Under the pieces are notes generated by a model. The model was not told the DNA's origin, searched no databases, and saw only the letters and a program-made list of their open reading frames with translations. The translations under genes and the position numbers were made by a program. Shown in pieces: positions 1-64,000 of a DNA stretch of 64,000 nt (within the stretch, counting starts at the first letter, position 1; the number at the start of each line of letters is the position of its first letter). Source of the stretch: a virus; IMG/VR virus record IMGVR_UViG_3300005841_000034, positions 1-64,000 of that record; one strand, 5' to 3'.

Positions 1-140
1 TACGGTGGAGGCTGTGTTGTGTTGTGTGAGAGAGGGATGGGGGTGGGGTAATAAGTGGGGGATAGGTGTAAGAGGAGAGGAGGGGTAAATTAGATTTGGA
101 TAGGGGGTTAGATGTTAGGGAAAAATTAGGGTTTGATATT
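1..140. repeat. G-rich, C-free terminal tract
   Basis: From 13 to 140 the plus strand contains no C at all, while G runs are frequent (for example around 33-61, with four runs of three or more G). Nothing else in the window looks like this and no reading frame is evident. It may be a library or assembly artefact at a contig end (low-complexity tailing), or a genuine terminus or G-quadruplex-forming element. The artefact reading is the more likely. Confidence 0.6.
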
Positions 141-161
141 CTTAGATATTAGATATATTTG
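132..161 (+). promoter_or_regulatory. Bacteroidota-type promoter for first gene
   Basis: A -33 box TTTG at 132-135 and a perfect -7 box TATATTTG at 154-161 are separated by 18 bases, close to the Bacteroidota consensus. Transcription would start near 167, practically at the ATG of 168, so the mRNA may be leaderless. The motif CTTAGATAT in the spacer recurs at about 397 upstream of the next gene. Confidence 0.55.
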
Positions 162-167
162 CAGCAG

Positions 168-383
168 ATGAAGACAAGCAAGACATACAGGGCACAAGGG
201 AATAACTATAGAGTGGTAGACCAATTGCCGCCGGATGCAATGACCATTAGTGAATACTGCGTGCAGCGTGGTTGCACTAATCCTTATATCTATCAATTAG
301 CTAAATCAGGGAAAGCCAACTTTGAGATAGTGATATTCAAGGGGATAAACTTTGTTATTAACGTTAACAAATCATTAACATAA
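168..383 (+). CDS. Small helix-turn-helix protein
   Basis: This 71-residue protein has a stretch from about residue 25 (TISEYCVQRGCTNPYIYQLA) that looks like a MerR/excisionase-type helix-turn-helix followed by a short wing, so it probably binds DNA as an early regulator. An upstream TTG at 159 lies inside the -7 box, so the ATG at 168 is preferred; ATG 240 is a further alternative. It is the first gene of the plus-strand array and has its own promoter. Function is inferred from fold appearance only. Confidence 0.5.
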   Translation: MKTSKTYRAQGNNYRVVDQLPPDAMTISEYCVQRGCTNPYIYQLAKSGKANFEIVIFKGINFVINVNKSLT

Positions 384-411
384 ATAACTGCTGCAACTTA
401 GATATATCTCA

Positions 412-419
412 TATCTTTG
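412..419 (+). promoter_or_regulatory. Possible -7 element before gene at 438
   Basis: TATCTTTG matches the Bacteroidota -7 consensus exactly and sits 18 bases before the ATG at 438. No clear TTTG -33 box is seen at the expected distance. The upstream TTAGATAT resembles the one in the first promoter and may be a shared regulator site. Confidence 0.35.
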
Positions 420-437
420 ATTTCTAAACCATCCATT

Positions 438-1226
438 ATGCTAACATTAGGATTCACTACACAGTATTATACGCTTTGGGAAGTGGGCGAGCCATATAAG
501 AAATATGGCGCGGGCATTGTATTGAATGGTGCATTTACTGGCAGCTATGAGATGGTGCAGGATTGTACCTATCGGCAAAACCTATCAAAGGACTACGATG
601 CCGCTATTACCAAGATTAGTGCAATGGGGGAATACGTTGTAGATCTTGATTTACGCGGCCATTATTCATTTGTTCGCTCTATCGGTCAAAGCGGTAATGA
701 TCTACCTGAATACGCTTTCACTTTTGGGCAGTTAATTGGGCAAGATATTCGCATCGCTACTGACATATGGCAGCTTAAAAGGGCTATGACACAGGAATTA
801 GGGGCCAAGAGGCGCGTTTATGCACGCAGGCGATTAATTGAATTGGGCGAGTTAGTGCGTAATACAATAGGCTTACAAGCTGGTACAGAGGCGTGGATTA
901 ATCCTTCACATTTCAGAGCCGTTAAGGAGCGCCTTGATGAGCAGGCATTGGGCGGCCACTTTTATGATGATGGCAAACGTATCAGCCTTATTATCAAACG
1001 CATAGGCGGTTATGGTTGGGATTCTCAATATGGTTTCGTATACGTTGAAAAGTATTTAACCAATGATGGTAAGATTGTTAAGTACAAAGGCACTTCCCCG
1101 CTCAATATTACGGAAGAGTTTACAGAAGTCATGGCAACCGTTGAACATGGCGACTATAAGGGCGTTCCCGAAACCCGTTTAAAAAGGATGAAAGTAATTG
1201 CCTCTAAACCCTTACAAACCGCTTAA
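438..1226 (+). CDS. Conserved hypothetical protein, 262 aa
   Basis: The ATG at 438 gives a protein starting MLTLGFTTQYYTLWEV. The in-frame TTG at 417 lies inside a promoter-like -7 box and is rejected. An aromatic N-terminal segment (YYTLW), a TYRQNLSKD motif near residue 50 and a basic helix (AKRRVYARRRLIELGELV, about 130-150) are visible; there are no signal peptide or membrane segments. Proteins with the YYTLW...NLS pattern occur in Bacteroidota phages and mobile elements, but I know of no assigned function. It is the largest early gene apart from the cytosine methyltransferase, and its codons are somewhat richer in G+C than the small genes around it. Confidence 0.8.
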   Translation: MLTLGFTTQYYTLWEVGEPYKKYGAGIVLNGAFTGSYEMVQDCTYRQNLSKDYDAAITKISAMGEYVVDLDLRGHYSFVRSIGQSGNDLPEYAFTFGQLIGQDIRIATDIWQLKRAMTQELGAKRRVYARRRLIELGELVRNTIGLQAGTEAWINPSHFRAVKERLDEQALGGHFYDDGKRISLIIKRIGGYGWDSQYGFVYVEKYLTNDGKIVKYKGTSPLNITEEFTEVMATVEHGDYKGVPETRLKRMKVIASKPLQTA

Positions 1227-1228
1227 AT

Positions 1229-1462
1229 ATGAAGAAAAAGCTATTAGTCGTAGCCCACTCTTTTACCTTTAATAACGGCGTATGTGTTACGTGGAAGCCC
1301 CTTAAAGAAGATGGGAAAGGACATGACTTGTTTAACGTAACTATTGAGTTTTCGCCTACCGATATCGTACACAGCCAACACCACGGGCCAGCATCCGCCC
1401 ACAGTTCGCAGCATCTCCTTAAATGGGAGATAAGAGATAGAAAGAAGAAAGGAGATATATAA
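1229..1462 (+). CDS. Hypothetical protein, 77 aa
   Basis: Starts two bases after the preceding stop, so it is probably co-translated with it. There is a mixed N-terminal beta-rich part, a histidine-rich segment (HSQHHGPASAHSSQH, about 48-62) and a very basic C-terminus (RDRKKKGD). The histidine cluster might bind metal. No family recognised. Confidence 0.6.
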   Translation: MKKKLLVVAHSFTFNNGVCVTWKPLKEDGKGHDLFNVTIEFSPTDIVHSQHHGPASAHSSQHLLKWEIRDRKKKGDI

Positions 1463-1495
1463 TTTGATTCGTTAACTTAACTAAATACAAATGTT

Positions 1496-1720
1496 ATGAA
1501 TATTATATCAACATTGGCAACCCCTGAAGTAATGACAGGCCAATTACCAGTATTATTTTATGAAAACCTCTGGCTTTCTGCCTTCCCCAAAGGTGAAACG
1601 CCTACAAAGAGGTATTATAAACAACGTCTTAAAGAGTTGGAAACATGGGATACCAGCAACAATAAGCCCAACGAACGACAGGGAAAGATTAACGCCTTAA
1701 AACAGCTTATAAATGGATAA
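1496..1720 (+). CDS. Hypothetical protein, 74 aa
   Basis: Small soluble protein with a charged, helical C-terminal half (KRYYKQRLKELETWD). The sequence before the start (TTTG at 1463, TACAAATGTTATG) resembles the perfect promoter at 2834-2865, so it may have its own weak promoter. Not recognised. Confidence 0.6.
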   Translation: MNIISTLATPEVMTGQLPVLFYENLWLSAFPKGETPTKRYYKQRLKELETWDTSNNKPNERQGKINALKQLING

Positions 1721-1738
1721 GGCAACTAATATAACGTT

Positions 1739-1915
1739 ATGAAAACATACGTCGATAATGGCTACAAGTACTGGTATGATATCTCATTAAGATTTTGGGT
1801 AATCTATTCAGTGGACGGTGAAATGAATCAAACCGACAATGCAGATTATTACCCTAATAAACAACGTATGTTAATGGTATATCCATTCTTAAAATTTACT
1901 ACTATTACTGAATAA
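1739..1915 (+). CDS. Hypothetical protein, 58 aa
   Basis: An open frame of 59 codons starting MKTYVDNGYKYWYDI and ending at TAA 1913-1915. It fills the gap between two genes in the same direction, with spacings of 18 and 12 bases, and is rich in aromatic residues. No family recognised. Its position and tight packing support it as real. Confidence 0.55.
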   Translation: MKTYVDNGYKYWYDISLRFWVIYSVDGEMNQTDNADYYPNKQRMLMVYPFLKFTTITE

Positions 1916-1927
1916 AATGTTATAGTT

Positions 1928-2143
1928 ATGTCTAAAAGCATGTGGATAGATGCGGTTTTAATAAAACCAGTTCAGGAAGATGCTAAAACAAGCATTAATG
2001 TCCTCTTTTGGCAAGAAGGGAATATGTGCCCTTGTTGGGGATATTATAATTATGATAGCCATGTGTGGTTCTCCATAAGCAATAATTCCATTGCTCGCAC
2101 TCCCGTTAAATACTTCGCCTACATCTCTAATCCTTATAAATAA
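1928..2143 (+). CDS. DUF551-like small protein
   Basis: This 71-residue protein shows the layout of DUF551-type phage proteins: an N-terminal tryptophan/valine strand, a central WGYYNYDSHVWF segment and a terminal strand ending in a proline. It is likely cytoplasmic. Two other genes here (7297 and 54090) carry similar segments. The family function is unknown; assignment is by pattern only. Confidence 0.5.
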   Translation: MSKSMWIDAVLIKPVQEDAKTSINVLFWQEGNMCPCWGYYNYDSHVWFSISNNSIARTPVKYFAYISNPYK

Positions 2144-2179
2144 TTTGTTTAATTAATAAATGTTTAGTTACTTTACGAT

Positions 2180-2602
2180 ATGGAAGGAATGAGATTTATT
2201 TACTCTCTATCGGATAAGGGCCGCGTATTTTATGTAGGAATGACTAAAGATCTTCATAAACGGTACACATGGCACTGTAACGCATCTTCGTGCTCTTTTA
2301 ATACGTATAAATACATCCATGTAATGCTAAAAAAGGGACGCCTGCCCACTATTCATATAATCGATTATCTCCCTTATGAATTGGCCGGAAGAAGAGAGGC
2401 TGAAATTATTCAACTTTTTGCCACCGCAGGACATTCTTTAACTAATGATACATTCAATTACAACAAACTCGTAACCTCTATTCCTTTGCCCGTTACCCAA
2501 CGTAAAACCCCATTTAAAAGAGGCCAACTAGATTACATAAAAGAAATGCAGGAACAATATATTGAACATTATAACTATACTACAAGATTAAAGAATGGCT
2601 AA
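2180..2602 (+). CDS. GIY-YIG nuclease-family protein
   Basis: The N-terminus carries the GIY-YIG signature: a FIYSL strand (residues 6-10), FYVGMT (18-23), an arginine in KRYTWH, and a catalytic-type glutamate in REAEIIQLF. Such nucleases cut DNA once via a metal-bound glutamate. A free-standing copy in an early phage array may be a homing enzyme, repair protein or host-DNA nuclease. The C-terminal third (TQRKTPFKRGQLDYIKEM) is basic and may contact DNA. It overlaps the next gene by 8 bases. A second GIY-YIG gene lies at 59526. Confidence 0.75.
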   Translation: MEGMRFIYSLSDKGRVFYVGMTKDLHKRYTWHCNASSCSFNTYKYIHVMLKKGRLPTIHIIDYLPYELAGRREAEIIQLFATAGHSLTNDTFNYNKLVTSIPLPVTQRKTPFKRGQLDYIKEMQEQYIEHYNYTTRLKNG

Positions 2603-2792
2603 GCAAACCAACCCAACTACTATAGATACAGAAATATGGCTTACTCAAAAAGCTTTGGCCGACCAATTAGGCATCCCGGTACAGAACGTCCATAATTGGA
2701 TAAGAAGGGGGAAAATAGAAAGCAAAAAGATAGGCCCTAGAATTACTTTGGTTAATAAAAACACCATAACTATCAATAAATCAAATAGTTAA
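2595..2792 (+). CDS. Excisionase/MerR-like HTH protein
   Basis: A 65-residue protein with a helix-turn-helix of the kind used to choose DNA sites: LTQKALADQLGIPVQNVHNW (about 16-35) followed by the wing RRGKIESKKIGPRITLV. It probably binds DNA as a regulator or excisionase-like factor; no integrase is visible here to pair with it. It overlaps the GIY-YIG gene end. Confidence 0.7.
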   Translation: MAKQTNPTTIDTEIWLTQKALADQLGIPVQNVHNWIRRGKIESKKIGPRITLVNKNTITINKSNS

Positions 2793-2833
2793 TTATTATT
2801 AACTACCCTTTAAGAAATCATTAACAATATTTA

Positions 2834-2865
2834 TTTGTTTAGTAAGTAAACTAGTTGTACATTTG
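2834..2865 (+). promoter_or_regulatory. Consensus promoter with palindromic spacer
   Basis: TTTG at 2834-2837 and TACATTTG at 2858-2865 are separated by 20 bases, a full match to the Bacteroidota vegetative consensus. The spacer holds the inverted repeat GTTTA-GTAAG-TAAAC (2837-2851), well placed to be an operator. It drives the gene at 2907; a start at 2868 would fall at or before the expected transcription start. Confidence 0.7.
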
Positions 2866-2906
2866 TTATGTCATCGGTTATTAATCACTCAAAACACTTT
2901 CAGAAT

Positions 2907-3227
2907 ATGACTACTCAAACTGCCACTAAAAAACTAACCCTTGCAAGTGTAAAATCATTTATCAAGGTTAATCGTAAGGACTTGCTTATCAATGTTAAGT
3001 CTAGTTTTGACGGTATGACTGATTGTGTGGAGCGTGTAGCGGGCGGCTTCGTCCCGGCTAAAGACGACAATGAAATGCCTTATGAAAATTGCTTGGGTAT
3101 CAAAGGCGCTTGGTTTGTGGGGCACAGCCGGGATTACTTCTCCATCTACGTTGAGGGAACCTATGCGGGCATAGAAGTATCTAACTCTTGCGGCTCGTTT
3201 ATTTTGGCTATAAATAGGGCATTATAA
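2907..3227 (+). CDS. Conserved phage hypothetical, 106 aa
   Basis: The ATG at 2907 (MTTQTATKKLTL) is chosen because the upstream ATG at 2868 lies only two bases after the -7 box of a consensus promoter. The protein contains SSFDGMTDCVERV and a hydrophobic, glycine-rich C-terminal half (YAGIEVSNSCGSFILAIN). Similar proteins with a SSFDGMTD core are carried by other phages, without known role. Presumably strongly transcribed early. Confidence 0.7.
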   Translation: MTTQTATKKLTLASVKSFIKVNRKDLLINVKSSFDGMTDCVERVAGGFVPAKDDNEMPYENCLGIKGAWFVGHSRDYFSIYVEGTYAGIEVSNSCGSFILAINRAL

Positions 3228-3280
3228 CCTTTAATCACTAATATATAAATACCTGTTTAATTTTAAATCAATCCTTTACT

Positions 3281-3553
3281 ATGGCACGTCTTACGCTCAA
3301 ACAAGTTAATAAGCACATACAAACTAAATACCCTGATATATTCGTTCAAAGAATAGACGGTTATTTTTCTGTGTGGAGCGATGATGACGCTACGCAGTTA
3401 AAGATATCCAGCCTATTCTCTAGCGGCATATACTTCACACCAACTGTCAATAGTTTATCGCTGGAAAAGTGGATGGAATCGGTCGAATACGTCATAGAAG
3501 ACACACAACGCAGCCCATCAGAACGTGAACCATTATATCCTGCAAAATTATAA
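3281..3553 (+). CDS. Conserved phage hypothetical, 90 aa
   Basis: The N-terminus TLKQVNKHIQTKYPDIFVQRIDGYFSVWSDD pairs a helix with two strands and is typical of a small phage protein family of unknown role. It may fold as a single alpha/beta domain. Upstream lies ATAAATACCT, a motif repeated before 5296 and 5605. Co-directional with and 3 bases from the next gene. Confidence 0.6.
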   Translation: MARLTLKQVNKHIQTKYPDIFVQRIDGYFSVWSDDDATQLKISSLFSSGIYFTPTVNSLSLEKWMESVEYVIEDTQRSPSEREPLYPAKL

Positions 3554-3556
3554 ATC

Positions 3557-3796
3557 ATGGCAAAAGCAAAACTATCAAAGCTGGAAATCAGCATCCTTTC
3601 TGAACTGCATTACCGCGGTAGTTTGGATATTATTAAAAATGGCACTACTATTATCTGTGTAAAGGGGGATAAATACCACAGTACGCCCATGATGGATCAC
3701 GCTATTCATCAGGGCTGGGCTAAAGTAAAAAACGGATATCTCTGGGGCACACAAAAGGCTAGTGAGGTTTATCAGAAATCTATTTCCGACAAATGA
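3557..3796 (+). CDS. Small winged-helix-like protein
   Basis: A 79-residue protein: LSKLEISILSELHYRGSL resembles the first helices of a winged helix, and IDH/HQGWAKVKNGYLWGT resembles the recognition helix and wing. It overlaps the cytosine methyltransferase start by 4 bases (ATGA), so the two are translationally coupled. It might regulate or assist that enzyme, but this is only inferred from position. Confidence 0.5.
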   Translation: MAKAKLSKLEISILSELHYRGSLDIIKNGTTIICVKGDKYHSTPMMDHAIHQGWAKVKNGYLWGTQKASEVYQKSISDK

Positions 3797-4629
3797 ACGT
3801 ACTCTCTCTTTTCGACGGCATCAGCTGCGGTCAAGTCGCGTGTGAACGTGCTGGGTTGATTATCGATAAATACGTCGCCTCTGAAATCGATAAGCATGCC
3901 ATCGCAGTAACTCAATATCACTATCCGCATACAATTCAAGTTGGGGATATAAGAAGCGTAAAAGTCACACAATGGTTTGACTTATGTTTTTCTGGATCGC
4001 CTTGTCAGGGGTTTAGTTTCGCCGGTAAGCAGTTGAATTTTGATGACCCACGAAGCGCATTGTTCTTTGAATATGTAAGGGTGTTAAAAGAAGCACAAGC
4101 CATAAATCCAAATATCAAATTCGTCTTTGAAAATGTTAAAATGTCCGCTAAATGCGAAGATATAATAACCAGAATATTTGGGATGCGACCTATCAGGCTT
4201 AATTCAGCCAGAATAACCGCACAATCCAGGCAAAGATTATATTGGACCAATATACTTGTAACATCTATACCTGAAAGAAAGTTAATAAGCCTTCAAGATA
4301 TCTTAGAAGACGATTATGTAGCAGATAGGCAGAAAAGCTATTGTATAGATGCTAATTATGGTAAAGGAAGCAATCCACGTAGTTATGCAATGGGCAGGAG
4401 GCAAATAGTATTCAAAACACAAAAGGATATGATATTCTTTCTTAATCATGGGAAAAATACAAAAACTAAAGATGTGGATTTCCGTATATTAACACCTATG
4501 GAATGCGAAACACTACAAACATTACCTAAAAACTATACTTCCATTCTTCCGAAGGTTCGCCGCTATCATGCAATAGGTAATGGGTGGACGGTAGATGTGG
4601 TAGCTCATATTTTAAAACATATAAAATGA
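3793..4629 (+). CDS. DNA (cytosine-5-)-methyltransferase
   Basis: Complete 278-residue C5 methyltransferase that transfers a methyl group from S-adenosylmethionine to cytosine in DNA. Motif I LSLFDGISCG binds the cofactor (4-13). The catalytic Cys71 lies in SGSPCQGFSFAG. Motif VI is ENV (113-115), motif VIII QSRQRLYW (144-151), and motif X AIGNGWTVDVVAHIL is at the C-terminus. The length is short for the family, with a small target-recognition region (about 165-235), so its specificity cannot be predicted. No partner endonuclease is adjacent, so it is most likely a solitary anti-restriction enzyme. Coupled by 4-base overlaps to genes on both sides. Confidence 0.95.
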   Translation: MNVLSLFDGISCGQVACERAGLIIDKYVASEIDKHAIAVTQYHYPHTIQVGDIRSVKVTQWFDLCFSGSPCQGFSFAGKQLNFDDPRSALFFEYVRVLKEAQAINPNIKFVFENVKMSAKCEDIITRIFGMRPIRLNSARITAQSRQRLYWTNILVTSIPERKLISLQDILEDDYVADRQKSYCIDANYGKGSNPRSYAMGRRQIVFKTQKDMIFFLNHGKNTKTKDVDFRILTPMECETLQTLPKNYTSILPKVRRYHAIGNGWTVDVVAHILKHIK

Positions 4630-5018
4630 AACTAATATTAGGAATGCGGGTTGCATATAAATCGCCGGATGACGGAAGTCCGCAGCAAGGTGTTATTGAC
4701 CATATAACCAATACGAAGGTTTTTGTCTTTAACGATGACGATGATATTGACGATTTCCCGCTCCCGCAGGCAAATCTGGACCTTGAGATTTTGCATCAGG
4801 AACACAATAATCCGGAAACTTATTTCGACAAAAACAAAAACGGTGGTCTATACAAAATAGGCACGTTAAAGTTCCCTCGTACCGTTCTGAAAGATGGCTG
4901 TAAGTTCATCTTTCTTCGCATAGCCACAAGGGCAATAGATGGAGAAAATGGATTTTTATATCGGCAATATTCGCCCACCAAATATCAAGATGTTATAACT
5001 GATTCACCGTTAACTTAA
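4626..5018 (+). CDS. Hypothetical protein, 130 aa
   Basis: The start at 4626 overlaps the methyltransferase stop as ATGA, preferred over an in-frame ATG at 4584 inside that gene. The N-terminal half looks like a small beta-barrel (GMRVAYKSPDDGSPQQGVIDHI) followed by an acidic run (DDDDIDDF). No family recognised. Confidence 0.65.
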   Translation: MKLILGMRVAYKSPDDGSPQQGVIDHITNTKVFVFNDDDDIDDFPLPQANLDLEILHQEHNNPETYFDKNKNGGLYKIGTLKFPRTVLKDGCKFIFLRIATRAIDGENGFLYRQYSPTKYQDVITDSPLT

Positions 5019-5029
5019 AACTCTAAATT

Positions 5030-5269
5030 ATGAAACACTTACTTATCGTTTGCCTCGTTGGTTTGATTTCTTTTTCTACTCTCGCTGGTGGCCCCTGTAA
5101 AGCCACTACAACTAAAGGCCAGCCATGCCACGGCGTTGCAGATTCAACCGGATATTGCATGGTTCATGCTGTTAATGTCCTCCGTTGCGGAGCAATGACA
5201 GTTAAAAAACTACCCTGCAAAAACCGCGTAAATAAAGCAGGGGATAAATGCAGGTATCATAATCATTAA
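5030..5269 (+). CDS. Secreted double Cys/His zinc-motif peptide
   Basis: A signal peptide (residues 1-19) precedes two similar modules: C23-x9-C33-x9-C43-x2-H46 and C53-x9-C63-x10-C74-x2-H77. Each has a threonine-rich start, as in the CxxTTxKGxxC...C..H family (DUF5763-like) common in Bacteroidota. Each module could hold one zinc ion in the periplasm. An early secreted phage peptide may alter the cell envelope or block superinfection; this is inference. Confidence 0.65.
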   Translation: MKHLLIVCLVGLISFSTLAGGPCKATTTKGQPCHGVADSTGYCMVHAVNVLRCGAMTVKKLPCKNRVNKAGDKCRYHNH

Positions 5270-5295
5270 TCAATACTTATTAATACCTATAAATC

Positions 5296-5544
5296 ATGAA
5301 ACTTCACCACTTAATTATCTTAGCCCTTTGCGGATTAACATGGACAGCTTTTTACTTTAGCGGGCGTCCAGATAGCAACGCAGTCCCCTTTGAAGGACAA
5401 GACCCAACCCACGTTATAGTAGACGGGGACGAAATGCCCGGCATTGGAGCGGATAAAACTAACCCGGATACCGCATTGGTTTACTTTAACGAAACAGATA
5501 GGAAAATACATATAAAGTATTTAGCACCTTCAAAGCCCCAGTAA
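5296..5544 (+). CDS. Membrane-anchored small protein, 82 aa
   Basis: One N-terminal hydrophobic segment (residues 5-21, LIILALCGLTWTAFYF) is followed by a hydrophilic, acidic periplasmic-type tail. No lipobox is present, so it is either a membrane anchor or an uncleaved signal. Upstream AATACCTATAAATCATG matches the motif also seen before 5605. No family recognised. Confidence 0.55.
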   Translation: MKLHHLIILALCGLTWTAFYFSGRPDSNAVPFEGQDPTHVIVDGDEMPGIGADKTNPDTALVYFNETDRKIHIKYLAPSKPQ

Positions 5545-5604
5545 CATGTCGCATTTTGAACAATATTTAAACTAACCAGTACATTACTTAAATACCTATT
5601 TGTT

Positions 5605-5832
5605 ATGACACAACGTGCATTAATTGGAACAGCGTTTGAATACGCAACTATTAGCAATCTTAGTGCGCGTATTCGTAATGACATACAAGAATTACTTTCG
5701 TTTTCAGACCCTTCCTATATTCCATTAGACGATCTTAAACGGTTGGCAGAGGTTAGGGATTTATTAACTAATTATCACTTCAAATTCAGTGCTACTAACT
5801 TAGATAAAATTATATCAGACAGCACTTTTTAA
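5605..5832 (+). CDS. Hypothetical protein, 75 aa
   Basis: Soluble, mostly helical small protein (NLSARIRNDIQELLSF, LDDLKRLAEVRDLL). The upstream AAATACCTATTTGTTATG shares the ending TTTGTTATG with the promoter region at 2862. Not recognised. Confidence 0.55.
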   Translation: MTQRALIGTAFEYATISNLSARIRNDIQELLSFSDPSYIPLDDLKRLAEVRDLLTNYHFKFSATNLDKIISDSTF

Positions 5833-5839
5833 ATCATAA

Positions 5840-6064
5840 ATGATGAACACCTTACACCAAAACGTATTAGAGGCTATTACCGGCCTTGAAAAAGTGGGCG
5901 ATGAATTATCCCCGGCCAATGGTAAAAGCCTCCTAGTAACCGCCAAATACACCTGTGACGACATTGTAGCAGGTAATACCTATGAGGTTATAAACCATTC
6001 AGGTCATTACTACTGGCTCGTATGTGGGGGAAGGTGGACTGACAAGGATTTATTTAAAAAGTAA
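5840..6064 (+). CDS. Hypothetical protein, 74 aa
   Basis: An N-terminal helix is followed by a small beta-barrel-like segment: SLLVTAKYTCDDIVAGNTYEVIN, then YYWLVCGGRWTDKDLF. The pattern of an entry strand, a GxxYEV turn and a closing strand is common in small phage proteins. Function unknown. Confidence 0.55.
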   Translation: MMNTLHQNVLEAITGLEKVGDELSPANGKSLLVTAKYTCDDIVAGNTYEVINHSGHYYWLVCGGRWTDKDLFKK

Positions 6065-6077
6065 ACACTGTAAAAGT

Positions 6078-6356
6078 ATGTGCAATTATAACTTGGCATG
6101 GGTAGGAAATTGTGACAAACCTGCAACCAAAAATGGTATGTGCGAGGAACATTCAAAGGTAAAATGTAGTGTTTGCGGTAATGCAGCCACTCATCAATGT
6201 GCTGAAACTAATGGCCTAGTTTGTGGCGCTCCCCTCTGTAATGACTGCGAACACTTGTTAACAAAAGAAGGGGTTAACGATGGTTTTAACCACTGTAGAA
6301 AATCCGAACAGATTTACAAACCGTGGTATATTCAGGATATGGAAGCAAATAAGTAA
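6078..6356 (+). CDS. Cysteine-rich zinc-binding protein
   Basis: Started at ATG 6078 (MCNYNLAWVGNCDKP), because the longer frame from 6024 overlaps the previous gene by 41 bases. It has at least eight cysteines and several histidines in paired spacing (CSVCGNAATHQC, CGAPLCNDC, final H), as in B-box or treble-clef zinc folds. Probably two zinc sites. Role unknown; such proteins often mediate protein contacts. Confidence 0.65.
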   Translation: MCNYNLAWVGNCDKPATKNGMCEEHSKVKCSVCGNAATHQCAETNGLVCGAPLCNDCEHLLTKEGVNDGFNHCRKSEQIYKPWYIQDMEANK

Positions 6357-6388
6357 TAATAGTAAAATTATAAAATCCCCCTCACAGT

Positions 6389-6589
6389 ATGACAAAGAAA
6401 CAAATACTTACAGGCTGTATACTTGGCTTCCTTATAATGGCTTTATGTATGTATATACCTGACTTGATATTTAAAGCACTACATGAACGCCCTGCAAGAG
6501 TAGATAATTACGGCTTAGGAATTGTAGGGGAGACGGCGGTAGGGAGTTCCTTATCTTATACTTTGGATTCGTTAAAATCAATCAAATAG
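6389..6589 (+). CDS. Small single-pass membrane protein
   Basis: A 66-residue protein with one hydrophobic segment (about 5-27, ILTGCILGFLIMALCMYIPDL) and a short hydrophilic tail. Probably inner membrane. Not recognised. Confidence 0.55.
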   Translation: MTKKQILTGCILGFLIMALCMYIPDLIFKALHERPARVDNYGLGIVGETAVGSSLSYTLDSLKSIK

Positions 6590-6592
6590 TAT

Positions 6593-6763
6593 ATGTTATA
6601 CATTTTCATAAATGATGACGGTTATCTTAAAGTAAGTAAGAATATTACAACAGAAGACATAGAATTATGCCATATTGACCGGCTTCGTATTATCAATCCA
6701 ACCGAATTGACAGTATATGAAAATGGTAAATGGTACCCTATTGAAACAAAAGACAACGATTAA
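6593..6763 (+). CDS. Hypothetical protein, 56 aa
   Basis: Starts MLYIFINDDGYLKVSKN four bases after the preceding stop and ends at TAA 6761. It has alternating strands and a TEDIELCHIDRLRII helix. It fills an otherwise empty gap in the array. No family recognised. Confidence 0.55.
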   Translation: MLYIFINDDGYLKVSKNITTEDIELCHIDRLRIINPTELTVYENGKWYPIETKDND

Positions 6764-6790
6764 TACTTTTAACTAAAAACTTTAAATACA

Positions 6791-6961
6791 ATGGCAGCAG
6801 TTATTATTTACGTTTTCTTTTGCGCCTTTGGCACTGTTGGTATGTTTTCCAAAGACGATCCTTTATTGGCAAAGATAGTCTTCTTTATTTTTTCGACTAT
6901 CCATTTTCCAATGGCTATTGGTGCTGCAATAAGAGACATTTATAAAAATACTTTAAAATAA
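6791..6961 (+). CDS. Two-pass small membrane protein
   Basis: A 56-residue protein with two hydrophobic stretches (3-18 and 28-48) joined by a short charged loop (SKDDP). Very likely a small inner-membrane protein. The preceding sequence ACTTTAAATACA shows no Shine-Dalgarno site. Confidence 0.5.
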   Translation: MAAVIIYVFFCAFGTVGMFSKDDPLLAKIVFFIFSTIHFPMAIGAAIRDIYKNTLK

Positions 6962-6975
6962 AAACAACGAATCAA

Positions 6976-7206
6976 ATGGACAATAAGAACTTACCAGCTT
7001 ACCCAAACACAGGTAGCAAAGATATTACTGTAGGGGATTTAGGGTTGTCTAAACGCGAAATGATTGCCGCTATGTGCCTGCAAGGAATGCTCACTAATCC
7101 ACATATTGTTGATGTGCTAACTAAAGATAGTGAAACATGGGTTATTGAAAAATCAACAGAACTAGCCGATGGTCTATTAACCCACCTTGAAAAAACGAAC
7201 AAATGA
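6976..7206 (+). CDS. Conserved phage hypothetical, 76 aa
   Basis: Contains the pattern GLSKREMIAAMCLQGMLTNP, widespread in small phage proteins that begin with a TGLTKREYFA-like segment, followed by a C-terminal helix. No role is known. It overlaps the next gene by 4 bases. Confidence 0.65.
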   Translation: MDNKNLPAYPNTGSKDITVGDLGLSKREMIAAMCLQGMLTNPHIVDVLTKDSETWVIEKSTELADGLLTHLEKTNK

Positions 7207-7304
7207 AATCACAAAAACCTGTTCTTATTGCCCTCATAGTGTTCTGCGTATTTACAGCAGTAATGGGTATTGTTCATGTCATTAAACTTTTAAGTAATGG
7301 ATAA
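7203..7304 (+). CDS. Tiny membrane protein, 33 aa
   Basis: Starts MKSQKPVLIALIVFCVFTAV and overlaps both neighbours (ATGA with the upstream gene, 8 bases with the downstream one). One membrane segment spans nearly its whole length. The double overlap argues that it is translated. Confidence 0.5.
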   Translation: MKSQKPVLIALIVFCVFTAVMGIVHVIKLLSNG

Positions 7305-7725
7305 GCACGAAGATATCATAGCGAAAGCATTACGACATGCTCTTTCCGTGTGTGATAACTGCGCCCCAAAACCGGAGGGTGTTATGGAGTATATACGACA
7401 AGCAATTAAAAAGTATAATGGGCTTCCGCAAGCAGCAGGCCCGGTATGGGTGAAGGCAACCCGCAGGCGGCCCAAAAAATGCGTAAGAGTTATTGTAAGA
7501 CGCATAGACGATCATGACATATTCACAAGAACTGAAAAAGGAAATGAGTCCGGGCAATGGAAAACAGAGGGATGGTTTTATGATGATACTGAATGGCTAG
7601 ACGAATCCGGACAGCAGGTATTCACCCGGGAGCAATTACGCGATGCTATTGAAAACGCTATCCGAAACGATGTTTATTACAAGGCTATTAACGAATACAT
7701 GAACACCAATTACCCAATAAAATGA
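7297..7725 (+). CDS. DUF551-like domain protein, 142 aa
   Basis: An N-terminal helical part (1-45) is followed by a DUF551-type core, VWVKATRRRPKKCVRVIV ... GWFYDDTEWLDES (about 50-105), and a helical tail. The core matches the W-x-P-x-x-x-V/I ... W-L layout of that phage family of unknown function. It overlaps its neighbour by 4 bases. Confidence 0.6.
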   Translation: MDKHEDIIAKALRHALSVCDNCAPKPEGVMEYIRQAIKKYNGLPQAAGPVWVKATRRRPKKCVRVIVRRIDDHDIFTRTEKGNESGQWKTEGWFYDDTEWLDESGQQVFTREQLRDAIENAIRNDVYYKAINEYMNTNYPIK

Positions 7726-8162
7726 AGATAACAGCTGCACAAAAACGGGAGTTATTAATTCTAAAAGAGTGGGGTAACGTTACAACAAATGGTTATTCTT
7801 TACGACACTTAGTTTATATGAGATTAAAAGAAAAAGGTCTCGTTAAAAACGGTAGATGGTATCCGAATGTTTTTACCCTTACTAATATTGGAGAAGAGTA
7901 TGTTAAACAATTACTCAATAAAATGAGCCTTCAAGACAATATTATTAAATTCCTGCAATCTCACTGGAGTGGCGGGACTGTTACCGAAGAAATAGCTGCT
8001 GAATTCAATTTATCAAATAGACAGGTAGGCGCTATTATGGGGAAACTAAACCGGTCAGGTCGCGTAAGAACTTATACCAAAGGCACACTATGGATACAAC
8101 ATGGCCTATCAGCTAATTGTGCTCCAACGGGTCTTTCAAACAGTTATTATGAAGCAATTTAA
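7722..8162 (+). CDS. Double winged-helix protein
   Basis: A 146-residue protein with two probable winged-helix units. The first (about 1-70) includes LVYMRLKEKGLVKNG and a strand pair. The second (75-130) includes NIIKFLQSHWSGG, VTEEIAAEFNLSNRQVGAIM as helix-turn-helix, and wing GRVRTYTKGTLWI. Likely a DNA-binding regulator. It is close to the sigma factor gene, so a role in switching transcription is possible. Confidence 0.6.
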   Translation: MKITAAQKRELLILKEWGNVTTNGYSLRHLVYMRLKEKGLVKNGRWYPNVFTLTNIGEEYVKQLLNKMSLQDNIIKFLQSHWSGGTVTEEIAAEFNLSNRQVGAIMGKLNRSGRVRTYTKGTLWIQHGLSANCAPTGLSNSYYEAI

Positions 8163-8181
8163 TCTCTAAATAAAAAAAAAT

Positions 8182-8364
8182 ATGCGGCTAAGCAAACACG
8201 AATTCTTCAGTCAGGGTGTAGAAAATCAAAAGCACCCTGATATTGTATTCACATTTCGTAGAAAAGCGAAATACAAGGCGGATAAAAGAAACTTAAAGAA
8301 ATGGCTTGCTCACGTAGAAAGGAGTTTTATCCGTTTTAAAGAAGAACTTTTAACCTCTAAATAA
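8182..8364 (+). CDS. Basic hypothetical protein, 60 aa
   Basis: Highly basic small protein (FRRKAKYKADKRNLKKWLAHVERSFIRFKEELL) with a long C-terminal helix. It could contact nucleic acid or a host target. Nothing more specific can be said. Confidence 0.5.
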   Translation: MRLSKHEFFSQGVENQKHPDIVFTFRRKAKYKADKRNLKKWLAHVERSFIRFKEELLTSK

Positions 8365-8372
8365 AAATCAAA

Positions 8373-8528
8373 ATGACAAATTCACAGTACACCCAAACCC
8401 GGAACAGCATCACCCTTATTTTATTCGCAACCGTAGCCCTTATATTGGCGATGGCTTTGAACAGCTGCGCTTCTACACGTTACGGCTGTCCCGGTGTAGC
8501 TGGTAAGATGGCAGGCTACCATCCGTAA
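8373..8528 (+). CDS. Small lipoprotein, 51 aa
   Basis: A hydrophobic segment (12-29) ends in the lipobox-like LNSC with Cys32, followed by STRYGCPGVAGKMAGY. Short lipoproteins with an SC...YGCP ending are common in Bacteroidota genomes. Likely exported and lipid-modified. An envelope or superinfection role is possible but unproven. Confidence 0.6.
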   Translation: MTNSQYTQTRNSITLILFATVALILAMALNSCASTRYGCPGVAGKMAGYHP

Positions 8529-8578
8529 TACATTACCTTTATTTAAATATTTCGCCTATCGAGTAAAACTCTACATAC

Positions 8579-9079
8579 ATGGAGCAGTCCACAACCATAT
8601 ATACGAAGCTCTTTAAAATGCATTGGCGAGCCATCTACGGCTTTGTTAACAAGCGCTTAAAAGATGAAGACGGTGCTAAAGACATCGCCGAAGATTGCTT
8701 TATAAAGTTGTGGGCCAACATGGAGAAGATGGAAAACGAAAACCACGCTAAGAAATTCTTATACGTATGCGCCAAAAACGGCTGTTTCAATCTAGAGGCA
8801 GCGATGAAACGGCACAGAAATGAACCTATTACCGCCGTGCATGAGTTATTGCCGGAGCCGGACTATGAAATAATCGAAGCGGAGGTATTAGCTTTCATCG
8901 CGGAACAAATAGAATTACTGCCCCCACAATGCAAGATAACCGTTAAGCTGTTCATAGCTGGTGTAAAGAGCGATGAAATTGGGAAGCAAATGGGGCTGAC
9001 CAGAAAGACAGCCTTGAATCAGAAATTAAAGGCCATTGGCATTATAAGAGAAAAATTAAAACTTAAATTCGGTATATGA
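8579..9079 (+). CDS. ECF-type RNA polymerase sigma factor
   Basis: A 166-residue protein with the two-domain layout of extracytoplasmic-function sigma factors. Region 2 is at about 5-75 (AIYGFVNKRLKDEDGAKDIAEDCFIKLWANM). Region 4 is at about 110-160 (LPPQCKITVKLFIAGVKSDEIGKQMGLTRKTALN), with a recognition helix. It would recruit host RNA polymerase to phage promoters; none of its targets is known. Its place at the end of the early array suggests a switch to later genes. It overlaps the next gene by 4 bases. Confidence 0.8.
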   Translation: MEQSTTIYTKLFKMHWRAIYGFVNKRLKDEDGAKDIAEDCFIKLWANMEKMENENHAKKFLYVCAKNGCFNLEAAMKRHRNEPITAVHELLPEPDYEIIEAEVLAFIAEQIELLPPQCKITVKLFIAGVKSDEIGKQMGLTRKTALNQKLKAIGIIREKLKLKFGI

Positions 9080-9285
9080 GCTACAAATATCCAGATGTTG
9101 TAAATCAAATGCGTGTCTATTGGTTAGAGGGCCAATGCGGTGGCCAGCTCTTAAATGGCCATTACGGTTACCGAGAAATTGCACCCGAATCAACTGGGCT
9201 ATTATTGCTGCTTGAATTTGAAGAATACCTACCATTTCTAATAGCTTGCGACTTTTACATTACACGTCCTGAAATGCTGAATTAG
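9076..9285 (+). CDS. Hypothetical protein, 69 aa
   Basis: Overlaps the sigma factor stop as ATGA, so it is translated with it. It could be a sigma regulator, but no zinc or anti-sigma motif is seen. It has a hydrophobic C-terminal part (LLLLLEFEEYLPFLIACDFYI) but no clear membrane helix. Confidence 0.5.
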   Translation: MSYKYPDVVNQMRVYWLEGQCGGQLLNGHYGYREIAPESTGLLLLLEFEEYLPFLIACDFYITRPEMLN

Positions 9286-9332
9286 TCCCGAAAAACCTGC
9301 TTACCTCATTACCCCTGTGCTAACAAAAAGTG

Positions 9333-9365
9333 AAGCCGCTCTGTGAAAACAGGCGGCTTTCTTTA
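9333..9365 (+). terminator. Intrinsic terminator closing plus-strand array
   Basis: The stem AAGCCGC-(T)-CTGT pairs with ACAG-GCGGCTT around a GAAA tetraloop (9333-9359), followed by TTCTTT. It lies 48 bases after the last plus-strand gene. A textbook intrinsic terminator. Confidence 0.85.
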
Positions 9366-9368
9366 ATG

Positions 9369-9545
9369 TTACAGTTTAAAAATACAATCTTCAATGAGAT
9401 TGATCGCGTCTTTTAATTCATTGATCCGTCTATCGGTAATTTTCTGTAGTTCTTCTATGGCTTGGGTAGTGGGGTTTTCAAAGGATTTGCGGAGGTCGAG
9501 CTGGTAATGTAGCTCTTCTTTGAGTTTTAATACTGCGTACATCAT
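9369..9545 (-). CDS. Coiled-coil small protein, 58 aa
   Basis: Begins MMYAVLKLKEELHYQLDLRK and is almost entirely helical, with heptad-like leucines and isoleucines (ELQKITDRRINELKDAINLI). The start may be either of two adjacent ATG codons. It is the last gene of the minus-strand array before the convergent terminator. Confidence 0.55.
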   Translation of the reverse strand: MMYAVLKLKEELHYQLDLRKSFENPTTQAIEELQKITDRRINELKDAINLIEDCIFKL

Positions 9546-9654
9546 GATTATTATTAAGGTTTATTTGATGCTTTGCAGTGAGCGGGTATAGAAAGGAGCC
9601 AGCATAAAAATGCAGCTCCGTTGTACTTGTACCTTATTAGCAAAGAGTTTAAAA

Positions 9655-9679
9655 GAAAGCGGCTTTTTACACCGCTTTC
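9655..9679. terminator. Hairpin between minus-strand genes
   Basis: GAAAGCGG (9655-9662) pairs with CCGCTTTC (9672-9679) over a 9-base loop. It lies in the 186-base spacer after the endolysin gene. It has no long T run in either direction, so it could be a weak terminator or a message-stabilising hairpin. I see no gene of useful length in the rest of this spacer. Confidence 0.5.
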
Positions 9680-9731
9680 GCTAATCAAAGCCTTAACCGT
9701 TTTTAACCTTACCTTATTATGAAAAAAGAAA

Positions 9732-10280
9732 TCAAATAAGTCCTTTTAAAAGCGCGGCCGCACCGATTTGGATGCTTATGGCTTTCGGATCGAAATGCCC
9801 ATCCGCTACATACTTACCAATATTAGGCGCGTCTCCGTAATGATTTGTTGCAGCCCAAAGATAAGGCGTATTAATGCCCCTTTTAGCATATCCACCTCCA
9901 TTGTATTTTTCCAGCGTTAAAAGAATATTGGGCACGCTCCAATCGGTTATTTTGGTCATACCCTGCATTGTAAGGGCGTCTACGGCGCTTTCTTCCCATG
10001 TGAAGGGTGGATTACCAGCAAGCGGCCGACCGGCAGGAACATGGGTTGTACGGGCTGTGAGCTTATCTCCGTTATGCAGATGCCGGGTGAAGTTAAGGGA
10101 GGCCTCCATATTATGGATTACGGCTATTACATACCACGGAACATGGGTTGCATTTGATACCGAAAGATAGCGTGTGCCGTTCTTTTTGATCTTAAAAAGG
10201 AGGGAGTTTATTTCGTCTTTGTTTTTCTCCCGGATGACGGCCGTATCCCAAAGCTGCTGATATTGTGCTGGTGTATTCAC
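9732..10280 (-). CDS. Endolysin, lysozyme-family peptidoglycan hydrolase
   Basis: A 182-residue protein matching the phage lysozyme family typed by COG5526. It has a VPWYVIAVIHNMEASLNF segment with Glu59 as the likely catalytic acid. HLHNGD, then VPAGRP, TWEESAVDAL, DWS, YNGGGYAKRG and PYLWAATNHY follow in family order, with GKYVADG near the end. It should cut the glycan strands of peptidoglycan to release progeny. No signal peptide or membrane segment is seen, so export would need a holin; small membrane proteins nearby are candidates. It overlaps the upstream gene by 4 bases. Confidence 0.8.
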   Translation of the reverse strand: MNTPAQYQQLWDTAVIREKNKDEINSLLFKIKKNGTRYLSVSNATHVPWYVIAVIHNMEASLNFTRHLHNGDKLTARTTHVPAGRPLAGNPPFTWEESAVDALTMQGMTKITDWSVPNILLTLEKYNGGGYAKRGINTPYLWAATNHYGDAPNIGKYVADGHFDPKAISIQIGAAALLKGLI

Positions 10281-10540
10281 GGCTTCTTTGTTTTAGCCCG
10301 CGCAACACTGTCTTCCTGCTGGTAGCGGCGGTATTGTGCGTAAATTTGAGGCTGAATTGTTTCAGACAGTTCCTTGTAATCCTTCGCTGTCACCTGATCC
10401 AGCTGGCCGTTAATGACCATCAAGTACTGGTTTACCAGCCGCGCTGGTATTGTTGTAGTGTACTGCCGCTCCTGTTGTTGAGGCGACAAGACCACGCAGG
10501 TGAATAGAACTAACGCGCATAGGGTTTGCTTTATGGCCAT
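10277..10540 (-). CDS. Exported small protein, spanin-like candidate
   Basis: N-terminal hydrophobic signal or anchor (4-20), then a helical, glutamine-rich body (ELSETIQPQIYAQYRRYQQED) and a basic tail. It is translationally coupled to the endolysin (ATGA), which is where spanin or lysis accessory genes often sit. No lipobox is clear. Function inferred from position only. Confidence 0.5.
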   Translation of the reverse strand: MAIKQTLCALVLFTCVVLSPQQQERQYTTTIPARLVNQYLMVINGQLDQVTAKDYKELSETIQPQIYAQYRRYQQEDSVARAKTKKP

Positions 10541-10884
10541 ACTTTTATTTTGATGGGTTTTTTATTACCGTCTAACCATTGGAAGTGAACCGGCTCCCCG
10601 CCAATAGCGGTAAATTTATCTTTTATAATTTGCATATACCGGTTTTTATAAATTCTTACTTCGTGTAGATACATAGCGGATACAGGATTCCAACGGCCTT
10701 TAGCGGTATCGCTGACTAAATGCCACCCTCCTATCGTGTCATATTTTTCAGGTGGTTCTTTATACACCTTTACTTTGGCGGTGTCATCGCTAGTAAGCCA
10801 GATACTATCTCCCGGCTCTTTGGTGGATTGCTGCCCCTTTACAGAGTAACCAATTACTAGCAGTATAAAAAGTAAGCATTTCAT
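10531..10884 (-). CDS. Secreted hypothetical protein
   Basis: The ATG at 10884 (MKCLLFILLVIGYSVKGQ) gives a clean signal peptide; an ATG at 10896 overlaps the previous stop. The mature part is beta-rich and basic, with a C-terminal KPIKIKVWP strand. Likely periplasmic. No family recognised. Confidence 0.6.
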   Translation of the reverse strand: MKCLLFILLVIGYSVKGQQSTKEPGDSIWLTSDDTAKVKVYKEPPEKYDTIGGWHLVSDTAKGRWNPVSAMYLHEVRIYKNRYMQIIKDKFTAIGGEPVHFQWLDGNKKPIKIKVWP

Positions 10885-10889
10885 TTGTT

Positions 10890-11114
10890 TTACCATTTTG
10901 CTGGTTTATGTGAGTCAATATCTATGTGGGATAACCCTATTAACAAACCCAAAACACCAACCGAAGCCCACGAGAAACAACAAATTCCTAATCCAAACGC
11001 CCTATCCCGTTCAGTATAAGTACCACTGTTAGATTTTACATAATTCTTCCACAGCGGGTATGCTACAACATAGCCGCTTGCCCAAATAAGGAATATAATA
11101 AGGTTGGTTTTCAT
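10890..11114 (-). CDS. Two-pass membrane protein, 74 aa
   Basis: Hydrophobic segments at about 4-22 and 43-65, linked by a polar loop (KNYVKSNSGTYTERDRA). It is an inner-membrane protein in the lysis region, so a holin-like role is possible. Overlaps its upstream neighbour by 4 bases. Confidence 0.55.
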   Translation of the reverse strand: MKTNLIIFLIWASGYVVAYPLWKNYVKSNSGTYTERDRAFGLGICCFSWASVGVLGLLIGLSHIDIDSHKPAKW

Positions 11115-11416
11115 TTCGTTACTTTATGTATAGCAATAATATCGTATGACTTACCATTTACTATAAGCGTTTGTATGTGAGTATGCGTATCTGTCGTGAT
11201 AGATGCTTTAGCGCCCATTGCAGGAAACGCTACATTAGATCGCGCAGTGAATTGCACTAGCCACTTAGTTCCCTTAGCACTTAAAACAACAACTGAATTG
11301 TTATTCGGAACTATGTTTTCTTGTCGAGCAATTATAGTCCAAGAACTATCTTTTGCTTGCGCATTTGAAATAACAGTTGCAAATACGAATAGAATAGAAA
11401 GGAATATGCGTTTCAT
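11111..11416 (-). CDS. Secreted hypothetical protein, 101 aa
   Basis: A clear signal peptide (MKRIFLSILFVFATVISNAQA) is followed by a beta-rich domain (WLVQFTARSN, HTHIQTLIVNGKSYDIIAI). Coupled on both sides by 4-base overlaps. Unknown periplasmic role. Confidence 0.6.
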   Translation of the reverse strand: MKRIFLSILFVFATVISNAQAKDSSWTIIARQENIVPNNNSVVVLSAKGTKWLVQFTARSNVAFPAMGAKASITTDTHTHIQTLIVNGKSYDIIAIHKVTK

Positions 11417-11904
11417 GATTTTGTAAATTCAATTATTTTAATTAAAGTAGTAGAACCATCGGAATTTTCAGCCCAATTCTCAATCGGGTAAGTGTTATGC
11501 TCAACTTCTGGATCGAAATCATCGGGAACGAGAATAACTAATTTCCCTCCTTCCTTAACTGCTTCTTTCATCCTATCTACATGCGCTTTTAAATCAATGC
11601 CATTCCCAAATGGAGGGTTAGCTATACACCCGGAATGTTTTGGTGTAATGGGATATTCTAAGAAATCTTTTATTACTACCACATCTGCGCATTTCTTTAA
11701 CTCATGCTCCCATTGTGGATCAAATTCACATGCAAAAACGAAGGCTTTGTGACATTTTTCCATTACTGCGCGAACTAACGCCCCGTCTCCCGCAGAAGGC
11801 TCTAAGATAACTTGTCCGGGTTGAGGATCTAAAAGTTCAGCCATGACCTCCGCTACATCTGGATGGGTAAAAAACTTTCTATAGTCCCTTTTAGCTCCTG
11901 TCAT
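11413..11904 (-). CDS. N6-adenine DNA methyltransferase
   Basis: A 163-residue methyltransferase. Cofactor motif I is EPSAGDG (35-41) and catalytic motif IV is NPPF (96-99), separated by the usual distance, with an acidic turn ACEFD (59-62) holding the cofactor ribose. It methylates the exocyclic amine of adenine, or less likely cytosine, in DNA. It is short and lacks a visible target-recognition domain, so specificity is unknown. No restriction enzyme partner is adjacent. Confidence 0.85.
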   Translation of the reverse strand: MTGAKRDYRKFFTHPDVAEVMAELLDPQPGQVILEPSAGDGALVRAVMEKCHKAFVFACEFDPQWEHELKKCADVVVIKDFLEYPITPKHSGCIANPPFGNGIDLKAHVDRMKEAVKEGGKLVILVPDDFDPEVEHNTYPIENWAENSDGSTTLIKIIEFTKS

Positions 11905-12353
11905 ATCTTATAAAATAAAAAGGTTATTACTGCCCACAGGAATACGGCTACTGCGCGTTGCTGCCAGAAAGATAGCTTTCGCCAAACGGGAAAATTATCA
12001 ACTGTGTCATCCGTCTTTTCGGAAACATAGTCTAGCCGCACTGTGGGATTTGTCTTTGTCAAGATGCGAAACAAATTAAGCGCAACCGGATATACGGCCA
12101 GTCTTACCAATGCGCACAACGGCCAGCCGAAAGTGTTTAACAAAAGCGCAAATTTAAGCCAACCCCAATGCTTTGGGTTGCCGTATACGTGGTGATAGAT
12201 GGTAATGCTAAACAACACGGCGATAAGGGCTAAGTAATAGCTCACCTTGTGATCGATGTTTTCTTTTTTGCCGTATACAATCTTTATTCGTATGGCATCT
12301 ACGATAGCCAATAGAATAGTAAACAGCAGATAAATGGCTGATAGTTGTATCAT
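11901..12353 (-). CDS. Multi-pass membrane protein, 150 aa
   Basis: Starts at the ATG that overlaps the upstream stop (ATGA at 12350-12353), preferred over ATG 12371. Four hydrophobic segments are visible (about residues 4-20, 38-55, 65-90 and 130-148) with a polar region rich in T and D at 105-125. Integral inner-membrane protein of unknown function. Confidence 0.6.
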   Translation of the reverse strand: MIQLSAIYLLFTILLAIVDAIRIKIVYGKKENIDHKVSYYLALIAVLFSITIYHHVYGNPKHWGWLKFALLLNTFGWPLCALVRLAVYPVALNLFRILTKTNPTVRLDYVSEKTDDTVDNFPVWRKLSFWQQRAVAVFLWAVITFLFYKI

Positions 12354-12550
12354 TTTTGACCCCTCCCCCATCCGGCAGCAAGTAAGGCAAGACTAGTGAC
12401 GGCCAATACTGCGCCTATAACCGCTACAACAATCCAATGGTTAGCAGCGGCAACAGTAGTTACGGCGGCTGATTCAGAGGTTATCCAGCCTCCAAATCCA
12501 AGTATTACGCCTGCAATCAGCATTATGATAATAATTTTCCCTTTGCTCAT
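12350..12550 (-). CDS. Two-pass membrane protein, holin candidate
   Basis: A 66-residue protein with two strong hydrophobic helices (about 5-22 and 37-59), a short polar loop and a basic end (GWGRGQK). Size and topology fit a class II holin, and the endolysin lies in the same operon. There are several alternatives in this region, so the call is tentative. Confidence 0.5.
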   Translation of the reverse strand: MSKGKIIIIMLIAGVILGFGGWITSESAAVTTVAAANHWIVVAVIGAVLAVTSLALLAAGWGRGQK

Positions 12551-12570
12551 TTTATTTTTGGTTTTAGTGT

Positions 12571-12870
12571 TTACCAGTTGTTGTAAAATCTTAATTTAGT
12601 GACACCTTCAGGCAGTTTAGTTAAGTCCACTTCGTACCCCTCAGAATCTTCCGAAGTATAATCGATAAAGTGCGTACCCTTTGATAAGGCGATTTCCAGT
12701 TTATCTTCTAATAATGATTCATGTGGTATATCGCCACCCCCGAAATATTCTGATGTTTCTTTTGGCAATGAAACATCGGCCTCAATACATATTAACAAAA
12801 CCTTCTTATGCTTTTGAAACTCCGGATCTGTCTCAGGAATAAAAGCGCGTATATGTGTTGACATGCCCAT
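12571..12870 (-). CDS. Conserved phage hypothetical, 99 aa
   Basis: The opening MGMSTHIRAFIPETDPEFQKHKKVLLICIEADVSLPKE is typical of a small family in phages and bacteria, ending in a strand (GVTKLRFYNNW). Soluble. No function is established. Confidence 0.6.
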   Translation of the reverse strand: MGMSTHIRAFIPETDPEFQKHKKVLLICIEADVSLPKETSEYFGGGDIPHESLLEDKLEIALSKGTHFIDYTSEDSEGYEVDLTKLPEGVTKLRFYNNW

Positions 12871-12873
12871 TAT

Positions 12874-13143
12874 TTATACTTTTTCTGTTTTATAGTTCCG
12901 CTCCATTTCTGTTTCGTCTATCTCTGATAAGGGTATGAAAGAAGTAGCTTCAAACCCCTCGTCGTTAGCATCCGGCCATTCCACTAATATGTAATACAAA
13001 ATTCCCTCTTCATAAACGTCCTTTATTTTTGTCACGATATCTCCGTACTTAGGCCCTTTACAGTTTCTTTTATATGTAATAAGCCCAAATAATGCTTTTT
13101 TATCTTGATACCAACCGGTAGTGTTAATACACACCAATCGCAT
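12874..13143 (-). CDS. Conserved phage hypothetical, 89 aa
   Basis: MRLVCINTTGWY followed by YGDIVTKIKDVYEEGILYYILVEWPD and FIPLSEIDE resembles a widespread small beta-barrel phage family that starts MKVxCI and ends in FxPLSExDE. Function unknown. Confidence 0.65.
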   Translation of the reverse strand: MRLVCINTTGWYQDKKALFGLITYKRNCKGPKYGDIVTKIKDVYEEGILYYILVEWPDANDEGFEATSFIPLSEIDETEMERNYKTEKV

Positions 13144-13150
13144 ATAATTG

Positions 13151-13789
13151 CTATTTAAATATTGATCTAATTACTGCACCGGTCACAGCGCCTATCCCGG
13201 CCCACAAACCTTTTCCTCTCTTAGCTTTTTTTAACGCCGCATGATCCGCTTGCCGTTGGGCTTCATAATTTCCAACCAGCTCTGATGCGGCGCTACGGGT
13301 GTTTTTTAAATCATCCCGACAATGGGCCAGTGCCGTACTATCTGCTATTCGTAATTGTTCGTTTAAAATGAGTTGCCGGTCAAGCTCTCTGTCTACGTTC
13401 CACTTTACTTGCGCTATGCTATCTATTTGGAAAGACAAGTATTCGCAATTTGTATATACTCGTGGGGTATCGTGCGCTATGAGGGCGCTGTGAAGCTCCT
13501 TATTAGTCGCCAGTATCACCTTACCACGGGCATCGAATTTTTGCCTGACTTCTGCCAAGGCTTTTGATGTGGTGTCTAAGGCAACAGTAAGGTTTTGTAT
13601 TAAACCGCTGTCTTGTTTATATCGTGCTTCCCCCTCTATGCTGTCCGATTTCATTTTTTCAAGGAGGCTGTCAATAGCCTTGTCTTTAGAAGTCGGTGCG
13701 GGTACGTTGCACTCTTTGTACAGCATAATAAGTATAATGCCTACACCGATTATGGTTACTAAAACAGCGGCTAGTTTGGATATTTTCAT
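13151..13789 (-). CDS. Membrane-anchored coiled-coil protein, i-spanin candidate
   Basis: One N-terminal membrane segment (7-24) is followed by a long helical region (35-195) and a basic C-terminus that ends in a weak hydrophobic helix (GLWAGIGAVTGAVIRSIFK). This is the topology of an inner-membrane spanin. It overlaps by 4 bases a small lipoprotein gene that could be the outer-membrane partner. It is longer than most spanins (212 aa), so another envelope role is possible. Confidence 0.5.
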   Translation of the reverse strand: MKISKLAAVLVTIIGVGIILIMLYKECNVPAPTSKDKAIDSLLEKMKSDSIEGEARYKQDSGLIQNLTVALDTTSKALAEVRQKFDARGKVILATNKELHSALIAHDTPRVYTNCEYLSFQIDSIAQVKWNVDRELDRQLILNEQLRIADSTALAHCRDDLKNTRSAASELVGNYEAQRQADHAALKKAKRGKGLWAGIGAVTGAVIRSIFK

Positions 13790-14034
13790 TTGTATGCTTC
13801 TTTACCTTCCATTTCTAAATATGCCTGTGATTTACCTGAATAAAAATACACGCTATCCCTATTCCCTTTACTCATGCAGTCAATAGCTTTCGATATATTT
13901 AAGTTCATGCTATCAGACAAAGAATCAAAATAGCTTTTTTCGGGTTTATTCTTTTGCAAAACTAAAGGCTTGTAAGACTGTTTGCAGCCAATGCAGAAAA
14001 GAACAATGGTTATGTATTGGATTATATTTTTCAT
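13786..14034 (-). CDS. Lipoprotein, o-spanin candidate
   Basis: A signal with lipobox FCIGC (Cys17) and a mature part of about 65 residues (KQSYKPLVLQKNK...). It is coupled to the coiled-coil membrane protein downstream, the pairing expected for spanins, although the order is the reverse of lambda Rz/Rz1. The call rests on architecture alone. Confidence 0.5.
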   Translation of the reverse strand: MKNIIQYITIVLFCIGCKQSYKPLVLQKNKPEKSYFDSLSDSMNLNISKAIDCMSKGNRDSVYFYSGKSQAYLEMEGKEAYK

Positions 14035-14186
14035 TGTTTTACATAATTAGTTAATATGGCAGAGGCAACATATCCCAACGTCCGAACGCGCCTTTTAGCA
14101 ATTGCCTCCAACTTTTTTTTAACCGTAGGAGTAACCCGCACAGGTACAATTTCTGATTTAGTCTCTTTTTTCTCCTTTTCTTTCAT
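14031..14186 (-). CDS. Ribbon-helix-helix protein, 51 aa
   Basis: A basic start (MKEKEKKETKSE) precedes a strand IVPVRVTP and two helices (TVKKKLEAIAKRR and TLGYVASAILTNYVKQ), the layout of CopG/Arc-type dimeric repressors. The stop overlaps the downstream start as ATGA. It faces the plus-strand promoter at 14211, so it may control this divergent region. Confidence 0.7.
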   Translation of the reverse strand: MKEKEKKETKSEIVPVRVTPTVKKKLEAIAKRRVRTLGYVASAILTNYVKQ

Positions 14187-14210
14187 ATTGTATGCAAAGT
14201 ATACATTTAT

Positions 14211-14241
14211 TTTGGACTATCAAAAATATTTTTTACCTTTG
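14211..14241 (+). promoter_or_regulatory. Consensus Bacteroidota promoter
   Basis: TTTG at 14211-14214 and TACCTTTG at 14234-14241 with a 19-base spacer match the consensus exactly. Transcription should begin near 14248 and run toward the gene at 14333 through a two-hairpin leader. Confidence 0.75.
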
Positions 14242-14247
14242 TTTTCT

Positions 14248-14320
14248 CTACTAATCAGCCCCGAAGGGGTGATAAAGAGGGATTACCAGCCCGGACGCGT
14301 GATAACGTTCGGGCATTTTT
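14248..14320 (+). ncRNA. Two-hairpin leader or small RNA
   Basis: After the promoter comes a small hairpin (CCCC-GAA-GGGG, 14259-14269). A strong one follows: GCCCGGACG (14289-14297) with CGTTCGGGC (14306-14314), all nine positions pairing (one G-T), then ATTTTTT. The second is a typical intrinsic terminator lying 12 bases before the ATG at 14333. Both hairpins share the order CAGCCC...GTGATAA. This could be an attenuator for the downstream gene or a stand-alone RNA of about 73 bases. Confidence 0.6.
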
Positions 14321-14332
14321 TAAACATTTATA

Positions 14333-14707
14333 ATGGATAATTGCATAGAATATAAGTGTAAATGCACCCGTGCGTGTGACTTATTAAATAGATGTGTATT
14401 TACTCACCCTTTAATAGAAGGTGATTACTTTCAAGTATTGGAGTTGTTAAATCGGATTCATGGCGAAAAAGATAAACTTCGGGCAATATTGAACTTTTTT
14501 CATAAAAAACAGCCCCCAAAATATCCAACCAAACCTTTAATGCTTAAAGGACGGCGCGGAATGGCTAAGAGATTTCAAAAGGAATTAGGGAGACGAGCAA
14601 TGACACAACTCAACGCAGGCATGGAAAGGGGGCGCACAATGAAAGAGTTAAATGAAATAAAAGAAGCGTTTCATAAAATTATTCAGCAAACTGGTAATAA
14701 GTTATAA
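14333..14707 (+). CDS. Basic hypothetical protein, 124 aa
   Basis: The N-terminus holds four cysteines (CIEYKCKCTRAC, then C21) and the rest is helical and strongly basic (LKGRRGMAKRFQKELGRRAMTQL). It may bind nucleic acid. It is one of three plus-strand genes inside the minus-strand arm, with its own promoter and an attenuator-like hairpin before it and a bidirectional terminator after it. No family recognised. Confidence 0.65.
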   Translation: MDNCIEYKCKCTRACDLLNRCVFTHPLIEGDYFQVLELLNRIHGEKDKLRAILNFFHKKQPPKYPTKPLMLKGRRGMAKRFQKELGRRAMTQLNAGMERGRTMKELNEIKEAFHKIIQQTGNKL

Positions 14708-14712
14708 TAAAA

Positions 14713-14742
14713 AACCGGGCTAAGTACCCGGCTTCTTATTTT
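14713..14742. terminator. Bidirectional terminator
   Basis: AACCGGG-CTAAGTA-CCCGGCTT sits between convergent genes, with ATTTTTT on the plus side and AAAAAA before the stem, giving T residues on the minus side too. It overlaps the last codons of the minus-strand gene ending at 14720. Confidence 0.75.
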
Positions 14743-14914
14743 TTCTCAAGTGCCTTTCGCGCCACCTTATATCTTGCCAACTTTTAATGCAATAAACTAC
14801 AAATCGGGCACCCATATATAAGGCACCCAAACCAAAAAGAATAGCCGCTTTCCAGTCCCCAAGGTTAAGGAGTATGCCCCATACAAAAGACAGGATGCCC
14901 AATCCGTTTATCAT
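14720..14914 (-). CDS. Two-pass membrane protein, about 64 aa
   Basis: Starts MINGLGILSFVWGILLN and has two hydrophobic segments, then a basic tail (SWQDIRWRERHLRKNKK). The longer frame reaching 15166 would overlap the previous gene by more than 240 bases and its extra part is not membrane-like, so it is rejected. GTG 14938 is another possible start. Membrane protein of the lysis region. Confidence 0.55.
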   Translation of the reverse strand: MINGLGILSFVWGILLNLGDWKAAILFGLGALYMGARFVVYCIKSWQDIRWRERHLRKNKKPGT

Positions 14915-14922
14915 CCCTATGA

Positions 14923-15312
14923 TTAATTTTGTTTCCACAGACGGCGTAGGTCTTTTATAGATAGGAAAAGAATGATACCTACGACTATCTCCCACAGCAT
15001 AGTGATAGCTGGTTGCACGTTGATGTCCATCCCTAGAGAATAGGCTATTATGTCCCATATAAAACGAATTGTAGCCAACCCAAGAATCAGGCTGATATAT
15101 AACCGGAATTTCTTTTTTAACAAGAGCAACAGAAAAAGTGCTAAAATATCCTTTCCCTTGTCCCACAAGAAATATGCTTCCGTCCAGCCTTCTTTAGAGA
15201 AATCGGCCTTAGTTAAGAAAATCAATATTCCGACTATAAACAATGCAATAAATATGCCTGTTAAAGCGTCACTAAGGCGTTTTTGGCCCGGTTGGAGGTC
15301 TGTCCCCTCCAT
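14923..15312 (-). CDS. Multi-pass membrane protein, about 130 aa
   Basis: Four hydrophobic segments are visible (GIFIALFIVGILIFL, ILALFLLLLL, YISLILGLATIRFIWDIIAY, ITMLWEIVVGIILFLSI). The start is uncertain because the frame stays open to 15390; ATG 15312 keeps the overlap with the preceding small gene short. Unknown function, possibly a holin or antiholin. Confidence 0.55.
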   Translation of the reverse strand: MEGTDLQPGQKRLSDALTGIFIALFIVGILIFLTKADFSKEGWTEAYFLWDKGKDILALFLLLLLKKKFRLYISLILGLATIRFIWDIIAYSLGMDINVQPAITMLWEIVVGIILFLSIKDLRRLWKQN

Positions 15313-15433
15313 TGTCATCCAATTCCTCATCTTCAAGCGTAGATGCCTGATTTTCTTCTTTATCGGGTTCAATAATCGAAAAGGAGCCATCTTCGTAAAC
15401 GGTTAGGATGAGTTTTATCTTTTTCTTTGCCAT
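15272..15433 (-). CDS. Small acidic protein, 53 aa
   Basis: Starts MAKKKIKLILTVYEDGSFSIIE and ends in an acidic, proline-rich tail (EDEELDDNGGDRPPTGPKTP). The one strand-turn-strand motif and disordered tail suggest a small binding protein. It lies in the gap between two membrane-protein genes and overlaps the downstream one. Confidence 0.5.
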   Translation of the reverse strand: MAKKKIKLILTVYEDGSFSIIEPDKEENQASTLEDEELDDNGGDRPPTGPKTP

Positions 15434-15485
15434 TGTAAAAATAATTGATAGTTATGAGATTATATACCGTGAAATATCGGGATTT

Positions 15486-15908
15486 TCAGAGTTTCGGATC
15501 TTTGGGCTTAGCGGCGGGCGTGGGGGTGTCTAGGGTTCCATCTACCTTATCGCTGTTGGTTGTTTTATAATCAATGGCAGCGTCAAACCGTTTGTTTACG
15601 GAGCTGAACAATTTTGACAGCATAAGATTGCCCCCCAATCCCAATAACAAAAAGAACCCTATGACGAATAAATCTGCGTAATTGGCCGCTTTAGTGCCCA
15701 CTCTATAAGGAAGAGCTATCCACGCCGCCAGAATGAGGAGGAGATTACTTGCAGGTACGTACCAATCTTCCAAAAAAGCGGCCTTGTTACTGAATTCAAG
15801 ATTTGCTAGTCTGGCTTTCTCCTTTAACCTTTTGAGCGTCCAAAATACGCCGATAACTAATCCGATAAGGCCCACGAACAAACACGCTGTTGATAACGGT
15901 AATTTCAT
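15486..15908 (-). CDS. Three-pass membrane protein, holin-like candidate
   Basis: Hydrophobic segments at about 5-25, 50-66 and 80-98, and a polar, proline-rich C-terminus (TLDTPTPAAKPKDPKL) likely in the cytoplasm. It follows the tail-fibre and hydrolase genes, where T7-like phages carry their holin. A holin role is plausible but not shown. Confidence 0.55.
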   Translation of the reverse strand: MKLPLSTACLFVGLIGLVIGVFWTLKRLKEKARLANLEFSNKAAFLEDWYVPASNLLLILAAWIALPYRVGTKAANYADLFVIGFFLLLGLGGNLMLSKLFSSVNKRFDAAIDYKTTNSDKVDGTLDTPTPAAKPKDPKL

Positions 15909-15920
15909 ATATTTTGGGTT

Positions 15921-18149
15921 TTAGTTTGCTAACTGAATGGCGCTGAATGGCGTTACCCACAGCAACGCGCCGGACTTGCCAAAGAAAAATGTCGGCTGCT
16001 CATCCTGCGTGGTCAAAAATAAGCTATTTAGTAATACAGGAGCCGTGATACTCGTCCCATACAAAGCCGTGAATGACGGTACATACTTCTCCACCAAACT
16101 GTTCTTGCGATAGCCGATGCGTATCGTCTGGTTGCTTGCACTTGCTGCCTGCTGGCTGTTCTTCCACACAATGTCACAAATGCTGTCGGTGAGCCGTCCT
16201 GTGGCGCTATCTACCTTCTGCCAGTACTGGTGATGCAAGCCGGTCGTATCGGCTGTGCCGGTAGCGCTTACCAGCCTGTACCACTTTAACCGGTTATAAA
16301 TACTGGCCCGGTAGTACCACCACGGCGTAGGGGCGTGTAAGGCGAAGGGGGGCCCATTGTCGCGGTCATTTATGCGGCCGTAGCTCCTGAACAAGTTGGG
16401 GTAATTCGTCGTACCGGCGAACTCATTCATCATGTTAAACTCGTTATAGCCGATCACCGGGGTTTCGTTCATTATAAGCTCACAACGGGCCATCATAATG
16501 GCTTTGTAGTGCAGTGAATCAAAACTACCGTGCCCCGGACTGCATCCCAAATCCCACGGATAGGATGCCTGTGTGGCGTCGATGGAGGGTGTCCCCCAAT
16601 TGCCGTACCCCTGCTCTGTACAGTAAATAGCGAAGGACGTATCCCCATCGGTATAGTTGTACACGGCCCTGCTGTACGCTATATAGGTGGCGGCAAGCCC
16701 TATGAGATTATCGCCTTCGGGAGAGCGCCCATAACCGCCTACCTGCTGCGCGGTTGATGGGCCATATCCCAAGTAATTAACACTACGCGGGTAGTGGTGG
16801 AAGTTAAAGGCGCTCACCGGGATGACGTGATCAGCTCTTAAAATACGACTGAACCATACGAAGTTGTCCACCCATAGGCTGTCATATTCTGTGGTGCCGG
16901 ACATTACCAGTTTCATCGTTGAACTGTAAGCGCGTAAACTATCCCAATTCATTGAGGTGCGTAGCCAATAGCACAGACCGGACACGGTATAGTTATCCTC
17001 GTTACCGTTCTCTACATAGCTGATAATACTTTGCCATTGATTTGCATACCATCCGAAAAATTTTGAATCACGGGTATAATTATAACTTTCGGTTTCGCCG
17101 TTCCAGTTGTCTGTATTGGCGTAGGAGCCCGGATGTGTTTGATTCAGATAATTAGAGTTTCCCCGAATACTCCACCAAAATTTCTTACCGGTTCTTTTAT
17201 AAAATGGATATTGTGTTGGCCCGATATCCGAAAAGTAGTCGAGCGTAAAGGTGGCCGATGCAGTCGTAGTTTGAGCGCGGGTTGTGTCCCAATATCCGTG
17301 ATCACCATACACCCGCACCATGCCGTCATAGGCAGAGTTTAGCGTATCAATGCCGTTGCCTAGATTTGTACCTGTGAACTCCCCATAGGTATTAGCTCGT
17401 GGCGTAGCGCCGGTATACGTATCCGGTCGTTTGTCCAATGCTGTTGTATCGTAATTATATGTGCCGTAGATAGACAATTCCGCAAAATCAGGAATGGTGA
17501 AATAACTTGTCCTATTTTTTTTGACCGCCCGGATCATCAGGTAACGGCAATTAACGTTACAAGTAGTGCTTACCCACGCACCGGGAGCCGAAGGGTTGAC
17601 GGTAGTGACTATTTTAGCAAAAGCCGTCAACATAGAATCCGGCCGCGCTAAATACCATGATCGGTCACTGTATGCCGCCCGGAACATCACATCAAGATTA
17701 TAAAAATAAAGCGTGTCCCCTGCATCAAAAGTGGCATTCCAGCCCCACAAGTCAGTAATGTTTACAGTGTTTGTCGTATCCTCCATGTTTCGTGCGCCAG
17801 TCATGTCAAAAATTATATTCAGCCCTCTATTTCCCGGATAGTTATTACCGTTAACTACGCCTTGTTTATAATAACTATCATACATGTGGCGAGGAAGCCC
17901 GAAGATGGTATCGAGGCCAATGCCGTTGGGTATTGCAGTGACGCCGTTGAGCGGATCAACTTGCCCAAAGAAGTTGAAAAACCCTTGCATTTTTGACTGA
18001 TCTCCGCTCGGGACTGAAAATCCTACCCATTCCCGGAATATTTTGGGTTTGATAGGTGCCTTGGTAAACATCTTGCGCGCCGGAACAGCGCTAAAGTTGA
18101 TTACCGTCAAGACAAAAAGTATTCCCAGTATTACATATAGATTTTTCAT
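15921..18149 (-). CDS. Exported clan GH-A glycoside hydrolase
   Basis: A 742-residue protein with an N-terminal signal or anchor (4-20). A carbohydrate-binding-like beta region may occupy about 80-300. The region 300-600 looks like a (beta/alpha)8 barrel of clan GH-A: an NE pair (N383, E384) in VENGNEDN as acid/base, FNFHHYP (448-454), and Glu512 in YCTEQGYG as nucleophile. It would cleave a glycan, probably host surface polysaccharide; the substrate and exact family are unknown. It sits beside a fibre with an esterase domain. Its codons are richer in G+C than most neighbours, suggesting acquisition. Confidence 0.65.
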   Translation of the reverse strand: MKNLYVILGILFVLTVINFSAVPARKMFTKAPIKPKIFREWVGFSVPSGDQSKMQGFFNFFGQVDPLNGVTAIPNGIGLDTIFGLPRHMYDSYYKQGVVNGNNYPGNRGLNIIFDMTGARNMEDTTNTVNITDLWGWNATFDAGDTLYFYNLDVMFRAAYSDRSWYLARPDSMLTAFAKIVTTVNPSAPGAWVSTTCNVNCRYLMIRAVKKNRTSYFTIPDFAELSIYGTYNYDTTALDKRPDTYTGATPRANTYGEFTGTNLGNGIDTLNSAYDGMVRVYGDHGYWDTTRAQTTTASATFTLDYFSDIGPTQYPFYKRTGKKFWWSIRGNSNYLNQTHPGSYANTDNWNGETESYNYTRDSKFFGWYANQWQSIISYVENGNEDNYTVSGLCYWLRTSMNWDSLRAYSSTMKLVMSGTTEYDSLWVDNFVWFSRILRADHVIPVSAFNFHHYPRSVNYLGYGPSTAQQVGGYGRSPEGDNLIGLAATYIAYSRAVYNYTDGDTSFAIYCTEQGYGNWGTPSIDATQASYPWDLGCSPGHGSFDSLHYKAIMMARCELIMNETPVIGYNEFNMMNEFAGTTNYPNLFRSYGRINDRDNGPPFALHAPTPWWYYRASIYNRLKWYRLVSATGTADTTGLHHQYWQKVDSATGRLTDSICDIVWKNSQQAASASNQTIRIGYRKNSLVEKYVPSFTALYGTSITAPVLLNSLFLTTQDEQPTFFFGKSGALLWVTPFSAIQLAN

Positions 18150-18188
18150 ATATTTATACTGGTTTAATATGCAATGGTTCTTTTCTTG

Positions 18189-18214
18189 ACAGGGGTAATG
18201 GGAACTACCCCTGT
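18189..18214. terminator. Strong hairpin between fibre and hydrolase genes
   Basis: ACAGGGGTA (18189-18197) and TACCCCTGT (18206-18214) form a perfect 9-bp stem. The T run follows on the plus strand, so it would stop antisense transcription; on the minus strand it is a hairpin without a T run that may partly separate or stabilise the two messages. Confidence 0.7.
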
Positions 18215-18218
18215 TTTT

Positions 18219-21200
18219 TTATGGTGCTACATAAGTGTATGAAAAACTAAATCCAATTGAAAAAGTGGCTGTGCCGGGCGCGTAATACGAAACACTTGCA
18301 TTCCCGCTTCCTGTATCAGCAGAAATTCCACCGGAAGTTCCCGTAGAAGCAGTTACGCCCATATGCCCTGATAAATCATACACTGAACCAAAAGTGGATA
18401 TTCCGGTTGGCAAACTTATATTGAATGCCGTAATAGTTGCTCCGGCTGTAGCCGTAACATCTACCGTTCCCTCTACGAATACCTCATCTCCGATTCTATG
18501 CCAGTGTGTCTTTCTGCCAGTACTACTTGCTACGTTGGTTCCATTAGTTATAGTCGGCGTGTACGTTCCCGATGTAACATTCGCATCTGTAAATAGTGTT
18601 GATAGTGGAATTTGCGCTACTGAGCTATCAGTATTATGCACCAATAATGTATATCCTGATATGGCCGGCTTTGTTCCATTTAGTTTAAATAACCCTGTGG
18701 ATGTGCCGGTAAAAATAAGATTATTTGAGCCTAACGTAAGCGTAGTATTTCCCGTTAATGCACCGCCTAAAACAATATGATTTGTACTATCTGCATCAGT
18801 TGTTGCTGTTAAACCATTATCGGCTTTAAGTGTCTTTGAGGCCAATGTGTCAGTAGGCAGTACGTATACCGTGTTTAAACCGCTACCGGCGTTTATAACG
18901 TTTAATGTCCCTCCGCCGGAAATGGAGCTTTGCGCTACTTTCCTCACTATACTATCAGCACCAATGACTAATATCGAATCTGTGCCAACGCCCACTCCGG
19001 TGAAACCCATTTTTAATTTTCCGAACAAGTTTAATGCAACCGAATCAACAACATTTTTTACGATAAGCTGCCCCGGTGCCAGTTGAGTGTTAGAAGATAC
19101 TACGACAGGTGAGCCTATCTGCCATTTACCATTTGTGTATCCGATTGCCGACATAGCATTACCTGCAATTAAATGCAGTTGTCCATATTGGTCTGCGGTT
19201 TGCGTTGAAGCCAATGTTGTATTACCCGTACCGGGATTGTATAATTCCACGTAGCCATTCGGGCCGCTCATCCGATTATTCGTAGTTCCATCAATAGACA
19301 GCCCGCTTCCTACTTGTAAATCAGAAGTAACCTTTGCATTTCCTATAACAAGAAAGTTAAAAGTAGTCGGCACGGTGCAATTGACGCATACGTTCTGCCC
19401 CAGCTTCGCATATTGACCATCGTTTTTAAATGCCCATTCTTCTAAACCGGTATGACCGCCATCGTTGAAGGTTGCGTTAATCCATAGCGCAGCATGTTTT
19501 TGATTGTCCGCGCTGTAGTTTATTATAGGGTTTATAATAGTTGAACCGGTCAATGTTGCTGCGGCTGTAAAAGAACCGCTAAACGCGTTCGTATTTGTAT
19601 AAGTGTTGTTTCCGTATAGAAAAGATATGTCACGCACACTTGATTTAGTTACCTTATTATCAACGCCTATTCTTAGAAATTCGTCATTGGGCCCTGATGC
19701 TATAGCGGTGTTTATGTACGTAGAATACGTTGCCGTTGGCAGTATTTCCGGGGCATCGGCCATTATCTTTGAGGCAATGGCGTAATGCCCTGCGTCATTG
19801 GGGTGAATCCCGTCGCTTTGGTATTGAGATTTCCAACCCGTTCCACTCCTAAGAATGTCAAACGTATTTATATATTTCAACGACCTACGGGTAGCGATAG
19901 CCAGTAGTGTATCATTGTAGGGCGTTAGATCTACGTTATTATTTGGGCATGCCGATACTATAATGGCGGTTATTGAGTGCAATGCGAGACTGTCTAATAT
20001 ACGATTTATATTAACGCTAAAAGTCGGCGTTGTAACAAGCGCTTGCGCGTCATTCACCCCTATATTCAGTAATGCATACTGCGCTCCAAGGGTGCCTATT
20101 TCTGCCAAATTAGAAACGACATCGGCACTTTTATCTCCGGGGCCGCCGCTTATGTTATAAAAGCTCCTGTCTGGAAACATTGTTCCCACGTAGGACGTAG
20201 AGATAGAAGCGGCATTAAATCCAGCTGTGATAGAGTTTCCTATCACCACAGTGCCGCCCATGCGTTCGTTACTCTCTATTTTATCCAGTGTATAATGTTG
20301 GTGGCCTCCGACAAACCAGAGCATAAATTGCCCTGAATTGCTTTCGTAGCTCATGCCCAAGGGCGGCCCGTAAAAAGCCTGTGTCTTAGCCCCACTCGTC
20401 AGGTTTGTCAGCGTAGCTACGTATACGTTGTCCAGTCGTTCGATGGTTCCTAACAGACTATCGTTGTTGTTTATTTTTATTGACGGAGAGGTGGATAATA
20501 TTGTACCAGCAATATTTTGTCCCTCCAACAAAGTTATCGTACCTCTTGTAGCGGCCCTTAAATCAAAGTACGCAAATATAGAAGCCGCGAAAAAGGTAGA
20601 GGTGCTATTGGTGCCAATGGCTACGCCGTAACTGCTGCTGGTTGAATCAATCGCCGTGAATCGTATTGACTTCTTCCATTGGGTGCGGCCAGTATGCTGG
20701 TTTAAAACAATGTAATCGTTTGTGTTATTTGTTCCCCCCGTTACGTCCATATATGTACCCGGAAAAGTTATTGTCACAGTAGCCGTTGCAGCTGTGTATG
20801 TCGCTGGCAAAGATCCAACTGCAAAACTTTGATTCACCAATGTACCGGCTATAGTCGGGGGAGTCCCCATAATAACGTCCTGATTAAACCGTTTTGAGCT
20901 GTTGATGGTGTCCTTATCGCGTACATCGGTTCCTATTACCTGCAAGTTATTGCTGGCCGTTGTGATACCTCCGCCGCCTCCACTGCCATTCGCCGCTGCT
21001 GTAATCCGCCCCTTGCTATCCACGGTAATGTTTGCACTCGTATAACTGCCGGGTGTTACGGCGGTATTGGCTAAAGTTGCTGCCGCACTTCCGGGCCCTG
21101 TTGCCGTAACATCTCCTGTGAGTGCGGTAATATAGTTACCTGCTGGTTGTTTGTTATTAAAGGTAGTCCAATCTGTGTTGGATAGTTTACCTGTATTTGT

Positions 21201-22277
21201 GCCGGATGCTACAGGTAAGTTAAAGGTATGAGTAGCCGTGGCTGACGATATATTAAAATCAGTTCCGCTTGTTCCTGTTGCGAATACTTGGGTTGCAGCA
21301 GTCAATGTATTAAGATTAGTTATCCCCCCTCCTCCACCCCCACCAGATCCATACCCTTGTTGTTTTACCCATTCAGTTGTTGCTACTCTATTTGAACTAT
21401 CTAACAGCCCCATTGTAGTTGCAGTAAGTGTATCAAGTATAGTTACCGGATGATAGAACTTAGAGGCCAATGCCTTTACTGAAAATAGGGCTGTTGGGCT
21501 TTCTATCCCTACCGAATCACCTCCCGTAATATTCACATAACTAGGAGCAAATAGAACCGTAGCTTGCCCTGCATCGGAAAATATTTTAGTCCTTATTAAG
21601 TATCTTACATCGAAGTTGTGGATATTGGTGAATAGCAAGTTTTCTGATCCTACACTACCCGTCAAGGTCGTATTAGCGTCTATTAATGTACCCCCCAATT
21701 TTGCATTACTACCCGTAGCGGTCAACCCATTAGAGACTGTTTTTAACTGATTAATGACTGAAAAAGATCCCCCGGAGGTCATGGTGACATCTCCTCCCGG
21801 CGTAACTTGCGCCGCATTTCCAGACAAGTCCCCGGCCCATATTTTACCCGTAGCAAGTGTATTTTGGAGTTTCCCAGCTATTGATGCGCGAAGATTTAAC
21901 TTGGCAGTATCTACCCTATAATTGGTTGCAAATACTGTACTATCCGTAGACCCTCCTACGGTTTGTATGAATTTTAAACAGCTATCCAATGTGCAATCTT
22001 GAAACCAAAAAATACCGGTATGCCCTGCTGTGTCTACATAGATAGGGAATCTACCACTACGATATTTTGCCAAATTAAGATAGGACAAAACCTCTGCCCT
22101 ATTAGCATAATTTCTATAAACAAACGTCGATGAATTAAAATATTGTGACCGGCTATCAGTAGGAACAGCTTGAGCTACTCCCAAAGCATCATTGACGGTG
22201 ACATGAATAGCTGGATTATATTGCGCTTTAGAAAAAAAGCCAATTAAAAGCAATAGTGCTGTTATTATTCTTTTCAT
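18219..22277 (-). CDS. Tail fibre with SGNH esterase domain
   Basis: 1352 residues. An N-terminal segment looks like a Sec signal (1-18). Fibre-type repeats follow, including a common motif TPGSYTSANITVDSKGRITAA (about 408-428), with glycine-rich hinges at 312-318 and 432-437. A jelly-roll-like region spans about 490-660. An SGNH/GDSL hydrolase domain spans 675-850: Ser682 in VIGNSITAG, Asn742 in IGVND, Asp822 and His825 in SDGIHP. More fibre and a C-terminal beta region follow, possibly receptor-binding. It probably recognises the host surface and removes acyl groups from surface glycans. Overlaps the upstream gene as TAATG. Confidence 0.8.
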   Translation of the reverse strand: MKRIITALLLLIGFFSKAQYNPAIHVTVNDALGVAQAVPTDSRSQYFNSSTFVYRNYANRAEVLSYLNLAKYRSGRFPIYVDTAGHTGIFWFQDCTLDSCLKFIQTVGGSTDSTVFATNYRVDTAKLNLRASIAGKLQNTLATGKIWAGDLSGNAAQVTPGGDVTMTSGGSFSVINQLKTVSNGLTATGSNAKLGGTLIDANTTLTGSVGSENLLFTNIHNFDVRYLIRTKIFSDAGQATVLFAPSYVNITGGDSVGIESPTALFSVKALASKFYHPVTILDTLTATTMGLLDSSNRVATTEWVKQQGYGSGGGGGGGITNLNTLTAATQVFATGTSGTDFNISSATATHTFNLPVASGTNTGKLSNTDWTTFNNKQPAGNYITALTGDVTATGPGSAAATLANTAVTPGSYTSANITVDSKGRITAAANGSGGGGGITTASNNLQVIGTDVRDKDTINSSKRFNQDVIMGTPPTIAGTLVNQSFAVGSLPATYTAATATVTITFPGTYMDVTGGTNNTNDYIVLNQHTGRTQWKKSIRFTAIDSTSSSYGVAIGTNSTSTFFAASIFAYFDLRAATRGTITLLEGQNIAGTILSTSPSIKINNNDSLLGTIERLDNVYVATLTNLTSGAKTQAFYGPPLGMSYESNSGQFMLWFVGGHQHYTLDKIESNERMGGTVVIGNSITAGFNAASISTSYVGTMFPDRSFYNISGGPGDKSADVVSNLAEIGTLGAQYALLNIGVNDAQALVTTPTFSVNINRILDSLALHSITAIIVSACPNNNVDLTPYNDTLLAIATRRSLKYINTFDILRSGTGWKSQYQSDGIHPNDAGHYAIASKIMADAPEILPTATYSTYINTAIASGPNDEFLRIGVDNKVTKSSVRDISFLYGNNTYTNTNAFSGSFTAAATLTGSTIINPIINYSADNQKHAALWINATFNDGGHTGLEEWAFKNDGQYAKLGQNVCVNCTVPTTFNFLVIGNAKVTSDLQVGSGLSIDGTTNNRMSGPNGYVELYNPGTGNTTLASTQTADQYGQLHLIAGNAMSAIGYTNGKWQIGSPVVVSSNTQLAPGQLIVKNVVDSVALNLFGKLKMGFTGVGVGTDSILVIGADSIVRKVAQSSISGGGTLNVINAGSGLNTVYVLPTDTLASKTLKADNGLTATTDADSTNHIVLGGALTGNTTLTLGSNNLIFTGTSTGLFKLNGTKPAISGYTLLVHNTDSSVAQIPLSTLFTDANVTSGTYTPTITNGTNVASSTGRKTHWHRIGDEVFVEGTVDVTATAGATITAFNISLPTGISTFGSVYDLSGHMGVTASTGTSGGISADTGSGNASVSYYAPGTATFSIGFSFSYTYVAP

Positions 22278-23128
22278 TATTCTGAATATATTACTGAATA
22301 TGGTGATTGAACAGAATCCCCTTTTGATACTACGTATTTTTTAGTGGCAATAGTAGCAATAGGATTATACGCCGTCCCCGGAATGGGCCCATAATTGAAT
22401 CCAACTATATTTACCCATGATACCATATCGGCTTCTGCTACAGGGTATCTTACCACTCTATATTTATTGTTGGCTGATAATGCAGGCCACGGAATAACAA
22501 TTGGCCCTCCCGGATTAAAATTAACTGAACCTAAATATGTTAAATTATCAGTTCCGGTAGATATGTCAGGCCACGGGTCTGTATCTCCCCACCACCAATT
22601 CGCAACAAGTTGTGCAATATTTACTGTCAAAGTTGCGTTCACACTTGTTAATACTTGTCCATTAGCATCGGTAATTACGCAAGAGTATGCCCCCGCATCC
22701 CCTGAATCCACGTTTGTTAAGTTAAGGGTTGGGTTTGTTTCTCCACCAATAGGCGTTCCATTAAATCGCCATTGATAAGAGTACGGTTGTGTTCCACCGG
22801 CTACTGCCACTAAGAAACTGGCATTATCTCCACTATCTACTGTCAAATTGGTTGGTTGAATAATGATTATAAATGTCGTTATCGGTGGGACTGGTGTAAC
22901 ATTTCGCCCTCTAGATAATGCGTACATATAATTAGCCGTAGATTCCAAACTAGCATCATTCGGGCTTTGATCATACTTCCATTGAACAGATCGACGAACA
23001 AGATATAATAACCGTACATATCTATTGACGGAAGTTCCCCCGTTAAATATTTGCCTATTTGCATTAACATAGGCATCTACCTCTTGAGCGACTTCGGCAT
23101 ATTGAAGGTATAAAGGGACGTCAACCAT
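22277..23128 (-). CDS. Ig-like domain virion protein
   Basis: A helical N-terminus (about 1-75) is followed by a classic Ig-like domain (about 85-172): VDSGDNASFLVAVAGG, YSYQWRFNG with the core tryptophan, and SGDAGAYSCVITDANG. A C-terminal beta region follows. Ig domains on phage virions often bind surface carbohydrates. It lies between the fibre and a tail protein, so a tail or fibre-attachment part is likely. Confidence 0.75.
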   Translation of the reverse strand: MVDVPLYLQYAEVAQEVDAYVNANRQIFNGGTSVNRYVRLLYLVRRSVQWKYDQSPNDASLESTANYMYALSRGRNVTPVPPITTFIIIIQPTNLTVDSGDNASFLVAVAGGTQPYSYQWRFNGTPIGGETNPTLNLTNVDSGDAGAYSCVITDANGQVLTSVNATLTVNIAQLVANWWWGDTDPWPDISTGTDNLTYLGSVNFNPGGPIVIPWPALSANNKYRVVRYPVAEADMVSWVNIVGFNYGPIPGTAYNPIATIATKKYVVSKGDSVQSPYSVIYSE

Positions 23129-23635
23129 TTAAAAGAATTTATTTTGGTTAACTATATAGTTCCTTGCACGATCAATAGCAGCCTGCGCATTTACAATACT
23201 TCCATAAGTAACAGATAATTCTACATTTGACACTTCCGTATACATATTGCTTAAACTGCTATAATATTGTTCATCATTTATTATTGCGGCATTGGCAGAA
23301 ATATCTTGTACTCTTTCGTAAATAAATTGTTGGGTATAGCCTGTAAATCCGTATAAAGTTGTTTCTGTATAAGTGCTAGGTGCAGCCAACGGGCTACTAG
23401 ATACCCATACCACCGTTATATTAAGGGCATAATCTTTTGGCAGTAAGTCAACAGTAATAGTAGCATCTGCAATGGGCCATACTATATAAGACGAAGTTAA
23501 TAGGGAGCCATTTGCTTTATATGGATAAATACGGCGTTCAGTCAAATTCCCATCCGAACCCGTACTTGTATCGGTGAATAGCACATCGCTATTATTAGGG
23601 TTTTGTACTGCTGTGAAGGCTCCATTAAATGACAT
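23129..23635 (-). CDS. Probable tail structural protein, 168 aa
   Basis: Starts MSFNGAFTAVQNPNNSDVLFTDTSTGSDGNLTERRI, a pattern I associate with structural proteins of Bacteroidota phages, then WPIADATITVDLLPKDYALNITVVWV and a helical C-terminus. Likely part of the tail tip or fibre attachment. It ends one base before the Ig-domain gene starts. Confidence 0.6.
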   Translation of the reverse strand: MSFNGAFTAVQNPNNSDVLFTDTSTGSDGNLTERRIYPYKANGSLLTSSYIVWPIADATITVDLLPKDYALNITVVWVSSSPLAAPSTYTETTLYGFTGYTQQFIYERVQDISANAAIINDEQYYSSLSNMYTEVSNVELSVTYGSIVNAQAAIDRARNYIVNQNKFF

Positions 23636-23677
23636 TGTAATTCGGTTTGTTAAAATTACTAAAATTAAATTATAATC

Positions 23678-26600
23678 TTACTTCTTATGTGGCCTTTTCC
23701 TACTTACTTTTTTGTGTTTTTCCTTTGTACTTTTAGTGCTTTTAGGCTCGCCTCCATATGTAGATACTCCCACCCCCAAAGACGAAGGCAATCCTACTGT
23801 AAATAAAGACTTAAATCCTTCATCTTTCCATGCCTCTTTTACGTCATTTACAATCATAGGCGTGAAAAGATCCAATGCTTTTTTAGAGGCATCAAACTTT
23901 TCTCCCGTGGCTGTTTTTTGCGCCATATAATCCCATACAGTTGCGGGAACAGGGGCCAATTTCCCACGTAAAAACGTTATTGCCACATCTGCTCTTGTTT
24001 TTCTTACCTTGTCTCTTGTTAATTCATTTATTTTACCGGTTGTAGAAGATTTGGTTTGACCGGCAATTAATTGAGAGGCCAAACGTATATATTGCTGAAA
24101 GCCTCCCCAAATATCCCATCTTGTATTACCTACGTGGATTTTCCCGAAATCCGGACTTCTTGGATCAAGTTCCACATTCGCACCAGCCAATCCGGCAATA
24201 GCTAAAACCGAACTCCCAAATGCTATAAATTTACCCATTTCCTTTAAAGCCATTATTCTAACTGGCTTCGGCAATTTTGTATAATATACTGGATTTAATA
24301 GCTGCAATCTAGACGCAATTAAACGCGGAGAGAAAAATAAAGAATTCATTAAAGGTGCAGCATCTTTCATTGCTCCGGCTAACTCACCGCGACCAGTTGA
24401 GGCATTAATGAATTTTGCGAATGCCTTGTATAATTCAGGGCTATTCTCAAAAGTTTTTCCTTCTTCTTGAAATGCTTTAACTCCGTTATTAAATAAATCC
24501 ACGCGCATCTTGTTAAGATATGCAACATAAGCGCGTTCACTTCCCTTAACCACACGGCCTATCAATGGTATTTTTTCGGCCATATTACTCATAAATGCTT
24601 CTTCTTTAGCAGCCAGATTAAGATTTGACGGGTCAGCCACATATAATCCTGATTTTTCTATAATAGGATAATCTGAACTTTCTCTTAAATCATATAGCCA
24701 ACGATCAAAATTCTTTTGAGATACCGCCGATTTAAGCATTTCTATGGCTGCCTTTGAAGCAACTATCGGATGTCCTATGGTGGCTACTGCGCCTTGACGT
24801 AAAGGAGCCGACAAATCGGCAGATGCCATAATCGTTCTTGGCACATTAACCGTCTCCATAAGTGCATCCTTAATTTTCCCCCCCGTAGTTTTAAGGGCGT
24901 ACTTATCCTTCATTAAGGTCGTTTCAATCTCTGTTTTGATTTTAATTAATCGATCTTTTGCATCCAACTCCTCTTTACTTAAAGGGCGCGGTGTCGGTTT
25001 TGATTTGTACTTACCCGCCATTATATCAAATACATCCTTTTCGGTAGCTTCTGGTATTACATCTTTAACTAAAGGATGAATGTTTTTAATCAATTCGGCA
25101 ACATTATCAACGCCTTCACTGACTAAACTTTTAACCAATTTGGCTACATGCGGAGCAATTGCTATTAATTGAGCAGCATAGGGGACATTTGCCATAGCTC
25201 CTTGTGAGCCTTTGGCAACCTTTAAATTAGCCGCCCTCATTTCAGATAAAATATCTTTTCTTTCCTTTACATATTCCTCATGTGATTTTTTTATTGATTT
25301 AATAGTGGGAGATTTCATTTTATTAATCTCTTGCTCCACTTGGGCCTGTTCTTTCTTTTCAACTATATTTTGATACTCTTTTTTGGCCGCTTCCAATTCA
25401 GCGTGTTGTTCTACTACTTCCGACTTTTGTTCCGGCGTTAATGTTTCCACCTGATTTGCTTCCATTTTACGAATCAACAAATCAGGCAATGTTTCTTCTA
25501 CCGGAACTTCCCCCTGTCTAGCTCTCAAACTTTTTGCAACTTCCCGGCCGCCTACTATATTGCTTAAATCTTTGGCTCGTTTTAATTGGGTCAATAATTC
25601 ATCAGATGGGTTAACCCGAATCTTTGCCTTCAAATCTGAAATGTACTTAATCATCATGCGTTGTTCTACAGCATCCGGTTGCTCACCATTACGCATTCGG
25701 TTAAGTAATTTATTCATTGCTTGAGGATCTTTTGCGAACCGTTCATCGGCTTGCTTATCCCATGTAACAACTTTTTCGGGAGATTCCTGATAAGTAGTCA
25801 ATCCAAATTCTCTTGCTGTATCATCCATTTGGGCATGCGTGATTCCCGTCATATCAGCCGTTCCCGCCACAGGATTAGTTATTTCTTCTTGACCTTGATT
25901 TTGACCTTTGGTTTGCTCCCCTTGTGGGCTGGTAGTTTCTTCTGTTCCGGATACTCCTTCGTCCAACGCTCCGCTATTTCCGGATGTTTCGCCAAAAGGA
26001 ATCTCCTCTGTGCTTCCGACTGGAATGGCATTGTCTTTAAGTTTTACGTTTTTAACAATTGGATAATGTGCTTCTTGTTGTGATAATTCAACAATATCTT
26101 TCCCAAACTCACTTTCCATTTCAGCCCGCTTTCCTGCGTTCACTTCTTCTCTTATATGAGATAGAAAATGATCTGCATGTTCCACAAAGGGGGCATATTC
26201 TTGATCGATTGTCCCGTTCTCAATCCCTTGTTGTAAAAACCCTTTAGCCGCTTCTACTTGTGCATTAGAAAAGGGAGCAGGCTCATTACTTCCTGCCCCT
26301 TCGGTTTTTACTTCATCGGCTTGGTTGGCTTGGGTTTCGGTTTCATCTTGAGGTGTGTTGTTCTTCTCATGTTGTTTGCCATAATTATCGTAATAATCAT
26401 TGATTATTTTCTTTTGATCTTCAAGGGCTTTTTTCTTTGTCCCGTAATCGGCAGATTCGCTGTTTAACTTCTTTATTTCATCATCTACTTCTTTTAAATC
26501 AAACTTACGATTGGATTCAATGAGTGATGGTATATCTTCATGGGGGTATAACTGTTTAGCAACGCTTACAAGGTCGTCCCCAAATACTTCGGCAGTATGT

Positions 26601-28366
26601 TCGGCTGTTTTGGGATCATAGGCCCGATCTGCTATATCCTTTAAATGGTTGGCAAATTGTTCCGGATTATTCAAGGCTGCGTCTTGCAATGGTACCCCTG
26701 ATATTCCTCCGACCTTTCCCTTGGCTACAATTTCTTTAGCATTGTTTATTAGTTCTTCATTGTGCTGTCTCTTTTCATTGATAATATTATAGATCTCATT
26801 GGCTTTTTCCACGCTTAATTCCCCACTCTCTACTTGTTCACCGATGGCTTTATTTACATCATCTTCTGGCAGTTTTGCCATATTATCTACCGATGATTTG
26901 AATAACGATCCTCCGACTATTTTCGCCCCCGCTCCAATGGTTTTTATACCAAAATGAAAAGCAACCGGGATTAGGGCCGCTTCCACCACGCCTTCACCAG
27001 CTTTTTTATCGGAATGTATGTTTTTGGCCGCCTGCGTAATTCCCCCCAAAACACCCACCCCGGCAGCTTCCGGCGAAGACGCCGCCATTTCTTTTACAGC
27101 CCCCTTTACCGCTCCTAAAAATCCGGGGGTCATTCTGCCCGTTGCGCCCGCCGGAAGGCCCATTTTAGCTCCGGTAGCTGTCATAAGGGCCCCCATAGTC
27201 ACATCTGCCTTAGCATCAAAGGCGGCCCTATTCTTCGCCATTGCAAGTGCATCTTCCGGGCTATGTCCTTGATCTCTTAATTCTTTATAGAAATGATTAA
27301 AGGAATTAGCGTATCCTCTTTCATAGAAGTCGGGAGAGGTTAGCAATGCAGATAACCACGGTACAGCAGGAGTTGCACCGCCACCGGTAGCCACGTCTAA
27401 AATGGCGGGCAAAGCGCCCTTGCCTAACGTGGCTCCTTCCGAACCGGCCATATGTCCGAACCCACCTCCAAATCCTTCTGCCACGGGTTCCGGTTCATCT
27501 TCATTATGTGGTGTATTTTGGCGCTTTTCGTATTCCGCGATTATATCTTCATCTTTTGCATTATGCAGGAAATCATAATCATTAAACTGTTGTTTTCTTT
27601 GGGAAAGTCCCCGTTTAAATGATTCGATTAATCCTTCTGGTTTTTTAACTCCACCACCACTTAATATATTGTATTCATTTTCTCCCTTTTCTATCCCCTC
27701 TTTATTCTTTAATATTTGACCTGTATTCGTTCCTTTGGCGCGCCCTTCGGAATCTATTAAATAGGTATCCGCTGCTATTTTTTTATGCTCCGATGGATTG
27801 AGGCTAGCGTGTTCATACAACGTCTCGCGGGCAAGATTGGGATCTTGTTCCATTTTAGCCCGGAAGTCTTGTATCTCCTTAGCGCCTACTTGAATACTGG
27901 CTTTTGGTATCAGGCTCTCTATTCTCGATAAATCTATTTTATTAGCAGTTGCATCTATTCCTTTTTGCTGCAATTCATTTTGAATATTTGCCATTTGTTC
28001 CTGCTTCTTATGTTTCGTTATCAAACTTTTGATAGCAGGGTCGGCATTTTTCAATATATCATTTATTCTAACTTTTGCAGCAGCGGCCTCATATTGGTGT
28101 TTTGTTTCCAGTTCTTTAGGATAGTCCGGGGCTATATAACTAATGGGATTAGAGAAGTCTACCGTCCCTTTTATCGGTGGTTCAAAAGCGGGCGCAGCTG
28201 TTTGGTTTGTTCTGGATACAACGCCAAAATCAACCCGTTCTTTATATTCGGGATGTTTGGCGATGATCCGATTTACTAAATCAGTATCTGGAATATCCTT
28301 ATAATCAGGATATTTGGCTTTTATCCTTGCGGCAAATTGTTCTATCGTTTCTTTATCTCCGGGCAT
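23678..28366 (-). CDS. Giant ejection/internal virion protein, 1562 aa
   Basis: Two copies of a short motif (KYPDYKDIPDTDLVNRI and KHPEYKERV) open the protein (about 15-45). Next come long charged helices, an Ala/Gly-rich hydrophobic region (about 300-480) that could enter a membrane, coiled coils (590-660, 960-1100), and a C-terminal part with FFSPRLIASRLQLLNP and NTRWDIWGGFQQYIRLASQL, seen in large phage polyvalent or internal proteins. Size and position match T7 gp16, the DNA-ejection channel protein. No lytic transglycosylase motif was recognised. TAATG-type junction with the upstream gene. Confidence 0.65.
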   Translation of the reverse strand: MPGDKETIEQFAARIKAKYPDYKDIPDTDLVNRIIAKHPEYKERVDFGVVSRTNQTAAPAFEPPIKGTVDFSNPISYIAPDYPKELETKHQYEAAAAKVRINDILKNADPAIKSLITKHKKQEQMANIQNELQQKGIDATANKIDLSRIESLIPKASIQVGAKEIQDFRAKMEQDPNLARETLYEHASLNPSEHKKIAADTYLIDSEGRAKGTNTGQILKNKEGIEKGENEYNILSGGGVKKPEGLIESFKRGLSQRKQQFNDYDFLHNAKDEDIIAEYEKRQNTPHNEDEPEPVAEGFGGGFGHMAGSEGATLGKGALPAILDVATGGGATPAVPWLSALLTSPDFYERGYANSFNHFYKELRDQGHSPEDALAMAKNRAAFDAKADVTMGALMTATGAKMGLPAGATGRMTPGFLGAVKGAVKEMAASSPEAAGVGVLGGITQAAKNIHSDKKAGEGVVEAALIPVAFHFGIKTIGAGAKIVGGSLFKSSVDNMAKLPEDDVNKAIGEQVESGELSVEKANEIYNIINEKRQHNEELINNAKEIVAKGKVGGISGVPLQDAALNNPEQFANHLKDIADRAYDPKTAEHTAEVFGDDLVSVAKQLYPHEDIPSLIESNRKFDLKEVDDEIKKLNSESADYGTKKKALEDQKKIINDYYDNYGKQHEKNNTPQDETETQANQADEVKTEGAGSNEPAPFSNAQVEAAKGFLQQGIENGTIDQEYAPFVEHADHFLSHIREEVNAGKRAEMESEFGKDIVELSQQEAHYPIVKNVKLKDNAIPVGSTEEIPFGETSGNSGALDEGVSGTEETTSPQGEQTKGQNQGQEEITNPVAGTADMTGITHAQMDDTAREFGLTTYQESPEKVVTWDKQADERFAKDPQAMNKLLNRMRNGEQPDAVEQRMMIKYISDLKAKIRVNPSDELLTQLKRAKDLSNIVGGREVAKSLRARQGEVPVEETLPDLLIRKMEANQVETLTPEQKSEVVEQHAELEAAKKEYQNIVEKKEQAQVEQEINKMKSPTIKSIKKSHEEYVKERKDILSEMRAANLKVAKGSQGAMANVPYAAQLIAIAPHVAKLVKSLVSEGVDNVAELIKNIHPLVKDVIPEATEKDVFDIMAGKYKSKPTPRPLSKEELDAKDRLIKIKTEIETTLMKDKYALKTTGGKIKDALMETVNVPRTIMASADLSAPLRQGAVATIGHPIVASKAAIEMLKSAVSQKNFDRWLYDLRESSDYPIIEKSGLYVADPSNLNLAAKEEAFMSNMAEKIPLIGRVVKGSERAYVAYLNKMRVDLFNNGVKAFQEEGKTFENSPELYKAFAKFINASTGRGELAGAMKDAAPLMNSLFFSPRLIASRLQLLNPVYYTKLPKPVRIMALKEMGKFIAFGSSVLAIAGLAGANVELDPRSPDFGKIHVGNTRWDIWGGFQQYIRLASQLIAGQTKSSTTGKINELTRDKVRKTRADVAITFLRGKLAPVPATVWDYMAQKTATGEKFDASKKALDLFTPMIVNDVKEAWKDEGFKSLFTVGLPSSLGVGVSTYGGEPKSTKSTKEKHKKVSRKRPHKK

Positions 28367-29832
28367 TAGAATATCCCTAACGGGTCATTTTTAGGTTTAG
28401 TTGTCGTTGGCTTACTTCCCGACAAAGCGGCTTTAATCTCTTTTGCCCTAGCTTTACCGGTGGCATTTTTTGCACCCAAATTAACGGCGAACTGAACATC
28501 GCTTATAGGCCTACTTAAATCTTCATCTGCGACATAGCCACCTTTACTATATTGCAGCGGTTTTCCCTTGTCATCATATTGATAATATATGGGCAACAAT
28601 TTATCATCATCTGTAATGTACACCCTGTCAGGCACGTTTTTACCGACAGTTAAAGCATCTACTATGACTTTATTCAACGGCACTCTATGACCATAAACCT
28701 TAGCACCACTTTGGGCTTTTTCTGTAATCTTCACCAATGGCGTGGCCTTGGCCTCCTCAAATACCTTATCGCGGAAAGTATTTGCCCACGTATCGTTTAA
28801 TTGAGTGTCATTGGGATCGATTTTCTTTCTATAGTCAATAAGTTCCTTTGCATTTGCTTGTCGAATAGCTTCTGTTTGCCTCATCCGATTAGTTTCCATT
28901 GCGAATTTCTTGGCCTCATTCGTTTTATATTGGGGAATACCCTCTTTGGGTTCATTCGCTAAGAAATATTTTTTGGCCTGAAAATTGGCAAAATCCACGG
29001 CATCATTCCCTGTGTTGGTTGGCAAGTCTTGCGCATCCGGGATACCAGCTTTTTGCCATTTTTCTTTTGGAATGGCAGCGAAATCCTGATTTATCTTATC
29101 TCTTTCTTGTTGTGTTACATGGTTCCATAGATAACTAGCTGCTTTAGATGCCTTATGGGTTCCCAATCCAGCCAAAACCGTTTCCGCATATTGCTTTGGT
29201 GAATTACCAAATAAATACGGCGTAATTTTAGTTTGCAATCCCATTTGGTCTATAGGTGCTTCGGCTGAATAAACCTGCTTGGGTTGTCCGGCGGCGGCGG
29301 TAAATATTTTAGAAAAGTCTTGATCGGGCCCTTTATACATATAAGTATCCATATTGGATAAGTCACCTAGTTTATGCGACTTTAATTGTTTTAAAGGCGT
29401 ATCTTGCGCGGCGCTAATAAGCTCCCCATAATTATCCGTAAAGTTATCCGGATGTGTGCTATGTGCTTGGTTAAGTCCTTTAAGAATATCTTTATACTCT
29501 TTGCTTCCATTAATAGTACTATGTGTATCTGCTAACGCTTCATTAGCCTGCTGTTGGATTTGGGCGTATTTTTTGGGGTCTTGCTGTAACGTCTTATCAA
29601 ACAGAAGTTGCTTTTTAAGCCCTTTATATTTATTCCATGAATCCACAACGTCTGGAACATCTTTAGCTCTTACATTAGCAAATTCTTTTTGCATTTGAGC
29701 ATCGGCTACAGCATTTTCTTGTTGCGCTTTTGCTTGCCGTTGACGCTGTTCTTGATACAACAACGCGGCCGTCCTGTCTAACGAGGGCGTCCCCACTAAA
29801 AAAATATCACCGAATGCAGCCTGTTGGGCCAT
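28366..29832 (-). CDS. Probable ejection protein, 488 aa
   Basis: The N-terminus is a long glutamine- and alanine-rich helix (LYQEQRQRQAKAQQENAVADAQMQKEF), followed by helical and mixed domains and a disordered Lys/Thr/Pro tail ending NDPLGIF. It lies between the 197-residue and 1562-residue genes, as T7 gp15 lies between gp14 and gp16. Likely an internal virion protein released with DNA. Assignment is by gene order and composition. Confidence 0.6.
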   Translation of the reverse strand: MAQQAAFGDIFLVGTPSLDRTAALLYQEQRQRQAKAQQENAVADAQMQKEFANVRAKDVPDVVDSWNKYKGLKKQLLFDKTLQQDPKKYAQIQQQANEALADTHSTINGSKEYKDILKGLNQAHSTHPDNFTDNYGELISAAQDTPLKQLKSHKLGDLSNMDTYMYKGPDQDFSKIFTAAAGQPKQVYSAEAPIDQMGLQTKITPYLFGNSPKQYAETVLAGLGTHKASKAASYLWNHVTQQERDKINQDFAAIPKEKWQKAGIPDAQDLPTNTGNDAVDFANFQAKKYFLANEPKEGIPQYKTNEAKKFAMETNRMRQTEAIRQANAKELIDYRKKIDPNDTQLNDTWANTFRDKVFEEAKATPLVKITEKAQSGAKVYGHRVPLNKVIVDALTVGKNVPDRVYITDDDKLLPIYYQYDDKGKPLQYSKGGYVADEDLSRPISDVQFAVNLGAKNATGKARAKEIKAALSGSKPTTTKPKNDPLGIF

Positions 29833-29853
29833 TTTTTTCTTTTTATTTCTTTT

Positions 29854-30447
29854 TTAATATCCTGTCCATCCGCTTCTTGTAGTACCTCCACGTCCCCCCC
29901 CTATCCCCATTAATGCACCTGATGCCAATTTGTCAATACCTCCGGTTAAGTTCTGATTGCCTGCGCCCAATAAACCAAGTGCATACGACCTGTCTTGTTC
30001 GTATGGTTGCATCTGATTTATCTGGAAAGCCTTATCCTTATACCCTGCCACTTGGTTGTTTATTCCATACAAGGTGTTTTGATTTTTAAGCCTTGCATTG
30101 GCATTTGCTACATCCAAATTCAGCGATGCATCATTCCCCATTTGCTGTGTCCCGGCGACTGCCAGCAATCCTCCTCGTCTATCGGAAGCCCTTTGTAATG
30201 CAGTATTTTGTTGACGCGCAATATTCTGCATGCCCTGTTGATATTGTTCTGATGGCAATCCTTGCCGGGCATTCAATTCTGCCTGTTTCTGATTCTGCAT
30301 CACTTCATTTGGTATCGTATATTGTGGCCTGTTCAAACGAGATAATAATTTATTGGCCTTGTGCTTTTGGAAAAGTCCGGTAATACCGGAAATTAATCCA
30401 CTAGCCGCACTGGCTATTCCTGATGTCATTAAGCCGCCCGCTGGCAT
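29854..30447 (-). CDS. Probable ejection protein, gp14-like, 197 aa
   Basis: An N-terminal glycine/alanine/serine hydrophobic segment (GLMTSGIASAASGLISGITGLF) precedes HKANKLLSRLNRPQYTIPNEV, Q-rich helices and a glycine-rich end (GIGGGRGGTTRSG). Length (T7 gp14 is 196 residues), the membrane-prone start and the position fit a gp14-like protein that forms the outer-membrane part of the ejection channel. Confidence 0.6.
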   Translation of the reverse strand: MPAGGLMTSGIASAASGLISGITGLFQKHKANKLLSRLNRPQYTIPNEVMQNQKQAELNARQGLPSEQYQQGMQNIARQQNTALQRASDRRGGLLAVAGTQQMGNDASLNLDVANANARLKNQNTLYGINNQVAGYKDKAFQINQMQPYEQDRSYALGLLGAGNQNLTGGIDKLASGALMGIGGGRGGTTRSGWTGY

Positions 30448-30458
30448 ATATGTAAATT

Positions 30459-30884
30459 TTAATTATGTTGTAATATTGTTACATTATCAAATACGATATC
30501 CATCCCGCATTTTTTCAGGAAGTTTATCGCTCGATCATTATAGGAATACAAGATGCTTTGAAACCCACTACCTAACGTAGCCTTTATAATATTCCAAAAT
30601 TCAATTAAATTGTCCTTTGTTCTTTCATTCACATCTAAACCAAAACTAACTAATAAGGTATTACAATAAGCAAAATATCCCACCGGGCGATCCCCTATTT
30701 GAAGTCCATATAAAATAGCTTCCGGATAATTATTTTTTATTTTTTGAAACACGTTTTCACAAGCTTCTTCTAGTGTACTTATATTTTCACCTTTGTCATA
30801 ATACGCCAACAGGTCAATATCTTCTATAAAGGCTGCATAAATATATTCCTTTAGCCGATCAATATGTATTTTAATTCTTTCCAT
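30459..30884 (-). CDS. GNAT-like protein, gp13-like position
   Basis: The ATG at 30884 follows the nozzle stop by one base and gives 141 residues; a longer frame reaching 30956 overlaps the nozzle gene. It shows GNAT acetyltransferase-like features: YGLQIGDRPVGYFAYC strand-turn-strand, a central loop, SILYSYNDRAINFLKKCGM helix and a closing strand. T7 gene 13, also about 140 residues and GNAT-related, lies in exactly this place between gp12 and gp14. Activity is uncertain, since the acetyl-CoA loop is not obvious. Confidence 0.6.
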   Translation of the reverse strand: MERIKIHIDRLKEYIYAAFIEDIDLLAYYDKGENISTLEEACENVFQKIKNNYPEAILYGLQIGDRPVGYFAYCNTLLVSFGLDVNERTKDNLIEFWNIIKATLGSGFQSILYSYNDRAINFLKKCGMDIVFDNVTILQHN

Positions 30885-30885
30885 T

Positions 30886-33800
30886 TTAAAAGTTTCTAGG
30901 GTTTGGTTGCCACGTAACATATGGAGCAAAGAACCATGCAAAATTTGAAATTCCATACCTGAATTTTACCCTAATCCAATTTCCAGTTAAAAAATCACCT
31001 TCCACAAGGGCTAGTTGTGTATTTTGCATACTAGCCTTATCCCGTAAAAATGACGCATACCTGACATTATCCATTATTTCATAATCCGATGCCAATAATG
31101 TACTGTATTGCTGGATACCGGTTTGCGGATTAATCATTGATGTTACGATATCAAAGTTTGTATTATTATCCCAAACCCGATTGCTTTGGTATGCTACATT
31201 ATTATACGTTTTCTTGATAGCCTCTTTGTCATTGAATACCAGATCTATCATTGAATAATAAGTCGTCCCGTAAAAGGTGTTTCTGTTTATTTCATCGTTA
31301 TGAATATATAATTGACCATTTAACCATGAAAAAACGGTGTCTTCTGCGGATGCCATCCAATCAGGTGTGAAATCATAAAAGCAGGAATACGCATTTCTTT
31401 TTTCATTAAACCCAAATACATTCGCTTGCGTCTCTGTAGAGTTTTGCAAATAACAAACATATTCTTCTTCAAAATAATCATAATATCCTAATACATTTGA
31501 GCGACTACCGTTTGCTCTTAATAGGTCTTTGCTATAAGGAGTTAGTAGGTTTTTAATGGTATATTGGCCCTTATACAATTCCGATATAGGTATAATTCCA
31601 TCATTACTCAACCTTAACTGATATCCTCGTATGGGATCGACGAAGTAATCCTGAATTTTCCCGTGGACAATGCTTTCGGGCCGGTTATACACTCCGTATT
31701 CACCGGAATAATATTGAACATTATTGGACGTGATTATACTATCCGTTGTGGTAAGGGTATTTTGCCCGCTACTATCCTGTATGAACTTCGCATAAATACC
31801 CATTTGAAAACAATATCTTTCCTGCCACCCTCTTAAAATTCTATCTCTCACCTTCAGCTTTTTAATTGCTCCTTTGCCACGGTCAAGGGTATCAAAATCA
31901 GTAGAATAAAACCGATTGCTTTGATTTATATTGGTGTCCACCAAATAAGACTGCCCCCACCTTAATAGTGTCGGGAAGGTTACAGTAGCGGCATTCGGAT
32001 CATGGATTAATTGTCTCCCGTTTGAATTTACGGCGCTAGGATAAAAATCAGAAAAATTAGGGTCTATCATTCCTTGGGAAAAGAATTGCTGGCTTGTAAT
32101 TGTCAAATTAGTTGTCGCCATACTCCTCGTGTGGTCAAAATCCGGATACGAAAACCCTAAAGGGGTTACAAATTGGCCGGTTGTTAATGTAAAGGTAGTA
32201 TCAACCAAAAATGTATATGTATTTGCTTTTGAATTATCAAATACGGGGCTTAATGCAATGACCGCTCCATCACTTCTCTGTAATAAAAATTGATACAAAT
32301 CATCCGATCTATCATCTGGAAATGTTATTTGCAAAGTGCCTTGTATTCTAAAGGTATAATTTCCAGAAACTACCTTTAAAACCAATCGGGATGAATTAGA
32401 AAAAGACCAGCCTATAAGATTGTTATAGGGTGACGTTCCGGTTTGTATATTCGGATCGTTATACGATATACTTGTGGGGGTCATGCCTAGTGTAACTCGT
32501 CCTGCATTACCATCGGCTCCACCCCCCGGAGAAATCGCATATATAATCTCCACGCCGGTATTAACCTTCCGCTCTCTAAAATAGTAATCCCCTTTAGTTA
32601 AAATGAAGGTTGCTGGTGTTACTAAGTTAGAAGTTTGGTTCTGTGTTTGGCCCTGATGATACTGATTCCCCGTTCCCGGAGATATAATATCATAACGTTC
32701 GCTAAATTCAAAATACGCATCCAATCCATTGGCTACCGGTTGTGCCGGGCTATACAATTCAATGAAATAATTATTAAACCCTGTACCGAAATCGAACGTA
32801 CCGCTTGTAGCTGGTAGTATTATTTTAATGAATTGTCCGGTTTGTTGAACGCCATTTATTATTGGATTTAAAAGCTGTCCTTGAATCTCAAAATCCTTGT
32901 CTGTATAAACCGGATTTACTAATGACAAGTTAAATAGTTTAATAAACCTAATCCTGTCATTGGCCGAAAACTGATAAGTTAAAGGGGAATTGGGATTGTT
33001 TTTTACAAAGGTATTAAGATTTTCAATAGATATGTACGCGTATTGAACCCCCGAAGATGAAACACTGGCATCCTTAATAGTCCTATCGCTTATCCATTGT
33101 GTTATTTTTGATTTGGATAGGTTTTTAGTTCTTACTATCCGAAATGATCTGGCCCAAAGAGGGGGCCTATGGTAAATATTTAATGTAAACTTGGGCAACT
33201 GTAATACAAAACTAACTTCCTCGTATTTGTTAGATTGTACGGCCATCTGCACATTTGTGTCTATGCCATTTGTGCGCATCTTTTCATCTGCGTACTCTAT
33301 CCCAAAATCATAATTACTCCACCAATCATAAACGGCATAAGAGCTTTTATCCGTAATAAGGGTAGAAGACTGAATTGAATTATACCTGTCTAATACGGTG
33401 GCAGCTTTGATTATAAATAAGTTATTATTGTCAGAGCTTATTACAGTAAATCCATTACTTACCGCGCTTGCCGCTAATCCACTAATCACATTAGCGGATG
33501 ATTCGCCAACGCCAGCCGAATAAGATACCGTTGTCGCTCCAAAATAAGCGGCAAAGAAATCTGCCTGTGATATTTTACCGGCAACCACCATATGAACAAC
33601 TCCACTCCCATTAGCTGTATCGCCTCCTTGTGTTGCGATGAACAAAAAGAATTTATTTGTTCTATTAACCTCTATTTTATCAGAGGCAACGTTGGTTGTA
33701 TTAGTGCCATTGGTTAATTGGGTTAAGTTTGGATAGCCTTCTGTAATATTGGCGTAGATAAGGGTATTCCCATTTAATATTTCTTGTGCTTGAGCTGCTT

Positions 33801-34764
33801 GTGGCACTAAGTCAAATAGTAAAATACTTTCATTAATAAGTGGATTGGTGTTTGTTTCTACATAATTGTATTGTTTGTCATTATAGAACCGGAACAAATA
33901 AATATCATTGCTAGGTATATTTAATTCAGCTTTGTTAAGAACGGCAATCGTAAAGAAATCACTAAACCCATTCCCCACACTAACGGCTGCCGCAATTTCT
34001 ATTTTTTTTACATTAGGTTTACCCGTTTGTACGACTACGGCTATATCTGCGTTTTTTGTCGGGTCTGCATCATTGGTATTATCAAATGGATTTAATGGTA
34101 ATGGCAATTCACTGTGTTCCCCCCAAGTACTTTTATCATTATCATCAAACCATTCCCTTGCCTTGAATACAAACAGCTTTTTCCGCATGTTGTTGACGGT
34201 AACAGTAGGGTCGTCTTCATAGGATACTATCGGCGGGATGCTTGGGGGTTCTTTTGCCACATCTAAATAAGACCTTTCAATAGTTCCATACCCACCGGAC
34301 AATGCCCGGTCAATATTTATTTTACAGGGTTGGCCTTGACAATTAAGGAAGTAATAAATATCCCCTTGTGTATTGTCGCCATATATTATCCCAACATGAA
34401 TTATTGGGTGCAGCAAATCAAAATTCAAGATATCCCCGCTAGTTCCGGAGTTACTTTTAACTATTCTTTGAATGGTTCCCGTAGAGAGTTGATAAAAATA
34501 TATTCCATGATTTCCGTTGGAATTATAATTGTGATAAATAAGTCGGCCTTTAACTTGATCGTAGTAGTGCCCTATACAAACGTTGGTTCCGTCTGGTAAA
34601 TCAGTATTCGGTATAAGAGTAGTGCCGGGGAGGTTTTCTATCCTCATGTGCGGCGGCGTCCCTCTAAATCTTATGTTCCTAGCATTAGCATGATGAACCG
34701 AAGGAATTATTTCTTCCGGGTCGTCCAAATTCATTATGCCTGCTATTTGTTTTGCTTCTATCAT
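30886..34764 (-). CDS. Tail nozzle / tubular protein B-like, 1292 aa
   Basis: A very large beta-rich protein. The start (IMNLDDPEEIIPSVHHANARNIRFRG, then MRIENLPGTTLIPN) is typical of nozzle or muzzle proteins of Bacteroidota podoviruses. The end holds aromatic strands (WMASAEDTVFSWLNGQLYIHND). It should form the distal tube of the short tail through which DNA leaves. It lies between ring proteins and ejection proteins like T7 gp12, but is about 500 residues longer, so extra domains are inserted. A homing endonuclease gene precedes it (TAATG). Confidence 0.7.
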   Translation of the reverse strand: MIEAKQIAGIMNLDDPEEIIPSVHHANARNIRFRGTPPHMRIENLPGTTLIPNTDLPDGTNVCIGHYYDQVKGRLIYHNYNSNGNHGIYFYQLSTGTIQRIVKSNSGTSGDILNFDLLHPIIHVGIIYGDNTQGDIYYFLNCQGQPCKINIDRALSGGYGTIERSYLDVAKEPPSIPPIVSYEDDPTVTVNNMRKKLFVFKAREWFDDNDKSTWGEHSELPLPLNPFDNTNDADPTKNADIAVVVQTGKPNVKKIEIAAAVSVGNGFSDFFTIAVLNKAELNIPSNDIYLFRFYNDKQYNYVETNTNPLINESILLFDLVPQAAQAQEILNGNTLIYANITEGYPNLTQLTNGTNTTNVASDKIEVNRTNKFFLFIATQGGDTANGSGVVHMVVAGKISQADFFAAYFGATTVSYSAGVGESSANVISGLAASAVSNGFTVISSDNNNLFIIKAATVLDRYNSIQSSTLITDKSSYAVYDWWSNYDFGIEYADEKMRTNGIDTNVQMAVQSNKYEEVSFVLQLPKFTLNIYHRPPLWARSFRIVRTKNLSKSKITQWISDRTIKDASVSSSGVQYAYISIENLNTFVKNNPNSPLTYQFSANDRIRFIKLFNLSLVNPVYTDKDFEIQGQLLNPIINGVQQTGQFIKIILPATSGTFDFGTGFNNYFIELYSPAQPVANGLDAYFEFSERYDIISPGTGNQYHQGQTQNQTSNLVTPATFILTKGDYYFRERKVNTGVEIIYAISPGGGADGNAGRVTLGMTPTSISYNDPNIQTGTSPYNNLIGWSFSNSSRLVLKVVSGNYTFRIQGTLQITFPDDRSDDLYQFLLQRSDGAVIALSPVFDNSKANTYTFLVDTTFTLTTGQFVTPLGFSYPDFDHTRSMATTNLTITSQQFFSQGMIDPNFSDFYPSAVNSNGRQLIHDPNAATVTFPTLLRWGQSYLVDTNINQSNRFYSTDFDTLDRGKGAIKKLKVRDRILRGWQERYCFQMGIYAKFIQDSSGQNTLTTTDSIITSNNVQYYSGEYGVYNRPESIVHGKIQDYFVDPIRGYQLRLSNDGIIPISELYKGQYTIKNLLTPYSKDLLRANGSRSNVLGYYDYFEEEYVCYLQNSTETQANVFGFNEKRNAYSCFYDFTPDWMASAEDTVFSWLNGQLYIHNDEINRNTFYGTTYYSMIDLVFNDKEAIKKTYNNVAYQSNRVWDNNTNFDIVTSMINPQTGIQQYSTLLASDYEIMDNVRYASFLRDKASMQNTQLALVEGDFLTGNWIRVKFRYGISNFAWFFAPYVTWQPNPRNF

Positions 34765-35309
34765 TATAAATATTCCACTAGATATCCCTTAATAGATTTC
34801 CTAGTTCCATTTAAAACATTACCGATAGCACCACTACTTGTGTTAAAGTATTTTGCTGCTGATAATCCCGAATTAAAAGAAATCGTACTATGGTCTTTGA
34901 TTAACACTACAGGTTTCCTAGATTTATGTATTCTTTCTTTGAATAGCCCATTATTAATGGCATGTTCCATATTGTATGAATTATCACACCATTCCAAGTT
35001 TTCAACTCTATTATCGGTTTTAATACCATTGATATGGTTGACTTGGGGATTATTTTGTGTATTTTTAACCCACCCATTAGCTACAATCCTATGAACAACC
35101 AAAGTACGATCTACTCCATTTTTACACAACATAACTGTTAAATAACCCTTTCCGTTGGGAGCACTTTTAAGAATACGGCCTTTTCTCTTTATAGCGCCCT
35201 TCGTAGGATGATTTATTACCCTATCAATACTTCTAATATTACCCATATTAGAAACTTCATAATAGCCTTCGTAATCTTTTATTGTTTTCCATAATTCAAT
35301 CATAACCAT
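34764..35309 (-). CDS. HNH homing endonuclease with NUMOD4 and NUMOD1
   Basis: The N-terminal NUMOD4 region (ELWKTIKDYEGYYEVSNMGNIRS, 5-27) binds DNA. The HNH centre has His73 in VVHRIVANGW and NHINGIKTDNRVENLEW (91-107). A C-terminal NUMOD1-like repeat (SGLSAAKYFNTSSGAIGNVLNG) is the second DNA contact. Free-standing homing endonuclease inserted between a ring and the nozzle gene without disrupting either. It probably spreads to phages lacking it by cutting near this site. Confidence 0.9.
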   Translation of the reverse strand: MVMIELWKTIKDYEGYYEVSNMGNIRSIDRVINHPTKGAIKRKGRILKSAPNGKGYLTVMLCKNGVDRTLVVHRIVANGWVKNTQNNPQVNHINGIKTDNRVENLEWCDNSYNMEHAINNGLFKERIHKSRKPVVLIKDHSTISFNSGLSAAKYFNTSSGAIGNVLNGTRKSIKGYLVEYL

Positions 35310-35319
35310 ATAATTATTA

Positions 35320-36048
35320 CTATGAAAGTAGTTTAAACCCGTTTGATTCTCTAATTATTTGATTGAATGTTTGTAATGTGAATTTCTTCCCCGGCAATGT
35401 CCTGCGGGCTTCGACTGCTTCTGCATAAAATTCTTCTCTTGTCCCTAATTTCATCTTCCACTTTATGAAGGCAATCACGGCTTCTTTTAGGCTATCCCTT
35501 ATTTGATAATCTCCATCCATTTGGGGTGAGCTAATATATTCCAATATGATACTATCGTACCTGAAATCAGGTGATAATATAATGACATTATTGACATCAT
35601 CTACCCGGCATTCTCCGTATTGTATTAAGCCTCCACCCACGCCAAACAGCGGCATATACATTCCGTTGTAATAATAATTAAGGAAATAACTTGTATTTGC
35701 CAATAGCGGTAACCCATCACCAACATCCCCGTTTATTTGAGATAATCTATTAGGGTTTGTATCCTTGAAAGTAGTTAAGGCGTTATTAATTTTAAGTGTG
35801 CTTACTTCGCCATTATCATTCAATACACCAATTTTAGACCACGACCTACAATCACTTGGGAATGCGACGGTTTTGTTCCCGCTTACTGGCAAACGAACTG
35901 TCTTTGGTTCAAATGCCATAGCGTACCCTAGTTTATCCATAGCACGGAAAGCTAAAATCCAACATTTATCAAAGTCCCCCATGCTCTTATCATTTTCGTC
36001 TAAGAACATAGAAACAATTGATTTTAAATATATATATTTAGCTGCCAT
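35320..36048 (-). CDS. Ring / tail tubular A-like protein, 242 aa
   Basis: KYIYLKSIVSMFLDENDKSMGDFDKCWILAFRAMDKLG forms N-terminal helices, the middle is beta-rich, and a helical C-terminus has DSLKEAVIAFIKWKMKLG. This order resembles ring or adaptor proteins of Bacteroidota podoviruses and T7 gp11. One of three consecutive such genes, likely stacked rings between portal and nozzle. Confidence 0.6.
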   Translation of the reverse strand: MAAKYIYLKSIVSMFLDENDKSMGDFDKCWILAFRAMDKLGYAMAFEPKTVRLPVSGNKTVAFPSDCRSWSKIGVLNDNGEVSTLKINNALTTFKDTNPNRLSQINGDVGDGLPLLANTSYFLNYYYNGMYMPLFGVGGGLIQYGECRVDDVNNVIILSPDFRYDSIILEYISSPQMDGDYQIRDSLKEAVIAFIKWKMKLGTREEFYAEAVEARRTLPGKKFTLQTFNQIIRESNGFKLLS

Positions 36049-36050
36049 AT

Positions 36051-36704
36051 TTAACTTGTTTTATTCCCGGCTGGAAGATCGTCTTTTATAATGTCCTTTG
36101 GCAATTGATACCGTTGTGATAACTCCTTTATAACAGTGTCGAAAATAGACATAATAATATCATCCGGCATATTCATTGGGTCTGTTAAATTTGCACTCCT
36201 ATTAACTGGCATTTGCACATAACAGGTAGCGCCAGAAAGCGACTGACCATTATTAGCTGATACCCATAAAATGCTATTCTCCACCCTATAACTAATTCCG
36301 GCAGGCTTTGGCATATAGTTCCTATATGGTACTCGTTTATTCCTAATAGGGAAAGCGGATTCACTTCTACCCATTGTAGCGGATGCAAAATAAACATCTG
36401 CTATACTATATCCTAATGGCAATGACAATGGCGGTTGGGGCAAAGTGGCATACCATTCGTTTGTTATATCGTTTTGGGACAGAATGCCTAAATTATAAGT
36501 CACTTCGAATGCTTCAGGAACGGCTAAAACACCTTCAATTTTAGCATTTTCATACGCTTTGCCCACTATTGCAAAGGCTATGGCTTGATCGATATAAAGA
36601 TTTATTTCATTAGAGGTGGGGGCAAAAGAATCATTAGGAAACCCATCTGACATGTGTTTCGCTATTCTTTCTATTAACTGCTTTCTATTATATGGTACTG
36701 CCAT
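36051..36704 (-). CDS. Head-tail connector/ring protein, 217 aa
   Basis: An N-terminal helical bundle (NRKQLIERIAKHMSDGFPNDSFAPTSNEINLYIDQAIAFAI), a beta region, and a C-terminal MPDDIIMSIFDTVIKELSQRY helix. These features fit a connector or ring protein of a short tail. It lies 2 bases from its neighbours in the structural operon. Confidence 0.55.
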   Translation of the reverse strand: MAVPYNRKQLIERIAKHMSDGFPNDSFAPTSNEINLYIDQAIAFAIVGKAYENAKIEGVLAVPEAFEVTYNLGILSQNDITNEWYATLPQPPLSLPLGYSIADVYFASATMGRSESAFPIRNKRVPYRNYMPKPAGISYRVENSILWVSANNGQSLSGATCYVQMPVNRSANLTDPMNMPDDIIMSIFDTVIKELSQRYQLPKDIIKDDLPAGNKTS

Positions 36705-36706
36705 AA

Positions 36707-37402
36707 TTAATCTCCGGTTACAATATTACTTTGTCCAAATTGATCGAAATCTTGATCTTTATATGAGACACCTAATGATTTAAGTGTTCTCTTTGTTATT
36801 TCTATTATAGTGTTTTGATTCCACTTTGGCTGTATACTATTAGCAGGGTCATACACTTGCCTACCATTTCCATCGAATGTATAAGCCCAAACAACATCGG
36901 TACAAGAAGCTACGTAATCCAAATTTGCAGTTGTTGCCGTATTAGGAAGAAATTCATATTGCCCACAAATCCCATCCGTGGCGCTCATATATTCAGTATA
37001 GTAATAACAATTATCAGAAATGCTAGGTGGATCTATTACGGAATCCTCTATCGCCCAACGTTCGTCTTTATTGAAATAAGTAACCTTTGCCCCATTTATG
37101 CGTAAAGCCACTTGATAGATGAAATCCGACGGCCAATCTGAAAATCCAGATGTGATTGTTAAGGTTATAGGAATAGTAAAAGGGGCCAACTTTGTCAAAA
37201 CCGTTTGATCTTGAATTAGGCCGATATTGGCTCCGGTTTTACCATTTGAACGTAGCTGCCATTTACCCAATAGATCCTCATGCATAGAGTACTGTTCGGC
37301 ATTCCATGAATAAAAAAAGTCAGTAGAAGAAATTAACCCTGTTTGGTTCTTTCTCACCAACCATCTTTGAAACCTATAAATTTGGTCAACGTTCCAACCC
37401 AT
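36707..37402 (-). CDS. Ring/adaptor protein, 231 aa
   Basis: Started at ATG 37402 (MGWNVDQIYRFQRWLVRKNQTG). An ATG at 37429 falls inside a terminator hairpin and is rejected. The start resembles the N-terminus NVDQVYRFxxFIxNKNQSG of a frequent ring or adaptor protein in Bacteroidota podoviruses. The middle is beta-rich. Probably the first ring bound to the portal. Confidence 0.65.
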   Translation of the reverse strand: MGWNVDQIYRFQRWLVRKNQTGLISSTDFFYSWNAEQYSMHEDLLGKWQLRSNGKTGANIGLIQDQTVLTKLAPFTIPITLTITSGFSDWPSDFIYQVALRINGAKVTYFNKDERWAIEDSVIDPPSISDNCYYYTEYMSATDGICGQYEFLPNTATTANLDYVASCTDVVWAYTFDGNGRQVYDPANSIQPKWNQNTIIEITKRTLKSLGVSYKDQDFDQFGQSNIVTGD

Positions 37403-37413
37403 TTTATTTATTG

Positions 37414-37444
37414 AAAAAAGTCCCCACACTGAAGCAGGGACTTT
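37414..37444 (-). terminator. Intrinsic terminator after capsid block
   Basis: Reading the minus strand, AAAGTCCC (37444-37437) pairs with GGGACTTT (37424-37417) and is followed by a run of T (37419-37414). It separates capsid-related genes from tail genes and probably lowers tail gene expression relative to the capsid. Confidence 0.8.
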
Positions 37445-37471
37445 AGTTTTTAAAAGTTGTTTGAAAGAACT

Positions 37472-38422
37472 TTAATCAAACAATGCCGTCAATTGTAGTT
37501 TAAATTCTTCACCTTCCGCTGTTTGGCTGAATTCAAATACTTTTTCGGCAATTGCCTCATTTGATTTTAACCCGGAAATATCACAAATAACACTATTACT
37601 ATCTTTCCAAGTAGCCTTATTGGGATTGAATTTATTAGAAATCAACCCTTTTCCAACCGCCTTATCGATGTAATACTTTATTTCGATATTCTTGTTGCCA
37701 TATGATTTTATAAATTCTTCCGAATTTTTTATGGCCCATTGTCGATACGCTGTCCTTATTTCCTTATCAGTTAAGTCATTCCCGGATTCGTAATCTGTTG
37801 TTGGGATACCCAAATAATGGGAATGGATACGCATCTTAGTATCGCTAGCTTCTTTGGCATATTGTAATGCTTCTTCGATTTGATCCAATTTGCTGGATTC
37901 CGCAAGCGCTTGTTTGCTTTTATCCAGTGGTTTAAATATACTGTTGGCCGTACGCGTTCTAAACTCCGATTCGCCATTCCAACTACATATAATCAAATAA
38001 CGCAATAACTGTTTTTCATCTCCATTCACTCCGAATCTACCTTCCAGAAAAGCACGAACACGTGTTTGCTTTATAAACTGATCGATAACATCTTTTTCTT
38101 TGGGCTGCTGTGATACGAAAATAGAATCACAGCCATCATAATACCGGATATTCACCCGGCTTCCGTTCCATACGATTTGGGAAGTAAGAACTATGTTTTG
38201 ATAGGGCTTAAATTTTTGATGCGGGACAGGGCGCTTTTCCCTAACATCAATAATGGGTAATTCCCGTTCCAGATTTGGTTCGGCCAACTCAAACATATAC
38301 TTTTTGTCGGCATCGAATTCTGTGGTAAGGAAAATGTGTTCTTTTGACCCCTTTTCAACTTCGTGCCCCTCGATCTTTACGATCTCTTTTTTTCTTGGGG
38401 CTACTACTGTAGCGTCTGCCAT
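37472..38422 (-). CDS. Capsid-associated hypothetical protein, 316 aa
   Basis: Lies between major capsid and ring genes. A short disordered start (MADATVVAPRKKEIVKIEG), a beta-rich region around 60-140 and helical remainder are visible. No enzyme motif. Likely a minor head or head-completion protein. Flanked by hairpins on both sides, which suggests a separately adjusted message level. Confidence 0.55.
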   Translation of the reverse strand: MADATVVAPRKKEIVKIEGHEVEKGSKEHIFLTTEFDADKKYMFELAEPNLERELPIIDVREKRPVPHQKFKPYQNIVLTSQIVWNGSRVNIRYYDGCDSIFVSQQPKEKDVIDQFIKQTRVRAFLEGRFGVNGDEKQLLRYLIICSWNGESEFRTRTANSIFKPLDKSKQALAESSKLDQIEEALQYAKEASDTKMRIHSHYLGIPTTDYESGNDLTDKEIRTAYRQWAIKNSEEFIKSYGNKNIEIKYYIDKAVGKGLISNKFNPNKATWKDSNSVICDISGLKSNEAIAEKVFEFSQTAEGEEFKLQLTALFD

Positions 38423-38443
38423 TTTTTGTTTATTTTAAAATTA

Positions 38444-38467
38444 GGAGGCACCAATATTGATGCCCCC
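38444..38467 (-). terminator. Hairpin after major capsid gene
   Basis: GGGGGCATC pairs with GGTGCCTCC (with G-T pairs) across about 6 bases, followed on the minus strand by TAATTTT. It lies directly after the capsid stop; a weak terminator or message stabiliser. Confidence 0.5.
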
Positions 38468-38492
38468 TTTTATCTTACTACCCTATCAAAAC

Positions 38493-39902
38493 TTAGCTCA
38501 CAAGCCCCCTTAAAAGGGCGAATTGTTCTGCTGCTATTGTACGAGATCCGGGATAACAAATCTGTTCGTATTTGTTAGATGCCTCCGTAGTCTTTGTAGG
38601 CTGCGTATAACCCAAAGACCAGCTATAGATGCGTTGGCCCGCTGTTATATCCGGGTTCTGCTGATATACCCATTGCATGTAGGGGCGTGTGGCATCGCCG
38701 TCTTTGGCATCTACTACAGTACCTTGAGGCACACCTACGCCAAAGTTTGCGCGGTAATCGCCCACAGTAGGCACATAACCAAATACGGCTTGGGCGGTGA
38801 ATCCCTTGTAACGATGAAAGTGGAAATCAAAAGTATCAGTAGAGAAACTTTTGAAGCCATATGATACGGAGGCTTCTGCACTCATACCCACACTGCCATA
38901 GCTGATAGCGCCATTACGGTAGATACCAAACAACAGGTTATTAATATCCTGACGCTGTTTTAAGTCCTGAATGAAATGATATTCACGAGGGCCGCCGTTG
39001 GCATCCAATACATTGGTGAAATTCTGGAAATCACCTATAGCGAACATGGTTGATACATAATCCACCTCCGAACCACGAGCGCCTATATCTGTAAGAATAC
39101 CAACTGTACCGGTAGTTCCAGAAATGTTGGCGTAAGGTACGCCTTCAAATACCGCATCTTCCACGTTCATCATCATGTTGATGTTCATGGTTTGAACGGC
39201 CAAGGCCGGTTCGTAGAATTTGCCGCCGCCGAAATCAATCTGCGTTTTATTCATGGCAGCCAGATCCGAAGATTTGGTGGATGCCCGCAGGACAGTACAA
39301 GTATTGTCGTAGCGGAACATTTTTTGCTGCATTGTGCCTTGCGAATCAGAGCTTTCTCCGGCCAATTGGTTACCAAAGGTTTCCAATCCTTCACCGGCCA
39401 GAATGGACGTTCCTGTTCCAGAACGAACCGTGTAGGCTCCTAAAGGAGTGAGTTCTATTACAAAAGCGCCGGTTGTTCGAGTAATATTTGTAACCTTGTA
39501 TTTTAAGCCGTTAGAACGTACTTTGACGGTTTGATTCAGCAGGAATGGCGATTGTGTGCCCGCTGCGCCATCATTATACGATTGTGGGCTTTTAAGTGTT
39601 ACGCTTATGGCTGCGCCAGAAGCGCCGCTGGCTACAGTATTCAAAACAATACCAGAACCGAACGGACGACCTTTTTCAAAGTGAGAAAAGGTATTGGTGG
39701 TTGTGTTGGTTTCTTCTACTGTAGAGCGGCCTAAAATGTCACTCACTAACATATACGAGCTATTGCCGTATTTGGCGATAATGCCGGGGATATAATCGGG
39801 AATGACGAAGTTGAGTTCATTAAAAATGCCGGTCGTTATCCCTGAAGGATACGCGGCGGGGCCCGGTTGTCCGGTTGCACCCCTAACTATTGCTGATGGC
39901 AT
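38493..39902 (-). CDS. Major capsid protein
   Basis: A 469-residue protein directly after the scaffold gene, with no catalytic motifs and a mixed alpha/beta content fitting the HK97 fold. A glycine- and alanine-rich N-terminus, a helix around FSHFEKGRPFG, an insertion rich in strands, and the ending SRTIAAEQFALLRGLVS are visible. Codons are more regular and G+C-richer than neighbours, as expected for a highly expressed gene. It assembles the head shell. Confidence 0.75.
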   Translation of the reverse strand: MPSAIVRGATGQPGPAAYPSGITTGIFNELNFVIPDYIPGIIAKYGNSSYMLVSDILGRSTVEETNTTTNTFSHFEKGRPFGSGIVLNTVASGASGAAISVTLKSPQSYNDGAAGTQSPFLLNQTVKVRSNGLKYKVTNITRTTGAFVIELTPLGAYTVRSGTGTSILAGEGLETFGNQLAGESSDSQGTMQQKMFRYDNTCTVLRASTKSSDLAAMNKTQIDFGGGKFYEPALAVQTMNINMMMNVEDAVFEGVPYANISGTTGTVGILTDIGARGSEVDYVSTMFAIGDFQNFTNVLDANGGPREYHFIQDLKQRQDINNLLFGIYRNGAISYGSVGMSAEASVSYGFKSFSTDTFDFHFHRYKGFTAQAVFGYVPTVGDYRANFGVGVPQGTVVDAKDGDATRPYMQWVYQQNPDITAGQRIYSWSLGYTQPTKTTEASNKYEQICYPGSRTIAAEQFALLRGLVS

Positions 39903-39930
39903 GAGTGTTTGAGTTTAAAATTGAAGAACA

Positions 39931-41094
39931 TTATGGGTTTCTTCGTATTCCAGCCGCTGCCATTGCCTTATCCAATTCGGTAGGCTCACCAGATTGAACA
40001 TTCATTTGTCGAACCACGCCACCGGAGTTATCCGGTAACATAGCTTTAATGGTGGCATTTTTACCTTGCTTTATGGCCTCAAGAAGCATTTTATCCTTGT
40101 TTTTGGCAAAATAAATTGCCTCTAAAAAGCCTTTATGATCCGGGGTTCCATCCGGATTTTTGAAGCTGTTAAAAAAGGATTGCTCATCGGTTACCATTGC
40201 TTGCGCCTTCCCAAAACTTTCTGCATCTGGCTCATACTGAAACTCGAAGTTGATTTTATTGGGTTCATCAATAAAAGGGAGTTTAGTTTCCAGTGTTTTA
40301 GGTGTGAAGGACTTGTATATTGCGGCTATTTCGGCATCCCGTTTTGCTTGCTCTGCTTGGAATTGGGTTTGTTGCTCCAACGATTTCTTGTATTGGACAT
40401 ACCCTTCATCTTCAGAAGCTATTTCGGGGAATACGAGTTTACTTTTTGCTGCGGAGAGTTCCGGTTTTGCCAACTTGGCCTCAATTAAGAGTTCCATTTT
40501 TTTATCGTTGGCTAATTCCTCCCATGCAGAAAGGCGCTGGTTGTAATCAGTTTCATCTTCTTCGGCGCTTTGTATGGGCTTGGGAGGAACGGAAAAGGTC
40601 TTTTTAAATTTATAGTCAATTTCTGCCGGGCTAAGGTCTTTATACTTTAGCTGCATCCCTAATTTCACGATATCGGCGGCAGATTCGGGAGTTACATCGG
40701 CATTGAGGTATTGATCAATTTGATGTTCCCTTTGAAGATATTCCCGAACCTCATTAGTTTTACCTTTCTGCCATGCTTCAAACAGCTTCTTACTTTGCTC
40801 ATTCTCAAATTCGTATTCGATGACGGGAGGGGCGGCTTTTAAAGCCCGTAGTTCCTCTATTTCTTTTATGGCATCTTCGTGGCTTTGGTAGCCGAACTTC
40901 TCCTTAATGGGGGTAAAATAGTCTATGGCCTGCGCTTGCTGTGCGGCAGCGGCGGCCGTTTCTTCGGCGGTAGGGGCGGCTGCTTGTTGAGTTTCTGGCA
41001 TTTTGCCACCAAGGGCTATTGCCATCTGTTGCGCGAGTTCGGCAGCCGCATCGGGTTGCTGAACTTCTTGGGTTTCTACGACATTGTCGGCCAT
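39931..41094 (-). CDS. Scaffolding-like protein
   Basis: A 387-residue acidic, highly helical protein with alanine- and glutamine-rich low-complexity start (LAQQMAIALGG, AAAPTAEETAAAAAQQAQ), no hydrophobic core segments and a C-terminus ending ELDKAMAAAGIRRNP. Immediately upstream of the major capsid gene, the usual scaffold position. It should guide head assembly and leave before or during packaging. Confidence 0.7.
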   Translation of the reverse strand: MADNVVETQEVQQPDAAAELAQQMAIALGGKMPETQQAAAPTAEETAAAAAQQAQAIDYFTPIKEKFGYQSHEDAIKEIEELRALKAAPPVIEYEFENEQSKKLFEAWQKGKTNEVREYLQREHQIDQYLNADVTPESAADIVKLGMQLKYKDLSPAEIDYKFKKTFSVPPKPIQSAEEDETDYNQRLSAWEELANDKKMELLIEAKLAKPELSAAKSKLVFPEIASEDEGYVQYKKSLEQQTQFQAEQAKRDAEIAAIYKSFTPKTLETKLPFIDEPNKINFEFQYEPDAESFGKAQAMVTDEQSFFNSFKNPDGTPDHKGFLEAIYFAKNKDKMLLEAIKQGKNATIKAMLPDNSGGVVRQMNVQSGEPTELDKAMAAAGIRRNP

Positions 41095-41151
41095 GTTATT
41101 GGGAATGTTTTTTAATTATACTCCCAAATTTATAAATTATATGTGGGGGAT

Positions 41152-41183
41152 TTTGGAGATGTGACCCGGTCGTACTACTTTTA
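41152..41183 (+). promoter_or_regulatory. Plus-strand promoter for RHH gene
   Basis: TTTG at 41152-41155 and TACTTTTA at 41176-41183 are 20 bases apart, one mismatch from consensus. The ATG at 41188 is only 4 bases after the -7 box, so the transcript may be leaderless. Confidence 0.55.
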
Positions 41184-41187
41184 AGGC

Positions 41188-41346
41188 ATGAAAAAACCCA
41201 AAATAGTCAAATTCAGCATTTCTATGAGGCAAGAAACCCAACAGTTGCTTGACCAAATGGCCTTCCAAGAAGGACGCACCAGAAGTAACATAATTGAATA
41301 TTTGTGTAAAAAGGCCATAAAAACAGCGCCTAAGCCATCATCTTAA
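41188..41346 (+). CDS. Ribbon-helix-helix protein antisense to terminase end
   Basis: A 52-residue protein: strand KIVKFSISM, helix RQETQQLLDQMAFQEG and helix TRSNIIEYLCKKAIK, the CopG/Arc layout. It runs opposite to the structural operon, has its own promoter and overlaps the 3' end of the terminase gene by 17 bases. It may be a repressor acting within the late region, for example on the scaffold-capsid or terminase genes. Target unknown. Confidence 0.75.
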   Translation: MKKPKIVKFSISMRQETQQLLDQMAFQEGRTRSNIIEYLCKKAIKTAPKPSS

Positions 41347-43444
41347 TCTTGTATTGTGGAAGTACTTTAGGTTTGATTTCTTGCGATTGGGGTACTTGTG
41401 TTTCACCAAATACCGCCACTAAAGCCATCTGCAATGCCACCCATAAGTCACTTTTGGTACGATCTAAGTGATCATATTCTAACCCCTGCTGCAACAATCC
41501 GATATGTTTAATCCTATGAACATGCCCATTATAAACTTCGTCGCTATCCCCGTCAATATATAATTTACTTATCTGAAGCATTTGACCTAATTGGAAAGGA
41601 TCGCCGCTTCGGCTCCCATATTCCAGTTTAAAGTTTTTCTTTTTAAGTGGGTTGATTAGACCTATGGGTGTCCATGTAAGAAAGGCCTGACATTTTTGAT
41701 TGCAAAAAAACCTATAAAAATCAGTACGCCTATCCACTTCATAGTTCGCTTTGCAGCCATACCAAAGACAGGCTTTCATTACCTCTTCATCGAAATGAAT
41801 ATCTAATCGGGTAGGTGAAATCCATAAGGCAACCGGGTAATTTCCGGTTTCAATTCCATCAACTATTAACGATTTTTTAAAAACTACTATAGCAGGGTTA
41901 GAGCCATTAACCGCTATTCGATCTTGAGTTGTATCCACTCCTATCTGATACAACATTGTATTTTTGGGCTCTAAATAACCTCCTCGATCTTCAAATTTAT
42001 TTGGATTAATCGGAGTTTCTAATATAAACCAACCACCCTTTTCGTCATCCATCATCCTCGCTTCTTTTATCTCTTTTGCCTTTTTCCCGATTACTACCGA
42101 TGGAATAGTTTTCTTTTTAAGATTAAGGCGGCATTGTCTCCAAAATGGTGGATCGTCTTCTAAATCTTGAATCTGATTCGTAATATTTTGCGCATTGTAT
42201 TCACATCTATCATTACCAGCATAAAAAGCCTCTTTAATTGTTCTGGCTTCTTTACGAATACGAGCGGCTAAGGAACGCTGATTATGCTTTACAGTTTCCC
42301 TGTCGGCTAAAATTTCTTTTATTGTTTTTTCAACATTTGGATCTCCATATTTATCGAAATTTTTAGCTCTGTCTGCGGTCATAAAAAACCTGTATAAACC
42401 ACTGGCCGTTCTTCCATTCTCCCCTTTATTTAACTGATCGCTATCATTCCAAAGTCTAATCGCCGCCTCTTGAACGCCCTCTTTTTCAGTATCCAACACT
42501 TCTACAGTAGATGTGTATAATACTTTACCGATTATTCGACCCTCATCATCCATTAAACAATAACGGGTAACTTCATGCCGATCATATATATTACACTCTA
42601 CAGTTTTAGCCCACTCATCGTCGAGTTTTCTATGTATTTTTTGACCGTCAGTAGCAAGGGCTTCCGCACTATAAAAATCTATCAAGGAACCAAGTTCCTC
42701 CTTTTCTAAATTTTCTTCCGCTTTCTTGCCTCTTATATTTGTATTTTGGAACCGTAATTCAGACTTAGGTGTTACGCCTCCCGATAAATCATATTCAGGC
42801 TTAAAAAATCTCGGCCATTTTTTAAACGGGTCTACTACTGCTTTGGCAAAAACCTTTTTGGCATCCGCTCCTGTTTTAGATTGAATTGTGCCATTTGTCA
42901 TTTTTGTCCTTGTAGGATAGTCTAAGACAAAAACTCCCCCTCTGAATGTTTTACCAAAACGACGTTTGGTTATTTCCAACATTCCAAGACATTCGGGATC
43001 TTCTATGACATATTGCAGAAAATAAAAATATTCCAAATCGGGTTCTCTATAATTCGGATACCCTATATCTATTTGCGTATGTTGCATGAATAGATAATGG
43101 GGGCCAACCAAATAAACAGGCTTGCCCTTTTTCATGTACCAAAATCCATGTAATCGTCTATCCCATTCTTGTTGCTTATATTCTTCGTATTTCTTATTGA
43201 AGAAGGGTTCGGAATCGTCCTTTTTTCTTTTATTATAAATATCTTCTTCTTTGAGAACATCAAAATACCAAGCGGGAGGCTTGATTCGTTCCCAATATTG
43301 TTCCAATGGATTATCAGATCTGGAATACACTCCCACCTCTCGTAGCTCTTTTGTTACAACATCCACGACAAAACCAACAGGTGGGATGTGGCAATCTAAC
43401 CCCTGAATATTAACTGTAGAACCTCCTTTTATTGGTAGAAACAT
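41330..43444 (-). CDS. Terminase large subunit
   Basis: A 704-residue packaging motor. The ATPase part holds a modified Walker A, EITKRRFGKTFRG (K165, T166), and an acidic Walker B-like LDDEW (274-278). The nuclease part has the RNase H-type acids D504 (YQIGVDTTQD), D571 (YEVDRR) and D666 (KSDLWVAL). It pumps DNA into the head and cuts it at headful or specific sites. It lies between the portal block and the scaffold gene, so packaging and head genes are co-transcribed. Confidence 0.85.
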   Translation of the reverse strand: MFLPIKGGSTVNIQGLDCHIPPVGFVVDVVTKELREVGVYSRSDNPLEQYWERIKPPAWYFDVLKEEDIYNKRKKDDSEPFFNKKYEEYKQQEWDRRLHGFWYMKKGKPVYLVGPHYLFMQHTQIDIGYPNYREPDLEYFYFLQYVIEDPECLGMLEITKRRFGKTFRGGVFVLDYPTRTKMTNGTIQSKTGADAKKVFAKAVVDPFKKWPRFFKPEYDLSGGVTPKSELRFQNTNIRGKKAEENLEKEELGSLIDFYSAEALATDGQKIHRKLDDEWAKTVECNIYDRHEVTRYCLMDDEGRIIGKVLYTSTVEVLDTEKEGVQEAAIRLWNDSDQLNKGENGRTASGLYRFFMTADRAKNFDKYGDPNVEKTIKEILADRETVKHNQRSLAARIRKEARTIKEAFYAGNDRCEYNAQNITNQIQDLEDDPPFWRQCRLNLKKKTIPSVVIGKKAKEIKEARMMDDEKGGWFILETPINPNKFEDRGGYLEPKNTMLYQIGVDTTQDRIAVNGSNPAIVVFKKSLIVDGIETGNYPVALWISPTRLDIHFDEEVMKACLWYGCKANYEVDRRTDFYRFFCNQKCQAFLTWTPIGLINPLKKKNFKLEYGSRSGDPFQLGQMLQISKLYIDGDSDEVYNGHVHRIKHIGLLQQGLEYDHLDRTKSDLWVALQMALVAVFGETQVPQSQEIKPKVLPQYKIKMMA

Positions 43445-43446
43445 AT

Positions 43447-43794
43447 TTAGGACATATTTTTCCCCGCTGTATTACCTATGTTTTCGGCTATGCTCTCTGG
43501 TGTGGTAATTCTGCGATTTATTTTAACATCCTTTTCTTCATCCCCCGAAATTCCAATTGAATCTCCTAACGCCTTCACCGCTGCTGATATACTGGAACTG
43601 TCATTCCAGATTACCTTAAGACGTTCAAAGGTCTTATCTTTGGGGTCTTCAAGATTCAGGTTTTTTAGATTGGTAGCATTTAAGATATCGGCCATTTCCC
43701 ATGACTTTCTATTAAGAGCATAGTAAAGTTTCGCAGGCCCATTTTCTTCGTACCGCTTTATAATATCTTCACATTCTTCAATCGTTCTTGCCAT
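43447..43794 (-). CDS. Possible small terminase subunit
   Basis: A 115-residue helical protein starting MARTIEECEDIIKRYEENGPAKLYYALNRKSWEMADIL. It lies directly upstream of TerL and downstream of the portal with 2-3 base gaps, where a small terminase or packaging cofactor might be. No helix-turn-helix is certain, so this is inferred from position. Confidence 0.5.
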   Translation of the reverse strand: MARTIEECEDIIKRYEENGPAKLYYALNRKSWEMADILNATNLKNLNLEDPKDKTFERLKVIWNDSSSISAAVKALGDSIGISGDEEKDVKINRRITTPESIAENIGNTAGKNMS

Positions 43795-43797
43795 GTT

Positions 43798-46290
43798 TTA
43801 TTGCATTTGTGGTTGTTCGGCTTGTTGCTCTTGAGGGTTTTCCATTCCTTGTTCTTGCTGCTGTTCTGCCATTTGTTGTTGCTGGGCTTCCATCATTTCC
43901 TGCTGCTGATTCATGGCTATATTCTTTTGCATTTCCTGATTCTCTACCGTTAGAGGAATGGTAATATTAGGTATTAGCTGTTGTATAACAGGCAGCGCAA
44001 TATCAGGTGATATAACACCTTTTCCTATGGCTTGCCACAGGCCATTAACCGTTGCCAATTCTTTATCTTTTGTCGCCTTAAAATCAAGCATTTCTTTTTC
44101 GGCGGCTAGTTTTTCTTTCTGCAATTCAGCTTCTTGTTGTTGGGCCTGCATGGCTGATTGCTGTTGTAATTCGGCATTTTGCTGTTGGAGACGTTGACTT
44201 TCCTCTATTGCGCGCTGCCGGTTCTTTTTGAAGGTAGAATCAAGATATAAGCAGGCTAGTTTATAGTTGTCGATATTTCGGAGCATGATAGCATCCTTAA
44301 TGGTAAGGGAGGGATTGCCTTGTGCATCCGGCATTTGGCTATAACGTTGTATATCCTGTTCTAATAGTTCCTTTTCATATTCGGTGGATTTGGTTTTGAT
44401 AGCTACCTTAAACCGGGTATTAAGCATGTCTTCTTGGGATTCCGGTTCTTTTTTTACTACATCATTCCAGTGCAGGAGACATATTTTATAGAAGGTATCT
44501 TCCCATCCTTTGTTGTTTCCTACAACTATGAAGTCAGTTACATTATAGGAACTTTCGTTTTGGCCCTCTGCCAGTTTGCCGGAAGTACGATCACCCACAT
44601 CGCTACCATCCCGGTACATTGGAACGCCAACCAATTGACGTATCTCATTTACGATTTGTAGCATCACGTTGGTACAGCCTACAATCTTTTCTATGGATTC
44701 ATCCCGGACGGTATTGCTTAATGGCGGCGCTTCTCGTTGAAGTGGATCAAGACCCTTGCTACTCCATATTTCATTACCTGTTTGGTTGTAGATCCTTACC
44801 ACTTCTTCCCATGCTACGGTATCTCCAGTACCTAAATCAATATTGCGGGCTGATTCCACATCAATACGGATGCCACTTGGTTTTAATAAAGCGATCAATT
44901 GCTTACGTTTCATCTTTACCAACTGGTATTCCCGTAAACACTCCATCATGCGTTCTCCCAATGATGGCATATATTCTCCGTCATTTCCGGGGATTACTAC
45001 TGTATAAGAAGACAGGGGCCTTGAAACATTGGTATATGGCGTAATAATCAAATCTGGTGGCCCCCAATAAAGCAGCGTATCACCATAAGGAGCATATACC
45101 CCACGCATCCATGTATTTTTCTTACGCTTTATTATTTCTGTGTCATCAGGTTTGGGTTGCTCTATAACTGTTCCGTCCTTTTTGGTTTGTTGATACGGGA
45201 TGTTCTTTTTTTGTTCGTAGTTTTTCTTCCCAAAGGCATCCGTTTTTTCAACGTAATACATATCCTCCCCGCAATCTATTTCAGCATCGAGTAATAGGAT
45301 GCAACAATCATCATAGGGTCGATTGTAATTATATGGCATTAGCGACCAATTCTCATTCCACATATAATTAAATGTGCCAATGTTTTTATTGGTGGACATT
45401 TTAGCCAGTTCAAAGATTTGCTTTTCCGTGAGGCCATCGGGTTTATATTCACTCTTGCCATATTTCGCCCGAAAGTCCCGCACCTTTACGCTGATAAACT
45501 CCCCGATTTGGTCTATCTCTGCTTCTCCGGTATCATTCATGAAGAAGTTATAAACCATATTTGTAGGGATACATTTTCTTACTGAATATTCACCGGGGGC
45601 AAGACATTCTATTTTAGTGCAGAAAAAGTTGAGCGCAGCCAAATCGAAGATGGTTTTCCGGTTCATGACGGATTCGAAGCTGATATCATCCTTTAACTTT
45701 TCGATTATTTTTTCAAACCGTATTTCTTTGGGTAGGCGGTCTTCTAATTCAAAATAAACCTGCGCAGACAATTCATCATCGGGGACATAGGCGTTAGGGG
45801 GTTCTAATTGTATTCCTGCTGCCTGTTGGGTTTGGTTAATCGTTTCTACATCGTGCATCCTGAAAAGCGCATCGTGCAATCTTTCTCGTTTTTCATTTAT
45901 CGAATCTGCGTCAATGGCATTTACACAAGCGTAGGTTTTACTTTTTGACATTGATTCCACTAATGTACCCATGAATTGAGCCGCAATACGGGAAGGGGTG
46001 GTATCTATATTTACCCATGCTTTATTGGCATCTGAAACCGATAAGTAGTCTAAGAATTCGTTCATCTTCTGACTACCCTTCATCCATAGCAAAATTTCAA
46101 TCCATCGTTGGGAGCGCAGCCGGAAGAAATTAAGGCTCGTATCGTTTGAGTACTGTGTACGATAAAATTGCTGCATTATTAGCTTCCCTTTTTCTTTGGA
46201 AGCCTTTTCTTCGGGCGACATAAAAAACCTTGCTAATAAAGGATCTGATGGCAGAGATGCCGGGCTATAAGAAGGGATGTTATCGGCCAT
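43798..46290 (-). CDS. Portal protein
   Basis: 830 residues with the pattern of portals from crAss-like and related phages: a helical N-terminal region (RLRSQRWIEILLWMKGS), a central beta/alpha core (DTTPSRIAAQFMGTLVE, NFFCTKIECLAPGEYSVR), and the stem region near MECLREYQLVKMKRKQLIALLKPSG. A very glutamine-rich coiled coil (about 690-740) and a Q/E/M-rich tail (about 790-830) end the protein. Twelve copies should form the DNA entrance. First gene of the structural block after the chaperonins. Confidence 0.8.
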   Translation of the reverse strand: MADNIPSYSPASLPSDPLLARFFMSPEEKASKEKGKLIMQQFYRTQYSNDTSLNFFRLRSQRWIEILLWMKGSQKMNEFLDYLSVSDANKAWVNIDTTPSRIAAQFMGTLVESMSKSKTYACVNAIDADSINEKRERLHDALFRMHDVETINQTQQAAGIQLEPPNAYVPDDELSAQVYFELEDRLPKEIRFEKIIEKLKDDISFESVMNRKTIFDLAALNFFCTKIECLAPGEYSVRKCIPTNMVYNFFMNDTGEAEIDQIGEFISVKVRDFRAKYGKSEYKPDGLTEKQIFELAKMSTNKNIGTFNYMWNENWSLMPYNYNRPYDDCCILLLDAEIDCGEDMYYVEKTDAFGKKNYEQKKNIPYQQTKKDGTVIEQPKPDDTEIIKRKKNTWMRGVYAPYGDTLLYWGPPDLIITPYTNVSRPLSSYTVVIPGNDGEYMPSLGERMMECLREYQLVKMKRKQLIALLKPSGIRIDVESARNIDLGTGDTVAWEEVVRIYNQTGNEIWSSKGLDPLQREAPPLSNTVRDESIEKIVGCTNVMLQIVNEIRQLVGVPMYRDGSDVGDRTSGKLAEGQNESSYNVTDFIVVGNNKGWEDTFYKICLLHWNDVVKKEPESQEDMLNTRFKVAIKTKSTEYEKELLEQDIQRYSQMPDAQGNPSLTIKDAIMLRNIDNYKLACLYLDSTFKKNRQRAIEESQRLQQQNAELQQQSAMQAQQQEAELQKEKLAAEKEMLDFKATKDKELATVNGLWQAIGKGVISPDIALPVIQQLIPNITIPLTVENQEMQKNIAMNQQQEMMEAQQQQMAEQQQEQGMENPQEQQAEQPQMQ

Positions 46291-46321
46291 TAATAGGAAT
46301 TTAACCTAAAAATAGCATTTT

Positions 46322-46864
46322 TTACTTTACAAAGCCTACAATGAAGTCAGAATGCACTTTTGTAACTCTGGTTTCCACGCCGTTATAATTATATACTATA
46401 TCGTACCCGGCGTTGGGCTTATGGAATATTAATTGCCCCGGTTGATACGGCTGTGTGCCTGCGTCTATGACTTTTGCCCGATCAATATACGTTTTACGAT
46501 ATTCTATCGGTACAGGTAATGGGGTAGGAATTTCTACCCGTTCGCAAATGATATTCCCGCACATGGGTTTTATTTTGCCCCCTTCAGTTAAAACCCCAAA
46601 TACTGTTTGGTTAAAAGGAACGCTAAAAAGATCGTCTTGAAGGAAATATGGTGAGGGGGCGTAAAAATGATTATGGTGGAAAATAGCTATCTGGCCCGGC
46701 TTAATGACACGATTCCCTTCCACTATCAAGGCAACGACCGGTGATCGCTCCCTATAGTTCGTTTCAAACTTCAGGGCAGTTGAAACGGTAATACCCCCGA
46801 TTGAGAATGTGTCCTTTTGACGCATATCAACCCTAACCAAGATTCGTTCATTAACTGGAATCAT
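46322..46864 (-). CDS. Tandem GroES-like double co-chaperonin
   Basis: The 180-residue sequence divides into two GroES-like halves. Half one (1-95) has NERILVRVD, a GGITVS turn before a mobile-loop-like segment, VVALIVEGN, IKPGQIAIFHHN and FNQTVFGVL, in the same order as GroES. Half two (100-180) has GNIICERVEI, AKVIDAG, YQPGQLIFHK and SDFIVGFV. A chain with two barrels could cap a heptameric GroEL differently, or act as an adaptor. It overlaps the GroES gene by 4 bases. The fold is inferred by comparison and has not been shown. Confidence 0.65.
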   Translation of the reverse strand: MIPVNERILVRVDMRQKDTFSIGGITVSTALKFETNYRERSPVVALIVEGNRVIKPGQIAIFHHNHFYAPSPYFLQDDLFSVPFNQTVFGVLTEGGKIKPMCGNIICERVEIPTPLPVPIEYRKTYIDRAKVIDAGTQPYQPGQLIFHKPNAGYDIVYNYNGVETRVTKVHSDFIVGFVK

Positions 46865-47130
46865 ACAATACCAATTATGTGCCCCGCATCCAAAACAAGA
46901 TAGGTTTGCCCTTCATATTCTATTTCCTGTCCTGTTCCTTTATGAAACAGGGCTTTCTTCCCCTTGCTGCGCTTGATTTCCGGATCTTTAACCAAACCAC
47001 CCACGCCATAAACAACGCCTGTATGGGGCTTTTCCCGCCCGCTGCCGGGGATGAACAACTTACTAGCTGTTTCGGTTTCGGTTTTATCCCGGATTACAAA
47101 GACTGAATTGTTAACTACTTTTATGGGCAT
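46861..47130 (-). CDS. groES: GroES-like co-chaperonin
   Basis: An 89-residue single-barrel co-chaperonin: NSVFVIRDKTETETASKLFIPGSGREK with the mobile loop around 17-32, GVVYGVGG, KKALFHKGTG and YLVLDAGHIIGIV in family order. It should close the GroEL cage. Translationally coupled to the double-barrel protein and 13 bases after the GroEL gene. Confidence 0.85.
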   Translation of the reverse strand: MPIKVVNNSVFVIRDKTETETASKLFIPGSGREKPHTGVVYGVGGLVKDPEIKRSKGKKALFHKGTGQEIEYEGQTYLVLDAGHIIGIV

Positions 47131-47143
47131 ATCGTATTGATTA

Positions 47144-48745
47144 TTAGGCCACTGCCTCTATTAAGCATTCGGAAATTATCAGCATACCCGCAATGGAAGC
47201 CGCATTTATCAAAGCGCAGCGGAGAGCTTTGGTGGAATCAATAATGCCGGATTCTACTAGGTCTTCTATTTTAGCAGTTTTGGTATTGTAACCGTAATTG
47301 CCTTCTACTTTCAAAACCTGTTGCTGGATTAAGTCCGGTTCTACGCCACTATTTTGAGCCATTTGCCGTAAAGGAGCAAGCAGTATTGTGTGGATTAATC
47401 GTTGCCCCTTATCAAAATCATTAGCAACCATTTCTGCCCAAAGTTTCTGACCTATACGGGTGAAAGCCGTGCCGCCGCCTGCCACAAAACCTTCGGCGAT
47501 AGCCGCCTTTGTTGAACGTACAGCATCATCAAATCGATCAAGTTTTTCCTTCATTTCCGTCTCCGTGGCAGCCCCTACCTGAATAACTGCCACGCCGCCT
47601 GTCAATTTGGCAATACGCTTTTCAATGGGGAAACGCTCTTCTTCATTTTTGGCCTGCGCTAAATTCATCCTAAGCTCATTCAGGAGGTTTTCCAGCCCTT
47701 CGCCGTCATGGATACCTCCAATAATGATCGTTTCCTCTTTGCTTACTATACACTTTCTGGCCTGCCCTAAATTCTCCAATTCAATTTCCTTGATATCAAC
47801 CCCTCTTATATCGCTTACATAAGTACCCCCCGTTAAAAGGGCTAAATCTTCCATTTCTATACGGCGTTCTTCACGGAAGGCGGGGGCCTTCGTCACACAT
47901 ACCCGGATAGCCTTATTGTGGTTATTTATTGCCAAAAATGCTAGTCCTTCTCCTTCAGCATCTTCACAGACAATAAGGAGGGGGCGACCATTGGCGTTTG
48001 CCAGTTCTACGGCCCGTTTCACTTGGGTATGATGGGTTATCCGGCTTTGGTACAGCAGGATAAGGGGGTCTTCAAATTCGCATACTTGCTTATCGGGTTT
48101 ATTGACGAAAAATGGACTTATCCAATTATCATAAGTCCATTTATAGCCGTCGGCTATCTTGATCTCTGTTTTGACACTTTTACCGGCCTCAATGTCTATA
48201 ATTCCTTCAGGGCCAATCTTTTTGAAAGCGTCTGCGATAAGACGGCCTATAGCGGGATCATTGTTGGCGCTCACACTGGCTACTTGGAATATCTTATCGT
48301 TATCGTCCCCAATGATAATAGACATTTCTTTTAATTCAGCCACAGCTTTTTCTACGGCGCTATCGATCCCCTTTTTTACCTCTTGGGAGTTAGCGCCCTC
48401 ATTGACGAGTTGCATCCCCCCGGAAACAATAGCTTCGGCCAATACACAGGTGCAGGTGGTAGCATCCCCCGCTGCTTCTACGGTACGAAAGGCTGCTTCC
48501 TTTATCAATAAGGCTCCCCGATTCTCAATGGGATCAGTCAGCGAAAAATGCTTGGTTACCGTGAAACCATCTTTTGTAATGATTGTTGGAAGTTGCCGGA
48601 TAAATCCATCCTGATAGATTGCCTCGCCGATTAAAACGCATTTTCCTGACCCACCCATAGTAACACGAACCGCGTCAGTTATTTTTTTAACCCCTACTAG
48701 TATCCTTTGCCTTGCTTCATTTGAAAATAAAACGGTCTTATCCAT
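47144..48745 (-). CDS. groEL: GroEL chaperonin
   Basis: A complete 533-residue group I chaperonin subunit. The ATPase aspartates corresponding to E. coli D52, D87 and D398 are kept: D59 in TKDGFTV, D94 in AGDATTCT, D406/407 in RFDDAVRST. AGGG lies at 422-425. Apical-domain contacts are aromatic (W208, F212, F213). Departures include GDATTC for GDGTTT, MGGSG for LGPKG, a short insertion near 43-52, and no C-terminal GGM tail. It should fold a phage protein, perhaps capsid or portal, in ATP cycles with the two co-chaperonins. Confidence 0.95.
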   Translation of the reverse strand: MDKTVLFSNEARQRILVGVKKITDAVRVTMGGSGKCVLIGEAIYQDGFIRQLPTIITKDGFTVTKHFSLTDPIENRGALLIKEAAFRTVEAAGDATTCTCVLAEAIVSGGMQLVNEGANSQEVKKGIDSAVEKAVAELKEMSIIIGDDNDKIFQVASVSANNDPAIGRLIADAFKKIGPEGIIDIEAGKSVKTEIKIADGYKWTYDNWISPFFVNKPDKQVCEFEDPLILLYQSRITHHTQVKRAVELANANGRPLLIVCEDAEGEGLAFLAINNHNKAIRVCVTKAPAFREERRIEMEDLALLTGGTYVSDIRGVDIKEIELENLGQARKCIVSKEETIIIGGIHDGEGLENLLNELRMNLAQAKNEEERFPIEKRIAKLTGGVAVIQVGAATETEMKEKLDRFDDAVRSTKAAIAEGFVAGGGTAFTRIGQKLWAEMVANDFDKGQRLIHTILLAPLRQMAQNSGVEPDLIQQQVLKVEGNYGYNTKTAKIEDLVESGIIDSTKALRCALINAASIAGMLIISECLIEAVA

Positions 48746-48747
48746 AA

Positions 48748-49362
48748 TTATATATATTTAAACGAGTACCCTCCTGTATGATTTCTGCTCCCTAAGCAAA
48801 CTTTGTTGATTGACCTCCTAGATAATTTCATTTTTTGGGCCGCCTCTGCTATTGATTTATAATTTACGCCCGTTTCCAAACATATTATCTTTTTAGAAGT
48901 CTGCCCAATGAAATTCTTTTTCCAATTATCGGATGGGGTTTTTCCTAAAACCCGATATGAATGTAATTCATCCTCAGATCTTGTAGCCCACTCAAGCATA
49001 AAATACCGATTATCAGATCTATCTCCTAATAAATGGTTAACATGGGGCTTTAATTCAATATTGGGAATAAAGGCAGCCGCCACTAATCGATGAGCCTGAA
49101 AGGATTTCATCTTAGAATTTTTGCTTAAAGTAAGACGTATATATCTGTGAGATATTCGCCCTTTTTTTATCTGTAATTTACGTTTAACTATAAGGCCCTT
49201 CTTTGATTCCCAAGTTTTGGGCATACTTCTACAACGACCAAAACTGCTAATCTCATACAGGCCTTCATATCCTTTAATCAGCCGCCACTCTTCCGTATGA
49301 ACCACCCCGTCAATTTCCTCAATAATGTTTTCCAGTGATAGGTTTTTATAATGTTCGGCCAT
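48748..49362 (-). CDS. HNH homing endonuclease (NUMOD4/NUMOD1)
   Basis: NUMOD4 (about 26-50, EEWRLIKGYEGLYEISSFGRCRS), HNH core (AHRLVAAAFIPN, HVNHLLGDRSDNRYFMLEW) and a NUMOD1-like C-terminus (KSIAEAAQKMKLSRRSINKVCLG) are in the usual order. It sits 2 bases from the GroEL gene and 3 from the next, so it has inserted cleanly into the operon. It is only distantly similar to the copy at 34764. Confidence 0.85.
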   Translation of the reverse strand: MAEHYKNLSLENIIEEIDGVVHTEEWRLIKGYEGLYEISSFGRCRSMPKTWESKKGLIVKRKLQIKKGRISHRYIRLTLSKNSKMKSFQAHRLVAAAFIPNIELKPHVNHLLGDRSDNRYFMLEWATRSEDELHSYRVLGKTPSDNWKKNFIGQTSKKIICLETGVNYKSIAEAAQKMKLSRRSINKVCLGSRNHTGGYSFKYI

Positions 49363-49365
49363 GAA

Positions 49366-49641
49366 CTATTTTTTATTCTTCTTTGCTTGTTTTAACCGTT
49401 TCATACCGTGAATAGCGGCATTATAAACCATCGAAAGGAAATACATTCGTAAATAGTTCTTTTCTTCTTCGGTTCCTTTATCTGGAACAGAGCATTCTAT
49501 GTAGGCCTCCCGGTCAAGTGGGGATGTAAGTTTTATTTCAAACTTTCCATCTACCGAAAGTTCAGTATAGGATAATCCTGTTTTATTAAGCGCAGATAAA
49601 TCCTTTTGCGCAGCCTGTTTTAAAATGTCTCCAAGCGTCAT
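49366..49641 (-). CDS. Hypothetical protein, 91 aa
   Basis: A helical start (MTLGDILKQAAQKDLSAL), two central strands and a lysine-rich C-terminal helix (KRLKQAKKNKK). It overlaps the upstream RHH gene as ATGA. It lies just before the homing endonuclease and GroEL, so it may belong to the chaperonin operon. Not recognised. Confidence 0.6.
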   Translation of the reverse strand: MTLGDILKQAAQKDLSALNKTGLSYTELSVDGKFEIKLTSPLDREAYIECSVPDKGTEEEKNYLRMYFLSMVYNAAIHGMKRLKQAKKNKK

Positions 49642-49781
49642 GGTGTGCTTTTAAAAAATTGATTGATTATCATTCTTATAGCGCCAACAACTGTCAGCCC
49701 GTTTTCATCGGCATACAGCTTCAATTTCTCATAGATCCAGAAATTCAAGCTGATTAATATTGGCTTCATGGATGATTTCAT
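49638..49781 (-). CDS. Ribbon-helix-helix protein, 47 aa
   Basis: MKSSMKPILISLN gives the strand, WIYEKLKLYADENG and TVVGAIRMIINQFFKS the two helices of a CopG/Arc-like fold. Four-base overlap with the next gene (ATGA). It is the first minus-strand gene of the chaperonin block and may autoregulate it. Confidence 0.65.
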   Translation of the reverse strand: MKSSMKPILISLNFWIYEKLKLYADENGLTVVGAIRMIINQFFKSTP

Positions 49782-49875
49782 ATATTCAGGATATATTGGT
49801 GCAATATACGGAAAATATCAAATACCCAAATCAGTATAAAAAGAAAGATAATTTTAAGCTCTAAAACTTATAATT

Positions 49876-50139
49876 ATGGCAAGCAATGTAACCGCGGGGA
49901 TCAATGTATATCAAATAAACCAGACCGTATTAGATCGTGATTCCCCCAAAAAATTATCCTTCCCGACTACTGGATGTATTTTACAGGACGTTTCGGCCTC
50001 TCCGACTCGCAGCCTTAGTTCCGGCTACAATGTCTACAGTTTGATTATCGTGCCTTCTAGCGCCGCCGCAAACTCACAGGGAACACTTTACTATTGCGCT
50101 GAAACTATCGCGCAATTGACGACTATCTTTAATGCCTAA
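49876..50139 (+). CDS. Isolated plus-strand protein, 87 aa
   Basis: A beta-rich, Ser/Thr-rich protein (GINVYQINQTVL, SLIIVPSSAAANSQGTLYYC) without signal or membrane segment. It lies alone on the plus strand among minus-strand genes, with a terminator-like hairpin after it. The composition would fit a virion decoration protein, or it could be a cargo gene. No clear -33 box precedes it, although TAATTTTA near 49852 resembles a -7 box. Confidence 0.6.
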   Translation: MASNVTAGINVYQINQTVLDRDSPKKLSFPTTGCILQDVSASPTRSLSSGYNVYSLIIVPSSAAANSQGTLYYCAETIAQLTTIFNA

Positions 50140-50153
50140 GAAAGGCCAATCAT

Positions 50154-51005
50154 TTATAAAGGCTGCTCCTTGTGGGCGGCTTTTATTTTGCCTATATATT
50201 CGTCTAGATCTCCATACAACTTATGGAAATAGTACTCTAATCCGGCCTGCGCTAAAAAATCATACCGATCTTCTCCAATAGGAATACAGTTGGGGGCATA
50301 GGTGCAAACCTCCAATATTGAAGGATGCATTAACCCGGTAGAAATTTGATTCGCCATCGTTTGATTGGTGATATGAAACCGGCTCTGCTTTATGGCTTGC
50401 GCAAGGGTGAGAAAGTTATCTACGGTTAACTTTTTGATGTTTAAATCAAACTGCATGCAGAAATTGTTGTATTCCCGCATGGTTCCGGAAAATATAAGAT
50501 TGTCTTCATAGGGTTTTAGAAATGAATAGTCTATGCTTTCGTTTCTATAACGTTCTGTGCGAGTAATAATTACTTTCCCTTTTGCTAAGTCTTTGTCGCT
50601 GTCCGGAACAGTCAACCACGGCTTAGACAGATCACAAGCCAAATCAGGAAATACATAAAAATACCAACGATTAATCGACAGTCCGGGCATCCCTACATTT
50701 GTTTCCCTTATTGAATCCAAATCACAACCTATTTCTTCATCTACCCATGTTTTCACATCTTCCAAAAATGGCTGCGATTTTAACAGAGGGGTCAGCATAT
50801 CAACCATTTGCTGATTAAGCATCACATTTTTACCTTCAGTTTTGACTGGATGTACGGCCCCTTCATAATAAAACGCTTCTACATCTTTTCGCAAAAATAG
50901 GGTAGGCTTAATCCCTGTTTTTCTGTAAAATTCTTTCATGGAAGGCAATGCGGCCAATGTGTCGCCACTATTTCCACTTGAAAGAAATGAACTATTAATT
51001 GTCAT
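50154..51005 (-). CDS. GT-B-type glycosyltransferase-like protein
   Basis: A 283-residue protein with SSGNSGDTLAALPSMKEF near the N-terminus, the glycine-rich loop of heptosyltransferase-like (GT9-like) enzymes. A C-terminal region NQTMANQISTGLMHPSILEV corresponds to the nucleotide-sugar site, where a short helix holds the donor. It may transfer a sugar within the four-gene glycan cassette. Overlaps the upstream glycosyltransferase gene by 11 bases. Confidence 0.65.
   Translation of the reverse strand: MTINSSFLSSGNSGDTLAALPSMKEFYRKTGIKPTLFLRKDVEAFYYEGAVHPVKTEGKNVMLNQQMVDMLTPLLKSQPFLEDVKTWVDEEIGCDLDSIRETNVGMPGLSINRWYFYVFPDLACDLSKPWLTVPDSDKDLAKGKVIITRTERYRNESIDYSFLKPYEDNLIFSGTMREYNNFCMQFDLNIKKLTVDNFLTLAQAIKQSRFHITNQTMANQISTGLMHPSILEVCTYAPNCIPIGEDRYDFLAQAGLEYYFHKLYGDLDEYIGKIKAAHKEQPL
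50157..50192 (+). terminator. Terminator for the gene at 49876
   Basis: AAAGGCTGC and GCGGCTTTT pair with one bulged G across TCCTTGTGG, followed by TTATTTT. It lies inside the 3' end of the convergent minus-strand gene. Confidence 0.55.
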
Positions 51006-52023
51006 CTTTTATTTTTTGATGTTCTGGTAATGAGTTATACAGTTGTTCGATTTGGTTCTTTTTAAATTCATACACATCATTCATTTCCGTTCCTTTCATG
51101 TCTAAATAAGAGGAACCCGCCCATATATGTTTAAACCCATTTTCCATTAGGGTGTACTCTTGCTGTTGGTCTTCTCTATTGTGTAACCACTTTATTTCTG
51201 TAGGAATTTCAAATATCTTATAGCCCATTGCTTTCTGCCACCATGCCAGCCATTGCCCCGGCTCTGCGCCAATCCTTTTAATGATTTTCCATTTATTATC
51301 TAATAGGACATTACCGACTTCGCTTTCCATTGTGCGCTGTCCGTAGGTGTGGATTGATTCATTATTCTTTCCCATTCCATTATGAAATGGGCCCACAACA
51401 GGAGAATAATGCGCAGCTTTTTTTTCTGCTAATTGAGGATAATAAGGCTTATATCCATCAGCCAATTCAATGAAATCTTCCGGTTCGGCCAATACTTCGT
51501 TGATAATTGACTTATGAACCATAGTGTGACAGGCGAACCCTTCCGACATAGCCATATTAGGGAAATAGAAATACTCCAAACTCCGGCAATACTTCCATGC
51601 TTCCATCCATATACTACGTTTGTATAAAGCTCCGGCAGGATGAATATATGTGCCTCCCGAAAGTTTAAGAAGAGAGCCGGCACAATCATACCCTTCATTA
51701 ATCAATCGCACATAATAGTCTAGCCAATTAACGTCTGTAGGAAACGAATCTGATTCTGCCGTTATTACCCATTCTGTCTCTGCAACTTCCATTCCCATAT
51801 CAAGGGCTATACCGTGAGAAGATATTTTATCAGAAAAATTTGGTAAAACTTGCTTTAATTGATCCCGATAAGGCAATAGCTCATTTATACTTGAATCAGG
51901 AAATGAATTGTCAATTATGACAATATCAACAAAATGTTTCCTTTTGCATTTAAGAAATTGGGATACGGCATACGCTGTTGCTTTACCGTTTTTATAGTGA
52001 GGTATAAGTATAGTTATGCGCAT
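50995..52023 (-). CDS. GT2-family glycosyltransferase
   Basis: A 342-residue GT-A fold: ITILIPHYKNGKATAYAV at the start, DIVIIDNSFPD as the nucleotide-binding strand, and ESDSFPT (about 111-117) as the DxD-type metal site. A C-terminal helical part of unknown role follows. Predicted to transfer a nucleotide-activated sugar. Part of a four-gene cassette that could glycosylate virion proteins, phage DNA-linked bases or host surface glycans. Confidence 0.8.
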   Translation of the reverse strand: MRITILIPHYKNGKATAYAVSQFLKCKRKHFVDIVIIDNSFPDSSINELLPYRDQLKQVLPNFSDKISSHGIALDMGMEVAETEWVITAESDSFPTDVNWLDYYVRLINEGYDCAGSLLKLSGGTYIHPAGALYKRSIWMEAWKYCRSLEYFYFPNMAMSEGFACHTMVHKSIINEVLAEPEDFIELADGYKPYYPQLAEKKAAHYSPVVGPFHNGMGKNNESIHTYGQRTMESEVGNVLLDNKWKIIKRIGAEPGQWLAWWQKAMGYKIFEIPTEIKWLHNREDQQQEYTLMENGFKHIWAGSSYLDMKGTEMNDVYEFKKNQIEQLYNSLPEHQKIKDDN

Positions 52024-52026
52024 GAT

Positions 52027-52848
52027 TTATTTTTTTCCTAAAAACATAGGTGATGCTTGGTACTCAATCAATAAAGAGCTTTCAAGGCGTTCCTTTTCAA
52101 ATTCCGGATTTTCAAAAACGTATTTCATCAATAAATTTAAATCTCCTTCAAGAAATGCCCTGTAAAAATCTCCCTTCTTTTCTAATCTCTCTGTAAACGA
52201 ATCGTAATTATCACGAGCGAACGCCAGCCACCCACTATCAGTAAATCCCTGTTGTTCCGGGAAGTCGATTAATTTTTTGTAGTTGTGAAAGTAGCAACAT
52301 TCTTTTGCAAAGTCGTAACATCGAGCTTTTAGTAAATCGTTGTTATCCTTCGGAAGATCGGCCATAGTGAAAAGGGGACGATGAAAAGGACGGAACAGAT
52401 CTTCGGGCCCACACTGTTCATGTATATTACCAGCCCAATGTAATTCTGATTTTCGGTTGAGGCGATACCAATGATGTCGATCCTCCAAATGATCAAAGTA
52501 AAAAGTATTGCATTCGCTATTAGCTTGTACTATTTCGACTACCTTTTCTTTACCCTTAGAAATTATCTCACTGCAATTCATGTATATATTCCAATCATTG
52601 CTAGAGTGGCTTATCATATCATTAAGAATAGCAGAAAACCCGTTTTTGAAAATATAGTTAAAAGGGTACTGTACTATTTTTAAATTAAAGTCATTTTGGT
52701 AGGAATAAATAAGCCTTCGATCTTCCTCAAATAGACAAAGATCTCCAAAAATAATTTCATCTGCAACGCCTTCAAATGATTTGAAAGTCTCTTTCAAGGC
52801 AAGCGGATTCCCTTGTGCCATCGTAACCAAACTTATTCCCGTCTTCAT
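52027..52848 (-). CDS. GT2-like protein with altered metal site
   Basis: A 273-residue protein with SLVTMAQGNPLALKETFKSFEGVADEIIFGD, like the opening of GT-A enzymes acting on glycans. The expected DxD is replaced by MNCSEI (about 91-96), so the metal site is degenerate and activity is doubtful or changed. It overlaps the methyltransferase gene by 4 bases. Confidence 0.65.
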   Translation of the reverse strand: MKTGISLVTMAQGNPLALKETFKSFEGVADEIIFGDLCLFEEDRRLIYSYQNDFNLKIVQYPFNYIFKNGFSAILNDMISHSSNDWNIYMNCSEIISKGKEKVVEIVQANSECNTFYFDHLEDRHHWYRLNRKSELHWAGNIHEQCGPEDLFRPFHRPLFTMADLPKDNNDLLKARCYDFAKECCYFHNYKKLIDFPEQQGFTDSGWLAFARDNYDSFTERLEKKGDFYRAFLEGDLNLLMKYVFENPEFEKERLESSLLIEYQASPMFLGKK

Positions 52849-53495
52849 CTAGTCAGTTTTTGATAGTGGCTTACATAATTTGAAAATCTTTGTCGGGGAA
52901 AAAACCCATGTGTGCAAAGTAAAACGTCAAGGCCATGCAAACTAAATATGGTACTGTGTCCGGCGTCGGGATTCACATAAAACCAATCATCAATAGTGTG
53001 CCCGTCTTCAATAGCTGCGTCGATTATGCCTGTTTCAATCATTAACCGGCCCCCATTGACCAGTGATTTCCATATAACATCCAGTTCGATATAGTTTGCT
53101 GATAAGTGTTCTATCGTTTCTACCATTGTAACGATATGATACATCTCCTTAGCGGGAAGTTGACAATATTTTTCATTGTAGGCGTCAAATCCATCAACAT
53201 GGACATAGCCAGCTTCTTTGAGGTCGTTTATTAACAGTCCATTGCCACAGCCAAAATCTAAAATCCTTACTTCTTGCTTCGGGATTCCAAAAGTCATTTT
53301 ATTGATCCGATCTATACGGAGATAGTTTTGTCTTTCATTTCTTTCCACTTCGTGTTCGCCGCCTACAAGGCCATCTTGATCCAACACCCCCGCATAAAGA
53401 GAATGACAGTTGCTACATTCATAGTATTCTGTTATTCCTTTTGTAAGGCGAAGGGACGACCCATTGAAGCATATCGGGCAATAGTGATCGCTCAT
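52845..53495 (-). CDS. SAM-dependent methyltransferase with zinc ribbon
   Basis: A zinc ribbon (CPIC at 6-9 and CSNC at 27-30) precedes a class I methyltransferase core: motif I ILDFGCGNGLLINDL (about 78-92), motif II DGFDAY, and METIEHL as a conserved post-motif. This layout fits enzymes that modify sugars or small molecules (Methyltransf_12/23-like), not DNA. Together with three glycosyltransferase-like genes it suggests methyl-capped glycan synthesis. Confidence 0.8.
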   Translation of the reverse strand: MSDHYCPICFNGSSLRLTKGITEYYECSNCHSLYAGVLDQDGLVGGEHEVERNERQNYLRIDRINKMTFGIPKQEVRILDFGCGNGLLINDLKEAGYVHVDGFDAYNEKYCQLPAKEMYHIVTMVETIEHLSANYIELDVIWKSLVNGGRLMIETGIIDAAIEDGHTIDDWFYVNPDAGHSTIFSLHGLDVLLCTHGFFPRQRFSNYVSHYQKLTR

Positions 53496-53887
53496 TTTAT
53501 GGTTACTTTAAAGTATGCCCAATTGCTTTTTCTGTCACGATCTAAAACTTCCATACTGAAGTTATAGTCTCCGGGTTTATCTACGGTGGCAGTTATGGGA
53601 ATGAATTTAAGGGTGCCGGGAACATATTTGTCGTCTTTTTTATCTCCCCATACGGAGCTATTTGGGGAGAAGGTTATATGGGCTCCGTCGGGACTACCGG
53701 CAGCCATATCGAAACCATAAGAGCAAACATCGCCTTCGCTTTTATCGGCGGTTAGGGTTATGTTGCGCCCATTAACGACAAATTCAGGAACAGCCTTTAA
53801 TGGCTTTATTGCTTCACTCATGGCGTTGTTTGTTTTATTGCAGGATATAAGTGCAAAGGTAGAGAGAATTAAGAATAGTGTTTTCAT
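53492..53887 (-). CDS. Lipoprotein with beta-sandwich domain
   Basis: Signal peptide with lipobox ALISC (Cys16), then a linker and a beta-rich domain of about 100 residues (GRNITLTADKSEG, TATVDKPGDYNFSMEVLDRD) resembling Ig/PKD-type sandwiches. Likely an outer-membrane lipoprotein made on infection, perhaps blocking adsorption of further phages. Overlaps neighbours by 4 bases. Confidence 0.6.
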   Translation of the reverse strand: MKTLFLILSTFALISCNKTNNAMSEAIKPLKAVPEFVVNGRNITLTADKSEGDVCSYGFDMAAGSPDGAHITFSPNSSVWGDKKDDKYVPGTLKFIPITATVDKPGDYNFSMEVLDRDRKSNWAYFKVTIK

Positions 53888-54090
53888 ATTAACGGTGATT
53901 TTTGTTCGTCATTTATCCAATCCAAAAGTTTATTGGCATCGGAAATGAGTTGATATACGGAAGAAGGCTTTTGATTTGTATTGGCAACCATTTTTAAAAG
54001 TTCATATCTAGTTCTAGATCCGTCTGTCCTAAATTTCAATGGCTGACTTCCAAATTCATCAATGATCGATTTTAACTTTTCTGCTTCCAT
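53884..54090 (-). CDS. Hypothetical protein, 68 aa
   Basis: A soluble helical small protein (AEKLKSIIDEFGSQP, YELLKMVANTNQKPSSVYQLISDANKLLDWI). No recognised family. Overlaps the lipoprotein gene start and touches the previous gene in a TAATG junction. Confidence 0.55.
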   Translation of the reverse strand: MEAEKLKSIIDEFGSQPLKFRTDGSRTRYELLKMVANTNQKPSSVYQLISDANKLLDWINDEQKSPLI

Positions 54091-54292
54091 TATTCTTTAG
54101 GTTTAGTGGGTATTGTCCAATGGGTTACAACGCCTTCAATTACGTTCCCTTCGCTATCGTGAAATATAAATTCCTTTCCCGATGCGTTATGCTTTATTTC
54201 AGCGAGTATGCCTTCTGCCCACGAAGGTATTTCAAACCACAGAACCAATGCTTGCTGAAAAGGGGGTTCTTTACCGGGTAGTTTATTCCATT

Positions 54293-54296
<4 letters not shown>
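54090..54296 (-). CDS. DUF551-like small protein, 68 aa
   Basis: Starts MKWNKLPGKEPPFQQALVLWF and ends GVVTHWTIPTKPKE, the characteristic closing THWxxxP of DUF551-type phage proteins. Function unknown. Two other genes here carry related cores. Confidence 0.6.
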
Positions 54297-55094
<798 letters not shown>

Positions 55095-55117
55095 TTATTG
55101 GGTTTTATTGTTTGGGG

Positions 55118-55330
55118 TTATGAAATTGTCCACGACTTTTTTTCAGCAACGTTTCCGGGGGATTGAGCGCCGCCATACCAATTATCCCTAAGTCTTGTTG
55201 CAGTAGTGAATGCGGTCAGGGAATCTTGGATATATTTGCAAAGAATAAAGTCGGGAGTATTGCTATCGTTTTCTTTGTTGTGTTTGTTGATTAAATTTTC
55301 CAACTCACGCTCAAAACTTAATTCTGGCAT
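55118..55330 (-). CDS. Conserved phage hypothetical, 70 aa
   Basis: Started at ATG 55330 (MPELSFERELENLINKHNKEN). An open frame runs further upstream to 55411 but crosses a long inverted repeat and is rejected. The protein has the pattern DFILCKYIQDSLTAFTTATRLRDNWYGG found in many Bacteroidota phages, where a DFILAxYL...WYG core is common. Function unknown. It is preceded by a 140-base structured leader with a promoter. Confidence 0.7.
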   Translation of the reverse strand: MPELSFERELENLINKHNKENDSNTPDFILCKYIQDSLTAFTTATRLRDNWYGGAQSPGNVAEKKSWTIS

Positions 55331-55470
55331 ATTAGGAGTTTTGTTCTTGCAGCGGCCCCGTTGTAGTAGTCCAGACACCATGAAGGAGAGAGGGCATCGG
55401 CACCGCTGCAAGAAAATATATAATTTATGTTTTGTTTTTATTTTTCATGGTTCATATTCGACTACTACAA
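55331..55470 (-). ncRNA. Candidate pseudoknotted RNA leader
   Basis: Two long perfect inverted repeats interleave. Arms at 55470-55460 and 55371-55361 form an 11-bp stem. Arms at 55414-55403 and 55355-55344 form a 12-bp stem. Their order on the minus strand (B', A', B, A) is that of an H-type pseudoknot with loops of about 45, 31 and 5 bases. A 7-codon open frame (MKNKNKT) lies in the first loop. The structure ends 13 bases before the start codon of the gene at 55330. A cis-regulatory element or small structured RNA is likely. Confidence 0.7.
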
Positions 55471-55472
55471 GG

Positions 55473-55503
55473 CTAAGATAAGCACTATTCCGGATTAACC
55501 AAA
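55473..55503 (-). promoter_or_regulatory. Minus-strand promoter before structured leader
   Basis: TTTG (55503-55500) and TATCTTAG (55480-55473) are 19 bases apart, one mismatch from the Bacteroidota consensus. The transcript would begin just inside the first arm of the pseudoknot at about 55467. Confidence 0.6.
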
Positions 55504-55510
55504 TTTATTT

Positions 55511-56029
55511 TTACGAATATTCGATGTTTTCGCCCCAACAAAGAATCTGGCCACGAAATTCTTTGGGTTTATCAAAGTTAGGCATAAGCCAATACATCAT
55601 ATCCTCCACCGAAAGTCCGTCGTTTCTGGCAAGCTCTTCCACTTCGTGATCTTCCATCCAATATTTTCCGTTGATTGAGTATACCCCGTTTAAATCCATT
55701 TCAAAATTCCAAATCTTTTTAATCTGAATAGGTGGTGCAAACTGTATTTGTTTACTTGTATATGGTTTTCCAGACCACACACGCGGACTAAACCAATCGC
55801 CAACTTTCCATCGGTTTCCTCTACGAATGGTATGATATTTAGGCCATATGGTATCTGTTTTTAATTGGCTAACAGCTAGATCACATTCAGGAAGTTTTCT
55901 ATAATATTCATCTTCCATCTCAATTCCTTCTACGGCAATATATTCCCATATCTTTTCAACGAAATAAGTTGGCTGTCCCTTGCGTGGATGTTTTGCAGGA
56001 AAATTTCTACTAAAAGTTATCACCTTCAT
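55511..56029 (-). CDS. ASCH-like domain protein
   Basis: 172 residues. KYHTIRRGNRWKVGDWFSPRVWSGKPYTSKQIQF (about 64-97) carries the basic H-T-I-R and G-D-x...W-x-G-K-P-Y features of ASCH-fold phage proteins, which bind RNA or single nucleic acids. The C-terminus holds ELARNDGLSVEDMMYWL. Exact role unknown. Coupled to the upstream 59-residue gene by ATGA. Confidence 0.65.
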   Translation of the reverse strand: MKVITFSRNFPAKHPRKGQPTYFVEKIWEYIAVEGIEMEDEYYRKLPECDLAVSQLKTDTIWPKYHTIRRGNRWKVGDWFSPRVWSGKPYTSKQIQFAPPIQIKKIWNFEMDLNGVYSINGKYWMEDHEVEELARNDGLSVEDMMYWLMPNFDKPKEFRGQILCWGENIEYS

Positions 56030-56205
56030 AACTTAGGAGATTTAATAGTTATATAAAAGAATAAAAGGTAAATATGAAAGAAGCCTTTACCCAAATGGAA
56101 TCCCAATAGAGCCCCTTCATATCCTTCTATTTCTATCCCTAGTATCTCAAAAGTAAAATGGTTCCATTGATTCCATTCTAACTGTATGGGGGTTATTCTT
56201 TTCAT
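56026..56205 (-). CDS. Hypothetical membrane-prone protein, 59 aa
   Basis: Begins MKRITPIQLEWNQWNHFTFE and ends in a hydrophobic helix (GFFHIYLLFFYITI). The start overlaps the upstream methylase stop (TAATG) and its stop overlaps the next start (ATGA), strong evidence of translation. No family recognised. Confidence 0.6.
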   Translation of the reverse strand: MKRITPIQLEWNQWNHFTFEILGIEIEGYEGALLGFHLGKGFFHIYLLFFYITIKSPKL

Positions 56206-56717
56206 TAAAGTTTAATTGGGTTAAAAATTACCAGCATAGAAGGGAATGGAGCCGGATTCTTTTTACCTATTTTACCGTATAGTGTATTTAGTTTGCCGTT
56301 TATAATTTCCTGTTCCCAAACCCATTGCCAATAAGCATCGGAACCGAAGATAAGACGCCCCTTTAAAAATTCAACCTCAACATTCTTTTTACGATAAATG
56401 TAGTTGTGAAAAAACAATGTATCTGTACGTGCGGGCATTAAGCCAACTATCATAGCATTCCCATCTGCGGCTTCTGACCATGCTTTTTTAACCCACGTTC
56501 CAAGAGGTCTTCCATAGGGGCTGTTCATCCAGCATCTTCCCGACCACTTTTGTTCCAACCCGTTATCTGATTCAGTAAAATACTTTTCGCACTTAGCACT
56601 TTCTATGGAAGCAGCTACATCTAAAGTAAATCCGAATCTTGCATTTTGCTTATCAAAGAATTCTTGCGGAGTATCCCATGCCTGATTTTTCGATGAAAAC
56701 ATTAGTTGGTTGTTCAT
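56205..56717 (-). CDS. Dam-like N6-adenine methyltransferase
   Basis: A 170-residue phage-type adenine methylase (PF05869 pattern): WDTPQEFFDKQNARFGFTLDVAA (14-36), AKCEKYFT, WMNSPYGRPLGTWVKKAW (63-80), LMPARTDTLFFHNYIY, FLKGRLIFG. The catalytic tetrapeptide is NSPY (65-68) instead of the usual NPPY, an uncommon replacement. It would methylate adenines in phage DNA against restriction, provided the change is tolerated. Confidence 0.85.
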   Translation of the reverse strand: MNNQLMFSSKNQAWDTPQEFFDKQNARFGFTLDVAASIESAKCEKYFTESDNGLEQKWSGRCWMNSPYGRPLGTWVKKAWSEAADGNAMIVGLMPARTDTLFFHNYIYRKKNVEVEFLKGRLIFGSDAYWQWVWEQEIINGKLNTLYGKIGKKNPAPFPSMLVIFNPIKL

Positions 56718-56726
56718 TCTTTATGT

Positions 56727-57005
56727 TTAATGGGTGGATCTTCTTAATACTCTACTAATTGTGTTTTCACTTACGCCGTACTTTTTTCCTAGTGTTGCCA
56801 TAGCATACCCTCTATCATATTGTTCTTTTATTCTTTGAATTTGTTTATCACTTAAATTAGAAGGCATAAAACCCGGAGTGTTCATTAACGACTGCCTTAC
56901 ATCAAATATTTCATACGGGGTAGTAAGATTGTATTGGACTATTTTTGTTAATTCTAATAGTTCCTCATTCTTAATTACAAAGCCGTCTAGATGGAGTTCG
57001 TACAT
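56727..57005 (-). CDS. Helix-turn-helix protein, 92 aa
   Basis: The C-terminal half NLSDKQIQRIKEQYDRGYAMATLGKKYGVSENTISRVLRR is a resolvase-type helix-turn-helix (about 50-90). The N-terminal half is an unrecognised mixed domain. Likely a DNA-binding regulator of the replication region. Confidence 0.65.
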   Translation of the reverse strand: MYELHLDGFVIKNEELLELTKIVQYNLTTPYEIFDVRQSLMNTPGFMPSNLSDKQIQRIKEQYDRGYAMATLGKKYGVSENTISRVLRRSTH

Positions 57006-57017
57006 AAATAAATAACA

Positions 57018-57224
57018 TTATTCCGGCCTAAATTTAGACCTGATATTATTTAAAAATTCATCCGCTTCATTTCTTGTTTCAAATAAGCCAATAGGAATAT
57101 AATCAGTTTCAATGCCTAATAATCCATTTTCGGTATTTGCTTCTAACATAGACTTTACAGTGTGAGAGTGAAATGCCTTTTGTTTTACAGAATATTCTAC
57201 TACTATTAGTTTTGTAATATCCAT
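57018..57224 (-). CDS. Hypothetical protein, 68 aa
   Basis: Beta-alpha layout: LIVVEYSVKQKAFH, then a helix, IPIGLFETRNEADEFLNNIRSKF. Small soluble protein directly after the helicase gene, possibly a replication accessory. Not recognised. Confidence 0.55.
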   Translation of the reverse strand: MDITKLIVVEYSVKQKAFHSHTVKSMLEANTENGLLGIETDYIPIGLFETRNEADEFLNNIRSKFRPE

Positions 57225-57226
57225 GT

Positions 57227-58684
57227 TTAATCATTTATTGGTTTCCAATTTTGTTGCGAATGTTGAGGAGTATAAACCTCCACATAATTATCACTAAAAA
57301 ACATAGTTGGGCCTGTAAACCTCATTGCAACGTGCTTAGTAGAACCGTGTCTATTTTTTGCAATATTCCCTATGCATAGTCCTAAAGGGTGATATTCTGT
57401 TTCTCCGATTTGCACAGGTTCGGTCATATGATAATATTCCGGACGCATTAAAAAAACAACCTCATCAGCGTCTTGTTCTATACCGCCTGATTCTCTTAAA
57501 TCGCTTAATTGGGGCATTTTGTCAGGACGTGATTCTACGGCTCGACTTAATTGACTTAGGGCTATAACTGGAATTTCCAATTCCTTTGCGATACATTTTA
57601 ATGCGCGACTTATATCAGATACGATTTGTTCTCGATTTTTTCCTTTAGTGTCTGTACCATTCATTAGTTGAATGTAATCAACTACAAGATATTTAATCCC
57701 ATGTTTTTTTTTAAGTAGGGCACACCGGGTTCGAATATCTCTTACATTAATGCTCGTTTTATCCTCTATAAAAATAGGGCAAGCAGAAATTTTATCCACG
57801 CTTGCACCTAAAATTAAATCTTGCTCTTTTGATGTTGTTCCATTTCTGATTTGTTCGTGAGGTATCCCGCTGTCAATAGATGCTAATCTCCTCATAAGTT
57901 GCACACCATCCATTTCTAAAGAAAACCATGCACAAGGAATATTGTTTTTTACTGATGTATTGTAAGTTATGGATAATGCGCAAGCCGTTTTACCTTGTCC
58001 CGGCCTTGCGGCAAGTATAATTAAATCCGGCGCAACCAATCCACAGATAGTTTTATCTAATGCCGTGAGGCCAGTTTTAATGCCCAATACACCGGTTTCT
58101 TTTACGGATGCATGTTGTTCCAATACTTTCATGCCATAATAGGCCATATCCCTAGTAGTGCCTCCCAATACCCGTTCCTGAATGTTCTGTAATGCGGTAT
58201 CGGTATCTCTGATTATATCAAATGCATCCGTTGAATCTTCGTAGGCTTCGGCCAAAGCAGTTTGGCAAGTTTGGATTGTTTCCCGCTTCAAATACATTTC
58301 AGAAATGATAAGTATATGGGATTCGATATTAGCACCGCTTACTACTGAATTAGTTATTCTTACTACGGCATAAGGGCCACCTACTATTTCAAGATTACTA
58401 TCTTTTTTTAGTTGCTCTATTACGACGCCTATATCAATGGGATGATTCCTATCATATATTTTTTGAATAGCAGAAAATATTCTTTGATGAGAATCCAAAT
58501 AAAACATTTCTGGAAAGACACGGGACATACAGGTGGTTACACAGTTAGCATCTAACATAAGAGCCCCTAAAATAACTTCTTCAATATCTTTTGCTTGTGG
58601 AGGAATTTTCCCGTAAATCAATGTTGAAAGATCAATCCCATTTCGGCGCTTATTTCGGTCTTTATTCAAATTAGTTAAGTCCAT
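57227..58684 (-). CDS. dnaB: Replicative DnaB-type helicase
   Basis: A complete 485-residue DnaB helicase. The N-terminal domain is at 20-165 (PQAKDIEEVILGALMLDANCV), then linker, then the RecA core with Walker A ARPGQGKT (226-233), Walker B YLVVDYIQLM (about 328-337) and SDLRESGGIEQDADEVVFLMRP as the arginine-containing segment. It unwinds DNA at the phage replication fork as a hexamer using ATP. TAATG junction with the probable loader upstream. Confidence 0.95.
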   Translation of the reverse strand: MDLTNLNKDRNKRRNGIDLSTLIYGKIPPQAKDIEEVILGALMLDANCVTTCMSRVFPEMFYLDSHQRIFSAIQKIYDRNHPIDIGVVIEQLKKDSNLEIVGGPYAVVRITNSVVSGANIESHILIISEMYLKRETIQTCQTALAEAYEDSTDAFDIIRDTDTALQNIQERVLGGTTRDMAYYGMKVLEQHASVKETGVLGIKTGLTALDKTICGLVAPDLIILAARPGQGKTACALSITYNTSVKNNIPCAWFSLEMDGVQLMRRLASIDSGIPHEQIRNGTTSKEQDLILGASVDKISACPIFIEDKTSINVRDIRTRCALLKKKHGIKYLVVDYIQLMNGTDTKGKNREQIVSDISRALKCIAKELEIPVIALSQLSRAVESRPDKMPQLSDLRESGGIEQDADEVVFLMRPEYYHMTEPVQIGETEYHPLGLCIGNIAKNRHGSTKHVAMRFTGPTMFFSDNYVEVYTPQHSQQNWKPIND

Positions 58685-59535
58685 TAGCCGTTAAGTTTGA
58701 GTTTAATTTTTGTTGGATCTTTTTCTTTTTGAGCTGTAGACATTTTTTGAACAAGCCGTTGCCACTCCTTAACGGTACTCAAGTCTGTTAAAGAACGAGT
58801 AATTAACCAGTCGTCTTTTTTAATAAACTCTATTATTTTATCCCAACTTGCCAGCACATCAGGCATTTTACCATTTAGAATTTCTGATTTTTTAAATTTT
58901 TTCATACCTCCAATATGATAAGCTATTTGCAAGGCGGCTGAATAATCGGTCTCTTTGTCGAAGAAATACCCCGGATTTTTATCGGTAAATCTTCTTACCA
59001 TTTCGACTACTAAATACATAAAAACGTTTTTTTCATTTTCGGCAATCTTTATACTATTCTTACTCTCTAATTGATCTATAATCCTTAATAGATCTTCATT
59101 TTCAACTTCAGGGTTTGCTGCTGGTTTTGCTAGGGCAAATTTTACTAATTTTTCTTTCGTTATGGCCCCCCCCTTACTACCTGACTTAGAACGAGTTAAA
59201 CTAATTTCACCATCCCTTACCATACGTTTTTGAACTAAATAATCCCCCTCAATAAATAGGCATTTTTCGGCTAAAAGTTCCCCAAGTGCAAGCAAAATAG
59301 TATCAAGCGGGTAAGGAAAGTGCCTAGCAAGTTTAGCAGCAAAATCCTGAATTTGCTGCCCGGTTTGCTTATCTTTTTGCCTAAGCAAAATAGTCCCATA
59401 TGGGTCTGACTTGTGCATAACGCACATAATTCTTATATATACTCCCGTTGCTGCCGCCGAACATTCCATTAGTTTTTCATCTGTTAGAAAATCCTGAATA
59501 TACAAAGGCAGATATGGTTGATCCCTTAAAGCCAT
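58684..59535 (-). CDS. Replication initiator or helicase-loader-like protein
   Basis: 283 residues. The N-terminal RDQPYLPLYIQDFLTDEKLMECSAAATGVYIRIMCVMH (about 4-41) resembles the winged-helix domain of DUF1376/replisome-organiser proteins. A basic linker (SGSKGGAITKEK) and a helical C-terminus follow. Immediate linkage to dnaB supports a role in origin binding or helicase loading. No ATPase motif is present. Confidence 0.7.
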   Translation of the reverse strand: MALRDQPYLPLYIQDFLTDEKLMECSAAATGVYIRIMCVMHKSDPYGTILLRQKDKQTGQQIQDFAAKLARHFPYPLDTILLALGELLAEKCLFIEGDYLVQKRMVRDGEISLTRSKSGSKGGAITKEKLVKFALAKPAANPEVENEDLLRIIDQLESKNSIKIAENEKNVFMYLVVEMVRRFTDKNPGYFFDKETDYSAALQIAYHIGGMKKFKKSEILNGKMPDVLASWDKIIEFIKKDDWLITRSLTDLSTVKEWQRLVQKMSTAQKEKDPTKIKLKLNG

Positions 59536-59852
59536 TGAGTATTATATTTAGGTTGTATGGACTTGATTAATTCCTTCTCAATAGCCTTAAAATTCTCTTT
59601 TTCTAAAAAAAAGAATTGGATGTAGTTGTATGTTTTTTTTAATGCTCTAAGAACTTCATGTTTTCCATATCTTATCTGTAAATTATTTGAACTTCCCACA
59701 TATAAAATGTTATGTATTACACTCTTGTCAAAAAGGGTTATATCCGTATGAACTAAAAGATAAACGCCTGAAGCGGCCGGAGGAAGTTTAAAATTTCTAT
59801 CATACGTATTTAGAGTAAACCATTCTTCTGGATTAAATTCAAATTTGGCCAT
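59526..59852 (-). CDS. GIY-YIG nuclease-family protein
   Basis: 108 residues: GVYLLVHTD (29-37) and ILYVGSSNNLQIRYGKH (about 49-65) form the GIY-YIG signature. A glutamate in FKAIEKELIKSIQPKYNTQ is the likely metal ligand. No added DNA-binding domain is present, so it is a minimal enzyme, perhaps for repair or degradation of host DNA. Overlaps the loader gene by 10 bases. The structured intergenic region precedes it. Confidence 0.75.
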   Translation of the reverse strand: MAKFEFNPEEWFTLNTYDRNFKLPPAASGVYLLVHTDITLFDKSVIHNILYVGSSNNLQIRYGKHEVLRALKKTYNYIQFFFLEKENFKAIEKELIKSIQPKYNTQWL

Positions 59853-59870
59853 TCTAATTGGTTATTGGGC

Positions 59871-60072
59871 AAAAAAACGCCCCTGAAAAGGGCTGTGTCG
59901 GCAGCGCACTTTAAAGAGGCGAGAAGGTTTTTACTTTCTTCTAAAAGGAAACCTCATATCAGATCGTCCGACAACGAAAGTGTTATGAGGTTGTAGTAAA
60001 TCATATACACTAAACTATGAATGATCCTTATCATGGCAAAATCTATTTTAAATACTTGCCTGTAATCAAGAA
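59871..60072 (-). ncRNA. Structured gene-free region with terminator
   Basis: On the minus strand a 9-bp stem (AACCTCATA at 59992-59984 with TATGAGGTT at 59958-59950) encloses TTGTCGG, which can pair with CCGACA further on. GCCC...GGGGC with seven T (59893-59871) follows as a terminator. A 26-codon open frame (60034-59954) exists but overlaps the stem. This could be a small RNA or an attenuator for the GIY-YIG gene at 59852. Not a recognised family. Confidence 0.45.
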
Positions 60073-60465
60073 TTAAAGGATATCCTGCCACTCCATAAGT
60101 TCTCCTCCTATATAATCGGAATCTGTCTTTGATTCATACTTATCACATTCTAAAGGCATACGTATGGTATCGGGTTCAGTTACAACAGGATGACGCTTTC
60201 TTTCTGCTATATAAGAGTACATTTTTTGCCCGGTTAGCTGGCAGGTAAAAGTGGTGCGGGTTCCGGTGAACTTTATTTCATCCTTGCATCCTTCATATTC
60301 CTCCTTCCCTTGGACTAAATTTTTACACATTTGGAAACATAGGTGATTATTCGCCGGGTTCTGGCTGCAATACTTTTCGTGTCGGGTAGCATCTCCTTTT
60401 CGGAAATGTTTCTTTCCACAATAGTCGCATTTATGTACTGTATAATTTGGTAGAGGGGTAGGCAT
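60073..60465 (-). CDS. Zinc-finger-containing protein, 130 aa
   Basis: A C2H2-like finger opens the protein (CDYCGKKHFRKGDATRHEKYC, about 13-33). Further cysteines follow (C43, C47, C59, C75). Probably two zinc sites and nucleic-acid or protein binding. The C-terminus is acidic. No specific family recognised. Confidence 0.65.
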   Translation of the reverse strand: MPTPLPNYTVHKCDYCGKKHFRKGDATRHEKYCSQNPANNHLCFQMCKNLVQGKEEYEGCKDEIKFTGTRTTFTCQLTGQKMYSYIAERKRHPVVTEPDTIRMPLECDKYESKTDSDYIGGELMEWQDIL

Positions 60466-60484
60466 AAGTATTTATTTTATATGG

Positions 60485-60991
60485 TTAAATATTTAGCCAT
60501 TCCGGACGGGATAAGGTTTGTCTTTTTTCTCTTAGTTTTTTGTATTCACTTTCTTTTAATAAGCAACTTCCTGCATCGTCCCAAATGCGTTGTTTTGTAA
60601 AGTCATCTTCCGGGAGCTTAATTCCGTACTCCGATAGCCATTCTGGTATAAGGTCGTAACTCCACCATGTCGCTCCATTAAGGTATTCATTAATTAGTTT
60701 CCTGTTAGTGGCATCAGAAGTTTTAACCCCATCATACAAGGTAAAATTCGCAGCAACATTTCCATAATCAATGTCATATCCTTTGTATTTTACAAGGAGC
60801 CAATTACCGGAGGGGCTATCGGGGGCCATATTTACAAACATAGTATGGCCGTCTTCTGTTCTTAGTGACTCCCATTTTGCCGTATGCTTTCGTGTGCAAA
60901 CTATAATTGGATGATAGGGCGCATTGTGGTGTTTGGATTTGGGGCCACGAACTATTAAGTATAGGCTTCTGGCAGTTATTAATTTAGTCAT
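60485..60991 (-). CDS. Hypothetical protein, 168 aa
   Basis: A basic beta-rich N-terminus (SLYLIVRGPKSKHHNAPYHPIIVCTRKH) is followed by mixed regions and a basic C-terminal helix (YKKLREKRQTLSRPEWLNI). Likely cytoplasmic. Not recognised. Confidence 0.6.
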   Translation of the reverse strand: MTKLITARSLYLIVRGPKSKHHNAPYHPIIVCTRKHTAKWESLRTEDGHTMFVNMAPDSPSGNWLLVKYKGYDIDYGNVAANFTLYDGVKTSDATNRKLINEYLNGATWWSYDLIPEWLSEYGIKLPEDDFTKQRIWDDAGSCLLKESEYKKLREKRQTLSRPEWLNI

Positions 60992-60994
60992 ATG

Positions 60995-61426
60995 TTATTT
61001 TATAGGGTTAAGTAATTCAGGATTGTCGTGGATATTTCCAATTACGACCCATTGATCTTTATCTATTATAATATCGTTATTAAACCAGTACGTTTTTATA
61101 ATATCCATACTGGTATTTAAACAAGCACCAAATGATGCCGATTCTGTATTAAATCCAACCAAAAGATTACTTGCGAAAGCACCCATAATAATATCCCCAC
61201 TATATATTTTTAAACCATTTTTGTCACTTAACCCTATGTATTGCCCTACTGATCCTTGTATTACTTCATAATATTCATTTTTGGGCTCCCAAAGATTTAC
61301 TGAAGCGTCAGTACACTCCAGCACCCAAAAGCTAATGAAAGTACTTTTATCATATTCTATACTAAGACTTCCGTAAATCCATTCTCCATTGTCTTTTCTT
61401 TTACCACGGAATAAAATTTCACGCAT
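60995..61426 (-). CDS. YopX family protein
   Basis: 143 residues matching the YopX fold: REILFRGKRKDNGEWIYGSL at the start, VIQGSVGQYIGLSDKNGLKIYSGDII in the middle and VIGNIHDNPELL at the end. YopX proteins (PF09643) are widespread in phages and form beta barrels; their function is unknown. Confidence 0.9.
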   Translation of the reverse strand: MREILFRGKRKDNGEWIYGSLSIEYDKSTFISFWVLECTDASVNLWEPKNEYYEVIQGSVGQYIGLSDKNGLKIYSGDIIMGAFASNLLVGFNTESASFGACLNTSMDIIKTYWFNNDIIIDKDQWVVIGNIHDNPELLNPIK

Positions 61427-61457
61427 ATAATTTTTTATTTAATAGGGGTTAATAGAG

Positions 61458-61715
61458 TTAAATCAATGGGGCTACCACGTTAAAAGTTACGCAATAACCA
61501 AGATTACCATCTGCTGCCTTTTTAATTGGATAAAGCTCGTCCATAAGAATATAGTAAACGATTTTGGGTAATCCTTTCCACTTAGTTTTATCTACGAACT
61601 CTTTAAATAAAACATGTTTTGGCGTGGCATCATTGGCTGGTGTGTAATATTGCTCTATAGCTACGTCCCTTTTAGCCATTTCTATAACATCTGGACTTAA
61701 ATTTAATGCTTGCAT
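61458..61715 (-). CDS. Hypothetical protein, 85 aa
   Basis: The start ATG 61715 (MQALNLSPDVIEMAKRDVAIEQYY) follows the upstream stop by one base, preferred over an in-frame start at 61760 inside that gene. It has helical and hydrophobic stretches but no clear membrane segment. No family recognised. Confidence 0.6.
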   Translation of the reverse strand: MQALNLSPDVIEMAKRDVAIEQYYTPANDATPKHVLFKEFVDKTKWKGLPKIVYYILMDELYPIKKAADGNLGYCVTFNVVAPLI

Positions 61716-61716
61716 A

Positions 61717-62085
61717 TTAAAATAGTTGAGTTTGTTTGATGATTTGTTTTGAATAATCACTAACTGATTTTCCCGGTAAAGCCTTTTCCACTACTGTTTC
61801 ACTAGACTGTCCGGGTTGGGTGAGTTTCCATGTATAGCCCATAGATCCAGAAGACATTAAACGCTTAGTTCCGGGACGGTAGATTAATTCCATGCGGGCC
61901 ATTTCTGAAACTCTTTTCCAAATTTTAGCATGGGGCACCCGGAGGGCGTCTGCGATCTGCTCTGTAGTACCTTCATCTATTTGAGATAAGGCAAATAGTA
62001 TATCCTTGTAGGTTTGACGAAGTTGTTCGGGTTGGAGAGCTTTGTAAGCCTCCTGCGATGTTTCAATTAGTGGTCTTTTAGCCAT
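61717..62085 (-). CDS. Winged-helix DNA-binding protein, 122 aa
   Basis: Start chosen at ATG 62085 (MAKRPLIETSQEAYKALQPEQL). A winged helix is visible: TYKDILFALSQIDEGTTEQIADALRVPHAKIWKRVSEMARMELIYRPG. It probably regulates transcription or replication. The C-terminal tail is polar. Confidence 0.65.
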   Translation of the reverse strand: MAKRPLIETSQEAYKALQPEQLRQTYKDILFALSQIDEGTTEQIADALRVPHAKIWKRVSEMARMELIYRPGTKRLMSSGSMGYTWKLTQPGQSSETVVEKALPGKSVSDYSKQIIKQTQLF

Positions 62086-62264
62086 GTGTTTAAAGTATAA
62101 GAAGTTTCTGAAGGCTGATTTTCGTTCGTCCACCTAACTAAAAACCCTGTTAAGGACTTCCATCCCATTTCTTCCTTTGCCTTAAATAAGGCCCGCTCAA
62201 GTCGCATATATTCAGGCTCACTACTTATTAGAACGTTTTTTTGTTTGGGTTTTATTTTTGCCAT
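62067..62264 (-). CDS. Hypothetical protein, 65 aa
   Basis: A helical basic protein (MRLERALFKAKEEMGWKSLTGFLVRWTNENQPSETSY), with overlaps of 19 and 44 bases with its neighbours. The KSLTGFLVRWTNENQ stretch resembles half of a small DNA-binding domain. Not recognised. Confidence 0.5.
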   Translation of the reverse strand: MAKIKPKQKNVLISSEPEYMRLERALFKAKEEMGWKSLTGFLVRWTNENQPSETSYTLNTWLKDH

Positions 62265-62568
62265 TTGGTTTCTTTTTTAACTCAATTAATCCTTGTTTGT
62301 AGATATCTTTGGCAGAATCGGAAACATATTCAGGGGCGCAAATAGCGAAGCAAACGGATGGTGTTTCCCTAAAGGCCAAATCCCTAACGTCTCCTTTTCT
62401 AACCCACGCATCAGCGGCGAATCCGAAGCTAACCGACTTTTGATTTTTCTTTTCGTTGGCTGTTACGGAACCTACCATATCCATTGTCATAAACACATAA
62501 TCAGTTGGCTTTATATTGTTTTGTACCCATTTAAGGAATTCCTTTTTCTTGTAGATAATTGTTGACAT
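62221..62568 (-). CDS. Hypothetical protein, 115 aa
   Basis: The ATG at 62568 (MSTIIYKKKEFLKWVQNNIKP) comes right after the stop of a tiny membrane gene. It has a central alpha/beta core (DYVFMTMDMVGSVT, VCFAICAPEYVSDS) and a lysine-rich C-terminus (KKKPNGKNKTQTKKRSNK) suited to nucleic-acid contact. No family recognised. Confidence 0.6.
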   Translation of the reverse strand: MSTIIYKKKEFLKWVQNNIKPTDYVFMTMDMVGSVTANEKKNQKSVSFGFAADAWVRKGDVRDLAFRETPSVCFAICAPEYVSDSAKDIYKQGLIELKKKPNGKNKTQTKKRSNK

Positions 62569-62569
62569 A

Positions 62570-62671
62570 TCAATTACATTTACAGATTGCAAAACATATT
62601 ATTACCATGAGAAATATTAAAAAGAAGTTCTCATCAAGGAATTGAAAAAAAGTCATTTTATCTTTTGCCAT
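62570..62671 (-). CDS. Tiny membrane protein, 33 aa
   Basis: MAKDKMTFFQFLDENFFLIFLMVIICFAICKCN has one C-terminal membrane segment with two cysteines near its end. The stop and the next start are one base apart (TGATATG). It fits the gap between two genes exactly. Confidence 0.5.
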   Translation of the reverse strand: MAKDKMTFFQFLDENFFLIFLMVIICFAICKCN

Positions 62672-62686
62672 TAGGAGTAGTATTAT

Positions 62687-62905
62687 TTATGGTTCATTTA
62701 ATTTGGCTGCTTCCATAGCGCGAAACAATGTGGCAACAGCAACCTTTACAGCTGTTGGGGCATTCCCTCCGGAAGTAGATACACGAAAGTTTAATCTCAC
62801 ATTAGATGATTTATCAATAAGATTAAAATAATAGTCCCCATTACCACCCACTTCCATCCACATTCTTATATCGCGTATATCTTCGTCGTCTGTTTTTAGT
62901 GCCAT
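62687..62905 (-). CDS. Hypothetical protein, 72 aa
   Basis: DIRMWMEVGGNGDYYFNLIDKSSNVRLNFRVSTSGGNAPTAVKVAVATLFRAME: a strand-strand-helix small domain, probably soluble. The pattern is frequent in Bacteroidota phages. Function unknown. Confidence 0.6.
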   Translation of the reverse strand: MALKTDDEDIRDIRMWMEVGGNGDYYFNLIDKSSNVRLNFRVSTSGGNAPTAVKVAVATLFRAMEAAKLNEP

Positions 62906-62919
62906 TAAGAGTTGTATTA

Positions 62920-63156
62920 TTAATCAGTGAGTGAATCTAATTCAAAGTTTTCCAATTCTTTCCAGCCATCTTCGCCTTCCTGATAACTACAAGCCAGAGT
63001 TACCAATACATTTCGTAAATCGTCTAAACACTCTTCAATATCATCTTTATAAACAATATAATTTCTGTCCTCATTCAACCCGGATTTTAATTGATAAATT
63101 AATTCATTGTAGGATTTAATAGCTATTTTACGTAAGCCATCCATTGATACTGTCAT
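62920..63156 (-). CDS. Hypothetical protein, 78 aa
   Basis: An acidic, helical small protein (KIAIKSYNELIYQLKSG, IEECLDDLRNVLVTLACSYQEGEDG). No recognised family. Spaced 14 bases from its downstream neighbour. Confidence 0.55.
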   Translation of the reverse strand: MTVSMDGLRKIAIKSYNELIYQLKSGLNEDRNYIVYKDDIEECLDDLRNVLVTLACSYQEGEDGWKELENFELDSLTD

Positions 63157-63179
63157 ATCTTTATTTATTGAGGTGGAAG

Positions 63180-63665
63180 TTAATCGTATGTCATTGTTGA
63201 TGCCTTTTTAGCATATGTCTTTTGCCAACATTCATCACAGTAAACACCAGCAAATATTGACTGTCTTTTTATATGCTGGTAATGTTGCTTGCTCTTGCAA
63301 GAAGAGCATTCTACTTTACCTTCATGCCAATTAATAGATATTTCCTCTAATCTATTATAGTTTTGTGGCGTGAGTACATCCTTTTCTTTTTCAAGACAAG
63401 GTTGTATAATGGTTCCCAACGCTATGTGGCCTCCTACATCCCACACACTTATCACAAACGACTTACCCGAATAATGGATAGAAAAGGCTACCCATTGCCC
63501 ATAGATATTTGACCAAACTTTAGAATCACTATCATAAATATATCCTGTGGCATTCTTTAAATATTGCCATATCCTTTTCAATTCTCCCTCCCTATTATTT
63601 GAATCAAAATACCAAAGAGGTTTAGCAGTTATCTGTGTTTGTTGAAACTCAAGTATAGGAACCAT
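63180..63665 (-). CDS. Zinc-ribbon protein, 161 aa
   Basis: Its N-terminal two thirds is a beta-rich domain (SNIYGQWVAFSIHYSGKSFVISVWDVG). The C-terminus has a zinc ribbon: CSSC (CKSKQHYQH) and CDEC, about residues 119-146, possibly for nucleic-acid binding. Function unknown. Confidence 0.6.
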   Translation of the reverse strand: MVPILEFQQTQITAKPLWYFDSNNREGELKRIWQYLKNATGYIYDSDSKVWSNIYGQWVAFSIHYSGKSFVISVWDVGGHIALGTIIQPCLEKEKDVLTPQNYNRLEEISINWHEGKVECSSCKSKQHYQHIKRQSIFAGVYCDECWQKTYAKKASTMTYD

Positions 63666-63829
63666 ATATAGTATTTAAACCTTTGTTTTAAAAGTTAACC
63701 TCCCTGAACTGCCATTTAAAAAATAAGTATCCTCAATTACAATACATTTTTTAATTCTTATTCAAGGAGGGGTGCTACCTCATATTATACCGCTCGGTTG
63801 CCACGCGGTGTTTGCTGCAACAAAGAACT
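63666..63829. other. Gene-free spacer with small inverted repeats
   Basis: No gene of convincing length is seen. On the minus strand, interleaved 5-base repeats (GTTGC/GCAAC and ACCGC/GCGGT near 63792-63821) and a GAGG/CCTC pair (63768-63782) suggest some RNA structure in the leader of the gene at 63665. No consensus promoter was found. Confidence 0.3.
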
Positions 63830-64000
63830 TTATATTTTCGAGATTTCTTCTTTAACAGATTCCCAATATTTAGTTTCAGTTATTATGTATATGGGATAAA
63901 TGCCCATACTTAATTCAAGTGTTGCCAATATTTCTTGTACACAAATAAGGGCGCATTGTTTAGCATCTTCTATTACATGGCTTTCGTCTCTTGCTGTATC
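63830..64000 (-). CDS. Hypothetical protein, C-terminal part, cut by window edge
   Basis: The last 56 residues of a gene that starts beyond 64000: DTARDESHVIEDAKQCALICVQEIL, then ELSMGIYPIYIITETKYWESVKEEISKI. The ending YW-x-x-V-K-x-E-I is common to a conserved phage protein of unknown function in which a helix precedes a short strand. It shows the genome continues to the right. Confidence 0.65.
   Translation of the reverse strand, partial: DTARDESHVIEDAKQCALICVQEILATLELSMGIYPIYIITETKYWESVKEEISKI

Follow-up and report, generated by a model that had tools for sequence, protein, structure and literature searches.

Phage T4 gp31 is the classic case of a phage co-chaperonin for a capsid protein. 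gp31 and CocO of phage RB49 share the GroES fold with the co-chaperonins described here and serve capsid protein folding, a role that we only propose for the latter. They differ in consisting of one domain and in using the host GroEL, phage GroEL being absent. GroEL and GroES proteins of phages are already known, from EL, OBP, AR9, the viruses behind the soil and marine viral chaperonins, and Panino. The giant-phage chaperonins EL gp146, OBP gp246, and AR9 gp228 were described as co-chaperonin-independent (PMC9598537). This description sets them apart from the locus studied here, where two co-chaperonins are encoded beside GroEL, which speaks against independence. Vibrio phage Va1, a phage of another type, is an earlier case of a GroEL gene among structural genes; its GroEL lies between the tail sheath and tail tube genes, and no adjacent co-chaperonin is annotated.

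Mixed rings, in which co-chaperonins of one and of two domains add up to seven GroES domains, are described for green algae and plants (PMC5780408, citing Tsai 2012), and tandem-domain co-chaperonins were called chloroplast-specific in the same review. The chloroplast Cpn60/Cpn10/Cpn20 system likewise combines a GroEL-type chamber with both kinds of co-chaperonin. In contrast, the phage genes lie beside a portal gene, and one GroEL type is present instead of alpha/beta mixtures. Flavobacterial phages (Elemovirus, Callevirus phi38:1/Calle, and Maribacter phage Panino) and MW202828 carry GroEL, a one-domain GroES, and a tandem protein of 180-195 aa upstream of the large terminase (TerL) and portal genes. 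Unlike in the present locus, their three genes are not adjacent, and the tandem protein is annotated as GroES/cpn10 or as hypothetical. Our literature search turned up no account of a two-domain GroES of phages, of its link with the packaging module, or of its constant pairing with a one-domain partner; earlier notice is possible.

Gene layout and properties of GroEL and GroES

The window, that is, the whole stretch of 64,000 nucleotides that was analyzed, comes from a virus record of 74,033 bases (IMGVR_UViG_3300005841_000034) and belongs to a virus of Bacteroidota-type bacteria. The chaperonin set and the structural genes that follow it are listed in Table 1.

Table 1. Chaperonin genes and adjoining structural genes, in window coordinates
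Feature	Position	Strand	Basis
GroEL, group I chaperonin, 533 aa, 58 kDa	47144..48745	-	PF00118, phrog_5725, end-to-end alignment with solved GroELs
GroES, single-domain co-chaperonin, 89 aa, mobile loop TASKLFIPGSGREKP	46861..47130	-	PF00166; PDB co-chaperonin matches
ES2, predicted tandem-domain GroES-fold co-chaperonin, 180 aa	46322..46864	-	AF2 model, Foldseek/VIA-align, hhalign
Portal, 830 aa, 96 kDa	43798..46290	-	phrog_6547, 1.2e-29
115-aa protein between portal and TerL	43447..43794	-	Similar gene there in several relatives
Large terminase (TerL), 704 aa, 82 kDa	41330..43444	-	phrog_6681, 3.7e-60
Putative scaffold, 387 aa, acidic, pI 4.8	39931..41094	-	Place in the order, after TerL and before the capsid candidate; pI
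Major capsid protein candidate, 469 aa, 50.4 kDa	38493..39902	-	phrog_13704 'virion structural protein', 4.9e-18

A 13-bp gap separates GroEL from GroES, GroES and ES2 overlap by 4 bp (ATGA), and 31 bp lie between ES2 and the portal gene. On the same strand, the order downstream of ES2 is portal, TerL, scaffold-like gene, and capsid candidate. A sequence-only reading of this DNA had reported a GroEL of 533 aa and a GroES of 89 aa here, in a coupled operon that runs into portal, terminase, scaffold, and capsid genes. The coordinates and lengths were exact, and the spacing and the PHROGs matches agree with the operon; the scaffold is placed by position. The family search gave no match for the putative scaffold, and its name comes from its location. 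The Bacteroidota-type promoter motif gave 7 matches against 4 expected by chance, none of them immediately before GroEL.

An HNH endonuclease gene with NUMOD motifs (48748-49362, minus strand) separates GroEL from a conserved 91-aa gene. In three relatives (L005, L006, and L009), the 91-aa gene precedes GroEL and no related endonuclease stands between them, so the HNH gene looks like a homing-endonuclease insertion. A second HNH homologue (29% identical) was found within the downstream structural module (34764-35309, minus strand), and the relative L097 has one between the capsid candidate and the next gene (16584-17198). Upstream of the chaperonin set, at 50154-53495 on the minus strand, are probable glycosyltransferase and methyltransferase genes, as judged from sequence.

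GroEL matched PF00118 (1.3e-48, 166 bits) and phrog_5725 (4.5e-128). Its residues 3-530 aligned with solved GroEL chains (E 7e-126), and the equatorial, intermediate, and apical domains were all covered. Asp59, Asp94, and Asp407 were invariant in 15 relatives; they correspond to the ATP-site aspartates D52, D87, and D398 of E. coli GroEL. Helix H of the apical domain, which contributes to the groove for co-chaperonin and substrate, reads HHTQ in most clade members in place of the usual sequence. This indicates that the partner specificity of the window-clade GroEL has probably changed. GroES matched PF00166 (6.1e-14, 52.3 bits against a cut-off of 21.1) and nine PDB co-chaperonin sequences at E<0.001. 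Its mobile loop contains LFIP in the window; most relatives have a hydrophobic motif there that likewise ends in P.

Conservation of the set and origin of GroEL

The IMG/VR data were scanned with the portal alignment alone, the chaperonins not being used as bait. The scan gave 16 contigs, two of which start at or just before the portal gene, leaving 14 that are informative. GroEL, GroES, ES2, and portal were found in the same order and orientation in 14/14, including six contigs that the GroEL and ES2 scans had missed. Since the trio is kept in every informative relative, it is not a chance grouping. The TerL proteins of these relatives are 26-67% identical to that of the window, yet the trio is retained. 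Some relatives have the 115-aa gene; in others it is missing or has diverged strongly. Identity of the capsid candidate is 98.9% in L100 and 67-84% in the remaining relatives.

Pairwise omega was 0.04-0.13 for GroEL and 0.05-0.14 for GroES; for ES2, it was 0.10, from the one pair unsaturated at silent sites. On these sequence comparisons, purifying selection acts on all three genes, strongly on GroEL. The sequence-only reading had proposed looking for the trio next to portal genes in phage and metagenome data, and had named an inactive or non-conserved GroEL as what would speak against it. The trio did recur beside the portal gene, GroEL was conserved throughout the 14 contigs, and the retained catalytic residues together with the purifying selection suggest an active protein.

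The cassette may be read as acquired cargo, an auxiliary host-type chaperonin that boosts general folding and stands before the portal gene incidentally. GroEL is widespread, with relatives in 533 viral contigs in our scan, and in related phages it sits in other modules. In Calle_1 and elemo, GroEL-GroES lie outside the structural operon, and in Calle_1 they are among DNA-polymerase/replication genes, which also counts against a strictly virion-directed role. The earlier placement of the set in a structural operon holds for the window clade. Against the cargo reading, gene order is fixed in the window clade, and the window GroELs form a fully supported phage-only clade in the tree, far from host GroELs. 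The identity of the window GroEL is about 40% to bacterial GroELs (40-43% to those of Bacteroidota) and 35% to the elemo GroEL. On the Bacteroidota identity and the phage-only clade, a recent host origin of GroEL was rejected, and we consider acquired cargo improbable. The AU test did not separate a single from a multiple origin of GroEL among the tandem-lid phages (p 0.47).

Predicted fold of ES2 and the tandem gene in other phages

ES2 had been called a second GroES-like protein. Structure and profile comparisons support this description, which missed the two-domain nature of the protein and had no basis in Pfam or PHROGs. ES2 had no Pfam match, and its best PHROGs match was phrog_19266 at E 0.07. 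A tblastn search of 50,697 phage records gave no match, and among PDB sequences the ES2 profile found only unrelated matches. The link was established through synteny, profile-profile comparison, and structure.

The AF2 model of ES2, built from its own relatives, had a pLDDT of 83 and a pTM of 0.77. Its best PDB match was Chlamydomonas Cpn20 (7ekq_R), with a Foldseek E of 1.4e-4 over both halves and a VIA-align Z of 9.6 over 145 residues; ordinary GroES chains ranked next. In a comparison with predicted viral proteins, the highest-ranking match with a name was a 200-aa cpn10 of Cellulophaga phage phi18:3. The model of the MW202828-like branch (pLDDT 75) again had 7ekq_R first, with Z 10.7 over 164 residues. 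T4 gp31 was among the structural matches of both AlphaFold models (1g31, Z 5.3 against the window ES2 model). ES2 is thus predicted to consist of two consecutive GroES folds. Compared with Cpn20, it has about 16% sequence identity and an additional HHN...DDLF region, and its domain fusion probably arose independently of that of Cpn20.

The hhalign comparison of ES2 with the isolate tandem co-chaperonins gave a probability of 97.5 (E 5.5e-12), and that with the MW202828-like branch gave 88.9 (E 2.4e-6). The two ES2 halves gave probabilities of 10 and 3 against ordinary GroES, which is weak, though above column-shuffled controls. Because sequence profiles link window-clade ES2 to ordinary GroES weakly, the case for homology is made by the fold, by synteny, and by the tandem proteins of the isolates. 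The isolate proteins belong to phrog_13932, 'co-chaperonin GroES' (200 aa), to which profile-profile comparison links the window ES2 although hmmscan misses it. By sequence, window-clade ES2 had no Cpn10 match, whereas the C-terminal half of the Callevirus/Baltivirus proteins passed the PF00166 cut-off.

Domain 1 of ES2 comprises about residues 1-95 and domain 2 about residues 96-180. The loop of domain 1 (IGGITV) has the form G-G-I-x-hydrophobic, resembles the GroES mobile loop, and was modelled at low confidence. That of domain 2 (LPVP) is hydrophobic-x-hydrophobic-P in most members and resembles the loop in the one-domain GroES of the same phages. After a strand of domain 1, the motif HHN (H63-N65; 46670-46678, minus strand) is invariant in the window clade and in the MW202828-like branch; it is followed by a length-variable loop and, in most members, by DDLF. 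The HHN may possibly be a metal site or a contact with the lid or TerL.

With the tandem protein of MW202828 as one query, 540 IMG/VR stretches were found. In the fetched MW202828-like loci with room for it, TerL lay 0.3-0.9 kb downstream on the same strand (79/79). In MW202828-like contigs longer than 56 kb, GroEL and a one-domain GroES were also present (6/6). All three proteins occur in Elemovirus, Panino, MW202828, Calle_1, and phi38:1, where the genes are usually scattered. In elemo, Panino, MW202828, Calle_1, phi38:1, phi18:3, and phi19:3, TerL either adjoins the tandem gene or is separated from it by one gene, even where GroEL was not found. The data indicate that, of the three proteins, the tandem co-chaperonin alone stays with the TerL/portal module across these phages. 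For a gene beside TerL that is sometimes annotated as hypothetical, the predicted two-domain fold points to a likely function. In every complete isolate checked, a one-domain GroES accompanies the tandem protein. The complete genomes of the Baltivirus phages phi18:3 and phi19:3 (L094/L095) encode both co-chaperonins and gave no GroEL match, so these phages presumably place two phage lids on the host chaperonin.

These observations bear on the view that ES2 is a GroES-fold assembly factor or adaptor for the TerL/portal packaging machine, and that GroEL and GroES fold proteins without it. We consider this rather unlikely, and it keeps that much weight because the ES2 gene tracks TerL rather than GroEL; the invariant HHN, moreover, has no role in a lid model. 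On the other hand, both ES2 domains retain GroES-type hydrophobic loops, the low model confidence of the domain 1 loop is as expected for a mobile loop, and a one-domain GroES always occurs as well. For phi18:3, detection by MS/MS proteomics is noted for the portal and tail proteins and not for the tandem protein, an absence that counts weakly against the packaging view.

Possible lids and client of the phage chaperonin

We believe that the trio is probably a phage-dedicated group I chaperonin with one- and two-domain lid subunits. As read from its sequence, GroEL would be the ATPase folding chamber. On the models, GroES would act as a normal one-domain co-chaperonin and ES2 as a two-domain co-chaperonin of Cpn20 architecture; the lid function of ES2 is what we infer from this. 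GroES and ES2 may co-assemble into a seven-domain lid, e.g., three ES2 plus one GroES, and this lid would sit on the seven-fold GroEL to give a cage matched to phage proteins. Since helix H is rewritten, binding of the GroES and ES2 lids to GroEL is not guaranteed.

Alternatively, GroES rings and ES2 rings (e.g., eight-domain tetramers) could form two separate homo-oligomeric lids that alternate on GroEL and give cages of different size, as with T4 gp31 versus GroES. In vitro, Cpn20 can act by itself, and in E. coli PfCpn20 substitutes for GroES although the symmetries do not match (PMC5780408; PMC3542282). The gp31 matches of both ES2 models also suit separate lids. The steady co-occurrence of one- and two-domain proteins is equally predicted by a mixed ring. 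We think that separate rings, unlikely in themselves, are a close rival to the mixed ring, and that the mixed ring is the likelier of the two. We favor the mixed ring because both kinds of subunit are encoded by the phages, and jointly so in all complete isolates examined; our assignment of it, drawn from this comparison, is tentative.

The GroEL cage has a size limit: a protein of ~50 kDa fits, and proteins of 82-96 kDa do not. As the portal and TerL proteins are too large for an ordinary cage, the capsid protein of roughly 50 kDa, made later in the same operon, would be the likeliest client; we give this assignment an even chance of being correct. Taken as a whole, it is conceivable, if somewhat doubtful, that a chloroplast-like mixed lid evolved in phages and cages their capsid protein, conserved in a large Bacteroidota-phage-related group with the tandem lid fixed in the packaging module.

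The tandem architecture is kept in hundreds of phage contigs, and this offers simple, cultivable systems such as Cellulophaga phi38:1 and the Flavobacterium elemo phages. It opens the questions of how a seven-fold chamber can be fitted with even-numbered lid subunits, and of why a phage would bring its own chaperonin system or borrow that of its host.
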